A DNA stretch of 64,000 nucleotides from Novipirellula herctigrandis (GTDB lineage: Bacteria; Planctomycetota; Planctomycetia; Pirellulales; Pirellulaceae). The translations under genes were made by a program, and so were the position numbers. Below the pieces are notes generated by a model, which had not been told where the DNA came from, did no database searches, and worked only from the letters and a program-made list of their open reading frames with translations. Below are positions 1-64,000 of this stretch, one piece after another (the stretch's first letter is position 1; the number at the start of each line of letters is the position of its first letter). The stretch lies in the NCBI GenBank assembly GCA_007859835.1, contig SJPJ01000001.1, positions 4,066,623-4,130,622 on the forward strand, written 5' to 3'.

Positions 1-718
1 CTTCGATTGCCGACACACTGCGGTTCAGTTCGATTGCTTCACCGGGCAATCGATGGGCCAATTGTTTTGGGATCGCTTCCATGCCCGCGGCCGGTATCGC
101 AACGTCTGCTTCGCTGAACATTCGGAAGACGAACTCAAGCATCCGGCTCGGAACTCTGAGCGACTCGTCAAGAAAAACGCCACCGAGGAACGGACGAAAG
201 AATTGGTCGATGATCCGTTTAGAAAACCCGTCGGCTTGAAGCCGTTGGACCGTTGTGGTTTGCGGCCGATGGTAAAGTTCGTCGAGCGAACCTCGCTTGC
301 TTGCATGCCTCAATCCTGCAATCCGCAATTTGTCACTGATGGAACCGACGGGATTAAACGCCGTCGAGGGAATTTCGAGCGGCCGTCGCCAAGGATCGCT
401 CAACAGCGAAAACGACTCGTTTTGCCGAACCAAAGCTCCGGGATCGAATGATTGAAGATTTAATCCGTCATAATCGAGCAGTTCGCGGCACGCCGGATAT
501 GCGGTCAACAGGACCTGAAAACCATGGTCGAGCGTGAAGCCATCGATGTGGTCCGTTCGCACCCGCCCGCCCACACGATCGGTCGCTTCGAGCAACCGCA
601 CGGTTGGTTTCGACGCGCCGGGCGTTTCACAAAGGCGAACCGCACAGGAAAGTCCCGCGAGCCCCGCCCCAATGATTGCTACGTCGCAAGCGTCAGGTGC
701 AGATGCTGACTGATGCAT
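1..718 (-). CDS. FAD-dependent amine oxidase / phytoene-desaturase-like oxidoreductase (partial, C-terminus outside window)
   Basis: The frame opens at the ATG at 716-718 on the minus strand and stays open to the window edge, giving the N-terminal 239 residues. After a short leader there is a Rossmann dinucleotide-binding motif, VAIIGAGLAGLSCA, followed by an acidic strand end (LLEATDRVGGRVRTD). This is the GG doublet of the amine oxidase/phytoene desaturase/protoporphyrinogen oxidase family. The family oxidises amines, carotenoid precursors or porphyrinogens with bound FAD. The catalytic C-terminal half is missing, so the substrate cannot be assigned. The gene is divergent from the small gene at 868 and shares the 150-base spacer with it. 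Confidence 0.85.
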   Translation of the reverse strand, partial: MHQSASAPDACDVAIIGAGLAGLSCAVRLCETPGASKPTVRLLEATDRVGGRVRTDHIDGFTLDHGFQVLLTAYPACRELLDYDGLNLQSFDPGALVRQNESFSLLSDPWRRPLEIPSTAFNPVGSISDKLRIAGLRHASKRGSLDELYHRPQTTTVQRLQADGFSKRIIDQFFRPFLGGVFLDESLRVPSRMLEFVFRMFSEADVAIPAAGMEAIPKQLAHRLPGEAIELNRSVSAIE

Positions 719-867
719 GTTTCACAGATTTTTTTGGAGTGACCGGAATTCTTTTCTGAAAATTCTACCGCTGTGACCAACCTTGTCACAGAGCCTGCGA
801 TAGATGAAGTAGCCCCAGGGGCATTAAACGATTTACCAAAACACCGTATCGAAATAGGGAAGTTCAC

Positions 868-1188
868 ATGGCCAAGTATTACGTGCAATCCGGAAATTTG
901 CGAACGATCGTCCAAGCCGAATCAAGCCGAAAGGCAGCAATTTGGGCGGTCCACCAAGCGATGCAACAAGTGTTACCAATCGACGAAACTCGGTTCTCCG
1001 AAACGCCAAGCCACGAAGACGGTCCGCCTCGGACCGTGATCATGTTGACCAAACGGATGACCGTTAGCGAACGTGGCTATGACCGCAGCGATGCAAATGA
1101 TTTGTCCACATTAGAAGTAATGAATGAGTGGAATCGCATGATCGCCACCCTCGATCGGCTCGAACAAATGATGCACCATGCGGCATGA
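868..1188 (+). CDS. small conserved planctomycete protein of unknown function
   Basis: This is a 106-residue cytoplasmic protein with no signal peptide or membrane segment. The ATG is preceded by a purine-rich GGGAAG ribosome-binding sequence about seven bases upstream. The N-terminus (MAKYYVQSGNLRTIVQAES) looks like a short beta-rich module and is followed by an Ala/Gln-rich helix, then an acidic, helical C-terminus ending MMHHAA. I recall similar short proteins in Rhodopirellula-type genomes, but none with a known role. It is divergent from the oxidoreductase at 718 and convergent with the gene ending at 1339. No function is proposed. Confidence 0.75.
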   Translation: MAKYYVQSGNLRTIVQAESSRKAAIWAVHQAMQQVLPIDETRFSETPSHEDGPPRTVIMLTKRMTVSERGYDRSDANDLSTLEVMNEWNRMIATLDRLEQMMHHAA

Positions 1189-1338
1189 TTGTATGATCCG
1201 CAGCTTCCGGATACATAGTTGCCGAGCAGAAACCAAACGGTTGAAGTTCGGCCTTTCGCCCTTTTCAAAGGCATCGCAGTTGTTGGTTGCTCGGCTGCAC
1301 TCCAATTGGCAACCTCGCAGGTTCGCCTCAGCAAATGC

Positions 1339-1737
1339 CTATTTCCGAAGGTAACCGGCACTGGTTTGGAAATAGCGTCGGCGACGTTCGTCTGTGGGAG
1401 GGTCCGAGACCGACGCTTGTTGTAAATCGACTAAGTTCGCTTGGCAATAACGACAACCGACTTCATCGATATGGAAACGAATGTAGTCGGCCGATTCTTC
1501 TTCAAGCGTACCTAAGACGTATTGGCCAAGCTCCGATCGACTTGGGCATGATAAACGCTCGCGTCGCCATATCGCACCGATCGTGTGCAGCCCCGCAGAT
1601 TCGCGTCCTTGAATTTCCGTCAATCGTTTCCGTAACGCTGCGTCAATCCGCAAACGGTGCTCTAGCTCCGCACTCCGGTTCGGCGGCAATGCTTCGTCAA
1701 GAAACGCGGCAAGTTCCGAATCGGTGAATTGAATCAT
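1339..1737 (-). CDS. small hypothetical protein, anti-sigma-factor-like N-terminus
   Basis: This 132-residue protein starts 11 bases after the FabF stop codon and is probably the last gene of the fatty-acid cluster. Its first half (FTDSELAAFLDEALPP then a charged helix LEHRLRIDAALRKRL) resembles the short helical start of planctomycete anti-sigma and zinc-finger-like proteins. The second half contains HIDEVGCRYCQAN. The His and CxxC could hold a metal in the HxxxCxxC style of ZAS anti-sigma factors (H-I-D-E-V-G-C-R-Y-C is a slightly longer spacing). No membrane segment follows, so a soluble regulator is possible. The function is uncertain. Confidence 0.65.
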   Translation of the reverse strand: MIQFTDSELAAFLDEALPPNRSAELEHRLRIDAALRKRLTEIQGRESAGLHTIGAIWRRERLSCPSRSELGQYVLGTLEEESADYIRFHIDEVGCRYCQANLVDLQQASVSDPPTDERRRRYFQTSAGYLRK

Positions 1738-1748
1738 AGAAAGGCCAT

Positions 1749-3029
1749 TTACTCGAATCGACGCAAACAGAGCGTGACGTTTTGTCCGCCAAATCCAAAA
1801 CTATTATTCAGCGCGTGTTGCACGGTCGCTTCGCGAGCGACATTGGGAACGTAATCGAGATCGCAATCGGGATCAGGATTCTCGTAATTGATCGTGGGTG
1901 GCAAAACGGAATCGCGAATTGCTAATAAACAAACAATCAACTCGGTCACACCACCGGCGGCGATTAAGTGCCCCATCATGCTCTTCGTACTACTGACAGG
2001 AACCTTGTGAGCATTTTCGCCAAAAACGTCTTTACACGCTTTCGTTTCAACTTTGTCGTTCACCGTCGTGCTGGTACCGTGCGCGTTGACATATTGAATG
2101 TCGGAGGGATTTAGTCCTGCGTCGGAAATCGCCATTCGCATCGCCGAGATCCCGCCATGACCATCAGGCGGAATGTCCGTGACGCGATATGCATCGGCAG
2201 TCGAACCATATCCGGCAACTTCACCATAAATGGTGGCGCCGCGTTTCTTTGCCGCTTCGAGTTCTTCGAGAACGATCATCGCGGAACCTTCGCCAAGAAC
2301 AAACCCGTTGCGAAGTCGGTCAAACGGACGACTTGCCTTGGTAGGTTCATCATTGCTTTCGCTCATCGCCGTGAGCAAATTAAAGCCGGTCACACCGAGT
2401 GGATGGATCATGCTATGCGTTCCTCCGGCAAGCATCACATCCGCATCACCGCGGCGAATAATTTCGGTCGCTTCGCCACACGCTTGGCTGCTGGCGGCGC
2501 AGGCGGTCAAGCAGTTGAGATTGGGTCCTTGGGCGTTGAAAAGAGCTGCCAAGTGTGCGGCAGGCATGTTCGGTTCCTGCTCGAGCTCCTTTGCCGGATC
2601 GAGTAGTTCGATTCCCTTGGCGATGAATTTCGCTGCGTCGTAGTCACCATCTTCGAGCGCCGCCGACATCATCTTGCTAAACGTCATGAAGTCTTGGTTG
2701 CCTTCGCCACTACCCATGTAGACGCCAAATCGCGTCGGATCAATTATCGAATCGATCACGCCGCTATCTTGCATCGCCTGTTTGGCTGCACCAATCGCAA
2801 AACGCGTGTGGCGGCCACGTTTGGCCCATTTTTCCAACGGCTCGCCAACTTTGGTGACATCCCAATCTTTGACTTCGGCGCTGATCTTTGTTGGAAAACC
2901 GCTGGCGTCAAACAGCGTCGTTTTGGCGACACCACTTTTGCCTTCCTTTAGGCCCGACCAAACGGCTTGAGCGTCATGGCCCATCGGGTTGATCATACCG
3001 ATACCAGTGACGACGACTCGGCGACGCAT
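1749..3029 (-). CDS. fabF: beta-ketoacyl-ACP synthase II (FabF family)
   Basis: This 426-residue thiolase-fold condensing enzyme elongates acyl-ACP chains with malonyl-ACP in the cytoplasm. The catalytic triad is visible: Cys177 in CLTACAASS, His318 in NAHGTST and His355 in MMGHLIAAGG, with Lys350 in the conserved STKS. The N-terminus RRVVVTGIGMINPMG is typical of the family. A stretch of about 15 residues around 140-160 (rich in Glu and Pro) precedes the nucleophile region. It lies 51 bases after the hotdog gene and near a long ACP gene, so it probably works with that carrier. The housekeeping or specialised role cannot be decided from sequence alone. Confidence 0.93.
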   Translation of the reverse strand: MRRRVVVTGIGMINPMGHDAQAVWSGLKEGKSGVAKTTLFDASGFPTKISAEVKDWDVTKVGEPLEKWAKRGRHTRFAIGAAKQAMQDSGVIDSIIDPTRFGVYMGSGEGNQDFMTFSKMMSAALEDGDYDAAKFIAKGIELLDPAKELEQEPNMPAAHLAALFNAQGPNLNCLTACAASSQACGEATEIIRRGDADVMLAGGTHSMIHPLGVTGFNLLTAMSESNDEPTKASRPFDRLRNGFVLGEGSAMIVLEELEAAKKRGATIYGEVAGYGSTADAYRVTDIPPDGHGGISAMRMAISDAGLNPSDIQYVNAHGTSTTVNDKVETKACKDVFGENAHKVPVSSTKSMMGHLIAAGGVTELIVCLLAIRDSVLPPTINYENPDPDCDLDYVPNVAREATVQHALNNSFGFGGQNVTLCLRRFE

Positions 3030-3080
3030 GGGGGAACCTTCTGTAATTGATGTTGAAAGGGATTGGGAAAAAGGGGCTTG

Positions 3081-3587
3081 CTAAAGGTTAGCGTACTTGG
3101 GAACAGGGTTGCCCTGCGAGTCGACCGCGACATGGAAAAAGTGCATCAGTCGTAACATCGCTTCGAGGTCACCGGGACCAAATAGCGGGCCGTCGGTGAA
3201 CCGGCCCTCTTCTAAAAATGCGAACATCAAATCGATTTCCGCGTGTCGCTTATCGCCAATGTGGCTAACGCTGGTCACGGTTGCACCTGTGTCGTGCACC
3301 GACTCCATGTTCACTTTGTAGGAGAGTTGATCCCCAGGAATCGCGGGACAGTAAAACTGTGCCTTACCGACTTTCGCCAAAACACATCGTTTTTCAAACG
3401 CGAAATGTTCAGAGACCAATATTCCACCCAACTGGGCCATGCCCTCGATCACCAATGTTGGTGGCAACATGGGAAACCCAGGCTGGTATTCGTCCACAAC
3501 CACTTCGTCCAACGACACATTCTTGATGCCGTGAGCGTGGCTGCCGCTAACAAATTCGGTAAAACGATCGACCCAGAACCAACGCAT
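3081..3587 (-). CDS. FabZ/FabA-like hotdog protein with substituted catalytic histidine
   Basis: The protein is 168 residues long when started at the ATG at 3587, which lies just after the ACP stop codon. An upstream alternative start would overlap the ACP. It has the hotdog dehydratase signature EYQPGFPMLPPTLVIEGMAQLGG. In active FabZ this reads HFPGxPxMPGVxxxEAMAQ. Here the histidine position is Tyr34 and the following aromatic is Gln, while the acidic residue Glu48 is retained. Dehydration of 3-hydroxyacyl-ACP needs that His, so the protein is either inactive, structural, or a partner of the second hotdog protein at 4063. It sits between ACP and FabF. Confidence 0.85.
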   Translation of the reverse strand: MRWFWVDRFTEFVSGSHAHGIKNVSLDEVVVDEYQPGFPMLPPTLVIEGMAQLGGILVSEHFAFEKRCVLAKVGKAQFYCPAIPGDQLSYKVNMESVHDTGATVTSVSHIGDKRHAEIDLMFAFLEEGRFTDGPLFGPGDLEAMLRLMHFFHVAVDSQGNPVPKYANL

Positions 3588-3594
3588 CGGCGGA

Positions 3595-3984
3595 CTAGGC
3601 TCCAAGCTTTGTTTGGACGTAATTGCACAAGTCGCCAACGGTCAACAAGTTGCCAAAGTTCTCAACGCGAGGATCGGTTTCGAACTCCGACAAGTCGGCC
3701 CAAGGCATGCGAGTCTTCAATTCCACCAAACCGTCGGCGGTGACTTTGCCATCTTGGACGTATTGGGTGTTGGTCAAAACATCTTCGGGCGACAATTCTT
3801 CGCGAGGAATAGTGATGTCGAATGCTTTTTCGAGCTTGAAGACAATATCCAGAAAGTCAATCGATTCGGCGCCCAGGTCGCCGACCAAGGTCGCATCACT
3901 CGTTACTTCGTCATCATCCACGCCGAGAGCGTCTACGAGTGATTCTTGAACTTTTGCAAAGATGTCGTCTTGAGAAAGGGCCAT
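3595..3984 (-). CDS. acyl carrier protein, long form
   Basis: This 129-residue acidic carrier protein has its phosphopantetheine attachment at Ser41 in GDLGAESIDFLDIVF, the usual D-S-(I/L) context, preceded by the helix-I region ALSQDDIFAKVQESL. A canonical ACP is about 78 residues. Here roughly 45 extra residues (about 68-115, with KTRMPWADLSEFETDP) separate the helix-II region from the closing TVGDLCNYVQTKLGA helix. The AAGGA Shine-Dalgarno sequence is upstream of ATG 3984. It lies 7 bases before the downstream hotdog gene and about 78 bases after the upstream one. It should carry intermediates for the neighbouring FabF. Confidence 0.9.
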   Translation of the reverse strand: MALSQDDIFAKVQESLVDALGVDDDEVTSDATLVGDLGAESIDFLDIVFKLEKAFDITIPREELSPEDVLTNTQYVQDGKVTADGLVELKTRMPWADLSEFETDPRVENFGNLLTVGDLCNYVQTKLGA

Positions 3985-4062
3985 GAGCGGGAATCCTTCG
4001 GTTTTCTTTTTAGTAAATGGAGCTGATGGAAGTTAAACAGTAATACGATGTCGTCGTCGCGA

Positions 4063-4539
4063 CTAAGTCGAAAGCAGAGGTCCAAAGAGTTCCTGGAACT
4101 GTTTTTTCGCACGCTGCCGCACGTCTTGGTCGGTTTGTAATCTTTCTGGATCGTTACAGCTACACCGTTCTAATAACAGTCGGGCGGAAACGGTCGTTCG
4201 ACCTTGCTTGGTTGCCGAAGCTTTGACAGTGGTTAAAAGGCCGTCGGTCTTGATTGATTCGGCCCTGATCTGAAGCGTTTCACCGGGAGCAAGGAAATCC
4301 CCGAATTTGACGCTTCGCGCTTCGCGTAGCAAGACCAATGGGTACTGAAAATCGTCTCCCGTACGAATCATCCATATCGCCGCTTGGTACAATGCCTCAA
4401 GCATCATCACCCCCGGCATGACGGGAAAACGTGGAAAATGGTCAAGCAAGCACTCTTCCTCGGCCCGAAGCGTTCGCTCAGCCGTGATTCGCTTGCCAGG
4501 TTCGATCGCAATGATCTTGTCGAGTTGTCGGTACTTCAT
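4063..4539 (-). CDS. FabZ/FabA-like 3-hydroxyacyl-ACP dehydratase
   Basis: This 158-residue hotdog protein carries a near-canonical active-site segment, LLDHFPRFPVMPGVMMLEALYQAA. The catalytic His34 and acidic Glu48 are both present, although the usual Gly after HFP is Arg. These residues fall at the same positions as Tyr34/Glu48 of the paralogue at 3081. The pair may act as a heterodimer with one complete active site. It is the first gene of the minus-strand cluster dehydratase-ACP-hotdog-FabF. The C-terminal 30 residues are basic and helical, ending in QFQELFGP. Confidence 0.85.
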   Translation of the reverse strand: MKYRQLDKIIAIEPGKRITAERTLRAEEECLLDHFPRFPVMPGVMMLEALYQAAIWMIRTGDDFQYPLVLLREARSVKFGDFLAPGETLQIRAESIKTDGLLTTVKASATKQGRTTVSARLLLERCSCNDPERLQTDQDVRQRAKKQFQELFGPLLST

Positions 4540-4667
4540 GGAATCCGTGAATTAGGTCAATCTGGTGCAGCATGAAAATGGCCACCCGAGTGCCATAAAA
4601 TAGTTTTCCCGACCGATTCACTCAACCGGACTTACCTAACCAACATGAACCTTGGGATGCTTTTTCG

Positions 4668-5075
4668 CTATCCTTGCACTGGCTCACGCCGCTGGGGACC
4701 AGCGATTTCGGGGCCTGAGTGGATAATCTGGTTCGATTGATTCACAAAAACCAATTTCGGCTGATGGTTAACGGCATCAGACTCCGGAACAAAAGTATAG
4801 GTCGCCAAGATCACTCGGTCGCCCGGCTGCATCAAATGAGCGGCCGCACCGTTCATGCAAATGTCACTGGATCCAGGCAACCCGGCGATCGCGTAGGTTT
4901 CCAGTCGCGTTCCCCGGGTGGTGTTCCAAACATGGACCGACTCATAGGGTAATATTCCCGCAGCCCGCATCAATTCCGGCGGAATGGTGACGCTGCCTTC
5001 ATAATCGACATCGGCCCCCGTTACGGTGGCACGATGGATTTTTGCCGAGAGTAGTTTTCGAGTTGGTCCTGTCAT
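4668..5075 (-). CDS. panD: aspartate 1-decarboxylase (pyruvoyl enzyme)
   Basis: This 135-residue proenzyme makes beta-alanine from L-aspartate for pantothenate and hence for coenzyme A and ACP cofactors. The self-cleavage site is visible as Gly27-Ser28 in DYEGSVTIP. It is preceded by the conserved KIHRATVTGAD with Lys12, and the conserved NTTRGTRLETYAI and GDRVILATY segments follow. I chose the ATG at 5075. A GTG two codons upstream (5081) is also possible. The gene lies upstream of, and on the same strand as, the ACP/FabF cluster, which needs pantetheine. The 128-base spacer suggests separate transcription. Confidence 0.93.
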   Translation of the reverse strand: MTGPTRKLLSAKIHRATVTGADVDYEGSVTIPPELMRAAGILPYESVHVWNTTRGTRLETYAIAGLPGSSDICMNGAAAHLMQPGDRVILATYTFVPESDAVNHQPKLVFVNQSNQIIHSGPEIAGPQRREPVQG

Positions 5076-5170
5076 CGTCACTTTTTTGTACGTCAGGCTT
5101 AAAAGATACGATAGAATTCTAGCCTAACATTGGGGGTTGCCCAGCCAGTCGGAGAAAGGCTGACATACGT

Positions 5171-5566
5171 CTATTCTGCTTTTTCAATGACCTTTTCGGC
5201 CAAATAGGGCTCTAGCAACTCTCGCGTGACTTCATCTTCGAGCGTCAGCTTACCAAAACCAAGGACGCCGCCCAGCTCCACTGCCGATTGTTGGTGCTCT
5301 TCATAATTGGTCACCAACATCACGGGAATTTCACTAAATTCTGCATCGGCCTTAATTTTAGCAAGAATTTCCAAACCGTCCGTATAGTCTCGGTCGAGTT
5401 TTCGATTGATGGTCACCAAATCCACTTTGCGAGTGCGTAATGCCTCGACTGTATCGTCGAGGCCGTGCGTTTGAATCACCGACGCTCGGAAATGCGACGA
5501 GGCCATCCGGCGGATTGCTTGGAAATCAGGGCCACAATTGCCACAGTCGACTAATAATTTCGCCAT
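5171..5566 (-). CDS. receiver-like (response-regulator fold) protein lacking the phosphoacceptor Asp
   Basis: This 131-residue protein starts at the ATG at 5566. A longer frame begins ten codons upstream. The strand/helix pattern matches a CheY-like receiver: LLVDCGN, a central VDLVTINRKLD, then IPVMLVTNYEE and a closing GFGKLTLED. The residue at the phosphoacceptor position is Asn54 (DLVTIN, where DLVLLD is expected). Only one acidic residue remains of the usual N-terminal pair (Asp7). The Thr86 and Lys106 equivalents are kept. It has no output domain. It probably acts as a phosphorylation-independent binding module. It follows the propeller genes on the same strand. Confidence 0.75.
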   Translation of the reverse strand: MAKLLVDCGNCGPDFQAIRRMASSHFRASVIQTHGLDDTVEALRTRKVDLVTINRKLDRDYTDGLEILAKIKADAEFSEIPVMLVTNYEEHQQSAVELGGVLGFGKLTLEDEVTRELLEPYLAEKVIEKAE

Positions 5567-5688
5567 CTTATCGCCGCTTCGTTTCCGAAAGGGCACTTAT
5601 CGAAAAATCGAGGAAAAAGGAGTTCGTACAAGGAGATTATCCAAGACTCTTCGGCTGACAAGCACCGAATGCTCAGCAAATCATGTCA

Positions 5689-7737
5689 CTATTTGGACCT
5701 TCCGATGGCGAAAAGCTTGTCTTTGGTGCTGATATACACCGTTGAATTAGCAGCAACGGGCGTGCTGTAAACGCTGGTTCCCATGTTAATTTCATCGACC
5801 GGCTCATTATTTTTTGGGCCAAATTCGAAAATTGCAACATCCCCGTCCTCATCGCCGAAATACACGCGTCCATCGGCAATCAACGGGCTGCCCCAACTTT
5901 GGGCAAACATGTCGTAGGTAAAATAGACAATTGGCTTTCCCTCTTCGCTCGGTTTTGCATCCAAACAATGCACCAAACCGGCAAAGTCGGCGATGTAGAG
6001 GATGTCATCCTTGATTGCCACCGTGCCACAGCTGCGATGCATCTCTTCCTCGAAGTCAAACTCTCCATCCGCGTTTTGATCCGCCATGCTGTAGTGCCAC
6101 ACGACGGCTGAATTGGGGTTGTCGACTGCTGCTTCGCCATTCTTTGGAATCACCGCTTGAATTCGACGGTGAGGAATCGGTGTTCGCGTTCCATCGTCTT
6201 CAATTTTGACTGCTAACTCCGGCGAAACGTCGCCTCGCATGGTTGGATCAATACACCACAAGTGGCCTTCGCCTTCACCATGCTCGGGGTCTTGGCCGAC
6301 GGCGACGTAAACGTGTCCATCATAAGCAACCGGCGTTGCGATAATGTTATTGCGGGTCCCTTTTCCGCCAAGCTTCCAGACCGACTCCTTCGGATTGCAA
6401 TCAAACTTCCACAACAACTCCGGTTTCCCATCAATCCCCTTATCCGCTTTGAAACTGTAAATGTATCCATCTCCACCAGCGAACAAAGCTTGCGGCACAC
6501 CGCCAAACTCAGCAACCGCAGGGCTTGACCATTGGCCGTGAACCAAGTTGTTACCGGGCGAATCATTCGTCCAGTAAACTTCGGCCGTGTGTTTGTCCAT
6601 GCAAATGAAACTTGGAGCGTCAGGGGCGGGCAAGTTGATGTGCGACTCATCGATTCCGTTGCTGGTATTGACGAACAAGAGATCGCCATAGCCGGTGACG
6701 CTGCACGACGCCATGTTGTGTTGGCTAACGCCAAGCTCTTCCATCATGTTGTATACCCAGACGGTATCCGCATCGCGTTGGTCGCTTGTGCCAAGGGTTT
6801 TGATGAACATCAGCCGCGGACCGATCGCTTTGACAGTGATGACACGGTCCACGCCCGCGAACTTGCCCATCAACGTCCAAACCTTTCCTTCACTAATTGT
6901 TTTCACTTCCGCATCGCCATCGAGCGGTTCACCAGCTTCTTCGAGCGTCTGTTTTGCTTCGTCCGAAAGTGCACCCTTGGTCAACGCTGCCATCGTGGCC
7001 TCGTAAGCTTTCGCCCCCGGACCGGCGTTCATGATCTGCGCGACATTGGCAGGCTCGTTCACAACCGGACCGTCGTCTTCACCGTCGAGGAAACCTTCGG
7101 TATCCAAACAACGCACTTCACCACGGCTCGTGACAAACCACAAGCGATCTCCTTCGACCATCGACGCTGAACACACGCCCTGCAAAGGCCAATCGTGAAC
7201 GCGGCCAGTAATCAATTTCTCGCTACTATGTTGCCACAGGAAATCACCATTCACTTCGTCAAATGCCAACAAGCATCCCAAGTCCACGGTCGAAGGATAG
7301 CGATCTAGATAGCCAGCCCCGTTGTTGGTACCAACAAAAACCTTTCCATCGGAGATCACAGGGTTACCGTACGTTTGGCTACCAAGCTGCGATACCCAGC
7401 GGATGTTCTCGGATGATTCCTTATCCCACTCGCCCGTTTTGCGGTCAAAGTTACCGATGTCCCACATATCGGTAAGGCCGGTCACGTTGGGCGTGTTGTT
7501 ACGTAGCCGAGTTCCACCCCACTGTGGCCACGAATCGCCTGCTTCGAGTATCGCTTCGGGCTTCTTGAATTCTTGGACCTCCGCCGATGCAGTCTCGGTT
7601 GAAACCAAGGCTAACTCGGGTGAATCTGCTTGCGCAACCGTCGCAGGATGACAACCGCTCAGGGCAAGCGACATCAGACTGCCACTAAAGGTGGCTGCAA
7701 AAATCAAGGCCCATGCGGACATTTCGTTTTTCTTCAT
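5689..7737 (-). CDS. PQQ-like beta-propeller lipoprotein
   Basis: This 682-residue exported protein has an N-terminal signal (MKKNEMSAWALIFAATFSG) ending in the lipobox ALSGC, so it is probably anchored in a membrane by a diacylated Cys. The mature part carries repeated propeller blades of the type WVSQLGSQTYGNPVISDGKVFVGTNN, CLDAKPSEEGKPIVYF and WGSPLIADGRVYFGDEDGDV. These are the PQQ/BamB-type quinoprotein repeats abundant in planctomycetes. No catalytic Asp/Ca site of true alcohol dehydrogenases can be recognised. It follows the related gene ending at 7811 by 73 bases and may be co-transcribed with it. The ligand is unknown. Confidence 0.88.
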   Translation of the reverse strand: MKKNEMSAWALIFAATFSGSLMSLALSGCHPATVAQADSPELALVSTETASAEVQEFKKPEAILEAGDSWPQWGGTRLRNNTPNVTGLTDMWDIGNFDRKTGEWDKESSENIRWVSQLGSQTYGNPVISDGKVFVGTNNGAGYLDRYPSTVDLGCLLAFDEVNGDFLWQHSSEKLITGRVHDWPLQGVCSASMVEGDRLWFVTSRGEVRCLDTEGFLDGEDDGPVVNEPANVAQIMNAGPGAKAYEATMAALTKGALSDEAKQTLEEAGEPLDGDAEVKTISEGKVWTLMGKFAGVDRVITVKAIGPRLMFIKTLGTSDQRDADTVWVYNMMEELGVSQHNMASCSVTGYGDLLFVNTSNGIDESHINLPAPDAPSFICMDKHTAEVYWTNDSPGNNLVHGQWSSPAVAEFGGVPQALFAGGDGYIYSFKADKGIDGKPELLWKFDCNPKESVWKLGGKGTRNNIIATPVAYDGHVYVAVGQDPEHGEGEGHLWCIDPTMRGDVSPELAVKIEDDGTRTPIPHRRIQAVIPKNGEAAVDNPNSAVVWHYSMADQNADGEFDFEEEMHRSCGTVAIKDDILYIADFAGLVHCLDAKPSEEGKPIVYFTYDMFAQSWGSPLIADGRVYFGDEDGDVAIFEFGPKNNEPVDEINMGTSVYSTPVAANSTVYISTKDKLFAIGRSK

Positions 7738-7810
7738 TCGATTAATTGGTGCGTTGTAGGTTGTGTTGAATCAGGCTGAGAAAGGCGAGCGAACCGGAAA
7801 TTAATACGCG

Positions 7811-10066
7811 TTAATACTCGGGCGGTTCGTTCGCAAACACTTCGACGTTGTCGATGTAGATTTCTGCATCTTTCGCGTTACCGTATAAACCAGGACTAGC
7901 ATTCATGTTGGGCGATTCGTCTCTTGCGATAATCGTCCACTCTTTTGGCTCCTGTTCCTCACGCGGCCAAACCTTCCCTTTCAGGATAGCGACTGCCGCG
8001 GGCGGTTCGCTTTCAATCTCCGCACGGAGCTTGATGCGATACCAAGTATCTTCCTTCCAAGGAAAATCGATCGCTTTCGCCATCCTCAACTGAGCATCCC
8101 AAGTGCGGATTTGCAGCTTTTGGCTCTCTCCCATCATATCCAAGGCGTAGCCTTGAGCGGTCACGCCGATATCGGGCAACTTATCTCCCATCCGCGCACC
8201 ACGAACATCTGCCGTAATCGTGTACTCGGACAGATTGCTTGGCCCCATCGAACTGCGACTACGAGCTCCCTTGGGGATGGTCACTACTTTCACAAGCGTC
8301 GGTGAACCATCGACATCGCGGATCACATGTCGATAGCGAGCACCAACCCAGGATAACGGTGGATCACTCAAACCATCAAAGGTGAATTTCCACGGCAGCG
8401 GCGGAATGATGCGAACGCGAGCGAATCCGGACGCGCCGCCATTTTGGGCCGTAATCGTCGCGCCGGTGTGAGCAACATCCGATGACGCAGTGAACGTGTT
8501 TCCTGTAATCGCTCCGGGACCGCTGACATCGAACATGACCGAATCGGGCGTTTCAACTTGTTGGCCGATTCGATTGAAGGCACGAATCGTCAAGTCGATC
8601 GATTCACCTGGTTGAACAATCTTCTCGGCCGGAACGATCAGCAGTTGTGCGACGTCAGAATTTTGGGATACCGGCGTTTCTTGCCCCATCGATGAAGCCA
8701 TATCGACCGCTTCCTGAGTCGCGGACTCGTTTGAAACACAGTACAACGCTGAGGTGCTTTGAAAATAGAGCCGCCCATCGGCCACAATCGGCGAGGCGGC
8801 AAATTGAGTATCACGAATTCGCCCTTTGCTGATCACATCGAACCCATCTTCGGTTGGCTCGACGATCGCCCACGGGCCGTTTTCGCTGAGAACATAGATT
8901 TTCCCATCCGCGGCCAACAGCGCACTTCGTTGACGACTACTTACGAAACCCTTCTGCTCAACAATCGGTTCGCCGGTCATTTTGTCGAAGATCCACATCT
9001 TGCAACGATCATCCACGACGTATAAGCGGTCACCAATCACAACCGGTTCGCTATAGCCGACGATCAATTCTTTTCGCTTCCAAACTTCTTCGACTTTCGT
9101 TTCGTTGCCGGTTCCCGAAATTCTCAACGCAGCAACCGCTCCCATCGAGCGTCCGTCGGTGTTCTCTTCGCTATGTGTCGCGAACACCATGTTTCCGTCG
9201 ACGAGTGGCGTCGCATAGATCCCTCGCCGGGACAACTCGTAATGCCAAAGTGGCTTCCCCGTTCGCGGCTGGAAGCCCCAAATCGAGCCATCGCCGGCCC
9301 CAAGGATCAATTGGCGCTGGCCATCAATCGTAACGAGACTCGGTGCGGAATAGGTCGTGTCCTCGGGCAGATCGCGCGTACCACTGAACCAAACCAATTC
9401 CCCCGTTCGTTTATCGAATGCCATTAAACGGTGATTCGGTTTGGCGTAGTCACCCCAATTAATGATGATGCCACTGATGATAACGAGGTGCTCGTGGATC
9501 ACCGGAAAATTGGTTCGCCCGCCGTAGGTACTCAGCATTCCGAATTCTTCATGCAGCGGGACTTCCCAAACCGTTTCGCCTGTTTCGCCGTTGATACATT
9601 TGAAAAGAGCACAGGCACCGAGGACATAGATATTGCCCGTTTCGACGTCAGCGACCGGGCTCGTCCAACCCACGCGTTCGGCTGGGACATCGGACAGGTA
9701 GACGTTGTAGCGGTTTTCCCAAAGGGACTCACCTGTCTTGGCATCCAAGCAAACGACCTTTTCGCCTTCCCGTGGCGTGTCTTCTTCGGAACGTTGGATC
9801 GAATAAAGCCGCCCGTTCATAACGACAGGTGTACAGATACCAGTGGCCTCGGTACTTTTCCAAAGCAAATTGCTTCCTTCACCGCCGCCCGGATCCCAAT
9901 CACTCGGCAAACCGGTCGCCTGGGCGGTGCCATTGAACATTGGACCACGCCAATAGGGCCAATCTGCATTTTGGGCCGAGGCGCAAGAGAAACACAGGAA
10001 GGAAAAGGCGATTCCAATAGCAATTGACAGCAAACTCTGTAGCGATCGACAGAACACAAAATTCAT
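7811..10066 (-). CDS. exported PQQ-like beta-propeller protein with C-terminal sandwich domain
   Basis: This 751-residue protein has a cleavable signal peptide ending near SCASAQ. Residues about 30-450 form PQQ/BamB-type propeller blades (LDAKTGESLWE, NGETGETVWE, FDKRTGELVW, QPRTGKPLW, each followed by a strand and GD/DG turns). This is followed by an Ig-like region (about 480-555: LLIVPAEKIVQPGESIDLTIRAF) and a jelly-roll-like C-terminus (FDGLSDPPLSWVGARYR to YIDNVEVFANEPPEY). The last part resembles carbohydrate-binding or LamG-like folds. The arrangement suggests a periplasmic or surface ligand-binding protein. It is upstream of, and co-directional with, the propeller lipoprotein at 5689. 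Confidence 0.88.
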   Translation of the reverse strand: MNFVFCRSLQSLLSIAIGIAFSFLCFSCASAQNADWPYWRGPMFNGTAQATGLPSDWDPGGGEGSNLLWKSTEATGICTPVVMNGRLYSIQRSEEDTPREGEKVVCLDAKTGESLWENRYNVYLSDVPAERVGWTSPVADVETGNIYVLGACALFKCINGETGETVWEVPLHEEFGMLSTYGGRTNFPVIHEHLVIISGIIINWGDYAKPNHRLMAFDKRTGELVWFSGTRDLPEDTTYSAPSLVTIDGQRQLILGAGDGSIWGFQPRTGKPLWHYELSRRGIYATPLVDGNMVFATHSEENTDGRSMGAVAALRISGTGNETKVEEVWKRKELIVGYSEPVVIGDRLYVVDDRCKMWIFDKMTGEPIVEQKGFVSSRQRSALLAADGKIYVLSENGPWAIVEPTEDGFDVISKGRIRDTQFAASPIVADGRLYFQSTSALYCVSNESATQEAVDMASSMGQETPVSQNSDVAQLLIVPAEKIVQPGESIDLTIRAFNRIGQQVETPDSVMFDVSGPGAITGNTFTASSDVAHTGATITAQNGGASGFARVRIIPPLPWKFTFDGLSDPPLSWVGARYRHVIRDVDGSPTLVKVVTIPKGARSRSSMGPSNLSEYTITADVRGARMGDKLPDIGVTAQGYALDMMGESQKLQIRTWDAQLRMAKAIDFPWKEDTWYRIKLRAEIESEPPAAVAILKGKVWPREEQEPKEWTIIARDESPNMNASPGLYGNAKDAEIYIDNVEVFANEPPEY

Positions 10067-10687
10067 ATGGGGACTCGTCAGAGGTGACAGGACAGGGAAG
10101 CAAATACTTCGTCAGAGGGGCAGAATAGGCTCGAGTTGGTATTTTATACCGATTGTAGTCAGCAAACTAGGCGCAGAATGGGTGCGACCGAATTGCCAGG
10201 AAAAACAGGTGTTTTTTACCCAGCCGTCAAAGCCTTCCAAGCGATCAAAAATCGCCCGGAACAGTGATTCAAACGGAGATCTACGCCGATATCGTTATTG
10301 TCTCACCCCAAGTATGCCCTGATCACGCAAGTGAACAAGCTGTACAGAAAAGGGTGAGACGACCCAAAATGGTCTCGGTATCGGATGCCGAGACAAAACG
10401 GATGGTTAATCCATTTGAAAATAGAACCTTTACACGCATCCCGTTTGGCAAGGCTGTACTGAGCCGAAACTGGGGTGGTGTCAGGGAGAACGTTAAGCTG
10501 AACGAAGTCGGCGGGCCGGGTGTCCGCACCCGAATCCGTTGGAGCTTATCGAACAGAGGAATTCAGAGGTGTGCTCGCCGGCGACTTCGTTCGGCGACTG
10601 GATCTCACCTATAACCTGAACGGTGAAGAATGTATTTTCAAGTTTGGAACATCTCAACCACTACCCGCAAAATTGCATAAGGGAGAT
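10067..10687. other. long intergenic region with inverted repeats
   Basis: This 621-base spacer lies between two divergent exported-protein genes and holds no convincing gene. Two perfect inverted repeats are visible: GTCTCACCC at 10300-10308 with GGGTGAGAC at 10352-10360, and GTCTCGG at 10372-10378 with CCGAGAC at 10388-10394. Both share the GTCTC element. A shorter CGCCG/CGGCG pair lies near 10580-10600. It probably contains the promoter and a long leader for the cysteine-rich gene. Confidence 0.5.
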
Positions 10688-11668
10688 ATGGCTCCAATGA
10701 AGCGGACTATCTTAACTTTGACTCTCGTGTTGGGCTGCTCGATCTGTACTCAATCCTTCGGGTTTGACCTACTTGACCGGATGCTCGGCGTAAAAGGCTG
10801 CTGCTCAAGCAGCTGTGATACCGGATGCTGCCAAGAACCCACTTGTGGCTGCGAAGCCCCGTGCGAAGTATCTTGCGAACCTACTTGTGGCTGCGAAGCC
10901 CCTTGTGAAGTATCCTGCGAACCCACCTGTGGCTGCGAAGCCAAAGGTTGTGGACTACTAAGCGGTAGCTGCCTAAGTGGCGGTTGTGCTGAACCTACCT
11001 GCGGCTGCGAAGCTCCTTGCGAAATCGCTTGCGAACCCACCTGTGGCTGCGAAGCTCCTGCTTGTGGATGCGACAGTGGTTGTGCACCGAAGGGCTGCGG
11101 ACTGTTCAGCAAACTAGGCGGATGTGCTGAACCTACTTGTGGCTGCGAAGCTCCCTGCGAAATCGCTTGCGAACCGACTTGTGGCTGCGAAGCTCCTTGC
11201 GAGCCAGAATGCGGTTGCGAAATCGCTTCCTGCGACAGCGGCTGTGCTCCTTGCAGCAGCAAGCGTGGTGGACTGCTCTCGAAGTTGTTCAGCCACAAAT
11301 GCAGCCTCTGCAACTCTGGTTGCGATACATGCTGTGACATGGGCTGCGAGCCAGAATGTGGCTGCGAAGCCCCATCGTGCGACAGCGGTTGCTGCGATTC
11401 AGGTTGTGCTCCTAAGAGCTGTGGCCTGCTGAAAAAGCTGTTCGGCAACTTGAGCCTTTGCAAAAAGGACAGCTGCTGCGATAGCGGATGCGACATGGGC
11501 TGCGGATGTGGAGCTCCTGCTGCTCCTGCCTGTGGCTGTGGCGTTGCTCCTCAGTACTCGGCTCCAATGGAAGTCGCTCCAATGCCACCAGCACCGATCG
11601 TTGATCCAAGTGCAAGTGTGACCACCAAGCGTCGCGTCATTCAGGCCAGTGCAAGCTACGTTCGCTGA
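10688..11668 (+). CDS. exported cysteine-rich repeat protein
   Basis: Translation from the ATG at 10688 gives about 326 residues. A second ATG at 10697 fits the upstream AAGGGAG better in spacing. A signal peptide (KRTILTLTLVLGCSICTQSFG) is followed by a low-complexity mature domain with about 62 cysteines. The core unit xEPTCGCEAPCE recurs seven times, plus two EPECGCE variants. It is punctuated by short amphipathic segments (GLLSGS, GLFSKL, GLLSKLF, GLLKKLF). The C-terminus is Pro/Ala-rich and ends with a basic KRR segment. Planctomycete envelopes are classically described as rich in cystine and proline, so a disulfide-linked envelope role is plausible but unproven. Metal binding is the alternative. 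Confidence 0.85.
   Translation: MAPMKRTILTLTLVLGCSICTQSFGFDLLDRMLGVKGCCSSSCDTGCCQEPTCGCEAPCEVSCEPTCGCEAPCEVSCEPTCGCEAKGCGLLSGSCLSGGCAEPTCGCEAPCEIACEPTCGCEAPACGCDSGCAPKGCGLFSKLGGCAEPTCGCEAPCEIACEPTCGCEAPCEPECGCEIASCDSGCAPCSSKRGGLLSKLFSHKCSLCNSGCDTCCDMGCEPECGCEAPSCDSGCCDSGCAPKSCGLLKKLFGNLSLCKKDSCCDSGCDMGCGCGAPAAPACGCGVAPQYSAPMEVAPMPPAPIVDPSASVTTKRRVIQASASYVR
10836..11220 (+). repeat. imperfect tandem coding repeat in the cysteine-rich gene
   Basis: The DNA repeats units around CTTGTGGCTGCGAAGC, often with ACCCACCTG or ACCTACTTG before them, at irregular 30-100-base periods. Copies differ mainly at third codon positions, so the repeat has been kept under protein-level selection after duplication. 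Confidence 0.85.
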
Positions 11669-11711
11669 AATATGCTTATGTAGTCCACTGAAACCTTTCA
11701 GACGTGACCCA

Positions 11712-11756
11712 AACGACCCGGTCGGGGGATTTCCCCTGATCGGGTCGTTTTTTTTT
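11712..11756 (+). terminator. Rho-independent terminator of the cysteine-rich gene
   Basis: The arms AACGACCCG (11712-11720) and CGGGTCGTT (11741-11749) pair perfectly. An inner GGGG/CCCC stem extends them, and a run of T follows. The position 44 bases after the stop codon fits termination of the 10688-11668 transcript. Confidence 0.9.
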
Positions 11757-12012
11757 GCTATCACACCTGTTCAGCTGCCCTGCTCAACTCGCGGCCCTGC
11801 CCAACTCGCGGCCCTGCCCAACAAAACACAGGCTTTGAAGGCACGTCGAACTTCCTTGGGCGACGCTAGCAACATTCTTGGATGGTCGGTTGCGACCCAA
11901 AAAACCATGCTGCAGAACACCTGCATTGACCCATCCGCAATCAATCGAGTAGTTAGAAGGTTGAGGTTCTGCATTTCCATCTCTCCCTTCACGCACTGCG
12001 AAAAGCGTTGCC

Positions 12013-13212
12013 ATGACCAAACGCGTTTTCTTCTCTGTCGGCGAGCCTAGTGGCGACCAACATGCTGCCCGCCTGATTAAGCATCTTGATCGCGACTACC
12101 CCGAGATCGATACGGTTGGGTTTGGCGGACCCGCAATGCAGTCCGCTGGCTGCGACTTGCACCTCGATTTGACCCAACATGCTGTCGTCGGACTGCTTGA
12201 AGTACTCCCCAAACTACGCGACTTTTTTCGCTTTGCCGATCAAGCCGAGCGAGTATTCCAATCAGGCAACATTGACGCCGTCGTGCTGGTCGATTTCCCC
12301 GGATTCAATTGGCATATTGCCAAACGAGCCAAACGCTATGGGATTCCGGTCTATTACTATTGCCCACCCCAATTGTGGGCGTGGGGGGGATGGCGCGTGC
12401 GAAAGATGCGACGCCTGATCGATCACGTCTTGGCCGTGCTTCCAGTGGAACAGGAATTTTTTACCCGGCATGGCGTCCCAAGCACCTACGTCGGCCACCC
12501 GTTCTTTGACGCGGTCGCTGATTCCCAATTGGATACTCACTTGCTTTCACGATTTTCTCAGGCAACAAACGCCGGGCAACAACTTGTCGCCGTATTGCCT
12601 GGCTCACGTACTCACGAAGTCCATCGAACTTGGCCCGTGATGCTTGAATCCATTCGGCGTCTGTGCGTGACTCAACCGCAAGCGAAGTTCTTGGTTGCTG
12701 CCTATCGCGATCGACATTGCTTGTGGTGCCGCGAACAATTGACGAGTGACGATGCGAAACTGCCGATCGAATTTTATGTGGATCGAACCAGTGAGATCAT
12801 CGAAGCATCTCGCTGTGCAATGATGGTTAGCGGCTCGGTGAGTCTCGAATTGATGGCCCGCCGAACGCCGGCATCCGTTGCTTACCGCGTGGGACGCTTG
12901 CTGTATGCATTCGCGAAAATGGTAGTCCAAACCGATTCGATCACTTTGCCAAACTTGATGACCGACCGCAAAGTCTTTCCCGAGTTTGTCTCGGTTGGTT
13001 CGCCGGAACCGGCAATCGATTTCTTCACTGATTCCACGACGGCGTTTTTACAAGACGAATTCTACTATCGCCAAGCAGTACACCAAATCGAGGACCTGTG
13101 TCGCGAGCACGCAGGTGGTGGAGCCACCGCCAAAGCCGCCAATTGGATTGGACAAATGGTTCAATCCAAAGGACAAGACAATCAAGAAGGCCTTCGGCGT
13201 GGGGCAGCATGA
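12013..13212 (+). CDS. lpxB: lipid-A-disaccharide synthase
   Basis: This 399-residue GT-B fold enzyme (family GT19) joins UDP-2,3-diacylglucosamine and lipid X to form the lipid A disaccharide at the inner membrane. The N-terminal SVGEPSGDQHAARLI, the conserved GFGGPAMQSAGC, and YYCPPQLWAWGGWRVRKM are diagnostic. The ATG is at 12013, and the frame ends in a Gly-rich, basic tail. The length is close to the E. coli enzyme (about 382). The gene stands alone, without lpxA/C/D or fabZ neighbours. It implies a lipid-A-type outer membrane, as expected for this lineage. Confidence 0.93.
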   Translation: MTKRVFFSVGEPSGDQHAARLIKHLDRDYPEIDTVGFGGPAMQSAGCDLHLDLTQHAVVGLLEVLPKLRDFFRFADQAERVFQSGNIDAVVLVDFPGFNWHIAKRAKRYGIPVYYYCPPQLWAWGGWRVRKMRRLIDHVLAVLPVEQEFFTRHGVPSTYVGHPFFDAVADSQLDTHLLSRFSQATNAGQQLVAVLPGSRTHEVHRTWPVMLESIRRLCVTQPQAKFLVAAYRDRHCLWCREQLTSDDAKLPIEFYVDRTSEIIEASRCAMMVSGSVSLELMARRTPASVAYRVGRLLYAFAKMVVQTDSITLPNLMTDRKVFPEFVSVGSPEPAIDFFTDSTTAFLQDEFYYRQAVHQIEDLCREHAGGGATAKAANWIGQMVQSKGQDNQEGLRRGAA

Positions 13213-13269
13213 TCGTTCGCCAAAGCAGGCCGACAAACTGCGGAGCCCAACCAAAAGAAGATTCCATCC

Positions 13270-14712
13270 TTAGTTGGATCGAGTCGTTTTCTTTCGTGGC
13301 TTGAATATCTCGGTCGCCGTGCCGAAGTATACTTCACCGGCGTTCATTAGCGTTTCGCTGAGCGTCGGATGCGGATGGACACTGTCGGTGATGTCATGCA
13401 TTTCACATCCCATTTCAATCGCCAACACCGCTTCGGCGATCAACTCGCCTGCGCCAGTACCAACGATTCCGCATCCAATCACCCGATGCGTTTCGGGATC
13501 CACTAACCATTTGGTCAATCCGTCGGTAATGCCAAGTGCTTGGGCGCGCCCGCTGGCTGCCCATGGATAAGCTTCGACCTGATAGCTACGGCCTTCCTTT
13601 TTCGCATCCGTTTCGGTCAGCCCTGCCCAGGCAATTTCCGGATCGGTAAAGACGACCGCAGGAATGGCAATCTTGTCAAACACGCTCGCCTTACCGGCGA
13701 TCACTTCGGCTGCGACGCGTCCTTCGTGAGTCGCTTTGTGAGCCAACATCGGATCACCGGCAACATCACCAATCGCAAAAACATGAGTATCCGCCGTTCG
13801 CTGCTGAGAATCACACTCAACGAACCCGCGATCGGTCACAAGCACTTTTGTGTTTTCTAGGCCCAATCCCTTTGTGACCGGGCGACGTCCGATGCTGACG
13901 AGAACGCGGTCAAATCGATCGTGACCAAAATGGTTCGGCCCTTCGAATGTGACTTCGATTTGGTTGTCCACTTCGGTAAGCGAGCCAACCTTGGTTCCCA
14001 CAAGAACGCGACCATCGCAAAGCTTGTCGATCCGCTTGGCAAGTGGTTTGACCAAGTCTTCGTCGGCTCCTGGCAAAAGCCGATCCGCCATTTCGACCAC
14101 CGTACATTGGGTGCCAAAACCGGCGTAGACATTCAGCATTTCCAAGCCAATGTAACCGCCACCAATAATCAACAATTTTTCTGGGATATCGGGAAGCGAC
14201 AAGGCCCCCGTGCTGTCCATTACACGATCCGAACCGATGTCAAAAACTGGCGGCATCGCAGGGACGCTGCCGGTTGCCAAGATGCAATGATCGAAGGTGA
14301 GCTGGCCACCTTCTGGGATCGATTCGTGATCGCCCTCAAGTTTCAATGTAGTTGAATCGAGGAAGGAACCACGAGCCCGGATAATGGTGACGTTGCGACG
14401 TTTCGCAAGTTGGCCCAAACCGCCGGTGAGCGTCGAGATCACTTGGTCCTTGCGTGCACGTACCTTGTCGATACTGACGTTCGGTTTTTCCCCGTAATCG
14501 ACGCCCCAATCTTGCTTCAGCTCTTCAACTTCGCTGATGATCTTGGCGACGTGAAGAAGCGCCTTACTGGGAATACACCCACGCAGCAAACAGGTGCCAC
14601 CCAAAGTCGGCTCGGCTTCAACGATCGTAACTTCGAGACCTTCGTCGGCGGCAAGAAATGCGGCCGCGTAGCCACCAGGGCCACCACCAAGAACAACAAG
14701 TGGAGTGTGCAT
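13270..14712 (-). CDS. lpdA: dihydrolipoyl dehydrogenase (E3)
   Basis: This 480-residue FAD disulfide oxidoreductase reoxidises dihydrolipoyl groups of 2-oxo acid dehydrogenase or glycine-cleavage complexes. It has the GGGPGGYAAAF FAD motif, redox-active Cys41 and Cys46 in GGTCLLRGCIPSK, the NAD motif IIGGGYIGLEM, and the C-terminal dimer segment DSVHPHPTLSETLMNA containing the catalytic His and Glu (HPHPTLSE). The C-terminus is basic (KPRKKTTRSN). No E1 or E2 gene is near, so E3 is shared. The gene is convergent with lpxB. Confidence 0.95.
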   Translation of the reverse strand: MHTPLVVLGGGPGGYAAAFLAADEGLEVTIVEAEPTLGGTCLLRGCIPSKALLHVAKIISEVEELKQDWGVDYGEKPNVSIDKVRARKDQVISTLTGGLGQLAKRRNVTIIRARGSFLDSTTLKLEGDHESIPEGGQLTFDHCILATGSVPAMPPVFDIGSDRVMDSTGALSLPDIPEKLLIIGGGYIGLEMLNVYAGFGTQCTVVEMADRLLPGADEDLVKPLAKRIDKLCDGRVLVGTKVGSLTEVDNQIEVTFEGPNHFGHDRFDRVLVSIGRRPVTKGLGLENTKVLVTDRGFVECDSQQRTADTHVFAIGDVAGDPMLAHKATHEGRVAAEVIAGKASVFDKIAIPAVVFTDPEIAWAGLTETDAKKEGRSYQVEAYPWAASGRAQALGITDGLTKWLVDPETHRVIGCGIVGTGAGELIAEAVLAIEMGCEMHDITDSVHPHPTLSETLMNAGEVYFGTATEIFKPRKKTTRSN

Positions 14713-14951
14713 CAGAGAAGATTGCTATAAGTGGGTAAAGAAACGATTCTTACAAAGCACGTAAGACTTATGCCTAGCCAGAGTTAGCCTAGCCAGACCT
14801 ATACCTAGCCCTACGTCGGAGTTCGCCATCGGGGGGCGAGAATGACCGAGCAAGCAACAAATGCCTCGCATTCAAAGCAGCCCCAGCGACTGGAACTCCA
14901 ACAACGCTCTGTCAGCCTGAAACGACTGACGTACAACGTAACAGCAAAAAC

Positions 14952-15560
14952 CTAACGCGACAGGAATTCGATAACCGCGTTCGCGTCCACTGGCAAGCTA
15001 ATATCGCTTGGCCCAGGCAGCCCCAACACGGTGGCTTGCAGGTTTTCGCTATCGAACGTAACCCAATCGAGTGAGTCGGGCGACGCATTGGCGATAACGC
15101 CTCGGTAAAGATTCTTCAAATTTTCACGACCACGCACTTCGACGATATCGCCGGGGCGGAGCAAAAAACTTGGCTTCGTCACCTTCACGCCGTTGACACG
15201 AAAATGACCGTGGGTGATCCCTTGACGAGCTTGGGGGCGTGTTTTGGTGAAACCTACGCGGCGAACGACGTTGTCCAAACGACGCTCACACATCAACAGA
15301 AGCAATTCAGCGGTGTTACCCGTTTTGCGACCAACGGCATCGAAGTAACGACGCAATTGACGCTCGCCCAAGCCGTAATAGTGCTTGATCTTTTGCTTTT
15401 CCATCAAAGCCATCCCGTAGTTACTCGGGCGGCGCCCGCGAACGTGCATCCCCGGAGGCGTGTTGCGGCGGTCAAGGGCTCGGGCAGCACCAGCAGTTTC
15501 GTAAATCAGAGTGCCAAGTCGACGATTGATTCGTGCTTTCGGTCCAGTATAACGGGCCAT
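14952..15560 (-). CDS. rpsD: 30S ribosomal protein S4
   Basis: This 202-residue primary 16S rRNA-binding protein has the start MARYTGPKARINRRLG, the alpha-L/S4 domain (RRLDNVVRRVGFTKTRPQARQGITHGHFRVNG) and the PSFLLRPGDIVEVR strand. I chose the ATG at 15560, which is preceded by an AAAAGGAA Shine-Dalgarno sequence. A 15-codon upstream extension in the same frame lacks one. The gene lies alone, not in the alpha operon with rpsK, rpsM, rpoA and rplQ, a scatter seen in planctomycetes. Confidence 0.96.
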   Translation of the reverse strand: MARYTGPKARINRRLGTLIYETAGAARALDRRNTPPGMHVRGRRPSNYGMALMEKQKIKHYYGLGERQLRRYFDAVGRKTGNTAELLLLMCERRLDNVVRRVGFTKTRPQARQGITHGHFRVNGVKVTKPSFLLRPGDIVEVRGRENLKNLYRGVIANASPDSLDWVTFDSENLQATVLGLPGPSDISLPVDANAVIEFLSR

Positions 15561-15807
15561 AAATCGGTTCCTTTTGGTAGCGTCGTCGTACAACGCCACG
15601 AGCAAGTGGGAAGGCGGCAGTCATGATTCCGGCGTGCTGTTCAATTCAGCAAGCCAACTACCTTTTCGCGTGATCCGCAGGTTGGGACACTCGGCCATAA
15701 CAGGCAAACAAACGTCCACCAAGCCTGTAACAGTACAGACCGGTCGTTCACGCATCGAATTCGATAAGCCGGAGAGTTTGCCTGGAAACCGCCGTTTTGG
15801 CAAGAGG

Positions 15808-17619
15808 CTAATCCGCCCGTTGGTGCCGATACGGGTTGAAAAGCAGGTAATTCAAGTGCCGATACAAATCACTGCTGGCCAATAGCTCTGCATGCTTGCC
15901 CTCGCCAGCCAATCTCGGACCGTTCAGTAGCACCACCCGATCGGCCAACCGAAGCGTTTGTAGCCTGCGGGGAAGCATCACAACCAGGGTACCTGATTCG
16001 GAAAGCTTCTTGAGGCATTCCAAGCAGGGATCCTCTGGCAAATGTTCCGCTGGGGGGGGAGGTTCCATCGCGATCAACACCGATGGCTTTTGAAGCATCG
16101 CCCGCGCGATTCCAATCGCATACGTCAATTCCGAATGCAATTGGGTGTCGCCGATCGTGACATAGGTGTTCAAGCCTTCGGGCAGTCGCTGTAGCCTCTC
16201 GTAGATATCCAACTGCTCAAGCGTCTCCACGAGATCACTGTTGTTAATCCCTCGATCGCCACCTCGCACGTTTTCTTCGATCGTGCCATCCCACAGCGGC
16301 CCTGCTGGCTCCACCCACATGACGGTTCGCGAAAGTGCTTGCGGGTGCACATCAAGCAGCGGAATCCCATCGATCGAAACCATCCCCTCGTTCGGACGAC
16401 CGAACCCCATGATCAATTCCGTCAATGCTCGCGTCGAAACGGTCTCCGTGCCCATCAGCGCCACCATACTGCGCGGGCTTAGTTTTAAGCTCAAATTCCG
16501 CAGAATTGCTTTACCTGTGGAATCTTGCAGCGTGACATCTTCGATATTCACCGAATCGCGAAGCCCTGCCAGTCCGACGCGATTCTCACTGGCCGGCGCA
16601 TCGGCACTCCGCTGCAAGTACGAGTAAATCGCATCGCACGACTCGTCACTGACCTTCAATTGGTTTGACAACCGGAAAAGCCGACCGGCACTGGCGACTG
16701 CTGCGGCAAGGGCCAAACCTAAAACCAACGCGGATGGAACGCTCAAACCGCTATCACCCATCAACAAGTGACCGCCAAGCCCCAGGACAAGAATCGAAAC
16801 GGCAACCGACGTGGCCAAAAACAGGGCAGGCCACAAACGACCATGGCGAGTTTCCTCGAGCGCAAGATTTCGGTAAAGCGAATCCAACTCGGCTTCAAAT
16901 GCACGATCCGCTAACCCTTGGGTTCGCAGGCGAGCCAACAGGGGAGCTTGACCGACAATTTCGGCCATCCGATTTCGTGACCGAGGCACTTCCCACTGAG
17001 TCACTTCGTCGCCCTCGCTGGTTCGCAGCCACTGATAAAGCAGCCACAGCAATACTCCACTAATCACGGCCAGGACCGCCAGCCAAACATTGACAAGCAA
17101 AGCAACCACAACACAACCAACCAACATTAACGCGCTTCGCGGAATTGCGCGATACCACATCGACAACCCCTCTTGAACCAGCGGGAGGTGGACGCCAATT
17201 AACTGCTCAGCACGAACGTACTGCGCCGCCGCACCTTCGACCTCGGCGCGTCGCAAGCTCTGACGCAAGACTTTGAGATGCAGCGACTTGACCACACTTC
17301 GAGCTCGCGCATCGGCATGACGCCGCTGCATCCACATGGCAAATGAAAAGAGGACAGCGACACCAAAGGAGATCAGCACCAACTCTAACAATTGGAACAA
17401 CGGCCGTTGGGCCACAAATTGCTCGGGAATATCGACCGCTAAGTAAGAACCCAAGCGAACATGAGAGGCACTGAAACCGCTGGAATTCAGAAGCGTCGCA
17501 ATCAACCCAACGAGAACAATCAGGACAGGAACGAGAAGCCCTGCCAAAAGCGTCCAGACGTTGGTTGTCCATACACCACTCGCCTCCGATTCACGTCGCG
17601 GTGCGGCAAGTCTACTCAT
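15808..17619 (-). CDS. ABC transporter-like membrane protein with degenerate ATPase domain
   Basis: This 603-residue protein has the exporter half-transporter layout: about six membrane segments (residues 20-330), then a nucleotide-binding domain. Every ATPase motif is altered. The Walker A region near residue 388 reads GTETVSTRAL with no Gly-Lys-Ser/Thr. The signature is LHSEL instead of LSGGQ. Walker B reads VLIAMEPPP with no Asp. The switch region VVMLPRRLQ lacks the expected AHR His. Fold-defining strands (LRNLSLKLSPRSMVALMG, ADRVVLLNGPRL) and the length are intact and the frame is unbroken. It may be a pseudo-ABC subunit or a scaffold. It is downstream of the ABC-2 permease on the same strand, with a 426-base gap. 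Confidence 0.85.
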   Translation of the reverse strand: MSRLAAPRRESEASGVWTTNVWTLLAGLLVPVLIVLVGLIATLLNSSGFSASHVRLGSYLAVDIPEQFVAQRPLFQLLELVLISFGVAVLFSFAMWMQRRHADARARSVVKSLHLKVLRQSLRRAEVEGAAAQYVRAEQLIGVHLPLVQEGLSMWYRAIPRSALMLVGCVVVALLVNVWLAVLAVISGVLLWLLYQWLRTSEGDEVTQWEVPRSRNRMAEIVGQAPLLARLRTQGLADRAFEAELDSLYRNLALEETRHGRLWPALFLATSVAVSILVLGLGGHLLMGDSGLSVPSALVLGLALAAAVASAGRLFRLSNQLKVSDESCDAIYSYLQRSADAPASENRVGLAGLRDSVNIEDVTLQDSTGKAILRNLSLKLSPRSMVALMGTETVSTRALTELIMGFGRPNEGMVSIDGIPLLDVHPQALSRTVMWVEPAGPLWDGTIEENVRGGDRGINNSDLVETLEQLDIYERLQRLPEGLNTYVTIGDTQLHSELTYAIGIARAMLQKPSVLIAMEPPPPAEHLPEDPCLECLKKLSESGTLVVMLPRRLQTLRLADRVVLLNGPRLAGEGKHAELLASSDLYRHLNYLLFNPYRHQRAD

Positions 17620-18045
17620 GGCAAATATCTCGTCGGCAAATCATCGTAGTTAGCAAGTCGTCGTTAGCAATTCATGGTGTCGTCAAAGCGGGCCGCATTG
17701 CTGTCAATATCCGCTAAAAAATGCCCCCGCCACGAAAAGTGGCCCGAAAAATCAAGCGAAAGCTACCATGATTCTACACCAAACCGCGAGCAGCCTGCAT
17801 AACGAACACGAGACTTTTGCTTAGGAGAATCGCATTTCCGTCGCGACGACCGCCCCGATGACAACACCCCAACAACACGGGCACATCAGCTGAACGCCAT
17901 CACGGGATCGAGTCGTGACCTAGAAGTGGCCCTGTCAAGACTTCCACTACATCCGTTATCGATGTAATCGATGTTACCATGACACGATCCGAGCGCTAAC
18001 TGGGATTGCGTACGTTTCGTTTGCTTCGCTTGTGGTCGCACCGCA
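17620..18045. other. intergenic region, no gene seen
   Basis: This 426-base spacer separates two minus-strand transporter genes. It has no long frame with family features on either strand and no clear terminator or repeat. It presumably holds the promoter of the 15808-17619 gene. Confidence 0.5.
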
Positions 18046-19851
18046 CTACGCCAAGTCGCGGTCTTCGAATAGCAACATGGCTAACATCCAAATCGCAAAC
18101 GCAAAGCAAACTAGGTAGTTAAATGCACCTGCTAAATAGATCGCCGGAATCGGATTGCCGGCGTCAAGCGCCGATTGGACGTTGAAAACATTTAAGTTCG
18201 GAATGATCACCGCTATCAATTTGCCCACGAAACCGACCAATTCATTGTTGTCTCGCGCCGATGCCACCAATGGCGATGTCAAGTTACCAATGACGTAAAT
18301 CACAAAACAGGTAATGAAGTTTGCGAGCAGCGGCAATCGAGTGGCAAACGCTACCGCCAAAGCCCCAATCGCCATCGTCTCCATGAAGTACAAGCCGATC
18401 ACCGGGAGCGTCGTCATGATCTCATGATGACCTTCTTGCCATACCGGCGCCCCTTGGCTGTTCTCTCTCGCTTCGAAGATCGGCTTGTAGCTAATCACCA
18501 CCGTCAACACAGCCGACAAGATTACAAACAAGACCAGTACCGACAACATAATCCCAGCGTACTTGCCCAAAATAAACGCTCGTCGACTAACCGGCTTACT
18601 TAAAACCGTCAGCGCGGTTCTTCCTTCAATTTCATCACTCACGCTCGTCCCCGCACTCCAAACCGCCTGGATCATTCCAAGCACCATGATCAGAGTCACC
18701 CCGGAATCCTTCAGGAGCCGGATATCGTCACCGAGCGTGTTGAAGGGAACGATCCCGAAAAGCAAAATCCCAAACAGACCAATCGACAACAAAAGCAAAT
18801 AGAGCGGCTGGGCCATTTCGTTCTTTGCTGTCGATAGCGCCAATGCCCAGACTCGCGGTGCCGCTTGCCGAAAAACCACCAATGAACTGATCAACAAGAA
18901 AAACGCCCCAGCCACCCAAACAATCGAACTTGCCTCGGGGACGAGCGGCTGGTTCTTGAAAGTGAAGACGACCGTCGCGGGGTCAATTTCACGGTTTTGG
19001 ATATGCAGCCGAGTTGGGTCCGAAGGGACTGGTGGAACGTCACGGTCTTCATACCGGAACACCAACGACTCCCCTTCGTTGACACGCACGGGTGTACGGT
19101 TAAAGCCAGCGGGATCTTCGGCGTCGCCGAGCATGATCGTTCGGTCGCTTTCGATCGTTAACTCAGAAACATTCCTCAATTGGTAGTCGATATTGGCAAC
19201 ATGGAACGGTGAATCCTCACCTGCAATTTCCGGCGTCGCGGGAATTGAAACCGTAACAACCTTGGTCCCATCACCAACAAGGTTTACCGCTTGGACGGAA
19301 TCCAAAATCCCAGCACGTTCGTCAACCAGCGGGGTGCAGGCAAGTCCAAACACGGCAAAAACACCTGCGGTCGCCAACAAGTAAGGGACCACGCCCTCGC
19401 TCAACATATCTCGCCATTCCGCCCGAGTCCGATGCCACATTCCGAAAACAACCGCGAAACCCAAAATGAGGCCCATGCAGATCAGTGGCATGAATAGCGA
19501 GCTCGAATACTCACCACCAAGAGGCACATACGCCGAACAAAGCCCCACGGAAAAGAGTCCGCCAAGGATCAGCGAAGCGGTAATGCCAACTTTGGAATTG
19601 TCCGCTAAATGACCAAGCGGCGGAACAAACGAAAGAAGCGACAGCAAACCATAGACGGCGACCGAGAGCAAAAGCCCTAGCAGAAGCCCGACTGAAAGCA
19701 CCCATACAGGTGTTACCCATGTCGGAAGCCACTGGGCAACTTGCCCAACAATCAAACCAACTTGTGGGGCATGCTCGAAAGAACCAAACCCGATATCAGT
19801 GAGCCCGATGTGAGCGAATTGGGCAAGTGCGGAGTCAACGCAGGATGTCAT
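18046..19851 (-). CDS. ABC-2 type transport permease
   Basis: This 601-residue inner-membrane protein has four N-terminal hydrophobic helices, an extracytoplasmic beta-rich stretch (about 190-320), another helix, and a C-terminal six-helix block. The coupling segment DEIEGRTALTVLSKPVSRRAFILGKYAGI is characteristic of NosY/GldF-like ABC-2 permeases. Such permeases pair with a separate ATPase. None is adjacent; the nearest NBD protein (15808) has its own membrane domain and a broken ATPase. The start is the ATG at 19851. Substrate unknown. Confidence 0.85.
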   Translation of the reverse strand: MTSCVDSALAQFAHIGLTDIGFGSFEHAPQVGLIVGQVAQWLPTWVTPVWVLSVGLLLGLLLSVAVYGLLSLLSFVPPLGHLADNSKVGITASLILGGLFSVGLCSAYVPLGGEYSSSLFMPLICMGLILGFAVVFGMWHRTRAEWRDMLSEGVVPYLLATAGVFAVFGLACTPLVDERAGILDSVQAVNLVGDGTKVVTVSIPATPEIAGEDSPFHVANIDYQLRNVSELTIESDRTIMLGDAEDPAGFNRTPVRVNEGESLVFRYEDRDVPPVPSDPTRLHIQNREIDPATVVFTFKNQPLVPEASSIVWVAGAFFLLISSLVVFRQAAPRVWALALSTAKNEMAQPLYLLLLSIGLFGILLFGIVPFNTLGDDIRLLKDSGVTLIMVLGMIQAVWSAGTSVSDEIEGRTALTVLSKPVSRRAFILGKYAGIMLSVLVLFVILSAVLTVVISYKPIFEARENSQGAPVWQEGHHEIMTTLPVIGLYFMETMAIGALAVAFATRLPLLANFITCFVIYVIGNLTSPLVASARDNNELVGFVGKLIAVIIPNLNVFNVQSALDAGNPIPAIYLAGAFNYLVCFAFAIWMLAMLLFEDRDLA

Positions 19852-20027
19852 GTCGAGCCGGCCTTCAGAAATGAACGGTAAATTGGGACTGCAAATCGAG
19901 AACAGGGACCTAAATCCGAACGGGGGGACTTAGAGCAAAAAACCTGAGATCATGGCGGTAAAACACGTCCATCGAGGGCGTTTCCAAGAACACGAATAGG
20001 CTCGCGCTGCCTCGCTAGACCGCGTTA

Positions 20028-20561
20028 CTACGCGGGGTCGGCCGAAAAGGTTTGCTTGGAGAGGTGCTTGGCGAGTAAGTTGCGGACAGATTCTGGGATC
20101 GAAGTCTTTTGCAACACGCCTTGGGGGAGAAGTTCACAGCATACGGCGGTCAAAGTCCCCGTTGCGACCGAGATTTCCCGATCGGCCGATGCGTCTAGCG
20201 GCCCTGGACGCGATCCCCCTCGACTCGATGCGGATTCGTCGCTTCGAGTGAACCGAAACCCATACTGAACACTGCTGCTGCCCAGCTTCAAGACGGTCAC
20301 GTCAATGTTCAGCAAGTCTTCAAAACGAGCGACAGACTGGTAATCACATGTCGCGGCAACACGCGGCCAAGTGACCTGCGGCCCTGGATTGTCGCCCCCT
20401 CTATTTTCACGATCGCGTGTTGCTTCCGACAAAACAGACAGCCCGAGCGAGCGAATCAAGTCGTGCTCAGCGACTTCCATCATTGGAAAAAAGACCGAAA
20501 AATGGGCAATACCTGCCGCATCGGTGTCCCGAAATTCAATTCGACGCTGGGTACGGAACAT
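20028..20561 (-). CDS. acyl-CoA thioesterase (4HBT-type hotdog)
   Basis: This protein of about 177 residues has the hotdog thioesterase motif RDTDAAGIAHFSVFFPMME, where the Asp of DTDAAGI is the usual catalytic residue of 4-hydroxybenzoyl-CoA/YbgC-type enzymes. It would hydrolyse acyl- or aroyl-CoA in the cytoplasm. The ATG at 20561 is preferred to an in-frame TTG immediately before it. A low-complexity insert (SDESASSRGGSRPGP) around residues 110-130 is absent from typical members. It is upstream of the ABC-2 permease, with a 176-base gap. Confidence 0.85.
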   Translation of the reverse strand: MFRTQRRIEFRDTDAAGIAHFSVFFPMMEVAEHDLIRSLGLSVLSEATRDRENRGGDNPGPQVTWPRVAATCDYQSVARFEDLLNIDVTVLKLGSSSVQYGFRFTRSDESASSRGGSRPGPLDASADREISVATGTLTAVCCELLPQGVLQKTSIPESVRNLLAKHLSKQTFSADPA

Positions 20562-20620
20562 CAACTTCCCATTTCCTTCATTTGCCTGACAAAAATCCTA
20601 TGCCTGCATCCTATACCCCA

Positions 20621-20673
20621 GGACGGCAAGCATCATCCCCGGACGGCAAGCATCATCCCAGGACGGCAAGCAT
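20621..20673. repeat. 20-base tandem repeat, about 2.7 copies
   Basis: The unit GGACGGCAAGCATCATCCC plus one variable base starts at 20621, 20641 and 20661. The first two copies are complete and the third breaks off after GGACGGCAAGCAT. It lies in a non-coding spacer. Confidence 0.85.
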
Positions 20674-20840
20674 TGAAATATCCGGATCCGCCGAATCCCC
20701 GACTCAACCTAACGATCACTGGAACACTTGCGTTCAGCCCCCAAACTGCGGCCCAGACCCCAACCCCAGGCTCGCATTCAGGCCCGCAGCCCAAGTCAAG
20801 CATTTGAGGATATTCACGTAAACTCAACAAAGTGAGCACG

Positions 20841-20874
20841 AAAAAAAGGCAGACCCAACTGCGGGACCTGCCTT
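20841..20874 (-). terminator. Rho-independent terminator downstream of rpsR
   Basis: Read on the minus strand, an AGGCAG arm and a CTGCCT arm flank a partly paired interior, and the hairpin ends in seven T. It starts about 27 bases after the rpsR stop codon. Confidence 0.8.
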
Positions 20875-20900
20875 CAATTCCTTCGAATGACTTGCGGCTC

Positions 20901-21179
20901 TTATTCGCCGACGTAAGGCATCAGAGCCATAAAGCGAGCTCGCTTGACAGCGGCCGAAACAGCATGCTGGCTCGCTGCGGTGCAACCACTTTTACGGCGA
21001 CCGGCGATCCGACCTTGGCGATTGACCATCTTTTTCAGCAATTCAATGTCCTTGTAATCAACGTACATCGGCCGCGGACGCTGGCCATCGACGAAGATTG
21101 GATCTTTTCTTTTGGTACGGGTACGAACTCGTGATCGCTTGCGGGCACGGCTTCGCGTGCTCATTGGACGTGGTGGCAT
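20901..21179 (-). CDS. rpsR: 30S ribosomal protein S18
   Basis: This 92-residue basic protein carries the S18 core: YKDIELLKKMVNRQGRIAGRRKSG followed by AVSAAVKRARFMALMPY. An extra Arg-rich N-terminal segment (MPPRPMSTRSRARKRSRVRTRTKRK) makes it longer than E. coli S18 (75). A second in-frame ATG six codons in (MSTRSR) could be the true start. The gene is not flanked by rpsF, ssb or rplI, unlike in most bacteria. A terminator closes the transcript. Confidence 0.93.
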   Translation of the reverse strand: MPPRPMSTRSRARKRSRVRTRTKRKDPIFVDGQRPRPMYVDYKDIELLKKMVNRQGRIAGRRKSGCTAASQHAVSAAVKRARFMALMPYVGE

Positions 21180-21811
21180 TCGGTGCTCTGGTATTCAAAA
21201 AAGGGGGCGAACGGTCTGCTCTATTGTCTAGCGGGCAAGATTAAGGGCAAAAATTTCCCGCAACAACAAATCTGGCCGGCGACTCTATACGTGTTCGCCG
21301 ACTCGCCTAAAATGGAAGCACGCCAGTATGCCGGCAAGAAAAGATGTCCGCAAGGGGATTTCCCAGGCAATTTGCCCTTTCGCTGCCTGCCAACCTTTGC
21401 CATATTTTCCAATCGCATTCTGCGCGTCAGAAAGCAAACTGCGAATCGTAGTGACTTCAATAGCCTCTATGACCGCGATCGGTGCAAATCACCCCTTGCG
21501 GTTGTTGTGTGTCTCGATCGACGGCCAGCGAGCGTTTACCACTCGCGTAAAGAAGCCAGCGAGCGTTTACCACTCGCGTAAAGAAGATTGTCGACCGGTT
21601 CGCTCCCCGCGGGGAATCCACATTAGCTCGCTGTCCCCGATAGCGATCGGTGCGGCCCCCAACTCGTTAGATACGTGAACGTCAAAAGGCCGCGATCCGT
21701 TTTTTCAGGTCCTGTCTGAACGTGATGTGATTTGTAGATCATGTCCCTGAACAAATGAAGATTCGACAAACGAATCGTAATCATCGTGCGCATTGCCTAG
21801 GTAGAAGATAA
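21180..21811. other. intergenic region upstream of fusA with tandem repeat
   Basis: This 632-base divergent spacer lies between rpsR and fusA and should carry both promoters. The only clear structure is the 31-base tandem repeat at 21524-21585. Short open frames here have no recognisable features and are rejected as genes. Confidence 0.5.
21524..21585. repeat. 31-base perfect tandem duplication with internal inverted repeat
   Basis: Positions 21524-21554 and 21555-21585 are identical. Each copy contains GCGAG-CGTTTACCA-CTCGC, a 5-base inverted repeat around an A/T-containing loop, so the unit could form a hairpin or bind a dimeric protein. Confidence 0.9.
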
Positions 21812-23899
21812 ATGAAGCTGGAGAAACTCAGAAACATCGGAATCAGTGCCCACATCGACTCGGGTAAAACTACCCTCAGTGAGCGGATTCTGTTCTACAC
21901 CGGACGGATTCATAAAATTGAAGAAGTTCGCGGTGGCGGTGACGGCGCGACCATGGACCACATGGAATTGGAAAAAGAACGAGGGATCACGATCACCTCG
22001 GCTGCTACCAGCGTCGAGTGGAAAGGCCATCCGATCAACCTGATCGATACGCCCGGCCACGTTGACTTTACCGTCGAAGTGGAACGATCACTGCGTGTTC
22101 TCGATGGTGCGGTATTGGTCCTTTGCAGCGTCGGTGGCGTGCAAAGCCAATCGATCACCGTTGATCGCCAAATGAAACGTTACGGCATTCCTCGCGTGGC
22201 ATTCATCAACAAGATGGACCGCACCGGTGCGAACCCTTTCCGCGTTGTTCAGCAACTTCGCGAAAAGCTCGGCGCCGAAGCGTTCATGATGCAGTATCCG
22301 ATCGGCAAGGAAGAAAACTTCCAAGGCGTTGTCGACTTGATCGAAATGAAAGCCTATCTGCACGAAGGTGAAGAAGGCGAGATAGTTGTTGATGCTCCGA
22401 TTCCTGAAGACATCAAGGACGAGGTCGAGGAAGCACACGGCCAAATGCTTGAAGCGTTGTCAATGTACAGCGACGAAATGATGGAACTTCTGCTCAGTGA
22501 AGAAGAAGTACCGAAGGAATTGATATACAAAGTCACTCGTGATGCGGTTCTTGGAGGGGCAACCCCGGTCTACATGGGAACAGCCTACAAGAACAAAGGC
22601 GTTCAACCTCTGCTTGACGCTGTAATCCGGTATTTGCCGAGCCCGCTTGACCGCGAAATTCGCGGCAAGAACCCTTCGGACGAAAACCAAAACATCGATT
22701 TGCGCCCTGACTTTGCCCGACCCTTCGTCGGCATGGCGTTCAAGATCGTTGATGACCCGTTCGGCCAATTGACCTTTATGCGAGTTTACCAAGGTCAAAT
22801 CAAGAAGGGCGAAACCTACGTTAATCAACGTACGAGTCGCTCGGAACGATTCAGCCGCATCGTAAGAATGCACAGCGACAAACGTGAGGAAATCGATGTC
22901 GCATCGGCGGGTGACATTATCGCCGTGATGGGGATCGATTCTGCCAGTGGTGATACTTATGCCGCATCGCGTGATTTCTGCACGCTCGAATCGATGTTTG
23001 TCCCTGAACCCGTAATTAAGATCGCAATTTCGCCGAAGACACGCTCCGATGGTGACAAGTTGGGCAAAGCCCTGCAACGTTTCCGTAAAGAGGACCCAAC
23101 CTTCCGAGTCGAAACCGACGAAGAAACGAACGAAATTCTGATCAGCGGAATGGGTGAGCTTCACCTGGACGTCTACATTGAACGAATCCGCCGTGAATAC
23201 GGCGTGGAAATCGAAGCAGGTGCGCCAAAGGTTAGCTACCGCGAAAGCCCGACCAAAACGGTCGAGTTCGATTACAAGCACAAGAAGCAAACCGGTGGTA
23301 GCGGGCAATTCGCTCATATCAAGGGTGCACTCATGCCGATCGCCTCGGACAGCGAAGACAGCTTCGAATTCGAAGACAAGGTCACCGGCGGCCGCATTCC
23401 CAAACAGTACATCCCGGCTGTGGAAAAGGGCTTCCGAGACAGCCTCAAGAAGGGTCCGATCGCAGAATTCCCCGTGGTCGGCACCAAGATCCAGCTGCTC
23501 GACGGAACTTACCACGAAGTCGACTCGTCGGAAAAAGCGTTCTACACCGCAGCAACCGGTTGTTTCCGAGAGTACTTCAAAAAAGCCGATCCGAAGCTGC
23601 TTGAACCAATCATGAACGTCGAAATCGAATGCCCCGAATCGTTCCAAGGAACGGTTGTTGGTGACGTAATTCGTCGTCGTGGAATCATGACCAGCAACGA
23701 CATCCTTGAAGGCAACAGTGTCATCAAAGCGGAAGTCCCCCTTGCGGAAACCTTTGGCTACGCAACCGACCTTCGCAGCATGACGCAAGGACAAGGAACC
23801 TTCACGATGGAATTGGCAACCTACCGCCAAACTCCATCGAATGTCCAAGAAGAAATCATCGAAAACAAGAAACGCCAACAACTCGTCGGAGCCAAGTAA
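21812..23899 (+). CDS. fusA: elongation factor G, mitochondrial/spd type
   Basis: This 695-residue translational GTPase has P-loop AHIDSGKT (13-20), switch II DTPGH, and NKMD guanine specificity, followed by domains II-V ending in [15 protein letters not shown]. The P-loop Ser (HIDSGKT rather than HIDAGKT), the N-terminal [35 protein letters not shown] and the RRRGIM element in domain V (where most fusA proteins have a plain RG segment) resemble mitochondrial EFG1 and the spd-type EF-G1 described in spirochaetes and planctomycetes. It catalyses translocation. A canonical fusA copy with rpsL/rpsG may exist elsewhere. A terminator follows the stop codon. Confidence 0.95.
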
Positions 23900-23931
23900 G
23901 CGTTTTTCAAAACGATCATTTGATCATCCTA

Positions 23932-23966
23932 AACGGCGGCGTGCCAACAGCATGTCGCCGTTTTTT
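23932..23966 (+). terminator. Rho-independent terminator of fusA
   Basis: AACGGCGGCGTGCC and a CATGTCGCCGTT arm form an imperfect hairpin whose outer AACGGCG/CGCCGTT stem is perfect. It ends in six T, about 33 bases after the fusA stop codon. Confidence 0.85.
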
Positions 23967-23992
23967 CGTTTCCAGTCGAACAGAGCCGAGTC

Positions 23993-24643
23993 TCACCGAA
24001 GGGTGGACCGACCGTGGTGAGCACGGAATCGGTTAACGGTCGCAAAGGCTTGTGGAACGGATCGAACTAAGTTCACGACCGATGTCGTGCTGACTCCCCA
24101 CTGCTTGGCCACCAAACTCGGTTGACCACCCGTGGCGTGCAAGTCATTCAACAGCAGCGCCAAAATAGCGGGTTTGTCCGGATTGCTATCGTTCATTCGA
24201 TTTAGATGCTTGCGATAACGGTGACGAAATCCTGCTTGGATCGCGTCCGCTTCAATCCTTTCAGGTGGCTGATCGAAGGCCGATACGGTTCGAACCTCGA
24301 TTGCCAACCGGTACCTAAGTCGCTCCAGTGCAACGGCACGGTTGCCGGCTTGGCTGCGAAGCTCGGTCGCCTCCCCGACGATTCCGGTAGGGCGATGAGT
24401 CAGAAAAACGCCCGAACTTGTTTTATTGCGATGCTGACCACCGGGCCCACTACGTGTTTGAGTGCGCAACTCGCACTGGGAAAGCAACGTGTCGATCGGC
24501 AGCAAAGCGAAGTGTGGACCAGCGACACTATTGACGGGCGTCCGATCAGCAACCGCAGGCATCTCCGCCTGGGCTGGCTTTTCGCCTGAACCCTTATCGG
24601 CGAAGCCCTTTGATGATTTAGATTCGCTCACTGACAAACCCAC
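23993..24643 (-). CDS. GGQ-domain peptide release factor-like protein
   Basis: This 216-residue protein has the catalytic class-I release factor core: RTQTRSGPGGQHRNKTSSGVFLTHRPTGI, with GGQ at residues 68-70. It lacks the codon-recognition domain, so it resembles ArfB/YaeJ-like rescue factors. These hydrolyse peptidyl-tRNA on stalled ribosomes through the GGQ Gln. Unlike ArfB it has a longer C-terminus, with a helix-turn-helix-looking segment (PSLVAKQWGVSTTSVVNLVRSVP) and a short basic end. The start is a GTG at 24643, overlapping the M50 gene by 26 bases; a GTG at 24631 is an alternative. Translational coupling to that gene is likely. Confidence 0.85.
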   Translation of the reverse strand: MGLSVSESKSSKGFADKGSGEKPAQAEMPAVADRTPVNSVAGPHFALLPIDTLLSQCELRTQTRSGPGGQHRNKTSSGVFLTHRPTGIVGEATELRSQAGNRAVALERLRYRLAIEVRTVSAFDQPPERIEADAIQAGFRHRYRKHLNRMNDSNPDKPAILALLLNDLHATGGQPSLVAKQWGVSTTSVVNLVRSVPQAFATVNRFRAHHGRSTLR

Positions 24644-26657
24644 TTAGCCAGTCCACCAAATCGGCACCAAACGCTCGCGACGGCAAACGAACCACCCCCG
24701 TACAGTGACACCCGAGCGAATGAAGGATCGGCTCCTCACTTGCTGGCAACAAGCACATCACTTGATAAACAGCATCACGCGTCACCGAAGTTTCGTCACT
24801 AACGATCTTGGAGACTGCCTGAACCTCCGATTCAACTACCTGATCGTTCGCATGGTCCACCGCGACGCGGATCGGCGTCCCCACTGTAATCCATTGGTGA
24901 TCTTTCGCGTCGAGCAGGAACACCGCTGCACGCTTTTCTCTTTTTGCGATCCGGCACCAAGCTTCGCTCCATCGTCCACCAGCGTGAACAACACAACCGA
25001 CTGAACTAGCAAGCCAAACATTGACGCTTGCGTCACCCGAAATTGTTTGCGACTTCGGTGGTACGACAAAACCCGCCTCGGGAGCCCGCACCCGCGTTTG
25101 CTCAAGCCGCTCGCTCGCCTTGTCCAGCAACGTCTCGACCGATTGCTCGGCAGCGTGAAGCGTTGTCCATTGCTCAGCAACCTCGGGGCGATCAAGAGAA
25201 TCACGGCGGGCAAGCTCGCTTCGCAATCGGGCTAGTCGGACTTCGCCTTGCAAGCGAGAAATCTCGATTTGCTCGATCTCGCCATTCAACGTGGCCATCC
25301 ATTCGCCCTGTTCAACCCAGTGTCCAAACTCCGCTTCCACCTTTTCGATTTGACTCCCTGTGGGCAAGAAGACGCTGGTTGCTTCAGCAACGTCCACGAC
25401 ACCGCTGACTTCTCGATACCGAGGAAGCGGGACAAACAAGATCATTGCCACCAAAGCGGCGATCAGCGAACCAATCGTGAAGCGACGCAGCAAGGGGACT
25501 TTCGCCCACGGTCCCTTCCCTCTCAACAACCCTATGTAGTTTTTAGTTTGCTTTGCCATCAACATCATGGATATCAATATCACTAAGGCAACACCCAACA
25601 GAGCGATGTGAACCGCAGCAGAAAGATTGACGATAAACATGGCAATCGCCATTAAAACCAATGCTCGATAGACCATCGAAGAAGCATGGTAAATTGACAA
25701 GACAACTGCTCGGCGGTCACGCCGACGTGCCTTGCCAAAACAGTTTCCTGCAATCGGTGCAATTACCGTCGCCATGAATGATTCACTTGCTTCGCGTCTC
25801 AAGTTGGTACTGCCAAGCAAATCCATCAGCACGTAGTAACCGTCGTACCGCATCAACGGATTGGCGTTGAACACAAGCGTACTCACACCGCAAACCAACA
25901 TCAAATTCATCGCAACCATTCGTGTCACCGGATCATTTGCGGCAACCCAAACCAACGTAGCGATGGTTGCGATGATCAGCTCGACGTAGATGCCCGCCAA
26001 CATCACAGCAGCTCGTCGCACCGATGATGGCAACCGCCACACGTCGGTGACATCGCAATACGGAGATGGCATTCCGCAAAAGAGAAAGAGGCCCACGGAT
26101 TTGCTTCGTGCCCCCATTCGTCGGCACATGACCGCATGCGACATCTCATGAATGAGTTTGGTCAACAAAAACGTCGCTGCGATCCAGAACGGGTTCGCGT
26201 TTTTCAAATAGGTCGGCAACAATCGGATCCCAGCCATCGATTCACTCAATCGAGTCAGAACCAAGATCATGGCAACCGATATCAAAAGGGCCCAACCAAC
26301 AATGGCCGTGGGTGAAAACAAAACACCGCTCACTCTCGCTAGTCGTTTTGCGACCCAATCAATGCTGCCCAAAGGCACGCGAATCGCAAGAGGAGAGAAC
26401 CGAACGGGCGGTGCCTCGAACCGCTCGCGAGTCCAACCAGCCGCGCGGGCTTGGTGGAGCAATGCTTCGCTGGGCTGGTTGTCGCAATCCGCTTGGCATA
26501 TTCGTTGCCATGCGTTTTCGGTAATCCGCGAAAAACGACCACTGACCTCGTCAATCACCATTCGATAGACGCGACGATCACCGTCGATTCGATTCGTGCG
26601 GAGATCACGCCGCAAAAAGCGAGGTGCTCTTTCGTTGGAGATCGCTGCTTCGTTCAC
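24618..26657 (-). CDS. M50 zinc metalloprotease-HlyD fusion membrane protein
   Basis: This 679-residue protein is preceded by a GTG start 9 bases after the stop of the adaptor gene. Residues 1-110 form a PqqD-like soluble module. Membrane segments then carry the site-2-protease motifs HEMSH at 170-174 and NPLMRYDGYY with the third ligand Asp272. More helices follow to about 425. The C-terminus (430-680) has a HlyD/biotinyl-lipoyl barrel and a coiled coil (LSRLQGEVRLARLRSEL). Similar fusions are annotated as hemolysin D in planctomycetes, but I know of no characterised substrate. The layout suggests an inner-membrane pump-like or signal-processing complex with the two adaptors. Confidence 0.88.
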   Translation of the reverse strand: MNEAAISNERAPRFLRRDLRTNRIDGDRRVYRMVIDEVSGRFSRITENAWQRICQADCDNQPSEALLHQARAAGWTRERFEAPPVRFSPLAIRVPLGSIDWVAKRLARVSGVLFSPTAIVGWALLISVAMILVLTRLSESMAGIRLLPTYLKNANPFWIAATFLLTKLIHEMSHAVMCRRMGARSKSVGLFLFCGMPSPYCDVTDVWRLPSSVRRAAVMLAGIYVELIIATIATLVWVAANDPVTRMVAMNLMLVCGVSTLVFNANPLMRYDGYYVLMDLLGSTNLRREASESFMATVIAPIAGNCFGKARRRDRRAVVLSIYHASSMVYRALVLMAIAMFIVNLSAAVHIALLGVALVILISMMLMAKQTKNYIGLLRGKGPWAKVPLLRRFTIGSLIAALVAMILFVPLPRYREVSGVVDVAEATSVFLPTGSQIEKVEAEFGHWVEQGEWMATLNGEIEQIEISRLQGEVRLARLRSELARRDSLDRPEVAEQWTTLHAAEQSVETLLDKASERLEQTRVRAPEAGFVVPPKSQTISGDASVNVWLASSVGCVVHAGGRWSEAWCRIAKREKRAAVFLLDAKDHQWITVGTPIRVAVDHANDQVVESEVQAVSKIVSDETSVTRDAVYQVMCLLPASEEPILHSLGCHCTGVVRLPSRAFGADLVDWLSGFVSERI

Positions 26658-26666
26658 ATCGACCCT

Positions 26667-27632
26667 TTAGTAGTGATTGACGCGCGATTGGCCTTGCGAG
26701 CGAGCGTTTTGCATCGCCGCCTCACTGACGTAAACCTTCATACGAACCGTGGTGCCGGGCAGCAGCATCCAATTCGACGAATCACCATCACGACGATTGA
26801 CGATTTCTGCATGCATTCGAAACCTTCCACCCGGTAACATTTGTGGGTCAACTGACATTACGGTCCCTCGTAGCACACGCTCGGATCCGCTAACCGCGTC
26901 GGTCCAATGGACACTGACCGGCAACGTTTTGCATAAACTTGGTGACAAGTGGTCCTCTCGAAGAAGTGCATGCACGTGCAAGCGATCCAACCGTGCGACC
27001 GTAGCGATCGGGTGCCCCTTTTCAATCCACTCGCCCGCCGAACGACTCACTTCGATCACGGCTCCCGACAGAGGGCTCGCAATTTGCAGGTTCGCAATTT
27101 CATCGTCAAGCATTGAAAGGTCAGCTTCGCGAAGCTGCACTTCCATATTGTTTTCCAAACGCCGCTTCTTTGCCTGAGCGACTTCCAACTCCCCACGCTC
27201 GACTGCCAACCGCAACCTGCGGATGTGCGACAGTGGAACCGCTCCACTAACGTCATCGTAAATAGATCGATTAGAATCGAGTTCTGCCTTGGCTTCCGCC
27301 AAAGCGGTTTCAGCGTAACGCAACTCCACATCATCATTGGCTTCGCTACGCGCATGTTCGAGTCGCAGGCCCAACGCGCGACGGCGAATTTTTTGCGAAC
27401 GGTCATCCAAACGGGCAATCAACTCACCCTGTTCAACGGATTGGTTTAATTGAATCGCGACTTCCGACACGCGGCCCGACACCATGCTCGGGACGTCAAC
27501 TTCATCCGCGAACCGAACCACGCAATCAGTCACCTCAATCGACTTCTCTTGCTGGGCTTGAACAGGCACAGCGAAACTTATCAACACGATGGCGACACCA
27601 TGCCATTGCAATCGCCGACTATTGGTTGTCAT
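26667..27632 (-). CDS. periplasmic HlyD/RND-type adaptor
   Basis: The protein is 321 residues long from ATG 27632, which overlaps the end of the GAF-HlyD gene by 14 bases, suggesting coupling. A signal peptide (LQWHGVAIVLISFAVPVQAQ) precedes a membrane-fusion protein fold: lipoyl halves (SMVSGRVSEVAIQLNQSVEQGELIARLDD and ASPLSGAVIEVSRSAGEWIEKGHPIATVA) separated by a coiled-coil hairpin, then a beta-barrel. Such adaptors join inner-membrane transporters to outer-membrane channels. No RND pump, ABC ATPase or TolC-like gene is adjacent. Confidence 0.88.
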   Translation of the reverse strand: MTTNSRRLQWHGVAIVLISFAVPVQAQQEKSIEVTDCVVRFADEVDVPSMVSGRVSEVAIQLNQSVEQGELIARLDDRSQKIRRRALGLRLEHARSEANDDVELRYAETALAEAKAELDSNRSIYDDVSGAVPLSHIRRLRLAVERGELEVAQAKKRRLENNMEVQLREADLSMLDDEIANLQIASPLSGAVIEVSRSAGEWIEKGHPIATVARLDRLHVHALLREDHLSPSLCKTLPVSVHWTDAVSGSERVLRGTVMSVDPQMLPGGRFRMHAEIVNRRDGDSSNWMLLPGTTVRMKVYVSEAAMQNARSQGQSRVNHY

Positions 27633-29730
27633 GATGAATGCCCTCGGTGGATGAGTCAGAAAAGTCATTGGAAGAGCCCGTGGAGAAGTAAAGTCCTGCC
27701 ATCGAGTAAACCGAGTCAATCGCATCATGGAACAGAACACTCACCAACGGCGACGATTCACAGCGAAACAATACTCGCACGGGTGCTCCCGAAACCGGGC
27801 CCGAATCGTCAAGCGAGTCAATCGAACCGGACTCACTAACGAATGAATCGAGTCTCAGCACGACAGCTTTGGAATCGCTTGCCTCTGTGGACGTTCGTAG
27901 CGCAGGTCCGATTGAATCGATTGACGCTGGTAAACTTTCGCCATCGGTCCCTTCGATAACCGCCGCCACACGAAGCGATTTCAATTTAGCTGCCTGGCGC
28001 ACCGACTCAATTCGAGCAAGAGGCACGCGAGCGTCAACTAACCACGTAGTCTCCTTTGCGATCACTTCAAGCAGTGCATCGCCGCGGTTGGCCGGACGTC
28101 CAAGCATCCGACGTTCGATTTGCCAAGCATCAACCACGCCGTCACACGAAGCCCTTAATTCCAAGGAATCTTGCACACGCTTCAAAACTGCTAGCTGGTC
28201 ATCGATCGTTTGCAACTCTTCTGCCAACAAACTTCGTTCACCCTGCAATTGCTCGCTGCGGTCGGTACGATACGATGCGGCATCAACAAGTGCAGTCGTA
28301 AAGGCGGCTTGCTTTTGCGTTAGCACGGCGCGGCGTCCGACGAGCGAGGTGATTTGTTGTTCCAATTCAGGATCGCTCATCGTCAGCAGTTTCTGTCCCT
28401 GATGAACCGACTCGCCATGCGAAACATGAATCGCATCGACCACGGCGCTACGCGGAGCGAACAGCATTTGCACGTTGGCGGGACGCAGCGCCGCCGGGGA
28501 TGTGACCACCATCGGAACGGGAAACAATGCAATGACAAGAACGATCGTCATCAAGGCGACCGTAATGAGCGGACCATGCCAACGTCGACGTGCCGAGCCG
28601 TTTAGCTGGTTGGCCATAGCTACCATCGCTCGGCCGCCAGGAATCGCCTCAATACTCCGTCGGTGGCGAATCGCTAATCCGACGTGATAGGCAATCCGCT
28701 GCAAAGGTTCCGTGATCAAATCAGTTTCCAGTTGGCTATGCTCGTTCCCAAGGCCAACGATACAAACGCCCTCATGCTCATCCGAAGAGGCAACCGTGAT
28801 TGGAATGAGAGAATCGGAATCGCCCGACTCCGAACTGTATTCGAAAATCTCGCAACTGCTCGGCCTAAAATGCTCGTCCGCGACCGATTCAATTTGCTTT
28901 GCTCCGATGCCGTGCCGGTCAATCACGTTGCAATGACTGACCGCAACCAACCTTACATCGCTGTCTCGAACGTAGCACATCCCCACTCGATCAAGGCCGA
29001 ATAAGTCAGCGACCGAATCGACCACGTAGGCTTCAATCTTATGTGTTGTCGAGAGCGTGTGAAGTGTGGCCAAAAAAGTATCGACTTGTTGGGCAATTCT
29101 GTGTTTTCGATGCAATTCCCTTAGTTGGTCGTTACGCAGAAACTCGCCCGCTAAGTCAGCCATTTGCGCGACAAATCGCAAGTAGCCTCGCTGAGTTGCC
29201 ACGCCGCAATCCGATTCAAGGAACACTTCCAAGACATACGATGCTCGCGCTGAAAGCGGGTCACTATGAATCGGAACGACCGCCGCCGGAACTGCCGCCG
29301 GATTGGCCGCAGCCGTTGGGTCAACGGCATCCGGTGTCGATGGAACCACGACGGGTTGTCCACCCGCGACGACCTCTGCCAACATTTGATAGTGAGTGGA
29401 TTGGGATTGGGCCAAAATCGATCGGTCGGTCGTTCTTCCAATTCGGTGAGCCACAGAAAAGGGGATTTCGCCCGCTGGATCGACTTGCCAAATCACAACC
29501 CCTTCGGCGGCCATCGCGCGCAAGACACGGTCGGCCAATCGACTCAAGAATTGACTTCGGGAACAATCGCTTCGAACCGCCGAGGCGATTTCGCGAACAA
29601 TATCGGCAATCTCGCGACGCGTATCGACGACGAGCGGATCCGGGGCTGGCGCAGCGTTTAATCCTGGGCCCGCGCCCGAAGGAGAAAAAACGAACGGTTG
29701 GTCAGCAGTGGCCGGTTGCACGGGAGACAA
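27619..29730 (-). CDS. GAF-domain plus HlyD-type membrane adaptor
   Basis: This 703-residue protein has two GAF-like sensory modules, at about residues 40-190 and 210-360. They are followed by one transmembrane helix (387-405), a lipoyl half-motif (FAPRSAVVDAIHVSHGESVHQGQKLLTM), a coiled coil and a beta-barrel ending in a polar tail (SDSSTEGIHHDNQ). A stop codon lies just upstream, and the only starts are TTG at 29730 or GTG at 29721. A GAF sensor fused to an efflux adaptor would let a cytoplasmic ligand regulate an export complex. It heads the three-gene block. Confidence 0.85.
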   Translation of the reverse strand: MSPVQPATADQPFVFSPSGAGPGLNAAPAPDPLVVDTRREIADIVREIASAVRSDCSRSQFLSRLADRVLRAMAAEGVVIWQVDPAGEIPFSVAHRIGRTTDRSILAQSQSTHYQMLAEVVAGGQPVVVPSTPDAVDPTAAANPAAVPAAVVPIHSDPLSARASYVLEVFLESDCGVATQRGYLRFVAQMADLAGEFLRNDQLRELHRKHRIAQQVDTFLATLHTLSTTHKIEAYVVDSVADLFGLDRVGMCYVRDSDVRLVAVSHCNVIDRHGIGAKQIESVADEHFRPSSCEIFEYSSESGDSDSLIPITVASSDEHEGVCIVGLGNEHSQLETDLITEPLQRIAYHVGLAIRHRRSIEAIPGGRAMVAMANQLNGSARRRWHGPLITVALMTIVLVIALFPVPMVVTSPAALRPANVQMLFAPRSAVVDAIHVSHGESVHQGQKLLTMSDPELEQQITSLVGRRAVLTQKQAAFTTALVDAASYRTDRSEQLQGERSLLAEELQTIDDQLAVLKRVQDSLELRASCDGVVDAWQIERRMLGRPANRGDALLEVIAKETTWLVDARVPLARIESVRQAAKLKSLRVAAVIEGTDGESLPASIDSIGPALRTSTEASDSKAVVLRLDSFVSESGSIDSLDDSGPVSGAPVRVLFRCESSPLVSVLFHDAIDSVYSMAGLYFSTGSSNDFSDSSTEGIHHDNQ

Positions 29731-29858
29731 TGACAGCGATGGATGATCGATCTAATGCCAATAACGAAGGTCGCCGGTATCAAATCAAAGAAGCACAAAG
29801 CAATGCCAAAAGTCTTTGCTAGCAATGTCTGCCACTCGCTGCGAATCAACCAATGTCG

Positions 29859-30668
29859 CTACGGAGCGGCCAAGACCTGCGAAAAGAACCCCGACCACGA
29901 AAAACGCAAATCGTCGCGGTTTTTGCCAATCGCCTTGTTTAACTTTGAAACGATTCGAACGTTCTGTTTGTTAACAAAGCGTTCCACGATCACTTCTTGC
30001 ATCACTTCGCCCCATGCTTCTGCGGCATCGCCACCGATATGGCTGACGCGATCCACTTCAAAACGGACAAGTGATAACTCCGCCGTCTCGACTTTCGGGT
30101 CGATGACCAGCGCTGGCGGAACCTCTAAATAGTCGGCCGCAAATCCAATGCTCGATCCGAGCCGGAGACTTACCGTGAGCCTACCCGAAACAGTGACGCT
30201 ATACCATTTCACGCCGTAGTTCCATCTCTGGATACGTGCAGTGAACGTGAGCGGCGTTTCCGTTGTCGAAGCAATCTTCCAACGGTCTTCCTCCGAGCGA
30301 GTGACTGCGTGGACAACCGTCTTCGCTGCCGTTGGTGAGTTTACGGGCGGCAATTGGATCTCATATTGGATCCATCGACCATGCTCAAGTTCACGATAGC
30401 GACGGTGGGTTTTGATTTTAAACCCATCGAGACGCGTACGGACGCCTGCCCAAACTTGTTTCGTTTCACCCCAATCCTTGTCGCCTTGATACTTACGCGG
30501 CACTTCTCGCATCGCGATCGTTGCAAGCCACTGGACCGAATCGCGCGCTTGCGACTCACTGATTGCCAGAGGTTCGGCCGAGTCGGTCGGCGATGATAAT
30601 GCTACAAACGTCGCGACAAAAACCAGTAGCAAGAATAGCCGCAATCCCTGCGGCTTTATGAGATCCAC
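29859..30668 (-). CDS. exported protein of unknown function
   Basis: Starting at the GTG at 30668 gives 269 residues. Upstream in-frame codons would overlap the CAP-like gene. A strongly hydrophobic stretch (LFLLLVFVATFVALSS) ending near DSAEP looks like a signal peptide or anchor. The mature part alternates strands (YEIQLPPVN, TARIQRWNYGVKWYSVTVSGRLTVSLRL) with a helical end (AEAWGEVMQEVIVERFV). Such features suggest a periplasmic, mostly beta protein. It is co-directional with the CAP-like gene 14 bases upstream and with the GAF-HlyD gene 128 bases downstream, so it may belong to that block. Confidence 0.65.
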   Translation of the reverse strand: MDLIKPQGLRLFLLLVFVATFVALSSPTDSAEPLAISESQARDSVQWLATIAMREVPRKYQGDKDWGETKQVWAGVRTRLDGFKIKTHRRYRELEHGRWIQYEIQLPPVNSPTAAKTVVHAVTRSEEDRWKIASTTETPLTFTARIQRWNYGVKWYSVTVSGRLTVSLRLGSSIGFAADYLEVPPALVIDPKVETAELSLVRFEVDRVSHIGGDAAEAWGEVMQEVIVERFVNKQNVRIVSKLNKAIGKNRDDLRFSWSGFFSQVLAAP

Positions 30669-30682
30669 GATTTGCCAACCGC

Positions 30683-31249
30683 CTACCGATAGACGACGCA
30701 GAAATAGACACCATCTCGCCCAGTAGCCATGGCGGCACCGGCGGCGATCATACGCGAATCGTTCGTGAAGCAAGCCGACACTCCCGCGGGTGAGTAGGAA
30801 CTAGACCATCCAACGCCTTCGTAACGCCCCGGGGAAAACGATCCTGGCGGATGGCCCTTGATGCCCTTCGCCGCCATCAATGACGCACGCTGCCGAGCCA
30901 CCGCCTGCAACGCCGGATCGGATCGGAGGGCACCAATGCCGCTGCGAGCACGCTGAGCATTCAGCGCTGAAAGGACATTCGAGACTCCGCCACCGGATTG
31001 CACTCCCGAGGGTGGAACTATCGTAGACGAGTAGGACGCCCTAGGCACAGACGAAATTGGGCTGATTGCCGAAGCCTGCATCACCGCAGCCCCATTTTGC
31101 GTTACTCCACTGGACGAATGAATTTTTCCACACTTCGGACAAACAAATTGGTTGGACGCCACAACGATATTTTGAGCTGGCAACTCTCCAACAAAAACTC
31201 CGCTAAGAGCGATAACCGCACCCACGGTCAATGATGTGAATCGAAGCAT
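30683..31249 (-). CDS. exported CAP/SCP-like domain protein
   Basis: The protein is 188 residues long from ATG 31249, which has an AAAGGAGA Shine-Dalgarno sequence. A signal peptide ends at ELPAQ. Next come a CxxC pair (FVCPKCGKIH) and a Ser-rich linker. A C-terminal region (VLSALNAQRARSGIGALRSDPALQAVARQRASLMAAKGIKG) matches the CAP/SCP superfamily pattern of Asn/Ala-Arg helices followed by GVGWSS and CVVYR strands. One CAP His/Glu pair is not clearly present, so activity is doubtful. It opens the possible six-gene minus-strand block. Confidence 0.75.
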   Translation of the reverse strand: MLRFTSLTVGAVIALSGVFVGELPAQNIVVASNQFVCPKCGKIHSSSGVTQNGAAVMQASAISPISSVPRASYSSTIVPPSGVQSGGGVSNVLSALNAQRARSGIGALRSDPALQAVARQRASLMAAKGIKGHPPGSFSPGRYEGVGWSSSYSPAGVSACFTNDSRMIAAGAAMATGRDGVYFCVVYR

Positions 31250-31772
31250 CGATTTCTCCTTTGACTTCGCATGTTTGAATAGCTGAAAAGCGAGATCCGC
31301 TTGGAGTTCACACCCCACGCCGACCAACGATCCAATAAGAGTCGCAGCTTCATCCACTTTGGCGAAAGGGGGCAACTTGGCAATCCAGGCTGGCTTTCCC
31401 GACTTGCGAAAATGGGCACATCAATAAGCTGCTTTTGCCAGTGGACTTACGACAAAACGTTTTTTGCTAAGAAAAATGCAAACGACAAACCCGGCCCGCA
31501 AAGACAGGCAACACAGGGGCTTTAGGCAAAGCAATGTCAGGGATGTTTCCCATCGACAATGCACATCGCATGCTCGGCCGCCGCTGAGAGTATTTTCATC
31601 ATTGACGTGGGGATTATCGTTGACGGTGGGATCACCGTAGGCTCAGCCCCATACAAGCGCTGCAATGCCAGGGCCATTGGCCTACATCAAGCAAAAAAGC
31701 CTGCACGCGTTAACGCATGCAGACTTTTGGAGTGGATCAACAAAGATCGTTCAACGGAGACGTTCGGGACGA
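31250..31772. other. intergenic region, no gene seen apart from terminator
   Basis: This 523-base spacer lies between tig and the CAP-like gene. The tig terminator is at 31692-31730. The remainder shows no recognisable gene or repeat, and it probably contains the promoter for the CAP-like operon. Confidence 0.5.
31692..31730 (-). terminator. Rho-independent terminator of tig
   Basis: On the minus strand, CTGCATGCG and CGCGTGCAG flank a TTAA loop, with one G-T pair in the stem, and are followed by GCTTTTTT. The hairpin lies about 45 bases after the tig stop codon. Confidence 0.85.
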
Positions 31773-33272
31773 CTATTCCTTCTCGTCTTCCTTCTCAGCC
31801 GACTTCGGCGTATTGTCTTCGTACTTTGCTTCAGGAATCGCGTTTTCATCGCGAGTCGGAAGCACGTTGTGGTAAACCGCAAATTCTGCGTTCGCTTCGT
31901 CGGCTGGCTTGTCGACCTTCTCTTCGGTGATCTTCGCAGATTCGACAATCATCTCGATCACCTTGCGTTCGACGATTTGATTTCGAACTGCGTCCATTTG
32001 GCCGCTCTTTTCTAGCCGAGCACGGATTTTTCGTTCCGGCACATCGCTTTGTTGGGCGATGTTTGCGATTTCGACATCGTAATCCGCTGCTTCCGCATCG
32101 ACATTTTCTTCTTCTGCGATCTTCTCGAGAATAAAATGTTCGCGAAGCGATGCTTCGGTTGACGCTTTCGCATTTTGACGTGAAGCGTTCACGAAGCGAC
32201 GAATATTGTCTTCATCAAATCCGCTGCTTCTCAGTTCCAGCACCTTCCGCTGCAATTCGCGTTGCGTTTGGCGTTGCACCAAGGATTCGGGCAGTTCAAA
32301 GTCGGCATTACCAGCCAATTTTTCGACAACCGCTTCACGCAAAACTTGCTGTACACGGTAATCGGCTTGGCGGACCAGCGAATCACGGACGAAACTTCGC
32401 AGCTCGTCTTCGGACTCAAAATCGCCCAACTCTTCGAGGAACGATTCGGTCAACTTTGGCAATTCGCTCTTTAACACTTCGACCACGTGAATCTCAGCAT
32501 CAATTTCTTTTCCGCGGAGTGCTTCATCGGCAACACCTTCGCCGATTTTGACTTTGCCGGAACGAGTTTCGCCTTCACTTACATCCTTCATCAGCGTGCC
32601 GAATTCTTCGATCACGCCGTCGGAAAGGCTCAAACGAGAGCTGAAGGTGATTCGCTCTTCTTCGAGTTTGGAAAGAAGTTTTGCGTCGCCCTTGAACTGG
32701 ATATCGACGACCAATTTGTCGCCAAGTTCAGCCGGTTCGTCTGTCGCTTCCACAGTGGCGTATCGGCTGAGGACACGTTCGAGCGAGGCTTGAACATCGT
32801 CGTCACTGATTTCTTCGACTGGCTTGGTAAGCTCAAGCTCCTTCCAAGTTGGCGTCTCGAAATCGGGACGGACTTCAACGCTAAATTGATACTTAAAGTC
32901 ACCTTCTTCTTCGGGCAATTCAATTGATTCAAAATCGAATTCAGGTTCACCAATCGCCGAAAAGTCTTCCTTCTCACTGACTTGGGCGAGCGAATCCATT
33001 AGCAAGGAACCCTTGACTTGATCGCGAACTCGGTCTTTGAATTGTTTTTCGACCAATTTCCGCGGCGCTCGTCCAGCACGGAAACCAGCGACACTCGCCT
33101 CTGGAACGATTTCGTCGTAGGCCTCTTTCAAATAACGCTCGACCTCGGCGTGGGGGATCGTCACGATCACTTCACGCACGCACGCACTAGGGCTTTCGAC
33201 CTTGGCCTCGAGCTGAATGGGTTTCTTTTCTTCGGGGACTTGCGTCGCTTCGGGCTCAGTGGAGGTGGACAT
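31773..33272 (-). CDS. tig: trigger factor
   Basis: This ribosome-bound chaperone and peptidyl-prolyl isomerase is 499 residues from ATG 33272. The N-terminal ribosome-docking signature GFRAGRAPRKLVEKQF is present, matching GFRxGKxP. It is followed by a PPIase-like central domain (GDKLVVDIQF) and a long helical C-terminal arm with an acidic tail (KYEDNTPKSAEKEDEKE). The acidic C-terminal extension is longer than in E. coli (432 residues). No clpP/clpX genes follow. It is transcribed alone, ending at a terminator. Confidence 0.93.
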   Translation of the reverse strand: MSTSTEPEATQVPEEKKPIQLEAKVESPSACVREVIVTIPHAEVERYLKEAYDEIVPEASVAGFRAGRAPRKLVEKQFKDRVRDQVKGSLLMDSLAQVSEKEDFSAIGEPEFDFESIELPEEEGDFKYQFSVEVRPDFETPTWKELELTKPVEEISDDDVQASLERVLSRYATVEATDEPAELGDKLVVDIQFKGDAKLLSKLEEERITFSSRLSLSDGVIEEFGTLMKDVSEGETRSGKVKIGEGVADEALRGKEIDAEIHVVEVLKSELPKLTESFLEELGDFESEDELRSFVRDSLVRQADYRVQQVLREAVVEKLAGNADFELPESLVQRQTQRELQRKVLELRSSGFDEDNIRRFVNASRQNAKASTEASLREHFILEKIAEEENVDAEAADYDVEIANIAQQSDVPERKIRARLEKSGQMDAVRNQIVERKVIEMIVESAKITEEKVDKPADEANAEFAVYHNVLPTRDENAIPEAKYEDNTPKSAEKEDEKE

Positions 33273-33469
33273 CCTTCTTAAGGCCTCTCGTCTTTCAGCT
33301 TGATCGTGGAGCAGGGAGAATCGGGAAAATATGACCAACCGACCAACGGCGATCGATCCCGAGTTTCATGGGAATGCAAGTCCGACAGTTTAACCTGCGG
33401 TCCCATGGTTTGAAAATGGGGGACTCGCGTCAGGAATCGCCAGCATGACGGTTGAGAAGAGAATGAAAA

Positions 33470-33542
33470 AGCGGCTGATGGGATTCGAACCCACGACAAC
33501 AACGTTGGCAACGTTGTGCTCTGCCAACTGAGCTACAGCCGC
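33470..33542 (-). tRNA. tRNA-Gly (GCC)
   Basis: The acceptor arms GCGGCTG (33542-33536) and CAGCCGC (33477-33471) pair fully, with T as discriminator at 33470. The anticodon stem CAACG/CGTTG encloses loop TTGCCAA, giving anticodon GCC. The T-arm GTGGGTTCGAATCCCAT is canonical. CCA is not encoded. Confidence 0.95.
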
Positions 33543-33776
33543 AAATGCTTCGTAAAGCGAGAGATTATACCGAGCGAAAAAAGTTTGCAAGGCATGTCTG
33601 CAAAAGAAATTGATGGAATCGATACAGTCCAATCCAAGGAGCCAATCCGGCGGGACTTCGGATCTGGCATTTTCGATGGAATTGGCATTTTCGATCTGCC
33701 GTTTTCCCCACTCCCCCGCAACGGATGTTGTGGTTATTCTCAAAGCTGATTTCTATCCCCTCATTCTCGGCCATCC

Positions 33777-34796
33777 ATGGATTCTCTCGTGCCGCACGCT
33801 CAACTTGGTCCGATCGCCATTCATTTACCGTCGCGAGTGGAGACGAATGACGCGTTGCAAGCAAAATATCCCAGGTGGGATTTGGATCTGATTGCGGAAA
33901 AAACGGGGATTCGCCAGCGTCACATTGCCGAACCGTCGGAAACCGCAAGCGATTTGGCGGTCGCCGCAGCGGAGCAGCTTTTTCAGTCACAATCGATCGA
34001 CCGCAGCGAAATCGACTTTGTTCTGCTCTGCACCCAAACTCCCGATTACCCGCTCCCGACGACTAGCTGCTTGATCCACGATCGGCTCGGATTGCCAAAA
34101 CGATGCGGTGCCCTCGATTTTAACCTTGGATGTAGCGGTTTTGTTTATGGATTGGCGATGGCCGATGGGCTAATCCAAAGTCGTGCTGCCAAGAAAATCT
34201 TGTTGCTAACAGCGGAAACCTACAGCAAATACATTGACCCCGACGATCGTAGTTTGCGGACTATTTTCGGTGACGCCGCCGCAGCCACTCTGGTCACGGC
34301 CGAAAACGAAAAAAGCTTGTGGGGCTTCCAATTCGGCAGCGACGGCAGTGGCGGTGACATGCTGATCGTCGGGGATGGCGGCAGCCGCCCCACCGAGGAT
34401 GCCATCAAACCTCGCCACCGAAAACGATGGAAAAGTCGTTTGTACATGGATGGGCCGAGCTTGATTAACTTTACTGTCGAAGCGGTGCCGCGTTTAATCA
34501 ACGAAATTTTGGAAGAAAATGGTTTAGACGATTCGCGAATCCACCGCTATCTGATGCACCAAGCAACGTGGAAAATGCTCGACCAATTGGCTAACCGCAT
34601 GGGTGTCGCGCCAGAACGGATTCCCATCGAACTGAGCGATGTCGGTAACACGGTATCGTGTACATTGCCCATCTTGATCGATCGTCTGCGAAATCGAGGT
34701 GAACTTTCCGCCGATTCGGTTAACATGCTAATAGGCTTCGGCGTCGGATTATCGTGGGCTGGCTGTCTTTGGCAAGACAAATGGGCAACCGGCTAA
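33777..34796 (+). CDS. FabH-like 3-oxoacyl-ACP synthase III
   Basis: This 339-residue thiolase-fold ketosynthase has Cys119 in FNLGCSGFVYGL, His261 in LMHQATWKMLDQL and Asn291 in DVGNTVSCTLP. This is the complete Cys-His-Asn triad that starts fatty-acid or related chains from acyl-CoA. Typical FabH has GA(N/S) and GNTSAAS, and here GNTVSCTLP differs. The ATG is at 33777. An insert (GGSRPTEDAIKPRHRKRWKSR) around residues 201-221 is unusual. It stands outside the FabF cluster, so it may be housekeeping FabH or an unusual starter enzyme. Confidence 0.9.
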   Translation: MDSLVPHAQLGPIAIHLPSRVETNDALQAKYPRWDLDLIAEKTGIRQRHIAEPSETASDLAVAAAEQLFQSQSIDRSEIDFVLLCTQTPDYPLPTTSCLIHDRLGLPKRCGALDFNLGCSGFVYGLAMADGLIQSRAAKKILLLTAETYSKYIDPDDRSLRTIFGDAAAATLVTAENEKSLWGFQFGSDGSGGDMLIVGDGGSRPTEDAIKPRHRKRWKSRLYMDGPSLINFTVEAVPRLINEILEENGLDDSRIHRYLMHQATWKMLDQLANRMGVAPERIPIELSDVGNTVSCTLPILIDRLRNRGELSADSVNMLIGFGVGLSWAGCLWQDKWATG

Positions 34797-34833
34797 AGCT
34801 TTCAAACACGCCTTTTTTTGTAGGGGGGGCAAC

Positions 34834-35538
34834 ATGGCAAAAGATGCTAGACCCGGAAACACATCGGGACATTTGTTAATCGCATCGCCTTACCTCAACG
34901 ACGGCAATTTCCTTCGTTCGGTCGTGTTCATGATTCGCCATGATGTTGAGGGAGCGTTCGGCTTAGCAATCAACCGCCCAACCGAGCGACGGTTCCGAGA
35001 GCTGGTTGAATTGTCCAGCACCGGTGGCGAACCCCGCGAGGATGACTTCATCTATCGCGGCGGGCCAGTCGAAGGCCCCCTGCTTGCAATCCATGACTTA
35101 GCAGGGATTGGAGAGCCGTGCGGACCGACAGAGACGAACTTTGGCCCCCCGTTTTCCGATGAAAGTGACGCACCGAGCCAATCCAATTGCGACGGCCCAA
35201 AGTTCACCGTTCATGACCATCCCGCTGATCCGTATGGAAGCATGTCGATCGACTTCGGCAATCCACCTGCTTGGATTACCGGCGATGACGATCATTTGCG
35301 AATCTTGCTGACCCGTCGCGATGCCCACGTTCGCTACGTTGCTCACTACAGCGGGTGGGGACCGGGACAATTGGACGAAGAATTGCGTGTTGGTGGGTGG
35401 TTAGTAGGCAACGCGGATTCAGATATCTTGTTTGGTAGTGCCGACACCGTTTGGGAAACGGCGGTCAAACGATGCGGTCACGACATTTTGACATCCATGG
35501 CGCCCGGTGTTCGGTTTGGTGATCCGAACATGAACTAA
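34834..35538 (+). CDS. YqgE/AlgH family protein (UPF0301)
   Basis: This 234-residue protein has the conserved start SGHLLIASPYLNDGNFLRSVVFMIRHDVEGAFGLAINRPT, the RGGPVEGP turn and the HYSGWGPGQLDEELRVGGW segment diagnostic of the YqgE family. Its molecular role is unknown; it is linked to gene regulation in gamma-proteobacteria. An insert around residues 95-125 (ETNFGPPFSDESDAPS) is longer than usual. A GGGGGG ribosome site lies just upstream of ATG. It is followed by the phosphatase gene after 40 bases. Confidence 0.9.
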   Translation: MAKDARPGNTSGHLLIASPYLNDGNFLRSVVFMIRHDVEGAFGLAINRPTERRFRELVELSSTGGEPREDDFIYRGGPVEGPLLAIHDLAGIGEPCGPTETNFGPPFSDESDAPSQSNCDGPKFTVHDHPADPYGSMSIDFGNPPAWITGDDDHLRILLTRRDAHVRYVAHYSGWGPGQLDEELRVGGWLVGNADSDILFGSADTVWETAVKRCGHDILTSMAPGVRFGDPNMN

Positions 35539-35578
35539 GCCGAAATTCGAACACGAACAGAAAACCTGAGAAATCCGC

Positions 35579-36340
35579 ATGCGTAAGTTTGTGATTGGTG
35601 ACATTCACGGTTGCAGCAAAGCGCTGCGGACCCTGATTGAAACAATCGATCCGACTTGCGGCGACGAACTGATTTTCTTGGGTGATTACATCGATCGCGG
35701 GCCGGACAGCAAGGATGTGATCGACCAATTGATCGCATTGCATTCGCGCTGCCGAGTCGTTGCCCTTCGCGGCAATCACGAGATCATGTTGATGGGGGTA
35801 GTCACCGCAGGCCTCGACAGTGCGATTTGGAGCCAAAGTGGTGGCCAAACAACAATCGCCAGCTATGGCGGTTCGATCGAGAAAATCCCCGAAAAACACT
35901 TGGCGTTTTTTCGTTCGCTGCGGGCCTACTACGAAACTGACGAAGCGATCTTTGTTCACGCCTCCTATTCGCCAGACGAATCGATGCCGAGCCAAGACGA
36001 TTCGATCCGTTATTGGAACCACTTAAACTACCCCTATCCGGCACCGCACTTCAGCGGCAAACGGGTCTACGTCGGCCACACTCCACAAGCTCACGGCGAC
36101 GTATTGAACCTCGGACATCTGGTCTGCATCGACACCTACTGTTTCGGCGGTGGATATTTAACAGCGGTGGAATTGACCGGCAACGATATGATTCAAGTCG
36201 ACTTGCACGGCCATGTTCGTCGCACGCCTTTAAAAATGCTGATGGATCGCATCGCGTCCCTCTTCTATTTCTTCACCAAACGAGGCACGCAGCAGCCCGA
36301 ATCCCAAGTGGACACCGTGGTTGGCCAAACGACACCGTAA
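35579..36340 (+). CDS. PPP-family metallophosphoesterase (serine/threonine phosphatase-like)
   Basis: This 253-residue cytoplasmic enzyme has the PPP signature: GDIHG (residues 7-11), GDYIDRGPDS (about 36-45) and LRGNHE (about 61-66). It also has the later metal/catalytic His residues in IFVHASYS and VYVGHTPQ. These bind two metals and hydrolyse phosphoester substrates. It resembles lambda phosphatase/PrpA-like bacterial enzymes. It lies 40 bases downstream of the YqgE gene, so the two are probably co-transcribed. Confidence 0.9.
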   Translation: MRKFVIGDIHGCSKALRTLIETIDPTCGDELIFLGDYIDRGPDSKDVIDQLIALHSRCRVVALRGNHEIMLMGVVTAGLDSAIWSQSGGQTTIASYGGSIEKIPEKHLAFFRSLRAYYETDEAIFVHASYSPDESMPSQDDSIRYWNHLNYPYPAPHFSGKRVYVGHTPQAHGDVLNLGHLVCIDTYCFGGGYLTAVELTGNDMIQVDLHGHVRRTPLKMLMDRIASLFYFFTKRGTQQPESQVDTVVGQTTP

Positions 36341-36421
36341 GCCGACATCGCCACAATTAGTGATTGATACCGCTCGTCGGTAAAGCCATCTCACAAAAAT
36401 CGGGTCAGCTTACAAAATCAA

Positions 36422-36447
36422 CCACTCGTCGGTCGACCGACGAGTGG
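36422..36447. repeat. perfect 26-base palindrome
   Basis: The sequence CCACTCGTCGGTC is followed directly by its exact reverse complement, with GTCGAC at the centre. It lies between the phosphatase and TPR genes. There is no T run, so it is not a typical terminator. Confidence 0.95.
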
Positions 36448-36532
36448 CAAGATTGCCAAAATGGCCCCGACTGCCAAAGATTCACCGAGCGTGATACAAC
36501 TCACATGTACCCGTTGGTTTCCCCCACCCTTA

Positions 36533-36898
36533 ATGACGATACACATTCCGGAGCCCTCTTTCGTGTCAGATATTCATACCAAGTACAACGAAGTTGAAAA
36601 GTTAATCGATGCCGAAAAATTCGACGAAGCAATCACCGGTTTGAACGAGATCGTCCAGGAAGAGGAATCGTATGTCCTCGGTCATCTTGCCCTCGCTCGC
36701 GTCTACACGAAAACAGGCCAACACGATTTAGCAATCCAACATGGCGAAAAGGCGTGCGAAATCGAACCTGACGATGCATTCAACTTTACCGCCCTAAGCG
36801 TCACCTACCAACGCGCTTGGGCAGGCACCCAAGAGCAAACGTATATCGCCAAAGCTGAGGATGCGATGGCTCATGCTCGAATGCTTGAAAGCCGCTAA
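36533..36898 (+). CDS. TPR-type protein
   Basis: This 121-residue protein is started at ATG 36533. An earlier in-frame start lacks a ribosome-binding site. Helical repeat residues suggest two or three tetratricopeptide motifs: FDEAITGLNEIVQEEESYVLGHLALARVY and HDLAIQHGEKACEIEPDDAFNFTALSVTY, with the Ala/Gly at TPR positions. TPRs are protein-protein interaction scaffolds. No enzymatic motif is present. It precedes purU by 33 bases. Confidence 0.85.
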   Translation: MTIHIPEPSFVSDIHTKYNEVEKLIDAEKFDEAITGLNEIVQEEESYVLGHLALARVYTKTGQHDLAIQHGEKACEIEPDDAFNFTALSVTYQRAWAGTQEQTYIAKAEDAMAHARMLESR

Positions 36899-36931
36899 TC
36901 GCGAGTGCGACTCGATTCGGAGTAGATACAA

Positions 36932-37783
36932 ATGAAAGTCGTCATCACAGCGCTCGGGCCGGACAACTCAGGCCTTGCCGACCCGATCATTCACTATGTA
37001 ACCGGACGTGGTGCAAGAATCTCCGAAATTCAAATGTATGACCATGACGAAGAACAACTCTTCGCCATGCTCTGCCGCATCGATGTGCCTGATACTGAAT
37101 TGGACATGTTGACCGATGCGATGAAGCAAATCGGCGAAGTGACCGGCTTGGCAATTCGCGTATGGAGTGCGGAACGACGCAAAGAATGCCCTCGCTTAGC
37201 CGTTTGCTGCACTTATCTCGAACACACCCCGCGTGCGATTCTCGAAGCAGTCAAACAGGGTGTGATTCACGCTGACGTTTCCGTGCTGATCTCCAATCGC
37301 AAGAAGCTAAAGTCGCTTGCGGAGGAGTACGACATTCCGTTTGAAGTGATCGGCGATGCCCAAGGGATCGCCGACGACCAAAAGATGGTGGCGACACTCG
37401 ACCATTACGATGTCGACTATGTGGTGCTGGCCCGGTACATGCGAATTTTGCCACCATCGATTTGTTGGCAATTCGCGGGTGGACGGATCATTAATCTTCA
37501 TCACGGATTGTTGCCAGGTTTCCCCGGTTTTCGTCCTTACCACAACGCCTACAACGCTCGGATGCTCACCTTCGGCGCGACGTGTCACTTCATCATCCCC
37601 GAACTTGACGCTGGAAATCAAACCATTAATCAACGCACTTTCTCGGTCGCACCAGGTACCCGACTCGAAGACGTGATGCGTATTGGCGAAGTCGAGAATG
37701 AGCCTGCCTGTTTGGTCGAAGGCGTACGCCGAGTCGTTGATCGTGAAGTCTGCCTGCGATTTCATCGCGTCGTGGCACGATAG
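36932..37783 (+). CDS. purU: formyltetrahydrofolate deformylase
   Basis: This 283-residue protein has an N-terminal ACT-like domain (VVITALGPDNSGLADPIIHYVTGRGARI) followed by a formyltransferase-type Rossmann domain. The folate-binding/catalytic segment GGRIINLHHGLLPGFPGFRPYHNAY and LDAGNQTINQ contain the conserved Asn-His and Asp residues. PurU hydrolyses 10-formyl-THF to formate plus THF. It is about the same length as E. coli PurU (280). The gene is downstream of the TPR gene. Its product could support one-carbon balance. Confidence 0.93.
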   Translation: MKVVITALGPDNSGLADPIIHYVTGRGARISEIQMYDHDEEQLFAMLCRIDVPDTELDMLTDAMKQIGEVTGLAIRVWSAERRKECPRLAVCCTYLEHTPRAILEAVKQGVIHADVSVLISNRKKLKSLAEEYDIPFEVIGDAQGIADDQKMVATLDHYDVDYVVLARYMRILPPSICWQFAGGRIINLHHGLLPGFPGFRPYHNAYNARMLTFGATCHFIIPELDAGNQTINQRTFSVAPGTRLEDVMRIGEVENEPACLVEGVRRVVDREVCLRFHRVVAR

Positions 37784-37844
37784 CGAGTATAATCTCCGCT
37801 GTCCCTTCCCCACCTCCCTCCCTCCCCCTCCTGAGGCTTCACTG

Positions 37845-40544
37845 ATGAAGAAGCTTTTCTGTACGTGCGCTCTTTGGATCGCCACCTCGCTTTTCGTATT
37901 TTTTCCCAAAGCGAATGCTGACGAGTTCTACGTCTCGCCGGATGGATCCAATGATTCCATCGGATCGATGGAGCAACCGTTCGCATCGATCCAGCGTGCT
38001 CAAACGGCCGTTCGCAAATCACGAACCGAGCACCCAACCGAACCTGTCACGGTAATGATTGCTCCAGGACGGTACACTCTCGACCGCACGCTAGTCTTTA
38101 CCCCTGAGGACTCCGGTGCGTCCCCTGATCAACCGGTAACGTATCGAGCTCTTCCCGGTGGCGACGTCGTTTTATCCGGCGGTGTTTCGATCAACGATTG
38201 GCAACAAGCCAATGGCGTTCCCGGCTTATGGAAAACGCGCATCCGAAAACCGAAATCCGCTGACAATACCAATTGGCGTTTCAATCAATTGTGGGTCAAT
38301 GGACGTCGAGCAATACGAGCTCGGACACCAAACGACTGGGAATTCTTCAGTCTTCTTGGCGTCGCTGAAGAACCGGTCAAGACACAACCCAAACGGTTCC
38401 GACACACGTTCGCCACGAATCCAAATACACTCAAAACGCTGCAAGCACTCAGCCAAGAGGAACTGCGAGATGTCCAAGTGTTGGCATTTCACAAATGGGA
38501 TACTACGCGTGAATTCCTCGAAGAAATACTTCCCGATCAAACCGGGTTTACTACCGTTGGCGACAACATGAAAAGTTGGAACCCGATGACGCGCGACAGC
38601 TTGTACTTTTTCGAAAATTATCTTCAAGCTCTCGATGCGCCTGGTGAATGGTTCCTTGATCGCGACGGTTGGCTGTACTATCAGTGCCGTGATGGCGAAG
38701 AAATGACCTCGGCCGACGTCGTGGCAGCTAAAACCGAACGACTGATCGAAGTGCGAGGGGAATTCGAAAATGGAAACCACCCCGTAAAACACCTCCGGTT
38801 CGAGGGACTGAAACTACGCCATGCTGAATTCCGCATCCCCGACGAAGGAATTCGGTCTTGGCAGGCAGCAATGAATGTGGATGCGACCGCCGTTCAATTG
38901 GACGGTTGCCGCGACATTTCCTTTATCGATTGTGCGTTAGAACATATCGGTTCCACAGGGTTTTGGTTCCGAAAAGCGTGCCACGATTGCCGTGTGGAAC
39001 GTACGCGAGTATTCGATTGTGGCATCAGTGCGATCCGGATCGGCGAGGAAAAACTCGTTCCTGAACCCGTTCGCACCGGGGGAATCACGATTGACAACTG
39101 CATCCTGCAAAGCGGCGGACGAATTACACCGCACGCTGTGGGAGTGTGGATAGGCCACAGCAGCGATAACGCAATTACGCACTGCGACGTCGCTGATTTT
39201 TTCTACACCGCCATCTCCGTTGGATGGCGATGGGGATATGACCAAAGCGGCGCGAAACGAAACAAAATCGAGTTCAATCACTTGCATCACTTGGGCTATC
39301 GAATCCTTAGTGACATGGGTGGCGTTTATACGCTCGGACCATCCGAAGGCACAACGGTGCGTCACAACGTGATTCACGATGTCTATTCGACTCGCTACGG
39401 TGGATGGGGGCTTTACCCGGACGAAGGCAGTTCGAACATCCTCTATGAAAACAATTTGGTCTACAACGTGCGTGACGGATGTTTCCATCAACATTACGGC
39501 CGCGACAACATCGTCCGAAACAATGTTTTCGCGTTTAGCGAAGAGGGACAAATTGCAGTAACCAGGGCCGAACCACATCAATCTTTCACGTTTGAACGCA
39601 ACGTTGTCTACTTTGACCAAGGGACGTTGCTCGGACATTCGGGATGGCGCAACGGAGTCAAGGTTCAAATGAACCAAAACCTCTATTGGCGTGCCGGTGG
39701 TAAGCCATTCGACTTCGCCGGCCAAGAGTTAGCACAATGGCGTGAACTCGGAAACGATCAAAATTCGATTGTCGCTAACCCCCACTTCGTCGATCCTGAC
39801 AACTACGATTTTCGTCTCTCGCCCGATTCGCCAGTCAAGCAAATTGGATTTATCGAATTTGATTACTCCCAAGCCGGGGTCAATGGTGACCAAGCGTGGA
39901 AGGAACTCGCAGCATCACCCGTGTTCCCCGAGCCATACGTGGTTCCGCCACCTGAAGCGATGAATCTAAGCGATCACTTTGACCAAGACTCGCCTCTGTC
40001 ACTGCTGCGAATCGCGACTCTCAGTGACGAGGATCGCGATGCGTTAATCCAACTCGCTGCTGAACCCGATGGGGACGGGCGATGTTTGAAAGTTCAAGAC
40101 GCCGCTGATCTTAAGGCGGGTTTCAACCCACATTTCTATTGGGATCCTCAGTACACTCACGGCGTTGCGACGATGTCATTTCGGATTCGATTGGAACCGG
40201 GAGCAGATGTTCGCTGTGAATGGCGAAGCAAGACGAATCCGTACCGCACGGGTCCAAACTTGCATTTCGGCGGCGGTGTTGTCAATTCAAAAAGGCGAGC
40301 CAAATTGGTGGAAATACCAACGGATCAATGGATAAAGGTCACCGTCACCGCACCGTTAGGTAAGCAAGACGCGACATGGAAAGCGATGTTCGAGTTCGCT
40401 GATGGAACCCAAAAAGTCGCCAACGACCTGCCTTGTGACGCCGACTGGACCGACGCGCGTTGGGTCGGCTTCAGCTCGCAATCGGCCGACGGAGTATCGT
40501 ATTACATAGACGATTTGGTCATGCGGGTCCGCCCAAACATGTAG
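37845..40544 (+). CDS. exported right-handed beta-helix protein, possible GH141-like hydrolase
   Basis: The protein is 899 residues from ATG 37845. A signal peptide (LFCTCALWIATSLFVFFPKANA) is followed by FYVSPDGSNDSIGSMEQPFASIQRAQ and a series of beta-helix coils with Asn/Gly turns (VERTRVFDCGISAIRIGEE, ENNLVYNVRDGC, RNNVFAFSEEGQIAVTRAEPH). This pattern is common to right-handed beta-helix polysaccharide enzymes, and the N-terminal layout resembles GH141. The C-terminal 170 residues form a jelly-roll-like sandwich (ATMSFRIRLEPGADV). The substrate is unknown; marine algal polysaccharide is an inference. Confidence 0.85.
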   Translation: MKKLFCTCALWIATSLFVFFPKANADEFYVSPDGSNDSIGSMEQPFASIQRAQTAVRKSRTEHPTEPVTVMIAPGRYTLDRTLVFTPEDSGASPDQPVTYRALPGGDVVLSGGVSINDWQQANGVPGLWKTRIRKPKSADNTNWRFNQLWVNGRRAIRARTPNDWEFFSLLGVAEEPVKTQPKRFRHTFATNPNTLKTLQALSQEELRDVQVLAFHKWDTTREFLEEILPDQTGFTTVGDNMKSWNPMTRDSLYFFENYLQALDAPGEWFLDRDGWLYYQCRDGEEMTSADVVAAKTERLIEVRGEFENGNHPVKHLRFEGLKLRHAEFRIPDEGIRSWQAAMNVDATAVQLDGCRDISFIDCALEHIGSTGFWFRKACHDCRVERTRVFDCGISAIRIGEEKLVPEPVRTGGITIDNCILQSGGRITPHAVGVWIGHSSDNAITHCDVADFFYTAISVGWRWGYDQSGAKRNKIEFNHLHHLGYRILSDMGGVYTLGPSEGTTVRHNVIHDVYSTRYGGWGLYPDEGSSNILYENNLVYNVRDGCFHQHYGRDNIVRNNVFAFSEEGQIAVTRAEPHQSFTFERNVVYFDQGTLLGHSGWRNGVKVQMNQNLYWRAGGKPFDFAGQELAQWRELGNDQNSIVANPHFVDPDNYDFRLSPDSPVKQIGFIEFDYSQAGVNGDQAWKELAASPVFPEPYVVPPPEAMNLSDHFDQDSPLSLLRIATLSDEDRDALIQLAAEPDGDGRCLKVQDAADLKAGFNPHFYWDPQYTHGVATMSFRIRLEPGADVRCEWRSKTNPYRTGPNLHFGGGVVNSKRRAKLVEIPTDQWIKVTVTAPLGKQDATWKAMFEFADGTQKVANDLPCDADWTDARWVGFSSQSADGVSYYIDDLVMRVRPNM

Positions 40545-40644
40545 TAGAAGAACACGGACGCGTTGAACCTAAGCATTCGCGGCGACTCGAAACTCTCGAC
40601 AAGTTCCGCTACCGCTTTTACCTCGCGGTGGTCATACTTGGGGC

Positions 40645-43182
40645 ATGAAAGAAGTCCCCCATCAAGCGAAACACCCAAAAATCGAGCTTCTCGCCCCCGC
40701 TGGCGATTGGCAATGTGCTCGCGCGGCTGTCGAGAACGGGGCGAATGCGATCTACTTTGGCCTCGATTGTGGCTTCAACGCGCGGGTACGAGCCCAAAAT
40801 TTTGGACTTGCCGACTTGCCCGACTTGATGAGTTGGCTGCGAACGCGAGGTGTACGTGGCTACGTGACGATGAATACGTTAGCATTCCCTTCGGAATTAC
40901 CGCCCCTGATTGACATTGTTGAACAGGTCGCCTCGGCCGGTGTCGACGCGGTATTGGTGCAAGATTTCGGAGTCGCCCGGATCGTCCATGCCGTGTGCGA
41001 GGAACTCGAAATCCACGCATCGACTCAAATGAGTTTGAGCAGTAGTGAAACAATCGAAGTTGCCCGCCACCTTGGGCTCTCTCGTGTCGTGCTGGCGCGA
41101 GAATTGTCGATTGCCGAAATCCGAAAAATCACCGCTGCCACCGACATGCCCGTCGAATGCTTCATTCATGGTGCGCTATGCGTCGCCTACAGCGGCCAAT
41201 GTTTGACCAGCGAATCGCTGGGTGGTCGAAGTGCCAACCGAGGGCATTGTGCTCAAGCATGCCGGTTGCCCTACGAATTGATCGTCGATGGCGAAGACCG
41301 GGATCTCGGCGAGATTCGCTATCTGCTAAGTCCTCAAGACCTCGCTGGTTACGCCGCGATTCCCGATATGATCGCCGCCGGTGTTTCCTCGCTAAAAATC
41401 GAAGGTCGTTTAAAGACGCCTGAATACGTTGCCAACATCACCGGGCACTACCGAAAAGCAATCGACGATGCGATGCGCACGGGCGAGGTCCACATCGATG
41501 AGGTTGCTCGTCGCGAAATGGAATTATCGTTCTCGCGAGGTTTTTCACCTGGATGGATCGAAGGAAACGATCATAAACGACTTGTCCCCGGTGACCACAG
41601 TGCAAAACGAGGCATTCGGCTCGGCGAAGTGCTCGACACGAAATCCGATCACATCTTAGTCCAAGTCAATGCACCGGTGGCTCTTGGCGATGGATTGGCA
41701 ATCGAAGTCGAAAATTCGGCTGGGGGCAACAAGGTTCAAGGTGGTCGCGTTTACTCTCTTGAAAGCGGTTCGAAGCGACGCCTCGAATCCGTACCCGAAA
41801 ACACTCTCGCATGGATTGGTTTTGGCCGAGGTGAAATTGAATGGCAAGCGGTTCATCTTGGCAATGCCGTTTTCAAAAATGATGACCCGAAGCTCAATCG
41901 GCGACTGCGTCAAAGTTTTGCGGGCCAGGATTCACAAACACGTCAGCCGATCGACATTACCGTGATCGCCGCAGTTGGCAAGCCGTTGAAATTGTCAGCG
42001 ACGTTGCCAGGAAACATCACCGCTGAGGTTATCAGCGAGTCGATTCTCGAAAAAGCGAACAAACACCCTGCGGATGAAACGATGCTTCGAGAAAAAATTG
42101 GCCGACTCGGAAGCACATCGTTTGAACTGCGAAATTTGGATGCAAACATCGTTGGCGGTCCGATGGTACCGGCGAGCGTGCTGAATCAATTGCGTCGAGA
42201 TTTGAGTGATGCATTGACGACTCAACTACATCGTCCGCCAAAACGCCACATTCATACGGATGCGGGGCGGGCACTACTGGCTCCCCTGGATTCGGTCTCC
42301 TTGACCAGCGATTTACAGGCCACACCGCGGCTTGCGGTTTTATGCCGAACGCTTGAGCAAGTCGAAGCGGCATCACAGGGAAACGTTGATTTGGTTTACA
42401 CCGACTTGCAGGATGTTCGGCAATACAAAGACGCGGTCGCAATCGCCCATCGCGAAAACGCAAAAATTGGAATCGCGAACGTCCGGATTCAAAAACCGGG
42501 TGAAATGGGACTTTTGAAAGTGCTTCGGCGCCTCGATGCAGATTGCTTCTTGGTCCGAAATCTCGCAGCCATCGATTATCTTTCGAAGCTTGGTAAACCG
42601 CTGGTAGCCGATTTTTCGCTCAATACATCCAACCATCGATCGGCCGAATGGTTGATCGAGTTGGGAGTGAAACGAGTGACCGCTTCGTACGACTTGAACC
42701 GCGATCAATTGATGGATTTGGTCGGTTCGGTTCGGGTCAGTGAATTGGAAGTCGTCGTGCATCAACACATGCCGATGTTCCATATGGAGCACTGCGTTTT
42801 TTGCAGTGTTCTGTCACCTGGAACGAACAAGACGAATTGCGGCCGACCGTGTGATCGGCACATTGTCAAATTGCGTGACCGAGTCGGCGCGGAACATCCT
42901 CTGCATGCCGATGTCGCATGCCGAAACACCCTCTACAACGCGACCGCTCAGAGTGGCTCGGAGATTGTCGCCGATTTAATCGTAAGAGGTCTCCAGTGGT
43001 TCCGAATCGAAATGCTTGAACAAAATGCAAAACAGACGATCGATACGATTAACCTCTATCGAAAACTGCTTGCCGGTGAGGTGTCGGGCAGTGAGGTTTG
43101 GAAACAATTGCAAGCGACAAATCGGCTCGGCGTCACACGAGGGACACTCGAATCGAAACGAAATCCGCTGGCGATTCTGTAG
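40645..43182 (+). CDS. U32 peptidase-family protein, RlhA-like
   Basis: This 845-residue protein has the U32 start ELLAPAGDWQCARAAVENGANAIYFG and the cysteine cluster ECFIHGALCVAYSGQC ... GHCAQACRLPY (about residues 172-208), expected to hold an iron-sulfur centre. The next segment, ISSLKIEGRLKTPEYV, is also characteristic. The order and size resemble RlhA, the hydroxylase of C2501 in 23S rRNA, rather than a protease. A second C-terminal set, HCVFCSV ... NCGRPCDRH (about 717-736), could hold another metal or cluster. The E. coli enzyme has 653 residues, so this is extended. Confidence 0.9.
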   Translation: MKEVPHQAKHPKIELLAPAGDWQCARAAVENGANAIYFGLDCGFNARVRAQNFGLADLPDLMSWLRTRGVRGYVTMNTLAFPSELPPLIDIVEQVASAGVDAVLVQDFGVARIVHAVCEELEIHASTQMSLSSSETIEVARHLGLSRVVLARELSIAEIRKITAATDMPVECFIHGALCVAYSGQCLTSESLGGRSANRGHCAQACRLPYELIVDGEDRDLGEIRYLLSPQDLAGYAAIPDMIAAGVSSLKIEGRLKTPEYVANITGHYRKAIDDAMRTGEVHIDEVARREMELSFSRGFSPGWIEGNDHKRLVPGDHSAKRGIRLGEVLDTKSDHILVQVNAPVALGDGLAIEVENSAGGNKVQGGRVYSLESGSKRRLESVPENTLAWIGFGRGEIEWQAVHLGNAVFKNDDPKLNRRLRQSFAGQDSQTRQPIDITVIAAVGKPLKLSATLPGNITAEVISESILEKANKHPADETMLREKIGRLGSTSFELRNLDANIVGGPMVPASVLNQLRRDLSDALTTQLHRPPKRHIHTDAGRALLAPLDSVSLTSDLQATPRLAVLCRTLEQVEAASQGNVDLVYTDLQDVRQYKDAVAIAHRENAKIGIANVRIQKPGEMGLLKVLRRLDADCFLVRNLAAIDYLSKLGKPLVADFSLNTSNHRSAEWLIELGVKRVTASYDLNRDQLMDLVGSVRVSELEVVVHQHMPMFHMEHCVFCSVLSPGTNKTNCGRPCDRHIVKLRDRVGAEHPLHADVACRNTLYNATAQSGSEIVADLIVRGLQWFRIEMLEQNAKQTIDTINLYRKLLAGEVSGSEVWKQLQATNRLGVTRGTLESKRNPLAIL

Positions 43183-43219
43183 CGGGAAAGTTCATGGGCA
43201 GGCAATGGTCAAGGTCAAG

Positions 43220-43933
43220 CTACAGACCGACATCACAGTAGCCGTTGTCCTGCAACCTGACCATCAACCGGATGAGTGCCGCTTGGCTGTCCACATCCAA
43301 TTTTTTCAGCGCAGCATTGCGACGGTTTTCGACGGTCTTATCGGATACCCCAAGGACCTTGGCCATATGTTTGACCGATTCGCCTTTGGAAACCATCACT
43401 GCAACCTGTTGTTCTCGCTCTTCTAGCTTGCTGTACCGATCCCACATCACTGCCAAATCGACGAATTGGGGTTCGTTGATTGGTCTCTCTTTGACTTCAA
43501 TGATACGCGTCACACCTAAAATAGCTGCTCGCGGATGACCACTCCCTAGCAATGAACGTTTGATTGTTCGCAGTAGCATGGCACGCCCTTGGGAATCTCG
43601 TCCTGCGTGTTCGAATTCGACCGTAGAACATCCCGACAAAAGCAATGCATCGGAACGAGACGAGATCGGCATGATCGTTTCATTCAAAAAATCCTCACCG
43701 AAGCGACCGACCGAACTCACCGGCCCGGAAAAGGTTTGCTCATACACGGTGTTGGTAACCAAGATTTGATTGTCCACGGTTTTGATATAAACCGAATCAA
43801 CCGCGTGAGCAATGGCCCCATGGAGTGAGCAATTCTTACGAAAGGCCTCTACCAATCCCTCAAACATCGAGTTCACTTCTTGAGCAAATGAGCCGTCTTC
43901 TCGATGGGGCAGGGGAGGTAGATGGGAAGACAT
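43220..43933 (-). CDS. PAS-domain LuxR-type transcription regulator
   Basis: This 237-residue protein has no receiver domain. The N-terminal two-thirds has a PAS-like fold (AHAVDSVYIKTVDNQILVTNTVYEQTF ... RTIKRSLLGSG). The C-terminus carries a LuxR helix-turn-helix (LEEREQQVAVMVSKGESVKHMAKVLGVSDKTVENRRNAALKKL). The Gly/Val and recognition-helix residues are well conserved. It would bind DNA in response to a small-molecule or redox signal sensed by PAS. It is convergent with the RlhA-like gene and divergent from the cytochrome gene, which could be a target. Confidence 0.9.
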   Translation of the reverse strand: MSSHLPPLPHREDGSFAQEVNSMFEGLVEAFRKNCSLHGAIAHAVDSVYIKTVDNQILVTNTVYEQTFSGPVSSVGRFGEDFLNETIMPISSRSDALLLSGCSTVEFEHAGRDSQGRAMLLRTIKRSLLGSGHPRAAILGVTRIIEVKERPINEPQFVDLAVMWDRYSKLEEREQQVAVMVSKGESVKHMAKVLGVSDKTVENRRNAALKKLDVDSQAALIRLMVRLQDNGYCDVGL

Positions 43934-44452
43934 GCAGTGTCAGTTCGCAAAATTGGTTGAATCCCTCAGTCAAACAGCCCACGATCAGGATTCCCATCGG
44001 CAACAAACAATTGCACCCGATGTTTAGCGATAGCGATCTGCTTCACATCATCAAAAGAAAAATGACCACGACGGACACCGAATGGGGGCAATCATTCGGT
44101 GACCGCGTGGTCCATTGGAGGATTATCGCAAGCGACAATGACTCCCGGTGCCGAGGAAAGTGTGGGGCTGACTCATCCTCGACGAAATAACTATCGTACA
44201 AAATCGATTCGGATGTGGAAAAAAACTTTCCGTTATCAGAAGTTTCCCCAGCCCCGAAGTGCGTCAATTCGTCACACAAGGCACAATAGGAGGATTCAGC
44301 ACACGAAACAACTGAACACACGACCACACACCCGTCTGAACTATTGACGAAGGGGCGAAATAAGGACAACAACCTCGATTCACTGAGGCGTCACGCACCG
44401 TGAGACTGGTACATTGGATCGAGTTGCGAACCACACCCCAAGACAGCTTTCG
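43934..44452. other. divergent intergenic region with inverted repeat
   Basis: This 519-base spacer lies between the PAS-LuxR regulator and the multihaem cytochrome. A 9-base perfect inverted repeat CACCGAATG/CATTCGGTG (44076-44084, 44093-44101) has an 8-base gap, compatible with an operator or hairpin. No other gene is recognised. Confidence 0.55.
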
Positions 44453-46942
44453 ATGGCTATGAGTGCATCTGATTCGAATCCCCCCCTGACATCCGCCGCC
44501 GGTATTGTCACGATTCTGTTGACAATCGTTGCAACGTCATCCACCAGCGGGGCCGATCGTTTGGTGGATCACTACCCCTCAGCTGCGGAATCGGGATGCA
44601 TGAAATGCCATGGCGAGATTGAGCCGATCCGTGAAGTCGGCTCCGAGATGCTCAGTCAAATCATGGCTCTTGGTGACGAACTTGGTGACCCGGCCGGATG
44701 CGTGGTTTGCCACAACGGGGATGCAACCGAAACGGTTGACAAAGAAATAGCTCATGGAGGCGAGGATTTTTTTCCTGACCCTGGCAGCCCCTGGGTCAAC
44801 TCGGAAACCTGCGGCCAATGCCACGCAGATCAAGTACGCGTACAGTGGCATAGTTTAATGATGACCGAAGCGGGCAAAATCCAAGGCGTTTGTTGGGCGT
44901 TTGGTTCCTTGACTGGCTACGAACATCGTTGGGCCAACTATGCCGTCACGAATCCGACCGACCCCAAAGCCCGTCTCGGAACGGATGCTTATCGGGCATA
45001 CATGGAAGTGTTAACCGCAAGGGAGCCGAATGTCTTCGTCGATCGCCATGAAGCGTTGCCCGATGCGCTCAAGAAGGACGAGCTTGGTCGCCTCGACGAA
45101 GATCCTTCGCTATCCGCATTCACCTACATTCGTCAAGAATGCCAGCGTTGTCATCATGCGGTGAAAGGACGCCAAGAACGAGGTGACTTTCGGGGGATGG
45201 GATGCTCTTCATGCCACATCCCGTACGGCAACGAAGGCATCTATGAAGGAGCCGACCCTTCGATCCCAACGTCCGAAACCGGCCACCCACTGGTCCATTC
45301 GATTCAAGGTTCCCGCGAAGCGAAAGTGACTGTTCACGGCACCACTTATAGTGGTATTCCTGTGGAAACATGCACGACGTGCCATGATCGCGGCAAACGA
45401 ATTGGCGTTTCGTTTCAAGGCTTAATGGAAACACCATTCACTTCGCCTTATGCGGCCGACGGTAGCGATCAGCCGAAGCTCCATACAAAGCATTACATCG
45501 CGATGGATCAAGATATCCACTACCAAAAAGGAATGACGTGCCAAGATTGCCACACTTCACTTGATGTGCACGGCGATGGTTTTCTAACGGGTGCAAATTT
45601 GGCTGCAGTACAAATCGAATGTTCTGATTGTCACGGGACGCCCGACAAATACCCTTGGGAATTGCCTCTCGGTTTCATGGATGAATTCGAAGAATCACCT
45701 GCCACGGGTGAGATGCGTGGCGTGACCAATAAACTGCTGCCCCACACCCTTCAAGGAAGCGAATTGGAACCACTCGATGGCTACCTTCTGACGGCTCGGG
45801 GCAACCCGTATGAAAACGTCGTTCGCGATGGAGACGAAGTGATCGTCTACACCGCTGCGGGCGCTGACATTCGCATGAAGCCGCTCAAGAAACTAATCGA
45901 AGAAGAACAGGTCAGCGAGCGTGGCCGTGTCGCGATGCAAGGCGTTGCATCCCACTTGGAGCGAATGGAATGCTACACTTGCCACACCAGTTGGACGCCC
46001 CAGTGCTATGGTTGTCACGTCAAAATCGACTTTTCGCAAAAGGACAAATGCCCCGAATGCGAGCAGTCGAAAATGGGCTTTGATTGGGTCGGCGCAGGAC
46101 GGGCTCACGGGGAAGATGAGTTCCGAACCGATCGTGGCGAGACAGGCTATGACACGATCATCCCAGGAAAAGTGAGTGAACAACGCAGCTATGAACGATG
46201 GGAAGAACCGATGCTCGGTATCAATGGCGAAGGCCGCGTCACGCCGCTCGCGCCAGGATGCCAAGTGTCGGTGACCGTGATCGGTCAAGACGGAAAGCCG
46301 CTGTTACTTAATCACATCTACAAAACACAAGCTGATTCGGAGGGCGCCGGTGATGACGGTCAATTGTCAATCGACATGAGTCCGACGCAGCCTCATACAA
46401 CCACTAAAAATGCCCGTTCCTGCGAATCTTGCCACGCTTCGGACAAGGCATTAGGGTTGGGCATTAAGGGAACCAGACCTTGGAATGAAGAGCATCTTGT
46501 CGATTTAGAGACGGTCGATGGAAAGGTGTTGCCACAGAAGACACAGCCACAAATGTCGGCGGTCGAGAATTTGGATCACGATTGGTCGCAAGTCGTCGAT
46601 CAAGAAGGAAATCAAGTCGCGACCGTTGGGCATCACTTCAAGTTGTCACGAGCGTTCAATCAAGAAGAACTCAATCGGATCAGCCGTGAAGGAACGTGCT
46701 TGGCGTGCCACAAGGAAATCCCCAAAGCTTCGTTGGCGGTAAGCCTGCTGCATCACGTGGCCGCGTACACCGGCGGGGTCCCCAAAACACCTTCGGAACA
46801 CGATTCACTTGTAAATAAAATTGTCCTTTCGAGTGCATGGGGGCAAGCGTTAGCAATCATCGGAGCCCCCCTTATCGGTTTGGCTGCTTTGGTCTGGTAC
46901 CGCCGGCGAAGAACACGGAAAACCTCGGCGAGTCATTCGTAG
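44453..46942 (+). CDS. exported multihaem c-type cytochrome (12 CXXCH motifs)
   Basis: The protein is about 829 residues from the ATG at 44453 (another at 44459). A leader (ILLTIVATSSTSGADR) exports it. Twelve CXXCH haem-attachment sites are visible: CMKCH, CVVCH, CGQCH, CQRCH, CSSCH, CTTCH, CQDCH, CSDCH, CYTCH, CYGCH, CESCH, CLACH. A thirteenth, CPECE, has lost its His. A C-terminal helix (AIIGAPLIGLAALVWY) and basic tail anchor it in the membrane. Such proteins carry electrons in the periplasm; the reaction is unknown. A diheme-like spacing pair (CYTCH-CYGCH) separates the two halves. Confidence 0.9.
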   Translation: MAMSASDSNPPLTSAAGIVTILLTIVATSSTSGADRLVDHYPSAAESGCMKCHGEIEPIREVGSEMLSQIMALGDELGDPAGCVVCHNGDATETVDKEIAHGGEDFFPDPGSPWVNSETCGQCHADQVRVQWHSLMMTEAGKIQGVCWAFGSLTGYEHRWANYAVTNPTDPKARLGTDAYRAYMEVLTAREPNVFVDRHEALPDALKKDELGRLDEDPSLSAFTYIRQECQRCHHAVKGRQERGDFRGMGCSSCHIPYGNEGIYEGADPSIPTSETGHPLVHSIQGSREAKVTVHGTTYSGIPVETCTTCHDRGKRIGVSFQGLMETPFTSPYAADGSDQPKLHTKHYIAMDQDIHYQKGMTCQDCHTSLDVHGDGFLTGANLAAVQIECSDCHGTPDKYPWELPLGFMDEFEESPATGEMRGVTNKLLPHTLQGSELEPLDGYLLTARGNPYENVVRDGDEVIVYTAAGADIRMKPLKKLIEEEQVSERGRVAMQGVASHLERMECYTCHTSWTPQCYGCHVKIDFSQKDKCPECEQSKMGFDWVGAGRAHGEDEFRTDRGETGYDTIIPGKVSEQRSYERWEEPMLGINGEGRVTPLAPGCQVSVTVIGQDGKPLLLNHIYKTQADSEGAGDDGQLSIDMSPTQPHTTTKNARSCESCHASDKALGLGIKGTRPWNEEHLVDLETVDGKVLPQKTQPQMSAVENLDHDWSQVVDQEGNQVATVGHHFKLSRAFNQEELNRISREGTCLACHKEIPKASLAVSLLHHVAAYTGGVPKTPSEHDSLVNKIVLSSAWGQALAIIGAPLIGLAALVWYRRRRTRKTSASHS

Positions 46943-47006
46943 CAGACATGAACGCGTTCGAAAAGGGGAATAGCCGAACCTTGGATGCAGCTAGTAGAAT
47001 GAAGGC

Positions 47007-47468
47007 ATGAACAAGACACACTTTATCGTATTGCTATCCGTTTCCTTTTTGATCGCTGGCTGCAACCGTGCCACGGTTGAACCATCTGCTGAAGAAATCA
47101 CTACCGAAGCGGGCACTGTCACCGTCGTGATTCAATCAAGTGAGGGCGAACGTCAAACCGAGGTGGACAACGTGTTGCCTGGTGCGACCGTCGAATCCGT
47201 GATGCGATCAATTGAAGAGGTTCCGATCACGATCAACGGATCAGGCGTAACCGCATTTGTCAGTAAGATGGATGGTGTCGAAACCGAATCGACAAAGGGA
47301 TGGACCTACATGGTCAACGATGAGTACGTCAACAAGGGAATCGGCAGCGTGATGTTGGTTCCACCGGCAACCGTCACATGGACCTACGGCACCTACGAAC
47401 AAACCATCGGGAACAAAGTCGACACCTCGAACGACGAATCAGCGACCACCCAAGCGTCCCAAGAGTAG
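47007..47468 (+). CDS. DUF4430-domain lipoprotein
   Basis: This 153-residue lipoprotein has a signal MNKTHFIVLLSVSFLIAGC with a perfect lipobox. The mature domain ISGSGVTAFVSKMDGVETESTKGWTYMVNDEYVNKGIGSVML (written here loosely from NGSGVTAF through SVMLVPP) fits DUF4430. This small beta-domain is related to the transcobalamin C-terminal region. The family often has a conserved W-Y-N and G-S pattern, present as GWTYMVNDEYVNKGIGS. It faces the corrinoid-binding gene at 47538 and follows the cytochrome gene. Binding of a cobamide is conceivable but unproven. Confidence 0.8.
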   Translation: MNKTHFIVLLSVSFLIAGCNRATVEPSAEEITTEAGTVTVVIQSSEGERQTEVDNVLPGATVESVMRSIEEVPITINGSGVTAFVSKMDGVETESTKGWTYMVNDEYVNKGIGSVMLVPPATVTWTYGTYEQTIGNKVDTSNDESATTQASQE

Positions 47469-47537
47469 TCTTGCAACTCGCTAAGAGGACGTGTTCTTCA
47501 AACGGCTGTATTCTGCATACTGCGACGCACCCCGTTG

Positions 47538-48170
47538 CTAGGATGCAACCAATTCTCGGGCGATCGCGACCGCGGCATTCGCATTATTGCTATAGCCATG
47601 GGCACCAATCGAATCGGCATATTGCTGCGTGACGGGGGCTCCGCCGACCATCACTTTGACGCCCTCAAGCCCAGCTTCGGTCACCGCATCGACAACCGCT
47701 TTCATGCCGGTCATCGTCGTGGTCAATAGGGCAGAAACGGCGATAATCGTCGCTCCGGTCTCTTTCGCTTTCTCGACAAATGCGGCTGCTGAGACATCGA
47801 CGCCCAAATCGACGACTTCGAATCCGCCCCCTTCAAGCATCGAAGCGACGAGCCCTTTGCCGATATCATGCAAGTCACCTTTTACGGTCCCAATCACGAC
47901 CCGTCCAACCGGTTCCACTCCGCTGCTAGTCAATAGTGGGCGAATGAGTTCCAACGCCCCCTTCATCGCCCGAGCCGCGATAAGTAGTTCGGGCACAAAG
48001 TATTCGTGATTCTCGAATCGCTTACCGACTTCGTCCATCGCCGGAGTCATGTATTCAACGACAAGCGATTGAGGATCCGCTCCCTCGTCAAGTGCAGTTT
48101 GTGTCACCGCAAAAGCCGTTTTCGCATCTCCTACAAGAATCGCATCATACAATTGTGACAAATCCGACAT
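47538..48170 (-). CDS. corrinoid (B12)-binding protein
   Basis: This 210-residue protein has the methyltransferase-type cobalamin-binding arrangement. An N-terminal helical cap (LYDAILVGDAKTAF ... LIAARAMKGALE) is followed by the Rossmann domain with the lower-ligand His motif GDLHDIGKGLVASMLEGGGFEVVDLG (DxHxxG) and VGGAPVTQ. It is the carrier part of corrinoid methyltransferase systems, like MtaC/MtbC-type proteins. No methyltransferase or activator gene is adjacent. It is convergent with the DUF4430 lipoprotein, with a 69-base gap. Confidence 0.92.
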   Translation of the reverse strand: MSDLSQLYDAILVGDAKTAFAVTQTALDEGADPQSLVVEYMTPAMDEVGKRFENHEYFVPELLIAARAMKGALELIRPLLTSSGVEPVGRVVIGTVKGDLHDIGKGLVASMLEGGGFEVVDLGVDVSAAAFVEKAKETGATIIAVSALLTTTMTGMKAVVDAVTEAGLEGVKVMVGGAPVTQQYADSIGAHGYSNNANAAVAIARELVAS

Positions 48171-48512
48171 GGGTGCTCCAAAAATTAGCGAAGGCGGGAA
48201 AGAGCTCGATTTTCAGGCTATGCATTGGCCAAGTCAACTACCAGTTAGTCATCGGTTGGATATTTGCTTTTCATGCTCGCAATAGCTAAACGGGAGAAGT
48301 TTGCTTTTGTTGTGAATCAAAACAATCTTGTAGACCAATTTACGAATTTGCCCTGAATCTCGGACGGCTTTCTTTCTTGGGCCCCTATCGCCCAAGTGGA
48401 TACCGCAGGGGCTTACTCTACCGCCAGCTTAACCAGATCCAAAGTAATGCAGGTAGAAATCGCACGAAAAAGATGTTTTCGGCTATAAAAGAAATCGCAT
48501 TTAATGCGTCAG
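48171..48512. other. intergenic region, no gene seen
   Basis: A 342-base spacer precedes tRNA-Cys. It has a weak inverted repeat CTTGGGC (48376-48382) and GCCCAAG (48390-48396), but no T run. No coding features are apparent. Confidence 0.5.
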
Positions 48513-48585
48513 AGGCGACGGTGGGATTCGAACCCACGAATAAAGGATTTGCAATCCTTCGCCTTAGCCACTTGGCCACGTCGCC
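48513..48585 (-). tRNA. tRNA-Cys (GCA)
   Basis: The acceptor arms GGCGACG (48585-48579) and CGTCGCC (48520-48514) pair fully, with T as discriminator. Anticodon stem AAGGA/TCCTT encloses loop TTGCAAA, giving anticodon GCA. The T-arm GTGGGTTCGAATCCCAC is canonical. CCA is not encoded. Confidence 0.95.
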
Positions 48586-48771
48586 TTCAATAAGCCCGCA
48601 AATTAGGAAATGTATGCGGATTAGTCAAGATCGTGCGTATGCAAGTTCTTCAAAGCACGATCCGATTATGAGGTTCCTATCGGACCCTATCCCGCTCGCT
48701 CTTTAGCCAGAGAAGCGAAAAAGAATCGCGAATAGCCATTTTTAGTCGCTCTCGCGAAACTTTGCCTGCCC

Positions 48772-50289
48772 ATGCGAATCGAGAAACTGCAAATCCACCG
48801 TGACACCAGCGGACAGCTTTTGTTAAAGAACGACCGTCCGGTTTCCCATCATTTTCTTGCAGGTGTTCTCGTGGTCCAATCCTTCACCCCTCTCCGAGCA
48901 GCCAAAAAGTGGCTTATTTGGACGATTTGGTTTGGTGTCCCCGCATGGTTTGCATGGTCCGTCAACGCATCCGAACCACAAATCTCATGGAGAGACTCTG
49001 GGAATCCAGCATCAGAGACGTTCAGCACGCCGAAAGTACCGCTTTGGCAACAAGGCGTCGCGCAGTGGAACGGGACGGGGTATAGCCATCCATCCCCTTC
49101 TTTGGCTGCGACAAATTCGGTTGCCAACCCCGTGAGTCACGCCGAAGACGGCATGCACGCCCAGACGGGATTGAATATCGAGCAAGTTTCTCACTCGTCG
49201 TCCGTCGTTCCGACCACGCCCAATCCTGTCACTCCGCCATATACCGTCCCGTTCGATCCGTCGATGCAAGCCATTGGTATTTCTTATCCCGCCGCCACAA
49301 TTGCCGCCAACCTGACGCCCCCCAGTTTGTCGGGACCGATCACAACACCGTCGGCCCAACCGTCACCAGCGTTTTCCACCGCAAACTCGGCGAGCACACC
49401 TACGTTCGCGGAGCCAGTGACCGATTTCGAGATGCTTGGTGAGGAACCTTCTGAGTTTTGGAGTCCGTCGGCACCGATCGGGCAAGGACTTGCGACGCCA
49501 CCCTCCGAAAACACGTTACCGCTGGCGACGTCCGCTCCCGAAGAAATGAATACGATCGATTCTCACTCGATGACCATCGAAGAACCGCCGCTGGAACAGG
49601 AGGTCCTTCGTTGGTATCAATACCCCGTCCAATGGATGCATGGATGGGACAGTCATGCCGAATTCGGTCTGGACGGCAGCAGCGGTAACGCTGAAACGCT
49701 AGCGTTACAAATGGGACTGGAAATGAAACGCCAAACCGACGACTATACTTTCGCCATTGATGTTGATTACCGCAACGCTACGAGCCGACGGGTAACGACC
49801 GAGGACAACGGACGATTCAATGTCGACTACGACCGAATGCTTAGCGATTCCAAATGGTCTTTGTTCGCAAAGTACGGCATGGAATGGGATAAGTTCAAAG
49901 CATTTGATCTGCGGTTGAATATCAACGGCGGTGCTGGCTACCATTGGATCCGAACCGACGACACGACCTTGGTCACTCGGTTTGGTGCGGGTGCATCGCG
50001 AGAAATCGGTGCTCCGATTGACGAGTGGACACCGGAAGCAGTCTTTGGTGCTGAAGCTTCGCGTCAACTCACCAGCCGTCAAAAGCTGAAGGCAAAAATC
50101 GACTACTTCCCCGCATGGGAAGACTTTTCCGACTATCGTTTGGTGAGCGATTTTTCGTGGGAAATTTTGCTCGACGGAAGCGAAAACCTGAGCTTGAAAT
50201 TGGCCGCAACCGATCGCTACGACAGCACTCCCCAAGGTGCCTTGGCGAACGACGTTTACTACTCGCTATTGCTGCTTTACAAGTTCTAA
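48772..50289 (+). CDS. exported DUF481-like outer-membrane protein
   Basis: This 505-residue protein starts at ATG 48772. A hydrophobic segment around residues 40-65 (WLIWTIWFGVPAWFAWSVNA) looks like a late signal peptide, so a GTG start near codon 34 is possible. Residues 70-270 are low-complexity Pro/Thr/Ser. The C-terminal 240 residues form an amphipathic beta pattern (AEFGLDGSSGNAETLALQMGLEMKRQ to VYYSLLLLYKF) matching DUF481. It ends in a Phe, typical of outer-membrane beta barrels. No enzymatic motif is seen. Confidence 0.8.
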   Translation: MRIEKLQIHRDTSGQLLLKNDRPVSHHFLAGVLVVQSFTPLRAAKKWLIWTIWFGVPAWFAWSVNASEPQISWRDSGNPASETFSTPKVPLWQQGVAQWNGTGYSHPSPSLAATNSVANPVSHAEDGMHAQTGLNIEQVSHSSSVVPTTPNPVTPPYTVPFDPSMQAIGISYPAATIAANLTPPSLSGPITTPSAQPSPAFSTANSASTPTFAEPVTDFEMLGEEPSEFWSPSAPIGQGLATPPSENTLPLATSAPEEMNTIDSHSMTIEEPPLEQEVLRWYQYPVQWMHGWDSHAEFGLDGSSGNAETLALQMGLEMKRQTDDYTFAIDVDYRNATSRRVTTEDNGRFNVDYDRMLSDSKWSLFAKYGMEWDKFKAFDLRLNINGGAGYHWIRTDDTTLVTRFGAGASREIGAPIDEWTPEAVFGAEASRQLTSRQKLKAKIDYFPAWEDFSDYRLVSDFSWEILLDGSENLSLKLAATDRYDSTPQGALANDVYYSLLLLYKF

Positions 50290-50795
50290 CCGTTTGATCT
50301 GAAGCGTCGATGGATCGATGAAGTCGCTTCGCTGAGGACTCGTGTCGCTGCTTCGCGTTGTCTTTCAACTCGCTGCTGGGCAAGAAGTCGAAACTGACTG
50401 GCGACGACATCTTCAATCACTTCACCCCGCCAATAGACCGCAATATAGACAACTCCATCTAGATCCGCGGGCGCATTGGGGCCAAGGTGCCCCGTGATGG
50501 CAACCGCCAAATCAGCCTCGGGTGTTTTCTTTAGCACCGCAACAGCGAGATCTTGAGTGACCTGTGCGCTGACAGCCGAGTGTTCCTTTAACACCTCGCG
50601 ATCAATCCCCAACCACACGGCTTTCGTTTCCTCGCGGTAAACCACTGCCGAACCGCACATCCACTCCGAGATTCCGGGGACCGCTGCGAGTGCCGCAGCG
50701 ACCAAACCCGACGTACAGCTTTCGGCAAAAACAACCTGAGTGTGAGTATCAGCCAGTCGGCTCGCAAGCTCTTCAGCACGTTGGTTCAGGTTCAT
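50286..50795 (-). CDS. pncC: CinA C-terminal-like nicotinamide-nucleotide amidase
   Basis: The protein is 169 residues from ATG 50795. It has the CinA C-terminal/PncC motifs FAESCTSGLVAAALAAVPG with the expected Ser and AVAITGHLGPNAPADLDGVVYIAV. PncC deamidates nicotinamide mononucleotide to nicotinate mononucleotide in NAD salvage. The usual AITGIAGPGG is altered to AITGHLGPNA, so the activity deserves caution. Its start faces the sensor-kinase gene across 153 bases. Confidence 0.87.
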   Translation of the reverse strand: MNLNQRAEELASRLADTHTQVVFAESCTSGLVAAALAAVPGISEWMCGSAVVYREETKAVWLGIDREVLKEHSAVSAQVTQDLAVAVLKKTPEADLAVAITGHLGPNAPADLDGVVYIAVYWRGEVIEDVVASQFRLLAQQRVERQREAATRVLSEATSSIHRRFRSNG

Positions 50796-50948
50796 GAACA
50801 TTCTTTCTGGTCCATCAAAGCCCCACAAAAATCACAATGCCGTGCAAACGCGGGGAGAAGAGCCTACGATAGTACACTGGTCCTTTCACCGAAAGCCTTC
50901 ACGCTCGATCGGACCATCAGTCAGTCTTTCGTTGCGGATAAAACATCA

Positions 50949-52823
50949 ATGCCATTATCAGAGAAGTTCGCTGACCACGACGAACTGTTCCACCTTGTCG
51001 TGGACGCTTCCCCAGCAGGAATGATTATTGCGGATCGGGCCGGTCAAATCGTGCTCGCAAACCCGTCGGCCGAAGCGATGTTTGGGTATGAAACAGGGGA
51101 TCTAATCAACGAGAGCATTGAGCAACTGGTTCCCGAGGCCCATCGAGATGGCCACAAAGGTCATCGGGATCACTATATGGCTAATCCTCGTTCTCGATCG
51201 ATGGTTAAAAACTCCGATTTCCTCGCACGTCGAAAAGATGGCACGGTCTTTCCGGTGGATATCAGTTTGCGTCCGATTAAGGTCAATGGCGATCCTATGG
51301 TGCTCGCCAATGTGATTGACGCGACAGAACGCCGGCGTGCCGAAGACGAACAACGGCGCAGCGAAGCGATGCTGCCGAAAGTGAATTCGCCTAAGACGAA
51401 CACACCGAATCCACCGCTACTGCTCGTCTCCAACGACAAAGCCAGTTGTGAGGCCATCCACCGTATCGTTTCGCTCGACGCGACCGCCGTCGAGTCTTCG
51501 TCATCTCGTCGTGACACCCTGTCGCGAAACGATTTATCTGATTTTGTCGCCATCCTGCTCGATCAAAACCTGCCCGACGGTGACGCCTGCGAAATGATTG
51601 GGGAACTCCGCACACGGGCTCCGGACACATCGATCATTGTTATCACAACGCATGCCGAAATTAACAACAACTTGGCGGAGAGCTGCCAGAAAGCTGACGA
51701 CTACTTAATCAAGCCGATCAATCAAGATGCATTGCTTTCGAGACTACGTTTTCAAACCGAACTGTATCGCGTTCGCCAAGAACTCCGTCTGAGTGAAAGT
51801 CGGATGCGTTTCTTGGTCGAAAACTTACCTGCCGGGGCGGTCTATGTTGACCAACAAAATCTTTTCTTCAATCGAGCGATCGAAAAAATGACGGGCTATT
51901 TGTCAACCGACATACGCACCGTCAACGATTGGTTCGAAGTCCTTTGTGGCGAAAACCACGAGGTGGGATTTGCACAATACAATGCAGTCAAACAGTTGGG
52001 CTTTCGCGAAGAATGTGTGCTCAAGATCATTCGAAAAGATGGCGTCGAACGCGAGATCCGAATCGCCGGTCATCGCTACGATCACCATGAAGTTTGGTTG
52101 GTCACCGACATCACCGAGTTGTATGATGCGCAAGCCAAATTGGTGCAAGCCGAACGCTTGGCGGCAATTGGCCAAATGGTCACTGGCCTAGCACACGAAA
52201 GCCGCAACGCGCTGCAACGTGCACGTGGTTGTTTGGATTTGCTTGAATTGGACCTGGAAGGACAATCCGAACAACTCGACCTCACCGCACGCGTCCGCAA
52301 GGCGCTCGGGGACTTGCAACACAATTATGAGGAGGTTCGACAATATGCCGCTCCCATTAATTTGCGTCGCGACGACGCGAAAATTGCCAATTTGATCGAG
52401 TCCGCTTTTGACAATGTCTTGTGCGAGTACCCCACAGGCACGCATCGGCTCGAGATCGAGCAACGTGATACGTCGGCGATACGATGCGATTCGCACCGAA
52501 TGATTCAGGTGTTTCGCAATGTGATTGAAAATTCGATGGCGGCATCGCCCGATGGTGTAATCATTCGTGCTCGCATCTCCGACATGGATGTGTTGGGATC
52601 ACCCGTTCAGTACATCGAGTTGTCCGACAATGGCCCCGGAATGCCCGAAAACAACGTGGGAAAAAGTTTTGAACCGTTTTTCACAACGAAACAATCAGGA
52701 ACGGGACTTGGCCTGCCGATTTGCCAGCGAATCGTCTCGGTCCACGGCGGCACCATTTCGATTCGTAGTGAAGCGGGATCCGGGACAACGGTCACCGTGA
52801 TCTTACCGCTTGAAAATGATTGA
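50949..52823 (+). CDS. PAS-REC-PAS histidine kinase
   Basis: The protein is 624 residues from ATG 50949. An N-terminal PAS (about 11-125) leads to a receiver-like domain (155-270) with candidate phosphoacceptor Asp205 in LLDQNLPDG and Lys255. A second PAS (285-395) precedes the HisKA box LAHESRN with His416. An HATPase_c domain follows (ENSMAASP, DNGPGMP, GTGLGLPICQRIVSVHGG). There is no signal peptide or membrane helix, so it is cytoplasmic. The receiver lies before, not after, the kinase. No partner regulator is adjacent. Confidence 0.92.
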   Translation: MPLSEKFADHDELFHLVVDASPAGMIIADRAGQIVLANPSAEAMFGYETGDLINESIEQLVPEAHRDGHKGHRDHYMANPRSRSMVKNSDFLARRKDGTVFPVDISLRPIKVNGDPMVLANVIDATERRRAEDEQRRSEAMLPKVNSPKTNTPNPPLLLVSNDKASCEAIHRIVSLDATAVESSSSRRDTLSRNDLSDFVAILLDQNLPDGDACEMIGELRTRAPDTSIIVITTHAEINNNLAESCQKADDYLIKPINQDALLSRLRFQTELYRVRQELRLSESRMRFLVENLPAGAVYVDQQNLFFNRAIEKMTGYLSTDIRTVNDWFEVLCGENHEVGFAQYNAVKQLGFREECVLKIIRKDGVEREIRIAGHRYDHHEVWLVTDITELYDAQAKLVQAERLAAIGQMVTGLAHESRNALQRARGCLDLLELDLEGQSEQLDLTARVRKALGDLQHNYEEVRQYAAPINLRRDDAKIANLIESAFDNVLCEYPTGTHRLEIEQRDTSAIRCDSHRMIQVFRNVIENSMAASPDGVIIRARISDMDVLGSPVQYIELSDNGPGMPENNVGKSFEPFFTTKQSGTGLGLPICQRIVSVHGGTISIRSEAGSGTTVTVILPLEND

Positions 52824-52835
52824 TCCCATCGGCGA

Positions 52836-53726
52836 TCAACGATTCTCGGTTTCCCAACCATCGGGAAGAGTGGCAATGGATGTTTCGCTATTCGAACTTT
52901 TGACGGGGGCTTCTTCGTCGAGCATGTTAGCAGCGATCGAGCGCGTATCAAAAATGGGCCAACCGTCCTGATAGCGAATCTCGGCTGTATAGTCGACCGG
53001 CGGACGCTCAAACCGATCCTTCGGAGAGTGTTTCGCATCATCCTTGCCGAATCGCACGAATTGACTGCCAGCCAATTTCGTTCCTTCGCGAATGGTTCCC
53101 GCCTGAAAAGGCCCGACACCAAAAACGTAAGTGTCACGTGCAGTCGCAGACGATTGGCGAACGCCTGATTGCCACACGGCTTTGCGTGTTTCACGATTAT
53201 AAGCAAACGCAGCAATCTTGGCTGCCGCTTCTCGAGCATCACGACGCGCAACGGCGATTTCTGGAATCGAAGGAATCGAGGGGCTGTTCGGAATTAACGA
53301 CGCCGCAGTCGATAGCGAATTATTTTCAGGTATCCCAAATGTGACTCGATGGTCATCGGATCCAAGTGTGCCGATGCGGGCTTCGATGATGATTTCAGCG
53401 TCTTTGGTGGTGTCCTGAAGCAGACACCCAGCACCGACAATCTGTTGACGCAAAGCACTGGTGACGTAAGCCGAATTGACAAACCCGAGGTCTTTGACTT
53501 CCCTCAAGTAACTAGTGTCCAAATAGACAGTCCTCCCAGACAAGGGCCGGAAATCAATTGCCGAAACGCTTCGGTCCACTGCATTGCTGAGGACCAATTG
53601 CTCGGTCGCTTCCCGTTCACGGGTCGTCCCACATCCAATCGAGTTAGCCAAACTCACGATCAAACAAACGGCAAACGCCAAATGGCTGACCGTTGGAGAG
53701 GTCGATTGATCAAGGGGGAATAACAT
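52836..53726 (-). CDS. lipoprotein of unknown function
   Basis: The protein is 296 residues from ATG 53726 (a GTG one codon earlier is possible). A signal (HLAFAVCLIVSLANS) ends at a lipobox-like SIGC. The mature part has alternating strands and Asp/Glu-rich turns. A run such as VNSAYVTSALRQQIVGAGC and a final SIATLPDGWETENR are distinctive but assign no function. I recall a planctomycete DUF with this shape, but no defined activity. It is convergent with the kinase gene, with only 12 bases between. Confidence 0.75.
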   Translation of the reverse strand: MLFPLDQSTSPTVSHLAFAVCLIVSLANSIGCGTTREREATEQLVLSNAVDRSVSAIDFRPLSGRTVYLDTSYLREVKDLGFVNSAYVTSALRQQIVGAGCLLQDTTKDAEIIIEARIGTLGSDDHRVTFGIPENNSLSTAASLIPNSPSIPSIPEIAVARRDAREAAAKIAAFAYNRETRKAVWQSGVRQSSATARDTYVFGVGPFQAGTIREGTKLAGSQFVRFGKDDAKHSPKDRFERPPVDYTAEIRYQDGWPIFDTRSIAANMLDEEAPVKSSNSETSIATLPDGWETENR

Positions 53727-53859
53727 CACGAAATAACATTGGCAGAAGATCAGGCAGGACGTTTACAAAGAATGGTTTAGCACTGATGTAACCGGCGCGA
53801 CAAGGTGAATTATGCGATCATCGACCTTTGGCGGGATCCACTACGCTCAGACCATCGAC

Positions 53860-55083
53860 CTACGATTCCAAGACTTTCGCGACCGCATCGCAAAGTGATT
53901 GCATCTTTTCCTCGTTCATGCCAGCGACATTAATTCGCCCGCTACCGACGATGTAGATTCCAAATTCGTTCTTCAATTGGTCGACTTGCATCCGTGTTAA
54001 ACCGCTGAACGAGAACATTCCACGCTGGGGCAATAGGAACGAAAAATCGTGTCCTTTACCAGTCGACTTCATCGTTTCAACGAACTGGTTCCTAAGTCGA
54101 GTAATCCGTTGCCGCATTTCTTCAAGTTCGACTTTCCACTGAGCTGTTAACTCGGCGTCTTCAAGTACGGCTGCGACAATCGCCCCGCCATGACGTGGTG
54201 GGTTGCTATAATTCGCACGCACAATTGCTTTCAATTGGCTTTGTGACGCTTTCATCGCAGCGGAATCCCCAGCCACCAAGCTGACCGCACCAACACGTTC
54301 GCTATAGAGCCCGAAATTCTTAGAGGCCGAGGTGCAAACAATTGCTTCGTCCACCGTACTGAGAATCGTATGGAGTCCGGCTGCGTCTTCATCCAACCCG
54401 TCACCAAAACCTTGGTAAGCAAAATCGATCAATGGCAACAATCGTCGCTCTGAAACCGTTTTAGCGATCTCTTTCCATTGGTCCGCCGTCGGATCGATCC
54501 CGGTTGGGTTATGACAACAAGCATGAAGCAAAATTGCATCCCCGGGAGATGTTTTTTCGTTCAAGTCCTCAAGCATTGCATCTAAATCGAATGAAGTCCG
54601 GTCGCTTCCCAAATACCGATACGTCTCGGTCGGCAACCCGGCCGCAGAAAAGACCGCTGGGTGGTTGGCCCATGTCGGCGAGGACATCCAAATTCGGATT
54701 GGCGAAAGCTGCGTGACCAAGAAATTCGCTGCAACTCGGAGGGCTCCCGTTCCACCGGGCGTCTGTAAAACCGCAATACGATCGGCCGGCAATTGATCAC
54801 CAAATACCAGCGCACGAATCTGTTCGCGATAAGACGGCAAACCGTCGATGCCCAAATATCCCTTCGTCGATTCGTCATCAACCAACCGCCGTTCGGCCTC
54901 TTTGACGCAATTCAGAATAGGCGTTTTTCCGGACGCATCCTTATATACGCCCACGCTAAGGTTCATTTTATTCGGGTTTTTGTCCGCATTGAACGCCTCG
55001 GTCAATCCGAGAATCGCATCCGGTGGAGCGGTGGGAACCGTAGCCAAGCGTTGCACAGAACCTGAACTGGATGAAGCAGTCAT
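53860..55083 (-). CDS. class I aspartate/aromatic aminotransferase
   Basis: This 407-residue PLP-dependent aminotransferase starts at ATG 55083; an earlier in-frame start would add 35 atypical residues. It has the family N-terminus PDAILGLTEAFNADKNPNKMNLSVGVYKD, the NPTGIDPT substrate segment and the catalytic Lys in CTSASKNFGLYSERVG, with Arg in ANYSNPPRHG. This is the TyrB/AspC type rather than the Asp aminotransferase Ib type. It transfers amino groups between glutamate and Asp/Phe/Tyr. It stands alone on the minus strand. Confidence 0.93.
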   Translation of the reverse strand: MTASSSSGSVQRLATVPTAPPDAILGLTEAFNADKNPNKMNLSVGVYKDASGKTPILNCVKEAERRLVDDESTKGYLGIDGLPSYREQIRALVFGDQLPADRIAVLQTPGGTGALRVAANFLVTQLSPIRIWMSSPTWANHPAVFSAAGLPTETYRYLGSDRTSFDLDAMLEDLNEKTSPGDAILLHACCHNPTGIDPTADQWKEIAKTVSERRLLPLIDFAYQGFGDGLDEDAAGLHTILSTVDEAIVCTSASKNFGLYSERVGAVSLVAGDSAAMKASQSQLKAIVRANYSNPPRHGGAIVAAVLEDAELTAQWKVELEEMRQRITRLRNQFVETMKSTGKGHDFSFLLPQRGMFSFSGLTRMQVDQLKNEFGIYIVGSGRINVAGMNEEKMQSLCDAVAKVLES

Positions 55084-55377
55084 AGCAGCACAAAATGAGA
55101 AAAGGGGAATTAAATTGGGAGAGGATATGTCGTCAATCGAACCCGCATACCCTATTTGACCGCAAATCGTAATCCAAAATCCCAACATCGCCTATAACCA
55201 TTTTGCGGATTTTCCCCCGAAGCCACCCCCAATTGATTCAAACAACGAATCTTCAAAACAGCCGAGACGTGGTGCATCGAAGGGACAATTAGCAAAACCG
55301 ACTAAGCGAGGATTCGTGCTTCAGCCGCTTGCGGAAGCCAGTCGGCGACTCAGCCGAACCGACTCAGCCGAACTGGG

Positions 55378-57213
55378 CTAACCCATTAAGCATTCCCGAA
55401 AAACCTTTGCGTGATTGACGAGCAATTCGTTCTCTTGAGTCGCCCCAGGACGCGAATCGAGTAACAACTCACCGGATGCCTCGATGATTGCCGTCGTTGG
55501 TTCAACCGTTGCGGGCGCGAGCCGCGAGAAAACCGTGACCACTTGATCAGGACTGCGATAATCAATGCGATAAATCCCTTGGCCGGCATCGAACTGCGTA
55601 TGAATCGCCTCGTCGCACAAGATCCCTTCACTGCGCAGCTCTTTTCTCAATTGGATGAGTGATTGGTACCATTGCCACATGGCCAAGTTCCCCTCCTCTT
55701 TCGATTCAAGCTTTGATGATTCAAACGCCGTTGGATCGGTCGGCAGCATGCCTTGCGACCAATCATGTTGTGGATACTCCTCATGCCGCCCCGTCACGAC
55801 CGCTTTCTGAAGTCGTTCATCGCCGAAGTCGACAAAGAACAAAAACGGTCGGTTCGACGCAAATTCTTCGCCCATGAATAACATCGGAATCGCGGGCGTT
55901 AACAACAGCAACGTCGCAGCCGCCCTTTGCGTCTCGATTGACGTCAGTTGATGAAACCGCTTGGCGAGCGGATGATTGCCAATAAAATCGTGGTTTTGGA
56001 TTGAGTACACGAGCCCATGCGTCTTCACACGCTCATTCGGCGTTTCGCGACGGCGTTCTTTGCGTAACGTCCCTTGGTAGACATAACCTTTTGCCAACAC
56101 CTGCGCCAAATCAGTCTCGGGACGATACGTGCGGTTCGACAATTGTTCGCCGGGTCGAACGGTCGCGAATACGCTGTGCAAAAAATCGTCACACCATGCA
56201 GCATCAAAACCAACTCCGCCATTGATTCGCGGGACCAACATTTCAGGATCATAAACATTGGACTCGGCAATCAAAAAGACTTTCCGATCGTTCGCCTCGG
56301 ACCACTGAGTCACATGGTCGCTCATTTCCGCGACCACATGTGGATCGGATTCATCTCGAGTGCAATGAATCGCATCCACTCGCAAGCCATCAAAGTGAAA
56401 AGTATCGAGCCAATAGATCGCGTTGCTGATTACGAATCGGCGAACATCAATCCCCCAATCAGGATCGTCAAAATTGGGTGCTTCGCCCCAGGGTGTCGTA
56501 TGGTCACTCGAAAAATAGGGGGCGAAATCGTCCAAGTAGTTCCCCTCGGGGCCAAGATGGTTGTAGACCACGTCGACGATCACGGCGACACCCTTGGAGT
56601 GTGCCGCATCGACAAGCCGCTTCAGCTCTTGTGGCGTTCCAAAATTGTGACTTGGGGCAAAAAATCCGACGCCATCATATCCCCAATTCCATCGACCAGC
56701 CGATTCCGCGAGCGGCATCAATTCAATTGCAGTGACCCCCAATTCGACTAACTCATCGAGTCTTTCGATCGCAGCTGCGAATGTTCCTTCGGCGGTAAAG
56801 GCACCAACGTGAAGCTCGTAAATCACCAGGTCGTCTGCCGCCGGTGGAACCCAGTCTTGATCGGTCCAGTCAAAATCGGGGTTCGTAACCTCGCTCGGCC
56901 CGTGCACACCAAGCGGTTGGTAATGCGAAACGGGATCCGGGCGTGGTGGCCCGCCGTCAACGGACAAGAAATAGCGATCGCCATCCCCACAGGCGTCCCA
57001 CACGCCAAGGTGGTAGCCTTCGCTGTCTTTGGTCAAAGCGAACGACGAATCGAGACCAACCCGATGCACTTCGATGGTTTCGGCCAATGGCGCCCAAACA
57101 AGGAACCGGGTTTTCGGAGGCCCAACCGAGTGGGCGTCGAGATACGCATGGGCGCCAAGGTATCGATGCAACTCCATCGGAGGGATCGCACGCGGACTCA
57201 CTCTGGGTTTCAT
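55378..57213 (-). CDS. treZ: maltooligosyl trehalose trehalohydrolase
   Basis: This 611-residue GH13 enzyme releases trehalose from maltooligosyl-trehalose. An N-terminal carbohydrate-binding region (RFLVWAPLAETIEVH) precedes the barrel. The catalytic residues are Asp280 (GLRVDAIH), Glu317 (LIAESN) and Asp409 (QNHDFIGN). Family features YELHVGAFT, GYDGVGFF and VVYNHLGPEGNYL are present. The partner treY (the trehalose-forming synthase) is not in this window. It is divergent from the GT4 gene 57334, with 120 bases between. It suggests a starch/glycogen-to-trehalose route. Confidence 0.95.
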   Translation of the reverse strand: MKPRVSPRAIPPMELHRYLGAHAYLDAHSVGPPKTRFLVWAPLAETIEVHRVGLDSSFALTKDSEGYHLGVWDACGDGDRYFLSVDGGPPRPDPVSHYQPLGVHGPSEVTNPDFDWTDQDWVPPAADDLVIYELHVGAFTAEGTFAAAIERLDELVELGVTAIELMPLAESAGRWNWGYDGVGFFAPSHNFGTPQELKRLVDAAHSKGVAVIVDVVYNHLGPEGNYLDDFAPYFSSDHTTPWGEAPNFDDPDWGIDVRRFVISNAIYWLDTFHFDGLRVDAIHCTRDESDPHVVAEMSDHVTQWSEANDRKVFLIAESNVYDPEMLVPRINGGVGFDAAWCDDFLHSVFATVRPGEQLSNRTYRPETDLAQVLAKGYVYQGTLRKERRRETPNERVKTHGLVYSIQNHDFIGNHPLAKRFHQLTSIETQRAAATLLLLTPAIPMLFMGEEFASNRPFLFFVDFGDERLQKAVVTGRHEEYPQHDWSQGMLPTDPTAFESSKLESKEEGNLAMWQWYQSLIQLRKELRSEGILCDEAIHTQFDAGQGIYRIDYRSPDQVVTVFSRLAPATVEPTTAIIEASGELLLDSRPGATQENELLVNHAKVFRECLMG

Positions 57214-57333
57214 TTGACAAGCAATCGTGGAAATTCAAAAAAGGTTAGACTAGGCCGTCAGTCATTGACACTAACAACTTCAGAAATCCGCTTCGTTAAC
57301 GCAATCCCCTAAGCAATTCCCCAAGAAATCTTC

Positions 57334-58473
57334 ATGCCAACACGTGTGCTATTGATGATCAGTTCGATGCGTGGAGGCGGCAGCGAACGACAAACCTTGC
57401 TACTGCTAAAGCATCTCGATCGGACTCGCTTCGAGCCGCACCTATATCTGACCGACCGAGCCGGCGACTTGTTGTGCCACGTTCCCACGGATGTGCCGAT
57501 CCATTCGTTTGAAGATTTCAAAGATCCAGGGGGACTTTATTTCCCGGGACGGATTCATCGTCAACAAGCCGCACACCTGCGCAGCATCTTGGTCGATAAC
57601 CAAATCGAAACCGTTTACGATCGAACATTTCACATGAGCTTTATCGCTGGCCCTGCATGCCAGAAAGTCAACGTGCCGCGGGTCTCGACGATTGTCAGCC
57701 CGCCGGAATTGGCATTGCCGATGGTCGAACACCGGTTCGTCGGCATGAAACGAGCGTTGTTGGCAAAAGCTTACCGAGCCTCACGATCCATTGTCGCGGT
57801 CAGTAAGATCGCGGCCATGTCAGCGGAGACTTATTACAAACTTCCGCCAGGGGTCATTCGAGTTATTCCCAATCCAGTCGATATCGAGTCGCTGCGGAAC
57901 AGCTGCGAAGTCAAAGCCCCCAAAGCAGAAGATCATGTTGCTTTGGTTTGCGTTGGCCGTATGACGGCTGAAAAAGGGCACGCCGACTTGATACGTGCCG
58001 TTGCATTGACCCAATCGACTTGGCCGGACTCTGCACCGCCGCTGCGCTTAACCATGATCGGTGACGGGCCGCTTCGCGAAAACCTTGAAACGCTCGCCCG
58101 CGAAACGGTACATCAACACGCGATTGATTTTGTGGGCATTGACTCGAATCCGGCACAGGCAATCGCGGCGGCCGACGGTCTCGTGTTGCCATCGATCTTT
58201 GAAGGGATGCCCAACGTCGTTCTAGAAGCCATGGCGATTGGCACACCCGTGATCGCCACGCGAGCTGGGGGGACGGTGGAACTGCAATACAACGAACCGA
58301 CCATTTTATGGGCCCAGCCGAATGATCCCAAATCGCTTGCCGAAGCAATTCTTGAATTTGCGACCCACCGTGGCGAGGCTGACGATCGAGCGATAGCCGC
58401 AAGCCGCTATGTGACGGAGTTCCACAGCATTGACCGAGCCCTCAAGCATATCGAATCACTGCTACTCGGCTAG
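57334..58473 (+). CDS. GT4-family glycosyltransferase
   Basis: This 379-residue GT-B enzyme has an N-terminal acceptor domain (VLLMISSMRGGGSERQTLLLLKHL) and a C-terminal nucleotide-sugar domain with EGMPNVVLEAMAIGTPVIATRAGGTVEL, the EX7E-type pattern of GT4. It adds a sugar from a nucleotide donor to an unknown acceptor (lipid, wall or exopolysaccharide). The ATG is at 57334. It is divergent from treZ, but no link to trehalose is shown. Confidence 0.92.
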   Translation: MPTRVLLMISSMRGGGSERQTLLLLKHLDRTRFEPHLYLTDRAGDLLCHVPTDVPIHSFEDFKDPGGLYFPGRIHRQQAAHLRSILVDNQIETVYDRTFHMSFIAGPACQKVNVPRVSTIVSPPELALPMVEHRFVGMKRALLAKAYRASRSIVAVSKIAAMSAETYYKLPPGVIRVIPNPVDIESLRNSCEVKAPKAEDHVALVCVGRMTAEKGHADLIRAVALTQSTWPDSAPPLRLTMIGDGPLRENLETLARETVHQHAIDFVGIDSNPAQAIAAADGLVLPSIFEGMPNVVLEAMAIGTPVIATRAGGTVELQYNEPTILWAQPNDPKSLAEAILEFATHRGEADDRAIAASRYVTEFHSIDRALKHIESLLLG

Positions 58474-58519
58474 CAACGTTTTGTTTTTCCCCAAAAATGC
58501 AGAGCTGACAAAACCAAAT

Positions 58520-59167
58520 TCACGGCTGGATTTGAATTCGATTCTCAACCATCCGGACGCCGGGTTCCAATCGCATCAGCAATTCACTCATACGGCGTTC
58601 GCGTTCACTTTGAACTGTTCCATTTAGTACTGCCGTTTGACCATTCATATTGACGTTCACATTCGGCAAACGACCTTGACTTGGCAGGGATTGAAGTTGC
58701 CGCGTCAATCGCTGCTGAGTACGAAGGGGCGACACCGGCGGTACCTGGATTGCACTTCTTAGCCGAGTACGAATCGCGGGAGTAGTAGCGCCACCGGCAT
58801 TGTTTCCAAATAAGTTGCCAAATCCACTGAGCCCGCCAAGCCCGCCGCCGAAACCACCACCAAACCCGCCGCCGGCTCCGGTATTATTGCCCGAGACCGC
58901 ACCGAGTCCAAAACCTTGACTGGAGTCCGAACTATCACCGATCGAATCGCCACGCTGGATAGCCGAAAAAGCGGTGCTGGGATCGAGGGCGCCTGCAATA
59001 CCAGTGGTTTGGTCGCCCGTTTGACTCGCAGGATCATTCGTTGTCTGAGCATGTACAGGCAGAGCAGCGAGCATTCCGCCGATGAAAACCATAGCTCCCA
59101 AGCGAACGTGTATCATTTGGATATACCAAGAAAGCGGTGAAAAAAGTACGAATACGAATCGTTTCAT
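58520..59167 (-). CDS. exported BON-domain protein with Gly-rich linker
   Basis: The protein is 215 residues from ATG 59167, or 198 from an ATG at 59116 that starts a more typical signal peptide (IHVRLGAMVFIGGMLAALPVHAQ). After the signal comes a Gly/Asn-rich low-complexity stretch (GAGGGFGGGFGGGLGGLSG, about residues 95-130). A single BON-like fold follows (PNVNVNMNGQTAVLNGTVQSERERRMSELLMRLEPGVRMVENRI). BON domains bind phospholipid or act in OsmY-like envelope roles. It is convergent with the GT4 gene and divergent from the 59276 gene. Confidence 0.85.
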   Translation of the reverse strand: MKRFVFVLFSPLSWYIQMIHVRLGAMVFIGGMLAALPVHAQTTNDPASQTGDQTTGIAGALDPSTAFSAIQRGDSIGDSSDSSQGFGLGAVSGNNTGAGGGFGGGFGGGLGGLSGFGNLFGNNAGGATTPAIRTRLRSAIQVPPVSPLRTQQRLTRQLQSLPSQGRLPNVNVNMNGQTAVLNGTVQSERERRMSELLMRLEPGVRMVENRIQIQP

Positions 59168-59275
59168 TGTAATCGAGTTCGACCAACGAGCAGCTTTTTT
59201 TGAGTTGCACCCAAGACTTTCCAAGCATTCTCGAATAAAACATTGTGCAACCTGCCCTCCCAAACGAGAAAACCC

Positions 59276-61144
59276 ATGCAAACGCTCCCTCTGCGCCCTT
59301 TGTTCTTCGCGGCTTTCGCCACATTGGGGTTCGCCTTTAGTTCCGCTTCGGCATTGGCCGAAGAGGCCGACGTTCCCGGTGCTCCCCACCTGATTCCCGA
59401 AGATACCCTGCTATACCTTCGCATTGACAATGCCGACAAACTGCGTGAGGGGATGAAGGATTCTTCGTTGGGCAAAATGCTTGACGACCCGCAATTAAAA
59501 CCGTTCGCTGGAGACATTTACCAAACGTTGTCTGATTTGTTCGCCGAAATTAGTGACGAGGTGGGCGTTTCGCTTGACGATTTACTCGCCATCCCAAGCG
59601 GCCAAGTTGCCGCAGCGATGATGCCGGGCAACCTGCCTGATGAAGAGTCAAGCAACGCCAAACAGGCCGATGACGACGACTCCGAAGAAGCGATCCGACG
59701 ACGAATTGCACAAAAACGGCGCGAGCAAAATTCGCTCGCCGGTTTGTTCATCGTCGACGCTGGGGACCATGTTTCGGAGTTACGAACCATCGTCGAGCGA
59801 TTGGAAAAGCGTCTTATTGAATCAGGATACGTTCGTCGAGCAAGCCAAATCGAAAAAGTTGACCTCGTTCGTTTACTGCCGCCACGAAGTGGGCGACCCG
59901 AGATCGAATTCTTCGAGCACCAAGAAACGATCGTGTTTGGGATTGGCCATTTGACGGCATCCAAAGTGCTCGATCATTGGCTTGAGCGTAGTGAGGAGCG
60001 GACGTTGGCCGACAGTGCCAACTTTGGCAACGTCATGAGCCGATGTGTTGGCGCCGAATCGACTCGGCCGCAAATGACTTTCTACGCTGATCCCTATCAC
60101 GTGATTGAAAGATTGGTCAAACGGGGTGGGGCAGGAGCCTTTGTTTGGCCCATGCTCGAAGATCTCGGTCTAAGCAAAATCCGGGGCATTGGGGGCAGTT
60201 CGTTCCGTGGTGGCGAAACCTTCGAGGACATCAACCATCTACATATCCTGATTGACACGCCGCGTGATGGGTTCTTCGGGGTACTGCGACCTGAAACCGG
60301 CAAAATCACACCACCAGACTGGGTCCCCGATGACGTGACCGCCTACTCGACCGTTCATTGGGACTTTGCCAAAGCGTACGAAAATCTCGACAAGATTATC
60401 GCCAAGTTTCAAGGCGAGGAACCGCTGAAACGTTTTGTTGAAGACCCGCTCGAAAAAGCAGCACGGTTGAATGTCAAAGCAGACGTGATCGAAAATTTGA
60501 CCGGACGTTACGCCAGTGCCACGTGGTTGGAACCGCCCGTAAAACTGAATAGCCAAGTCGTTGCCTATGGGTTTGAACTTAACGACCCTGAAGTAGCCAA
60601 GAGTGCCATCGCACGGTTCCGGGAAGTCAAACCGGAAGCACTCAAGGTGGACACTGTCTCGGGCATCGTCGTTTACAGTCCTACACGCGTTCGGCGAAAC
60701 ATGCCCAAGGGATTCCGTCAGCCGACCCCGGGATTTGCGATCGTCGACAATTGGTTGTTGCTTAGCGATAGCCGGCCCATGCTTGAACGCGCAGTCAAAG
60801 CCAAACAGGGTGGATTGCCTCGGTTGGCCGAGGAACCTGATTTTGATTTGGTCGCCAGCGAGCTAGGAGGCAAGTTGGATGGAGAGAAACCGTTCATGAT
60901 CTCATTTGTTCGCGGCGCAGAACATTTGAGACTTCTTTACGAGTTGGCAAAGAGCGAAGACTCTCGCGCGTTCCTTCGTCGCAGAGGGGAAAACAATGTT
61001 GTCGCCCGCCAATTCGCTGAATTATTGCAGCGAAACCAATTGCCTCCCTACGATGAATTTGAAAAGTACTTCGCACCTGGTGGAATATTTGGATACAACG
61101 AACCGAGCGGCATCCACTTCGGCGCATTTAACTTGAAACCGTAG
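59276..61144 (+). CDS. exported protein of unknown function
   Basis: The protein is 622 residues from ATG 59276, with signal MQTLPLRPLFFAAFATLGFAF cleaved near ALAEE. The mature part opens HLIPEDTLLYLRIDNADKLREGMKDSSLGKMLDDPQLK. This resembles the repeated pattern of DUF3352-like planctomycete proteins, in which proteins compare internal scores. A charged segment (EAIRRRIAQKRREQNS, about 145-160) could be a coiled linker. No catalytic motif is recognised. The 3' end overlaps the convergent Tat-exported gene (61128) by 17 bases. Confidence 0.8.
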   Translation: MQTLPLRPLFFAAFATLGFAFSSASALAEEADVPGAPHLIPEDTLLYLRIDNADKLREGMKDSSLGKMLDDPQLKPFAGDIYQTLSDLFAEISDEVGVSLDDLLAIPSGQVAAAMMPGNLPDEESSNAKQADDDDSEEAIRRRIAQKRREQNSLAGLFIVDAGDHVSELRTIVERLEKRLIESGYVRRASQIEKVDLVRLLPPRSGRPEIEFFEHQETIVFGIGHLTASKVLDHWLERSEERTLADSANFGNVMSRCVGAESTRPQMTFYADPYHVIERLVKRGGAGAFVWPMLEDLGLSKIRGIGGSSFRGGETFEDINHLHILIDTPRDGFFGVLRPETGKITPPDWVPDDVTAYSTVHWDFAKAYENLDKIIAKFQGEEPLKRFVEDPLEKAARLNVKADVIENLTGRYASATWLEPPVKLNSQVVAYGFELNDPEVAKSAIARFREVKPEALKVDTVSGIVVYSPTRVRRNMPKGFRQPTPGFAIVDNWLLLSDSRPMLERAVKAKQGGLPRLAEEPDFDLVASELGGKLDGEKPFMISFVRGAEHLRLLYELAKSEDSRAFLRRRGENNVVARQFAELLQRNQLPPYDEFEKYFAPGGIFGYNEPSGIHFGAFNLKP

Positions 61145-62096
61145 TTGCAAATGCTTTCTTCATCGCTTGGGCCGTTGCCGCCACTGCCGCTTCATTGTCC
61201 ATCGCATTAAGCGTTTTATTAAAAGGCTCGGCTCGGACCGGGCCGTCGTAACCGATCTGAACCAGCGCGTTCAAGAACGATTTCACATCGATGACTCCCG
61301 TCACAGCAGGTAGTTCGCGAGCTGAATCGCGTTGCTCACTCACACTTAACCCAGCCGGAGCATCATTCAAATCGCAAGCCACCACTTCGCCATTGGTTAG
61401 CGACAAAATATCGTCAACCGATTCCTCGGCTGTGTACCAGTGCCAACTGTCTAGGACCAAGCCGACACTCGGTACGTCGATCGCATCGAGCAATTCTTTG
61501 GTTTCAGCCATTGTGTGGATAAAACTGTAGCGTGCGGAGGCTCGCGAGGTCCTGGGCCCGACGTATTCGAGCCCAAGGCGAAGCCCGTGATCATCGAGAA
61601 TCTTGGCAATTTGGTGCAGCCGGTCCGTGTGCTGCTTGAAGTTTGCCAAATAGGTTAGCTCGTTGCTTGCGGGAGTCAGCCAAGTGGAAACTCGCGTGAA
61701 GCCCGCTCGCTCGAACGCACTAGCATGCGATGGCAATTCCTTCAAACCGTCATTGAACTTCGTTTTGCCACCACGAAAATCAACGGGCAATCCCGCCGCC
61801 CCCCAAACCAGCCCGGCTTCTTTTCGAGCCTCATTCAAGTCAGCGATCTCATCGTCGGAAAGCGAGGTGAAGGCCCCCGACCAAGCGTCAACCGCTTCGA
61901 ACCCATGCTTGCTAGCCAAGACAATCAATTCCTCGAGCCCCCCATTCACACCGATCGCGCCAGCATTTAAATCGATCGTGAACTGACGTCCTTTTGCCGC
62001 ATCCAATTCACCTGCCCAAAGCGGAGAAACCGATGCAATTGCGCCGGTAACAAACGAAAGCTGCTGAAGAAATCCACGACGGTTTGAGGGGATCAT
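61128..62096 (-). CDS. Tat-exported sugar phosphate isomerase/epimerase-like TIM barrel
   Basis: The protein is 322 residues from ATG 62096. An N-terminal SNRRGFLQQLSFVTGAIASVSP is a twin-arginine signal. The mature domain resembles xylose isomerase-like AP-endonuclease-2 family barrels: HGFEAVDAWSGAF, a metal-type VGLVLDSWHWY, AEPF near the end and the YVGPRTSRASARYSFIHTMAETKELLDAIDVPSVG region. Such proteins rearrange sugars or inositols, often in periplasmic catabolic systems of planctomycetes. The substrate is not indicated. It is divergent from the thioredoxin-trypsin gene. Confidence 0.85.
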   Translation of the reverse strand: MIPSNRRGFLQQLSFVTGAIASVSPLWAGELDAAKGRQFTIDLNAGAIGVNGGLEELIVLASKHGFEAVDAWSGAFTSLSDDEIADLNEARKEAGLVWGAAGLPVDFRGGKTKFNDGLKELPSHASAFERAGFTRVSTWLTPASNELTYLANFKQHTDRLHQIAKILDDHGLRLGLEYVGPRTSRASARYSFIHTMAETKELLDAIDVPSVGLVLDSWHWYTAEESVDDILSLTNGEVVACDLNDAPAGLSVSEQRDSARELPAVTGVIDVKSFLNALVQIGYDGPVRAEPFNKTLNAMDNEAAVAATAQAMKKAFATTVSS

Positions 62097-62350
62097 AGAA
62101 ATGTTTCCCGGTAGGAGTAGCGACAAAAGGGAGGGAACAACCTTTATATCAGCCTCCATTTGCGAAACAACAATTTCTAGAAAAACTGCCGTGAAACTGA
62201 AAAAAAACTCAAGTTCGGTCCTCTAAAACACCATTGCCCTTGCCATCACAGTGCCATTTCACGCACGATGGTCGACGCTAAGGGAACGACGTGATCGGGC
62301 AAGGAAGCGCGAGACAACCCATCGTTCCACCAAACTCCACAAACGTCCAT

Positions 62351-62356
62351 GGAGGG
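62351..62356 (+). promoter_or_regulatory. Shine-Dalgarno sequence favouring GTG start
   Basis: GGAGGG ends seven bases before the GTG at 62364. It overlaps the alternative ATG at 62349, so it supports the GTG as the true start of the thioredoxin-trypsin gene. Confidence 0.7.
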
Positions 62357-62363
62357 ACGATTC

Positions 62364-63734
62364 GTGAAGAAGGCTTTATTCGCTGTGGCGATAGTGTTTG
62401 CAATTGCTGTTTCGGATGCACCGAGTGCATCGGCAGCCAACGCGATCTTGATTGATTTCTCATCTGCACATTGCCCACCTTGCAGGGCGATGCAACCGAT
62501 CATCAGCCGCCTCGAACAATCGGGCGTTCCAGTACGTCACGTCAACGTGGAAACCGAGCAAGACCTTGCTCGACGCTACGGCATCCGCCAAACACCAACC
62601 TTTGTTGTCGTTTCCGATGGCAAAGAAGTCACGCGATTGGTCGGCATGCAATCTTTACAGGATCTGCAATCGGCACTGGCAACCAATCCCGGTGGCCCCT
62701 TGGTTCCAACCCGATCACAAGCAAAATCATTTGAACAATTCCCATCGCCTCAGACTCGCTTGGCACCAATGGGCGCGTTTGCCCCATCCAATCAAACACT
62801 CACTGCAGCGTCGACCATGGGCGCATCACCGTCGGTAGAAACGATGCCAAGCATCCGCTTGGCAGATGCTGTCGAACGAGCCCAAGCCGCAACCGTTCGG
62901 CTGCGTGTCCACGACGGACGAGGCTACGGTGCTGGCACAGGAACCATTGTTGATACCCATGGCGAAGAAGCACTTGTATTGACTTGCGGCCATTTGTTCC
63001 GTGAAACCAAAGGACAGGGTAAAATCGAAGTAGACCTGTTTGTCGGTGGCGAAACTCGCACGGTACTCGGCCAAGTCATCGATTATGATGCCGAGGACCG
63101 TGACATCGCGTTGGTCGCAATTCGCCCTGGTTTTCCCATTGAACCGGTCCAAGTTATCACATCCGGAACCCAGGTCAGTACGGGGCAAACCGCGTTCAGC
63201 TTTGGTTGTGATCGTGGCGACGACCCTTCACGACGAGACACCCGTATCACCGGCGTTGACAAGTACAACCAACACCTAGGCGTTTCGAATCTTGAAATTC
63301 AAGGAGCACCGATCGATGGCCGAAGCGGTGGCGGTCTATTTGACGAACAAGGACGTTTGATCGGCGTTTGCAATGCAGCAGACTACAAGGGCGATGTCGG
63401 CATCTATGCTGGCCCTGGTACCGTTCATTGGCAATTCGACCGAGTGAACCTAGCCCATCTATATAGCCCCAAAGCAGACCCGATAGCAGCACAAACTTCG
63501 GGACAAGGGCAATCAGCACCACCAGAGCGTATGGTCAGTTTGCCCAACGACTCCGTCATGCCTGCTGGGCTTCCCCTATCAGCGATGCAGCCGTCGGCAA
63601 TCGCAGAGAACTCCGATCAAGAAGTGATCGTGATTGTCCGGGACCGAAGAAATCCAGCGAATCAATCGCAAGTGATGACGGTCGCGGAGCCGACCGCCGA
63701 ATTCATGCAGATGATCGAACGTTACGCTCGATAG
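62364..63734 (+). CDS. exported thioredoxin-trypsin fusion protein
   Basis: The start is chosen as GTG 62364, because GGAGGG at 62351-62356 lies about seven bases before it and the product then begins with a typical signal (MKKALFAVAIVFAIAVS, Ala-rich cleavage). A thioredoxin domain (residues 28-110) contains the active-site pair CPPC (37, 40). After a linker a trypsin-like domain has His210 (LTCGHLF), Asp247 (EDRDIALV) and Ser321 (GRSGGGL). The triad is complete. It may sense or repair disulfides while cleaving envelope proteins. The first ATG (62349) would add five residues. Confidence 0.88.
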   Translation: MKKALFAVAIVFAIAVSDAPSASAANAILIDFSSAHCPPCRAMQPIISRLEQSGVPVRHVNVETEQDLARRYGIRQTPTFVVVSDGKEVTRLVGMQSLQDLQSALATNPGGPLVPTRSQAKSFEQFPSPQTRLAPMGAFAPSNQTLTAASTMGASPSVETMPSIRLADAVERAQAATVRLRVHDGRGYGAGTGTIVDTHGEEALVLTCGHLFRETKGQGKIEVDLFVGGETRTVLGQVIDYDAEDRDIALVAIRPGFPIEPVQVITSGTQVSTGQTAFSFGCDRGDDPSRRDTRITGVDKYNQHLGVSNLEIQGAPIDGRSGGGLFDEQGRLIGVCNAADYKGDVGIYAGPGTVHWQFDRVNLAHLYSPKADPIAAQTSGQGQSAPPERMVSLPNDSVMPAGLPLSAMQPSAIAENSDQEVIVIVRDRRNPANQSQVMTVAEPTAEFMQMIERYAR

Positions 63735-63912
63735 GCTGAGAGGCGACGCCCTGTATGGGGTCGCAACAGCGACCAAAGCGATCAACATGTCATTGGCCAA
63801 AGAAGGCATGTCCACCTCATGACCGTAGCGACGGCGAGCTTGTATTCATCACTCGCCTTACGACTGAGTGCCAAACCATCTTGGGGCAATCAGTAATCCG
63901 AAGGACGCTCAA

Positions 63913-64000
63913 CTACGCGATCGATTCGATCTTAACGCGAGTATGAATTTGGCGATGTCCTGTGCGACTCTTGCTGTGCTTGCGTCGACGGAACTTTTGG
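63913..64000 (-). CDS. rplU: 50S ribosomal protein L21 (C-terminus only)
   Basis: Reading the minus strand from 63999, the last 28 codons before a TAG stop give the L21 C-terminal signature QKFRRRKHSKSRTGHRQIHTRVKIESIA. The rest lies outside the window. L21 binds 23S rRNA in the large subunit and is usually followed by rpmA (L27); here nothing follows on the same strand within the window, and the spacer to the convergent 63734 stop is 178 bases. Confidence 0.9.
   Translation of the reverse strand, partial: QKFRRRKHSKSRTGHRQIHTRVKIESIA

Follow-up and report, generated by a model that had tools for sequence, protein, structure and literature searches.

A GAF-HlyD, HlyD and M50-HlyD gene triad of Novipirellula herctigrandis as a candidate core of a SecA-like-ATPase-powered secretion machine

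What could three neighbouring genes for HlyD-type adaptors, one fused to a GAF domain and one to an M50 protease, be doing together in a planctomycete genome? The question arises from a 64,000-nucleotide stretch of Novipirellula herctigrandis DNA (the window), where an export-like block with a coupled release factor had been proposed from the letters alone. All of the genes named in that original prediction were found where it had placed them, on the minus strand (Table 1). GAF-HlyD, HlyD, M50-HlyD and a GGQ release-factor-like gene overlap or almost touch: with the HlyD start at ATG 27632, GAF-HlyD and HlyD overlap by 14 nt, 9 nt separate HlyD from M50-HlyD, and the predicted overlap of the release-factor-like gene with M50-HlyD measures 26 nt. 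That ATG, which gives the protein its signal peptide, is most likely the true start of HlyD, rather than the GTG at 27740. The CAP-like gene also exists, but its match to the family is weak (E=0.0038, 18.5 bits, under the cut-off of 21.1).

Table 1. Features of the triad and adjoining genes (positions in the window).
Feature	Position	Strand	Description	Basis
GGQ release-factor-like gene	23993..24643	-	overlaps M50-HlyD	Pfam RF-1 E=1.8e-15
M50-HlyD	24618..26657	-	N-terminal domain, intramembrane M50 protease, periplasmic adaptor	Pfam, AF2, Foldseek
HlyD adaptor	26667..27632	-	signal peptide, 321 aa	Pfam
GAF-HlyD	27619..29730	-	cytoplasmic GAF, one TM helix (391-409), periplasmic adaptor	Pfam, AF2, Foldseek, TM scan
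Unknown gene	29859-30773	-	no Pfam family matched	

The three proteins have the parts expected of an inner-membrane and periplasmic assembly. GAF-HlyD matches HlyD_3 (E=2.3e-12) and, just under the cut-off of 22.4 bits, GAF (E=4e-4, 21.4 bits); its AF2 model (pLDDT 83.6), in which there may be a second GAF-like fold, has MacA/AcrA/MexA as best Foldseek matches. The HlyD frame at 26667-27740 matches HlyD_3 (E=3.5e-13), and no TM helix was found in the adaptor as annotated in Table 1. M50-HlyD matches Peptidase_M50 (E=8.5e-8) and, weakly and below the cut-off, HlyD; in its AF2 model (pLDDT 83.5) the adaptor part resembles MacA/MexA by Foldseek. The protease site consists of HEMSH at 170-174 and the second-site Asp272, and H170, E171, H174 and D272 are invariant in 32/32 aligned relatives. 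The site is intact in the window protein, and its sequence predicts an active site-2 protease.

The arrangement recurs in other genomes, and is therefore more than chance. Both GAF-HlyD and HlyD lie upstream of M50-HlyD on the same strand, within 4.6 kb, in 41 of the 59 evaluable loci, and at least one of them does in 55. The original prediction of an export-type machine, in which several adaptors go with a site-2 protease and a GAF input, is borne out to this extent, in a synteny conserved across Planctomycetota. The genome studied here (G000) has seven paralogous copies of the proposed machine, and members of this planctomycete family would have up to 10 per genome.

No motor, channel or leader protein (see below) was seen near the window triad, no RND permease was found among ten genes scanned at 18046-34796, and no ABC transporter with an adaptor among the genes scanned at 23993-33338. 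The pump and channel that the original prediction missed from the block turn up next to the triad in relatives, as a SecA-like ATPase and as a protein of the TolC family, and both are found elsewhere in this genome. Six family genomes (G043, G018, G053, G001, G002 and G021) carry a SecA-like gene upstream of their triad, and across 80 survey loci a SecA-like gene was present in 11, a TolC-type gene in 8 and both in 2. Complete sets, with motor and channel beside the triad, occur in G000 itself at loci L049 and L050; its SecA-like gene at L059 (G000:C1:4336254) is ~240 kb from the window triad, and its TolC-type channels are at L046 and L049-L051. At five of the 15 proteobacterial loci TolC is present while the stretch seen contains no SecA-like gene. 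Separately, an ABC ATPase-domain protein and an ABC-2 permease are encoded at 15808-19851, 4-8 kb downstream of the triad, beyond an EF-G gene on the opposite strand.

We propose, with a probability of about 55%, that the triad supplies the inner-membrane and periplasmic core of a machine for protein secretion, driven by a SecA-like ATPase and present in seven paralogous copies in this genome, of which the window copy is one. The sequences show the domains, the active site, the gene order and the relatives' neighbours; leader recognition, cleavage, the conduit and gating are steps that we infer. The PqqD/RRE-like domain of M50-HlyD would recognise large preproteins that carry a cytosolic LExR-x-LL-(S/A) leader but lack a normal signal peptide. 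The short SecA-like ATPase would push the chain over the inner membrane, via the M50-HlyD membrane domain or SecYEG, and the M50 site would clip the leader. M50-HlyD, HlyD and GAF-HlyD would contribute their adaptor parts to a periplasmic conduit leading to a TolC-type channel, the GAF domain gating the assembly. The window copy would depend on a motor (L059) and a channel (L046, L049-L051) supplied in trans.

The candidate substrates are giant proteins that start with this leader. A same-strand giant gene, of up to 16,239 residues, lies upstream in 14 of the 15 proteobacterial loci examined, and the leader was present in 8 of the 9 giant starts reached, four by the strict pattern and four by eye, mostly without a normal hydrophobic signal peptide. 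The environmental hosts Ensifer adhaerens CTYH.Ch1 and Pseudosulfitobacter sp. DSM 107133 each have a giant beside the locus. Of 238 ORFs near M50-HlyD (43 loci), 12 carried the leader, whereas at 40 control loci 2 of 333 ORFs did so (p=0.0013). The pattern was composed after three of the twelve hits were seen, the controls were hand-picked at round-number positions away from listed M50-HlyD loci, and 39 of the 43 loci came from genomes that also supplied controls. The survey gave 14 of 351 vs the same controls (p=0.004). Matches at L169 in the 43-locus test, and at L129 and L161 in the survey, resemble chance. Counted per locus, the tests fell short of significance, with p=0.087 once the seeds and a doubtful hit were left out and p=0.14 in a second test. 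Within 20 kb of the six SecA-linked loci, 8 non-seed leader matches were observed vs 0.59 expected. This count was entered by hand, combines E limits of 10 and 0.1 and takes in short contigs of G001 and G002; one of its hits is in an 85-residue frame at a contig end. At the 80 survey loci the leader profile A1 gave 3 hits, or 2.3 per Mb, no enrichment over the 2.65 per Mb of a somewhat different search, and for this reason the pattern with controls was used.

One genome, 91% complete (G022), has six leader matches at E<=10, the best at 1.6e-4, yet no M50-HlyD or GAF-HlyD was seen in it, and in family f3 M50-HlyD was unaccompanied by any leader match (E<=0.01) in nine of 12 genomes. Across the phylum the leader was found in 20 of 43 genomes with M50-HlyD vs 5 of 105 without, the limit (E<=1e-75) having been chosen after the matches had been seen; five of the six leader seeds came from the window's family, so that shared ancestry confounds the association. 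No NCBIfam naming of the leader was found in five planctomycete proteins; in the open-access literature searched, 'LEPR-XLL' appears in a paper on a giant Vibrio protein and in another that lists a transcript.

How such a leader might be read is suggested by the N-terminus of M50-HlyD, which in the relatives looks like a PqqD/RRE-like domain. Thirteen of 20 relatives' N-terminal domains matched a PqqD profile at E<=0.01, Pfam found PqqD weakly in 12 of 32 full-length proteins (E<=0.05, best 1.1e-4), and the best solved structures for the relatives' profile were PqqD (3g2b, E=0.0054) and TfuB1 (6jx3, E=0.028). Unlike PqqD and RiPP recognition elements, this domain is fused to a protease-adaptor and its matches are weak; the window protein, modelled by AF2 with three strands and two helices in this region, has no Pfam PqqD match. 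A resemblance to leader readers of RiPP pathways also fits another function, the trimming of small precursor peptides by the M50 protease, in the manner of daptide and epipeptide proteases, and their export through the adaptors. In NCBIfam the M50 part indeed scores best against the daptide (NF041824, E=2.2e-42) and YydH/LiaK (NF058609, E=2.9e-12) maturation proteases, whose core it shares, but the scores are far under the cut-offs (145.6 vs 300 bits and 46.8 vs 225 bits) and, unlike those enzymes, it has an adaptor domain fused. Nor was a precursor peptide found: the conserved small ORFs include no intergenic candidate, all eight of the window's small ORFs matched in L039, L040 or L084 being antisense within the four genes of the block. 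With giant proteins as the proteobacterial neighbours, we regard peptide maturation as very improbable.

The window triad itself is a divergent paralogue. In a tree made by a quick method, which left out 62 of the 130 rows, all of them survey loci lacking SecA, TolC or release-factor labels, it falls into a separate clade of 8 rows with support of 100; the PqqD-like N-terminal part is shorter in this clade, and in none of its eight rows does a SecA-like or TolC gene adjoin the locus. Because the copy is divergent and has no motor, channel or giant alongside, its own role is one that we infer. These same features would suit an orphan assembly that has left secretion for small-molecule efflux or envelope maintenance. 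Against this, M50-HlyD, with its catalytic residues kept, and GAF-HlyD remain together within the clade. In all seven clade genomes searched, the long SecA is accompanied by a further, SecA-like ATPase, a weak argument since 12 of 13 other genomes searched have one too. On balance we consider such an orphan unlikely. The lack of neighbours, together with a GAF domain and an intact site-2 protease, would also be compatible with regulated intramembrane proteolysis, a signalling device whose adaptor folds are merely periplasmic sensors or scaffolds; the identical architecture of relatives, however, sits among SecA-like, TolC and giant genes, which makes signalling quite unlikely.

Other genes that had been counted as block members do not appear to belong. 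The release-factor-like gene is probably outside the machine: 51 of 60 family genomes contain a close relative, the remaining nine having matches of RF1/RF2 strength only, and among the places listed it adjoins M50-HlyD only in the window clade (G000, G037, G013, G055, G011 and G028, and also R. maiorica). In G006, the eighth clade member, it is not beside M50-HlyD. The CAP-like and unknown genes recur together as a separate pair, which in G013 and G036 is on a different contig from M50-HlyD or at a long distance from it and in G055 ~8 kb off; both genes were rejected as parts.

Beyond the window, we put at even odds a leader-defined secretion route in at least Planctomycetota and Proteobacteria, in which an RRE-like-protease fusion would read and clip LExR-x-LL-(S/A), and a SecA-like motor without wing and scaffold, HlyD adaptors and TolC would export proteins of up to 16,000 residues, the window triad being a specialised GAF-gated copy. 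If leader, protease-adaptor and SecA-like motor belong together, they are a new combination of export parts; the leader would then be a sequence tag for predicting cargo, and hosts are available for direct tests.

The original prediction held that no system of this composition had been described experimentally, and none was found in the open-access literature searched; the type of locus, however, has been known in silico since 2015. Kamneva, Poudel and Ward (2015, PMC4452313) describe a conserved locus, related to type I secretion and with a secondary SecA_DEAD protein, giving no substrate or experiment; M50 is proposed as the membrane part and SecA as the ATPase, with parts sometimes encoded elsewhere. 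GAF-HlyD, HlyD and M50-HlyD stand together there as here, sometimes with an OEP, whereas the window copy lacks an adjacent SecA_DEAD or the optional OEP/TolC, its N-terminal domain is shortened and a release-factor gene is coupled to it. The words LEPR and giant are absent from the text of PMC4452313, to which the leader-bearing giants as candidate substrates and the predicted PqqD/RRE-like domain of relatives are added here. With type I secretion (HlyB-HlyD-TolC) the machine shares HlyD-type adaptors, a TolC-type channel in some relatives and very large proposed substrates. It differs in that no ABC transporter was seen with the triad, the relatives having a SecA-like ATPase and an M50 protease. 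The signals of classical type I secretion are C-terminal, whereas the one proposed here would be N-terminal.

The window lies on contig 1 of the 9.5-Mb genome, and its triad (GAF-HlyD, HlyD and M50-HlyD) belongs to a locus type that is real, conserved and partly known, within which the window copy is divergent and lacks a motor. The close packing in the original prediction holds for four minus-strand genes, the triad and the RF-1-domain gene: GAF-HlyD overlaps HlyD by 14 nt, 9 nt separate HlyD from M50-HlyD, and M50-HlyD overlaps the RF-1-domain gene by 26 nt. Translated from its ATG, HlyD has a signal peptide and, in a hydropathy scan, no TM helix. M50-HlyD carries HEMSH at 170-174 and Asp272, in columns invariant in 32/32 aligned relatives, and its best named match among GTDB genomes is from Rhodopirellula maiorica (52% identity; records of the source genome itself were possibly excluded). 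Downstream of the triad lie, close together, an ABC ATPase-domain protein (603 aa) and an ABC-2 type permease (601 aa), with no link to the triad seen. Elsewhere in the window, a protein of 842 residues, which gives cytochrome c7 and MtrC/MtrF-like matches, is probably a multihaem cytochrome.

Features of the window and of two further loci
Feature	Position	Strand	Basis or remark
GAF-HlyD	27619-29730	minus	Pfam, gene calls
HlyD	26667-27632	minus	start ATG 27632
M50-HlyD	24618-26657	minus	Pfam, gene calls
RF-1-domain gene	23993-24643	minus	Pfam
Weak CAP-like protein + exported protein without known Pfam family	29859-30773 and 30683-31249		pair
ABC ATPase-domain protein + ABC-2 type permease	15808-19851		
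842-residue protein	44414-46942		
SecA-like gene, source genome	L059:9494-11656		Pfam
Haem peroxidase with leader	L058:15078-17432		Pfam

M50-HlyD relatives occur in 59 of 60 sampled family genomes; the source genome has 7 matches, and no genome has more than 10. The seven best-matching regions all keep the M50-HlyD/GAF-HlyD order, with HlyD between the two in five, and no HlyD called there in genomes G055 and G011. We also surveyed the best 80 of 555 M50-HlyD loci from public genomes, a choice that skews the survey toward close relatives; among the 59 loci with sufficient upstream DNA, same-strand neighbours within 4.6 kb included GAF-HlyD in 47, HlyD in 49, both in 41 and neither in 4. In a tree of 68 of the 130 M50-HlyD proteins, the window copy belongs to a clade of eight (support 100), and in none of these members does a SecA-like or TolC gene adjoin M50-HlyD. 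The RF-like gene, which encodes a GGQ protein additional to RF1 and RF2 with a C-terminal extension, is linked to M50-HlyD in 7/8 members of this clade; close relatives of it are present in 51/60 family genomes and were found in 1/80 survey loci. The CAP-like and exported unknown genes, originally proposed as parts of the block, do not belong to it: the pair recurs in three genomes, at a distance of about 8 kb from the triad in G055 and away from M50-HlyD in both G013 and G036.

A candidate motor and a candidate channel are encoded elsewhere in the source genome, where paralogous loci include genes for a TolC-family protein and for a SecA-like ATPase of 648 residues. The ATPase gives DEAD, preprotein-binding and P-loop matches, and none to wing/scaffold at E ≤ 0.01. 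SecA_DEAD genes were found in 20/20 genomes searched, and in 19 (the exception being G022) there is at least one in addition to the long housekeeping SecA. Six genomes have a SecA-like gene located upstream of their GAF-HlyD triad; the corresponding gene of the source genome is isolated, ~240 kb from the window.

Large proteins adjoining several loci begin with basic residues followed by LExR-x-LL-(S/A), a leader that we propose as the tag of exported cargo. The source genome has 40 leader-profile matches at E ≤ 10, none of them in the window; the open frames that hold them reach 10,376 residues (E = 0.76 for the longest). In 14 relatives there are 2 to 33 matches each at E ≤ 0.1. Among non-machinery ORFs of at least 300 residues, leaders were present in 12/238 in 43 M50-HlyD loci (39 from the same eight genomes as the controls) vs 2/333 in 40 control loci (p = 0.0013); without three seeds and one doubtful match the count is 8 vs 2 (p = 0.019 per ORF, 0.087 per locus). 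The 80-locus survey, free of seeds and drawn from genomes other than the control genomes, had leaders in 14/351 ORFs, spread over 13 loci; compared with the controls above, p is 0.004 per ORF and 0.14 per locus, and two of the matches look like chance. A leader-profile count on this survey showed no enrichment. Around the six SecA-linked loci there are 8 non-seed matches within 20 kb vs 0.59 expected. By Kyte-Doolittle hydropathy, 21/28 leaders lack any 11-residue stretch above 1.8; three exported window proteins reach 2.3-3.1. Across 148 phylum genomes leader and M50-HlyD co-occur, 20 of the 25 leader genomes being among the 43 with strong M50-HlyD, a pattern confounded by ancestry. In family f3, 9/12 genomes have M50-HlyD and no leader match at E ≤ 0.01; G022, in a 91% complete assembly, has leader matches, and neither M50-HlyD nor GAF-HlyD was found there. 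One leader protein adjoining a GAF-HlyD triad matches animal-type haem peroxidases (E = 1.1e-168) and is a candidate enzyme cargo.

For proteobacteria we took 15 of 83 plasmid records with M50-HlyD matches, chosen from 30 listed. In 14/15 (Tistrella was not resolved) the adaptor/protease genes are directly preceded by a gene of 2,000 residues or more on the same strand; in some loci TolC or a small DUF3467 gene intervenes. The DUF3467 gene, seen in four alphaproteobacterial loci (L227, L231, L234, L082), possibly encodes a chaperone. Annotated giants reach 12,918 residues in Pseudosulfitobacter, 10,603 in Pontibrevibacter, 8,847 in Methylosinus and 16,239 in Variovorax, and the Ensifer open frame ~9,000; three giants are already named LEPR-XLL proteins in the records. 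On the 62-kb Pseudohalocynthiibacter plasmid (L241 and L231), open frames of 9,035 and 2,547 residues flank the record start, which suggests a single giant gene occupying more than half of the plasmid. The start was reached for nine giants, and eight of these show the leader. The strict pattern picks it up in Ensifer, Pseudosulfitobacter, Pontibrevibacter and Thalassospira; in the other four it was recognised by eye or with a looser pattern (Methylosinus LEPRVLLNAD, Variovorax LEARYMFDA, Pseudohalocynthiibacter YEPRLLLSAD, and A. brasilense LEPRFMFDA, this last in a DUF4347 gene preceding the giant). No leader was found at the annotated starts in A. thermophilum. SecA-like genes are present in 9/15 loci and annotated TolC in 6/15, a lower bound because several records lack annotation. 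In five TolC-bearing loci no SecA-like gene was found in the stretch seen, and these would need a different motor or one encoded elsewhere.

The AlphaFold2 model of M50-HlyD (pLDDT 83.5) runs from three N-terminal strands and two helices through a helical membrane part to an adaptor fold, and all 50 PDB matches listed by Foldseek are adaptors (MacA, MexA, AcrA and others) or complexes containing them. That of GAF-HlyD (pLDDT 83.6) combines a pair of alpha/beta domains with a TM helix and an adaptor. A single GAF is recognised by Pfam in the window protein, slightly below cut-off, and two GAF regions in the paralogue L047; we infer a second GAF in the window protein from the model; none of the 50 Foldseek rows listed was a GAF structure. 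The N-terminal domain of M50-HlyD relatives has a weak Pfam PqqD match (13/20 at E ≤ 0.01), and the best PDB matches of its profile are PqqD (E = 0.0054) and TfuB1 (E = 0.028). TfuB1 and RRE domains bind RiPP leaders, and this domain may likewise bind LExR leaders.

The composition of the locus has already been described in silico (Kamneva et al. 2015, PMC4452313) and so is not new; neither LEPR nor giant occurs as a term in that article's text. To that description we add a hypothesis on cargo and leader that is concrete, can be tested and covers the whole locus class.
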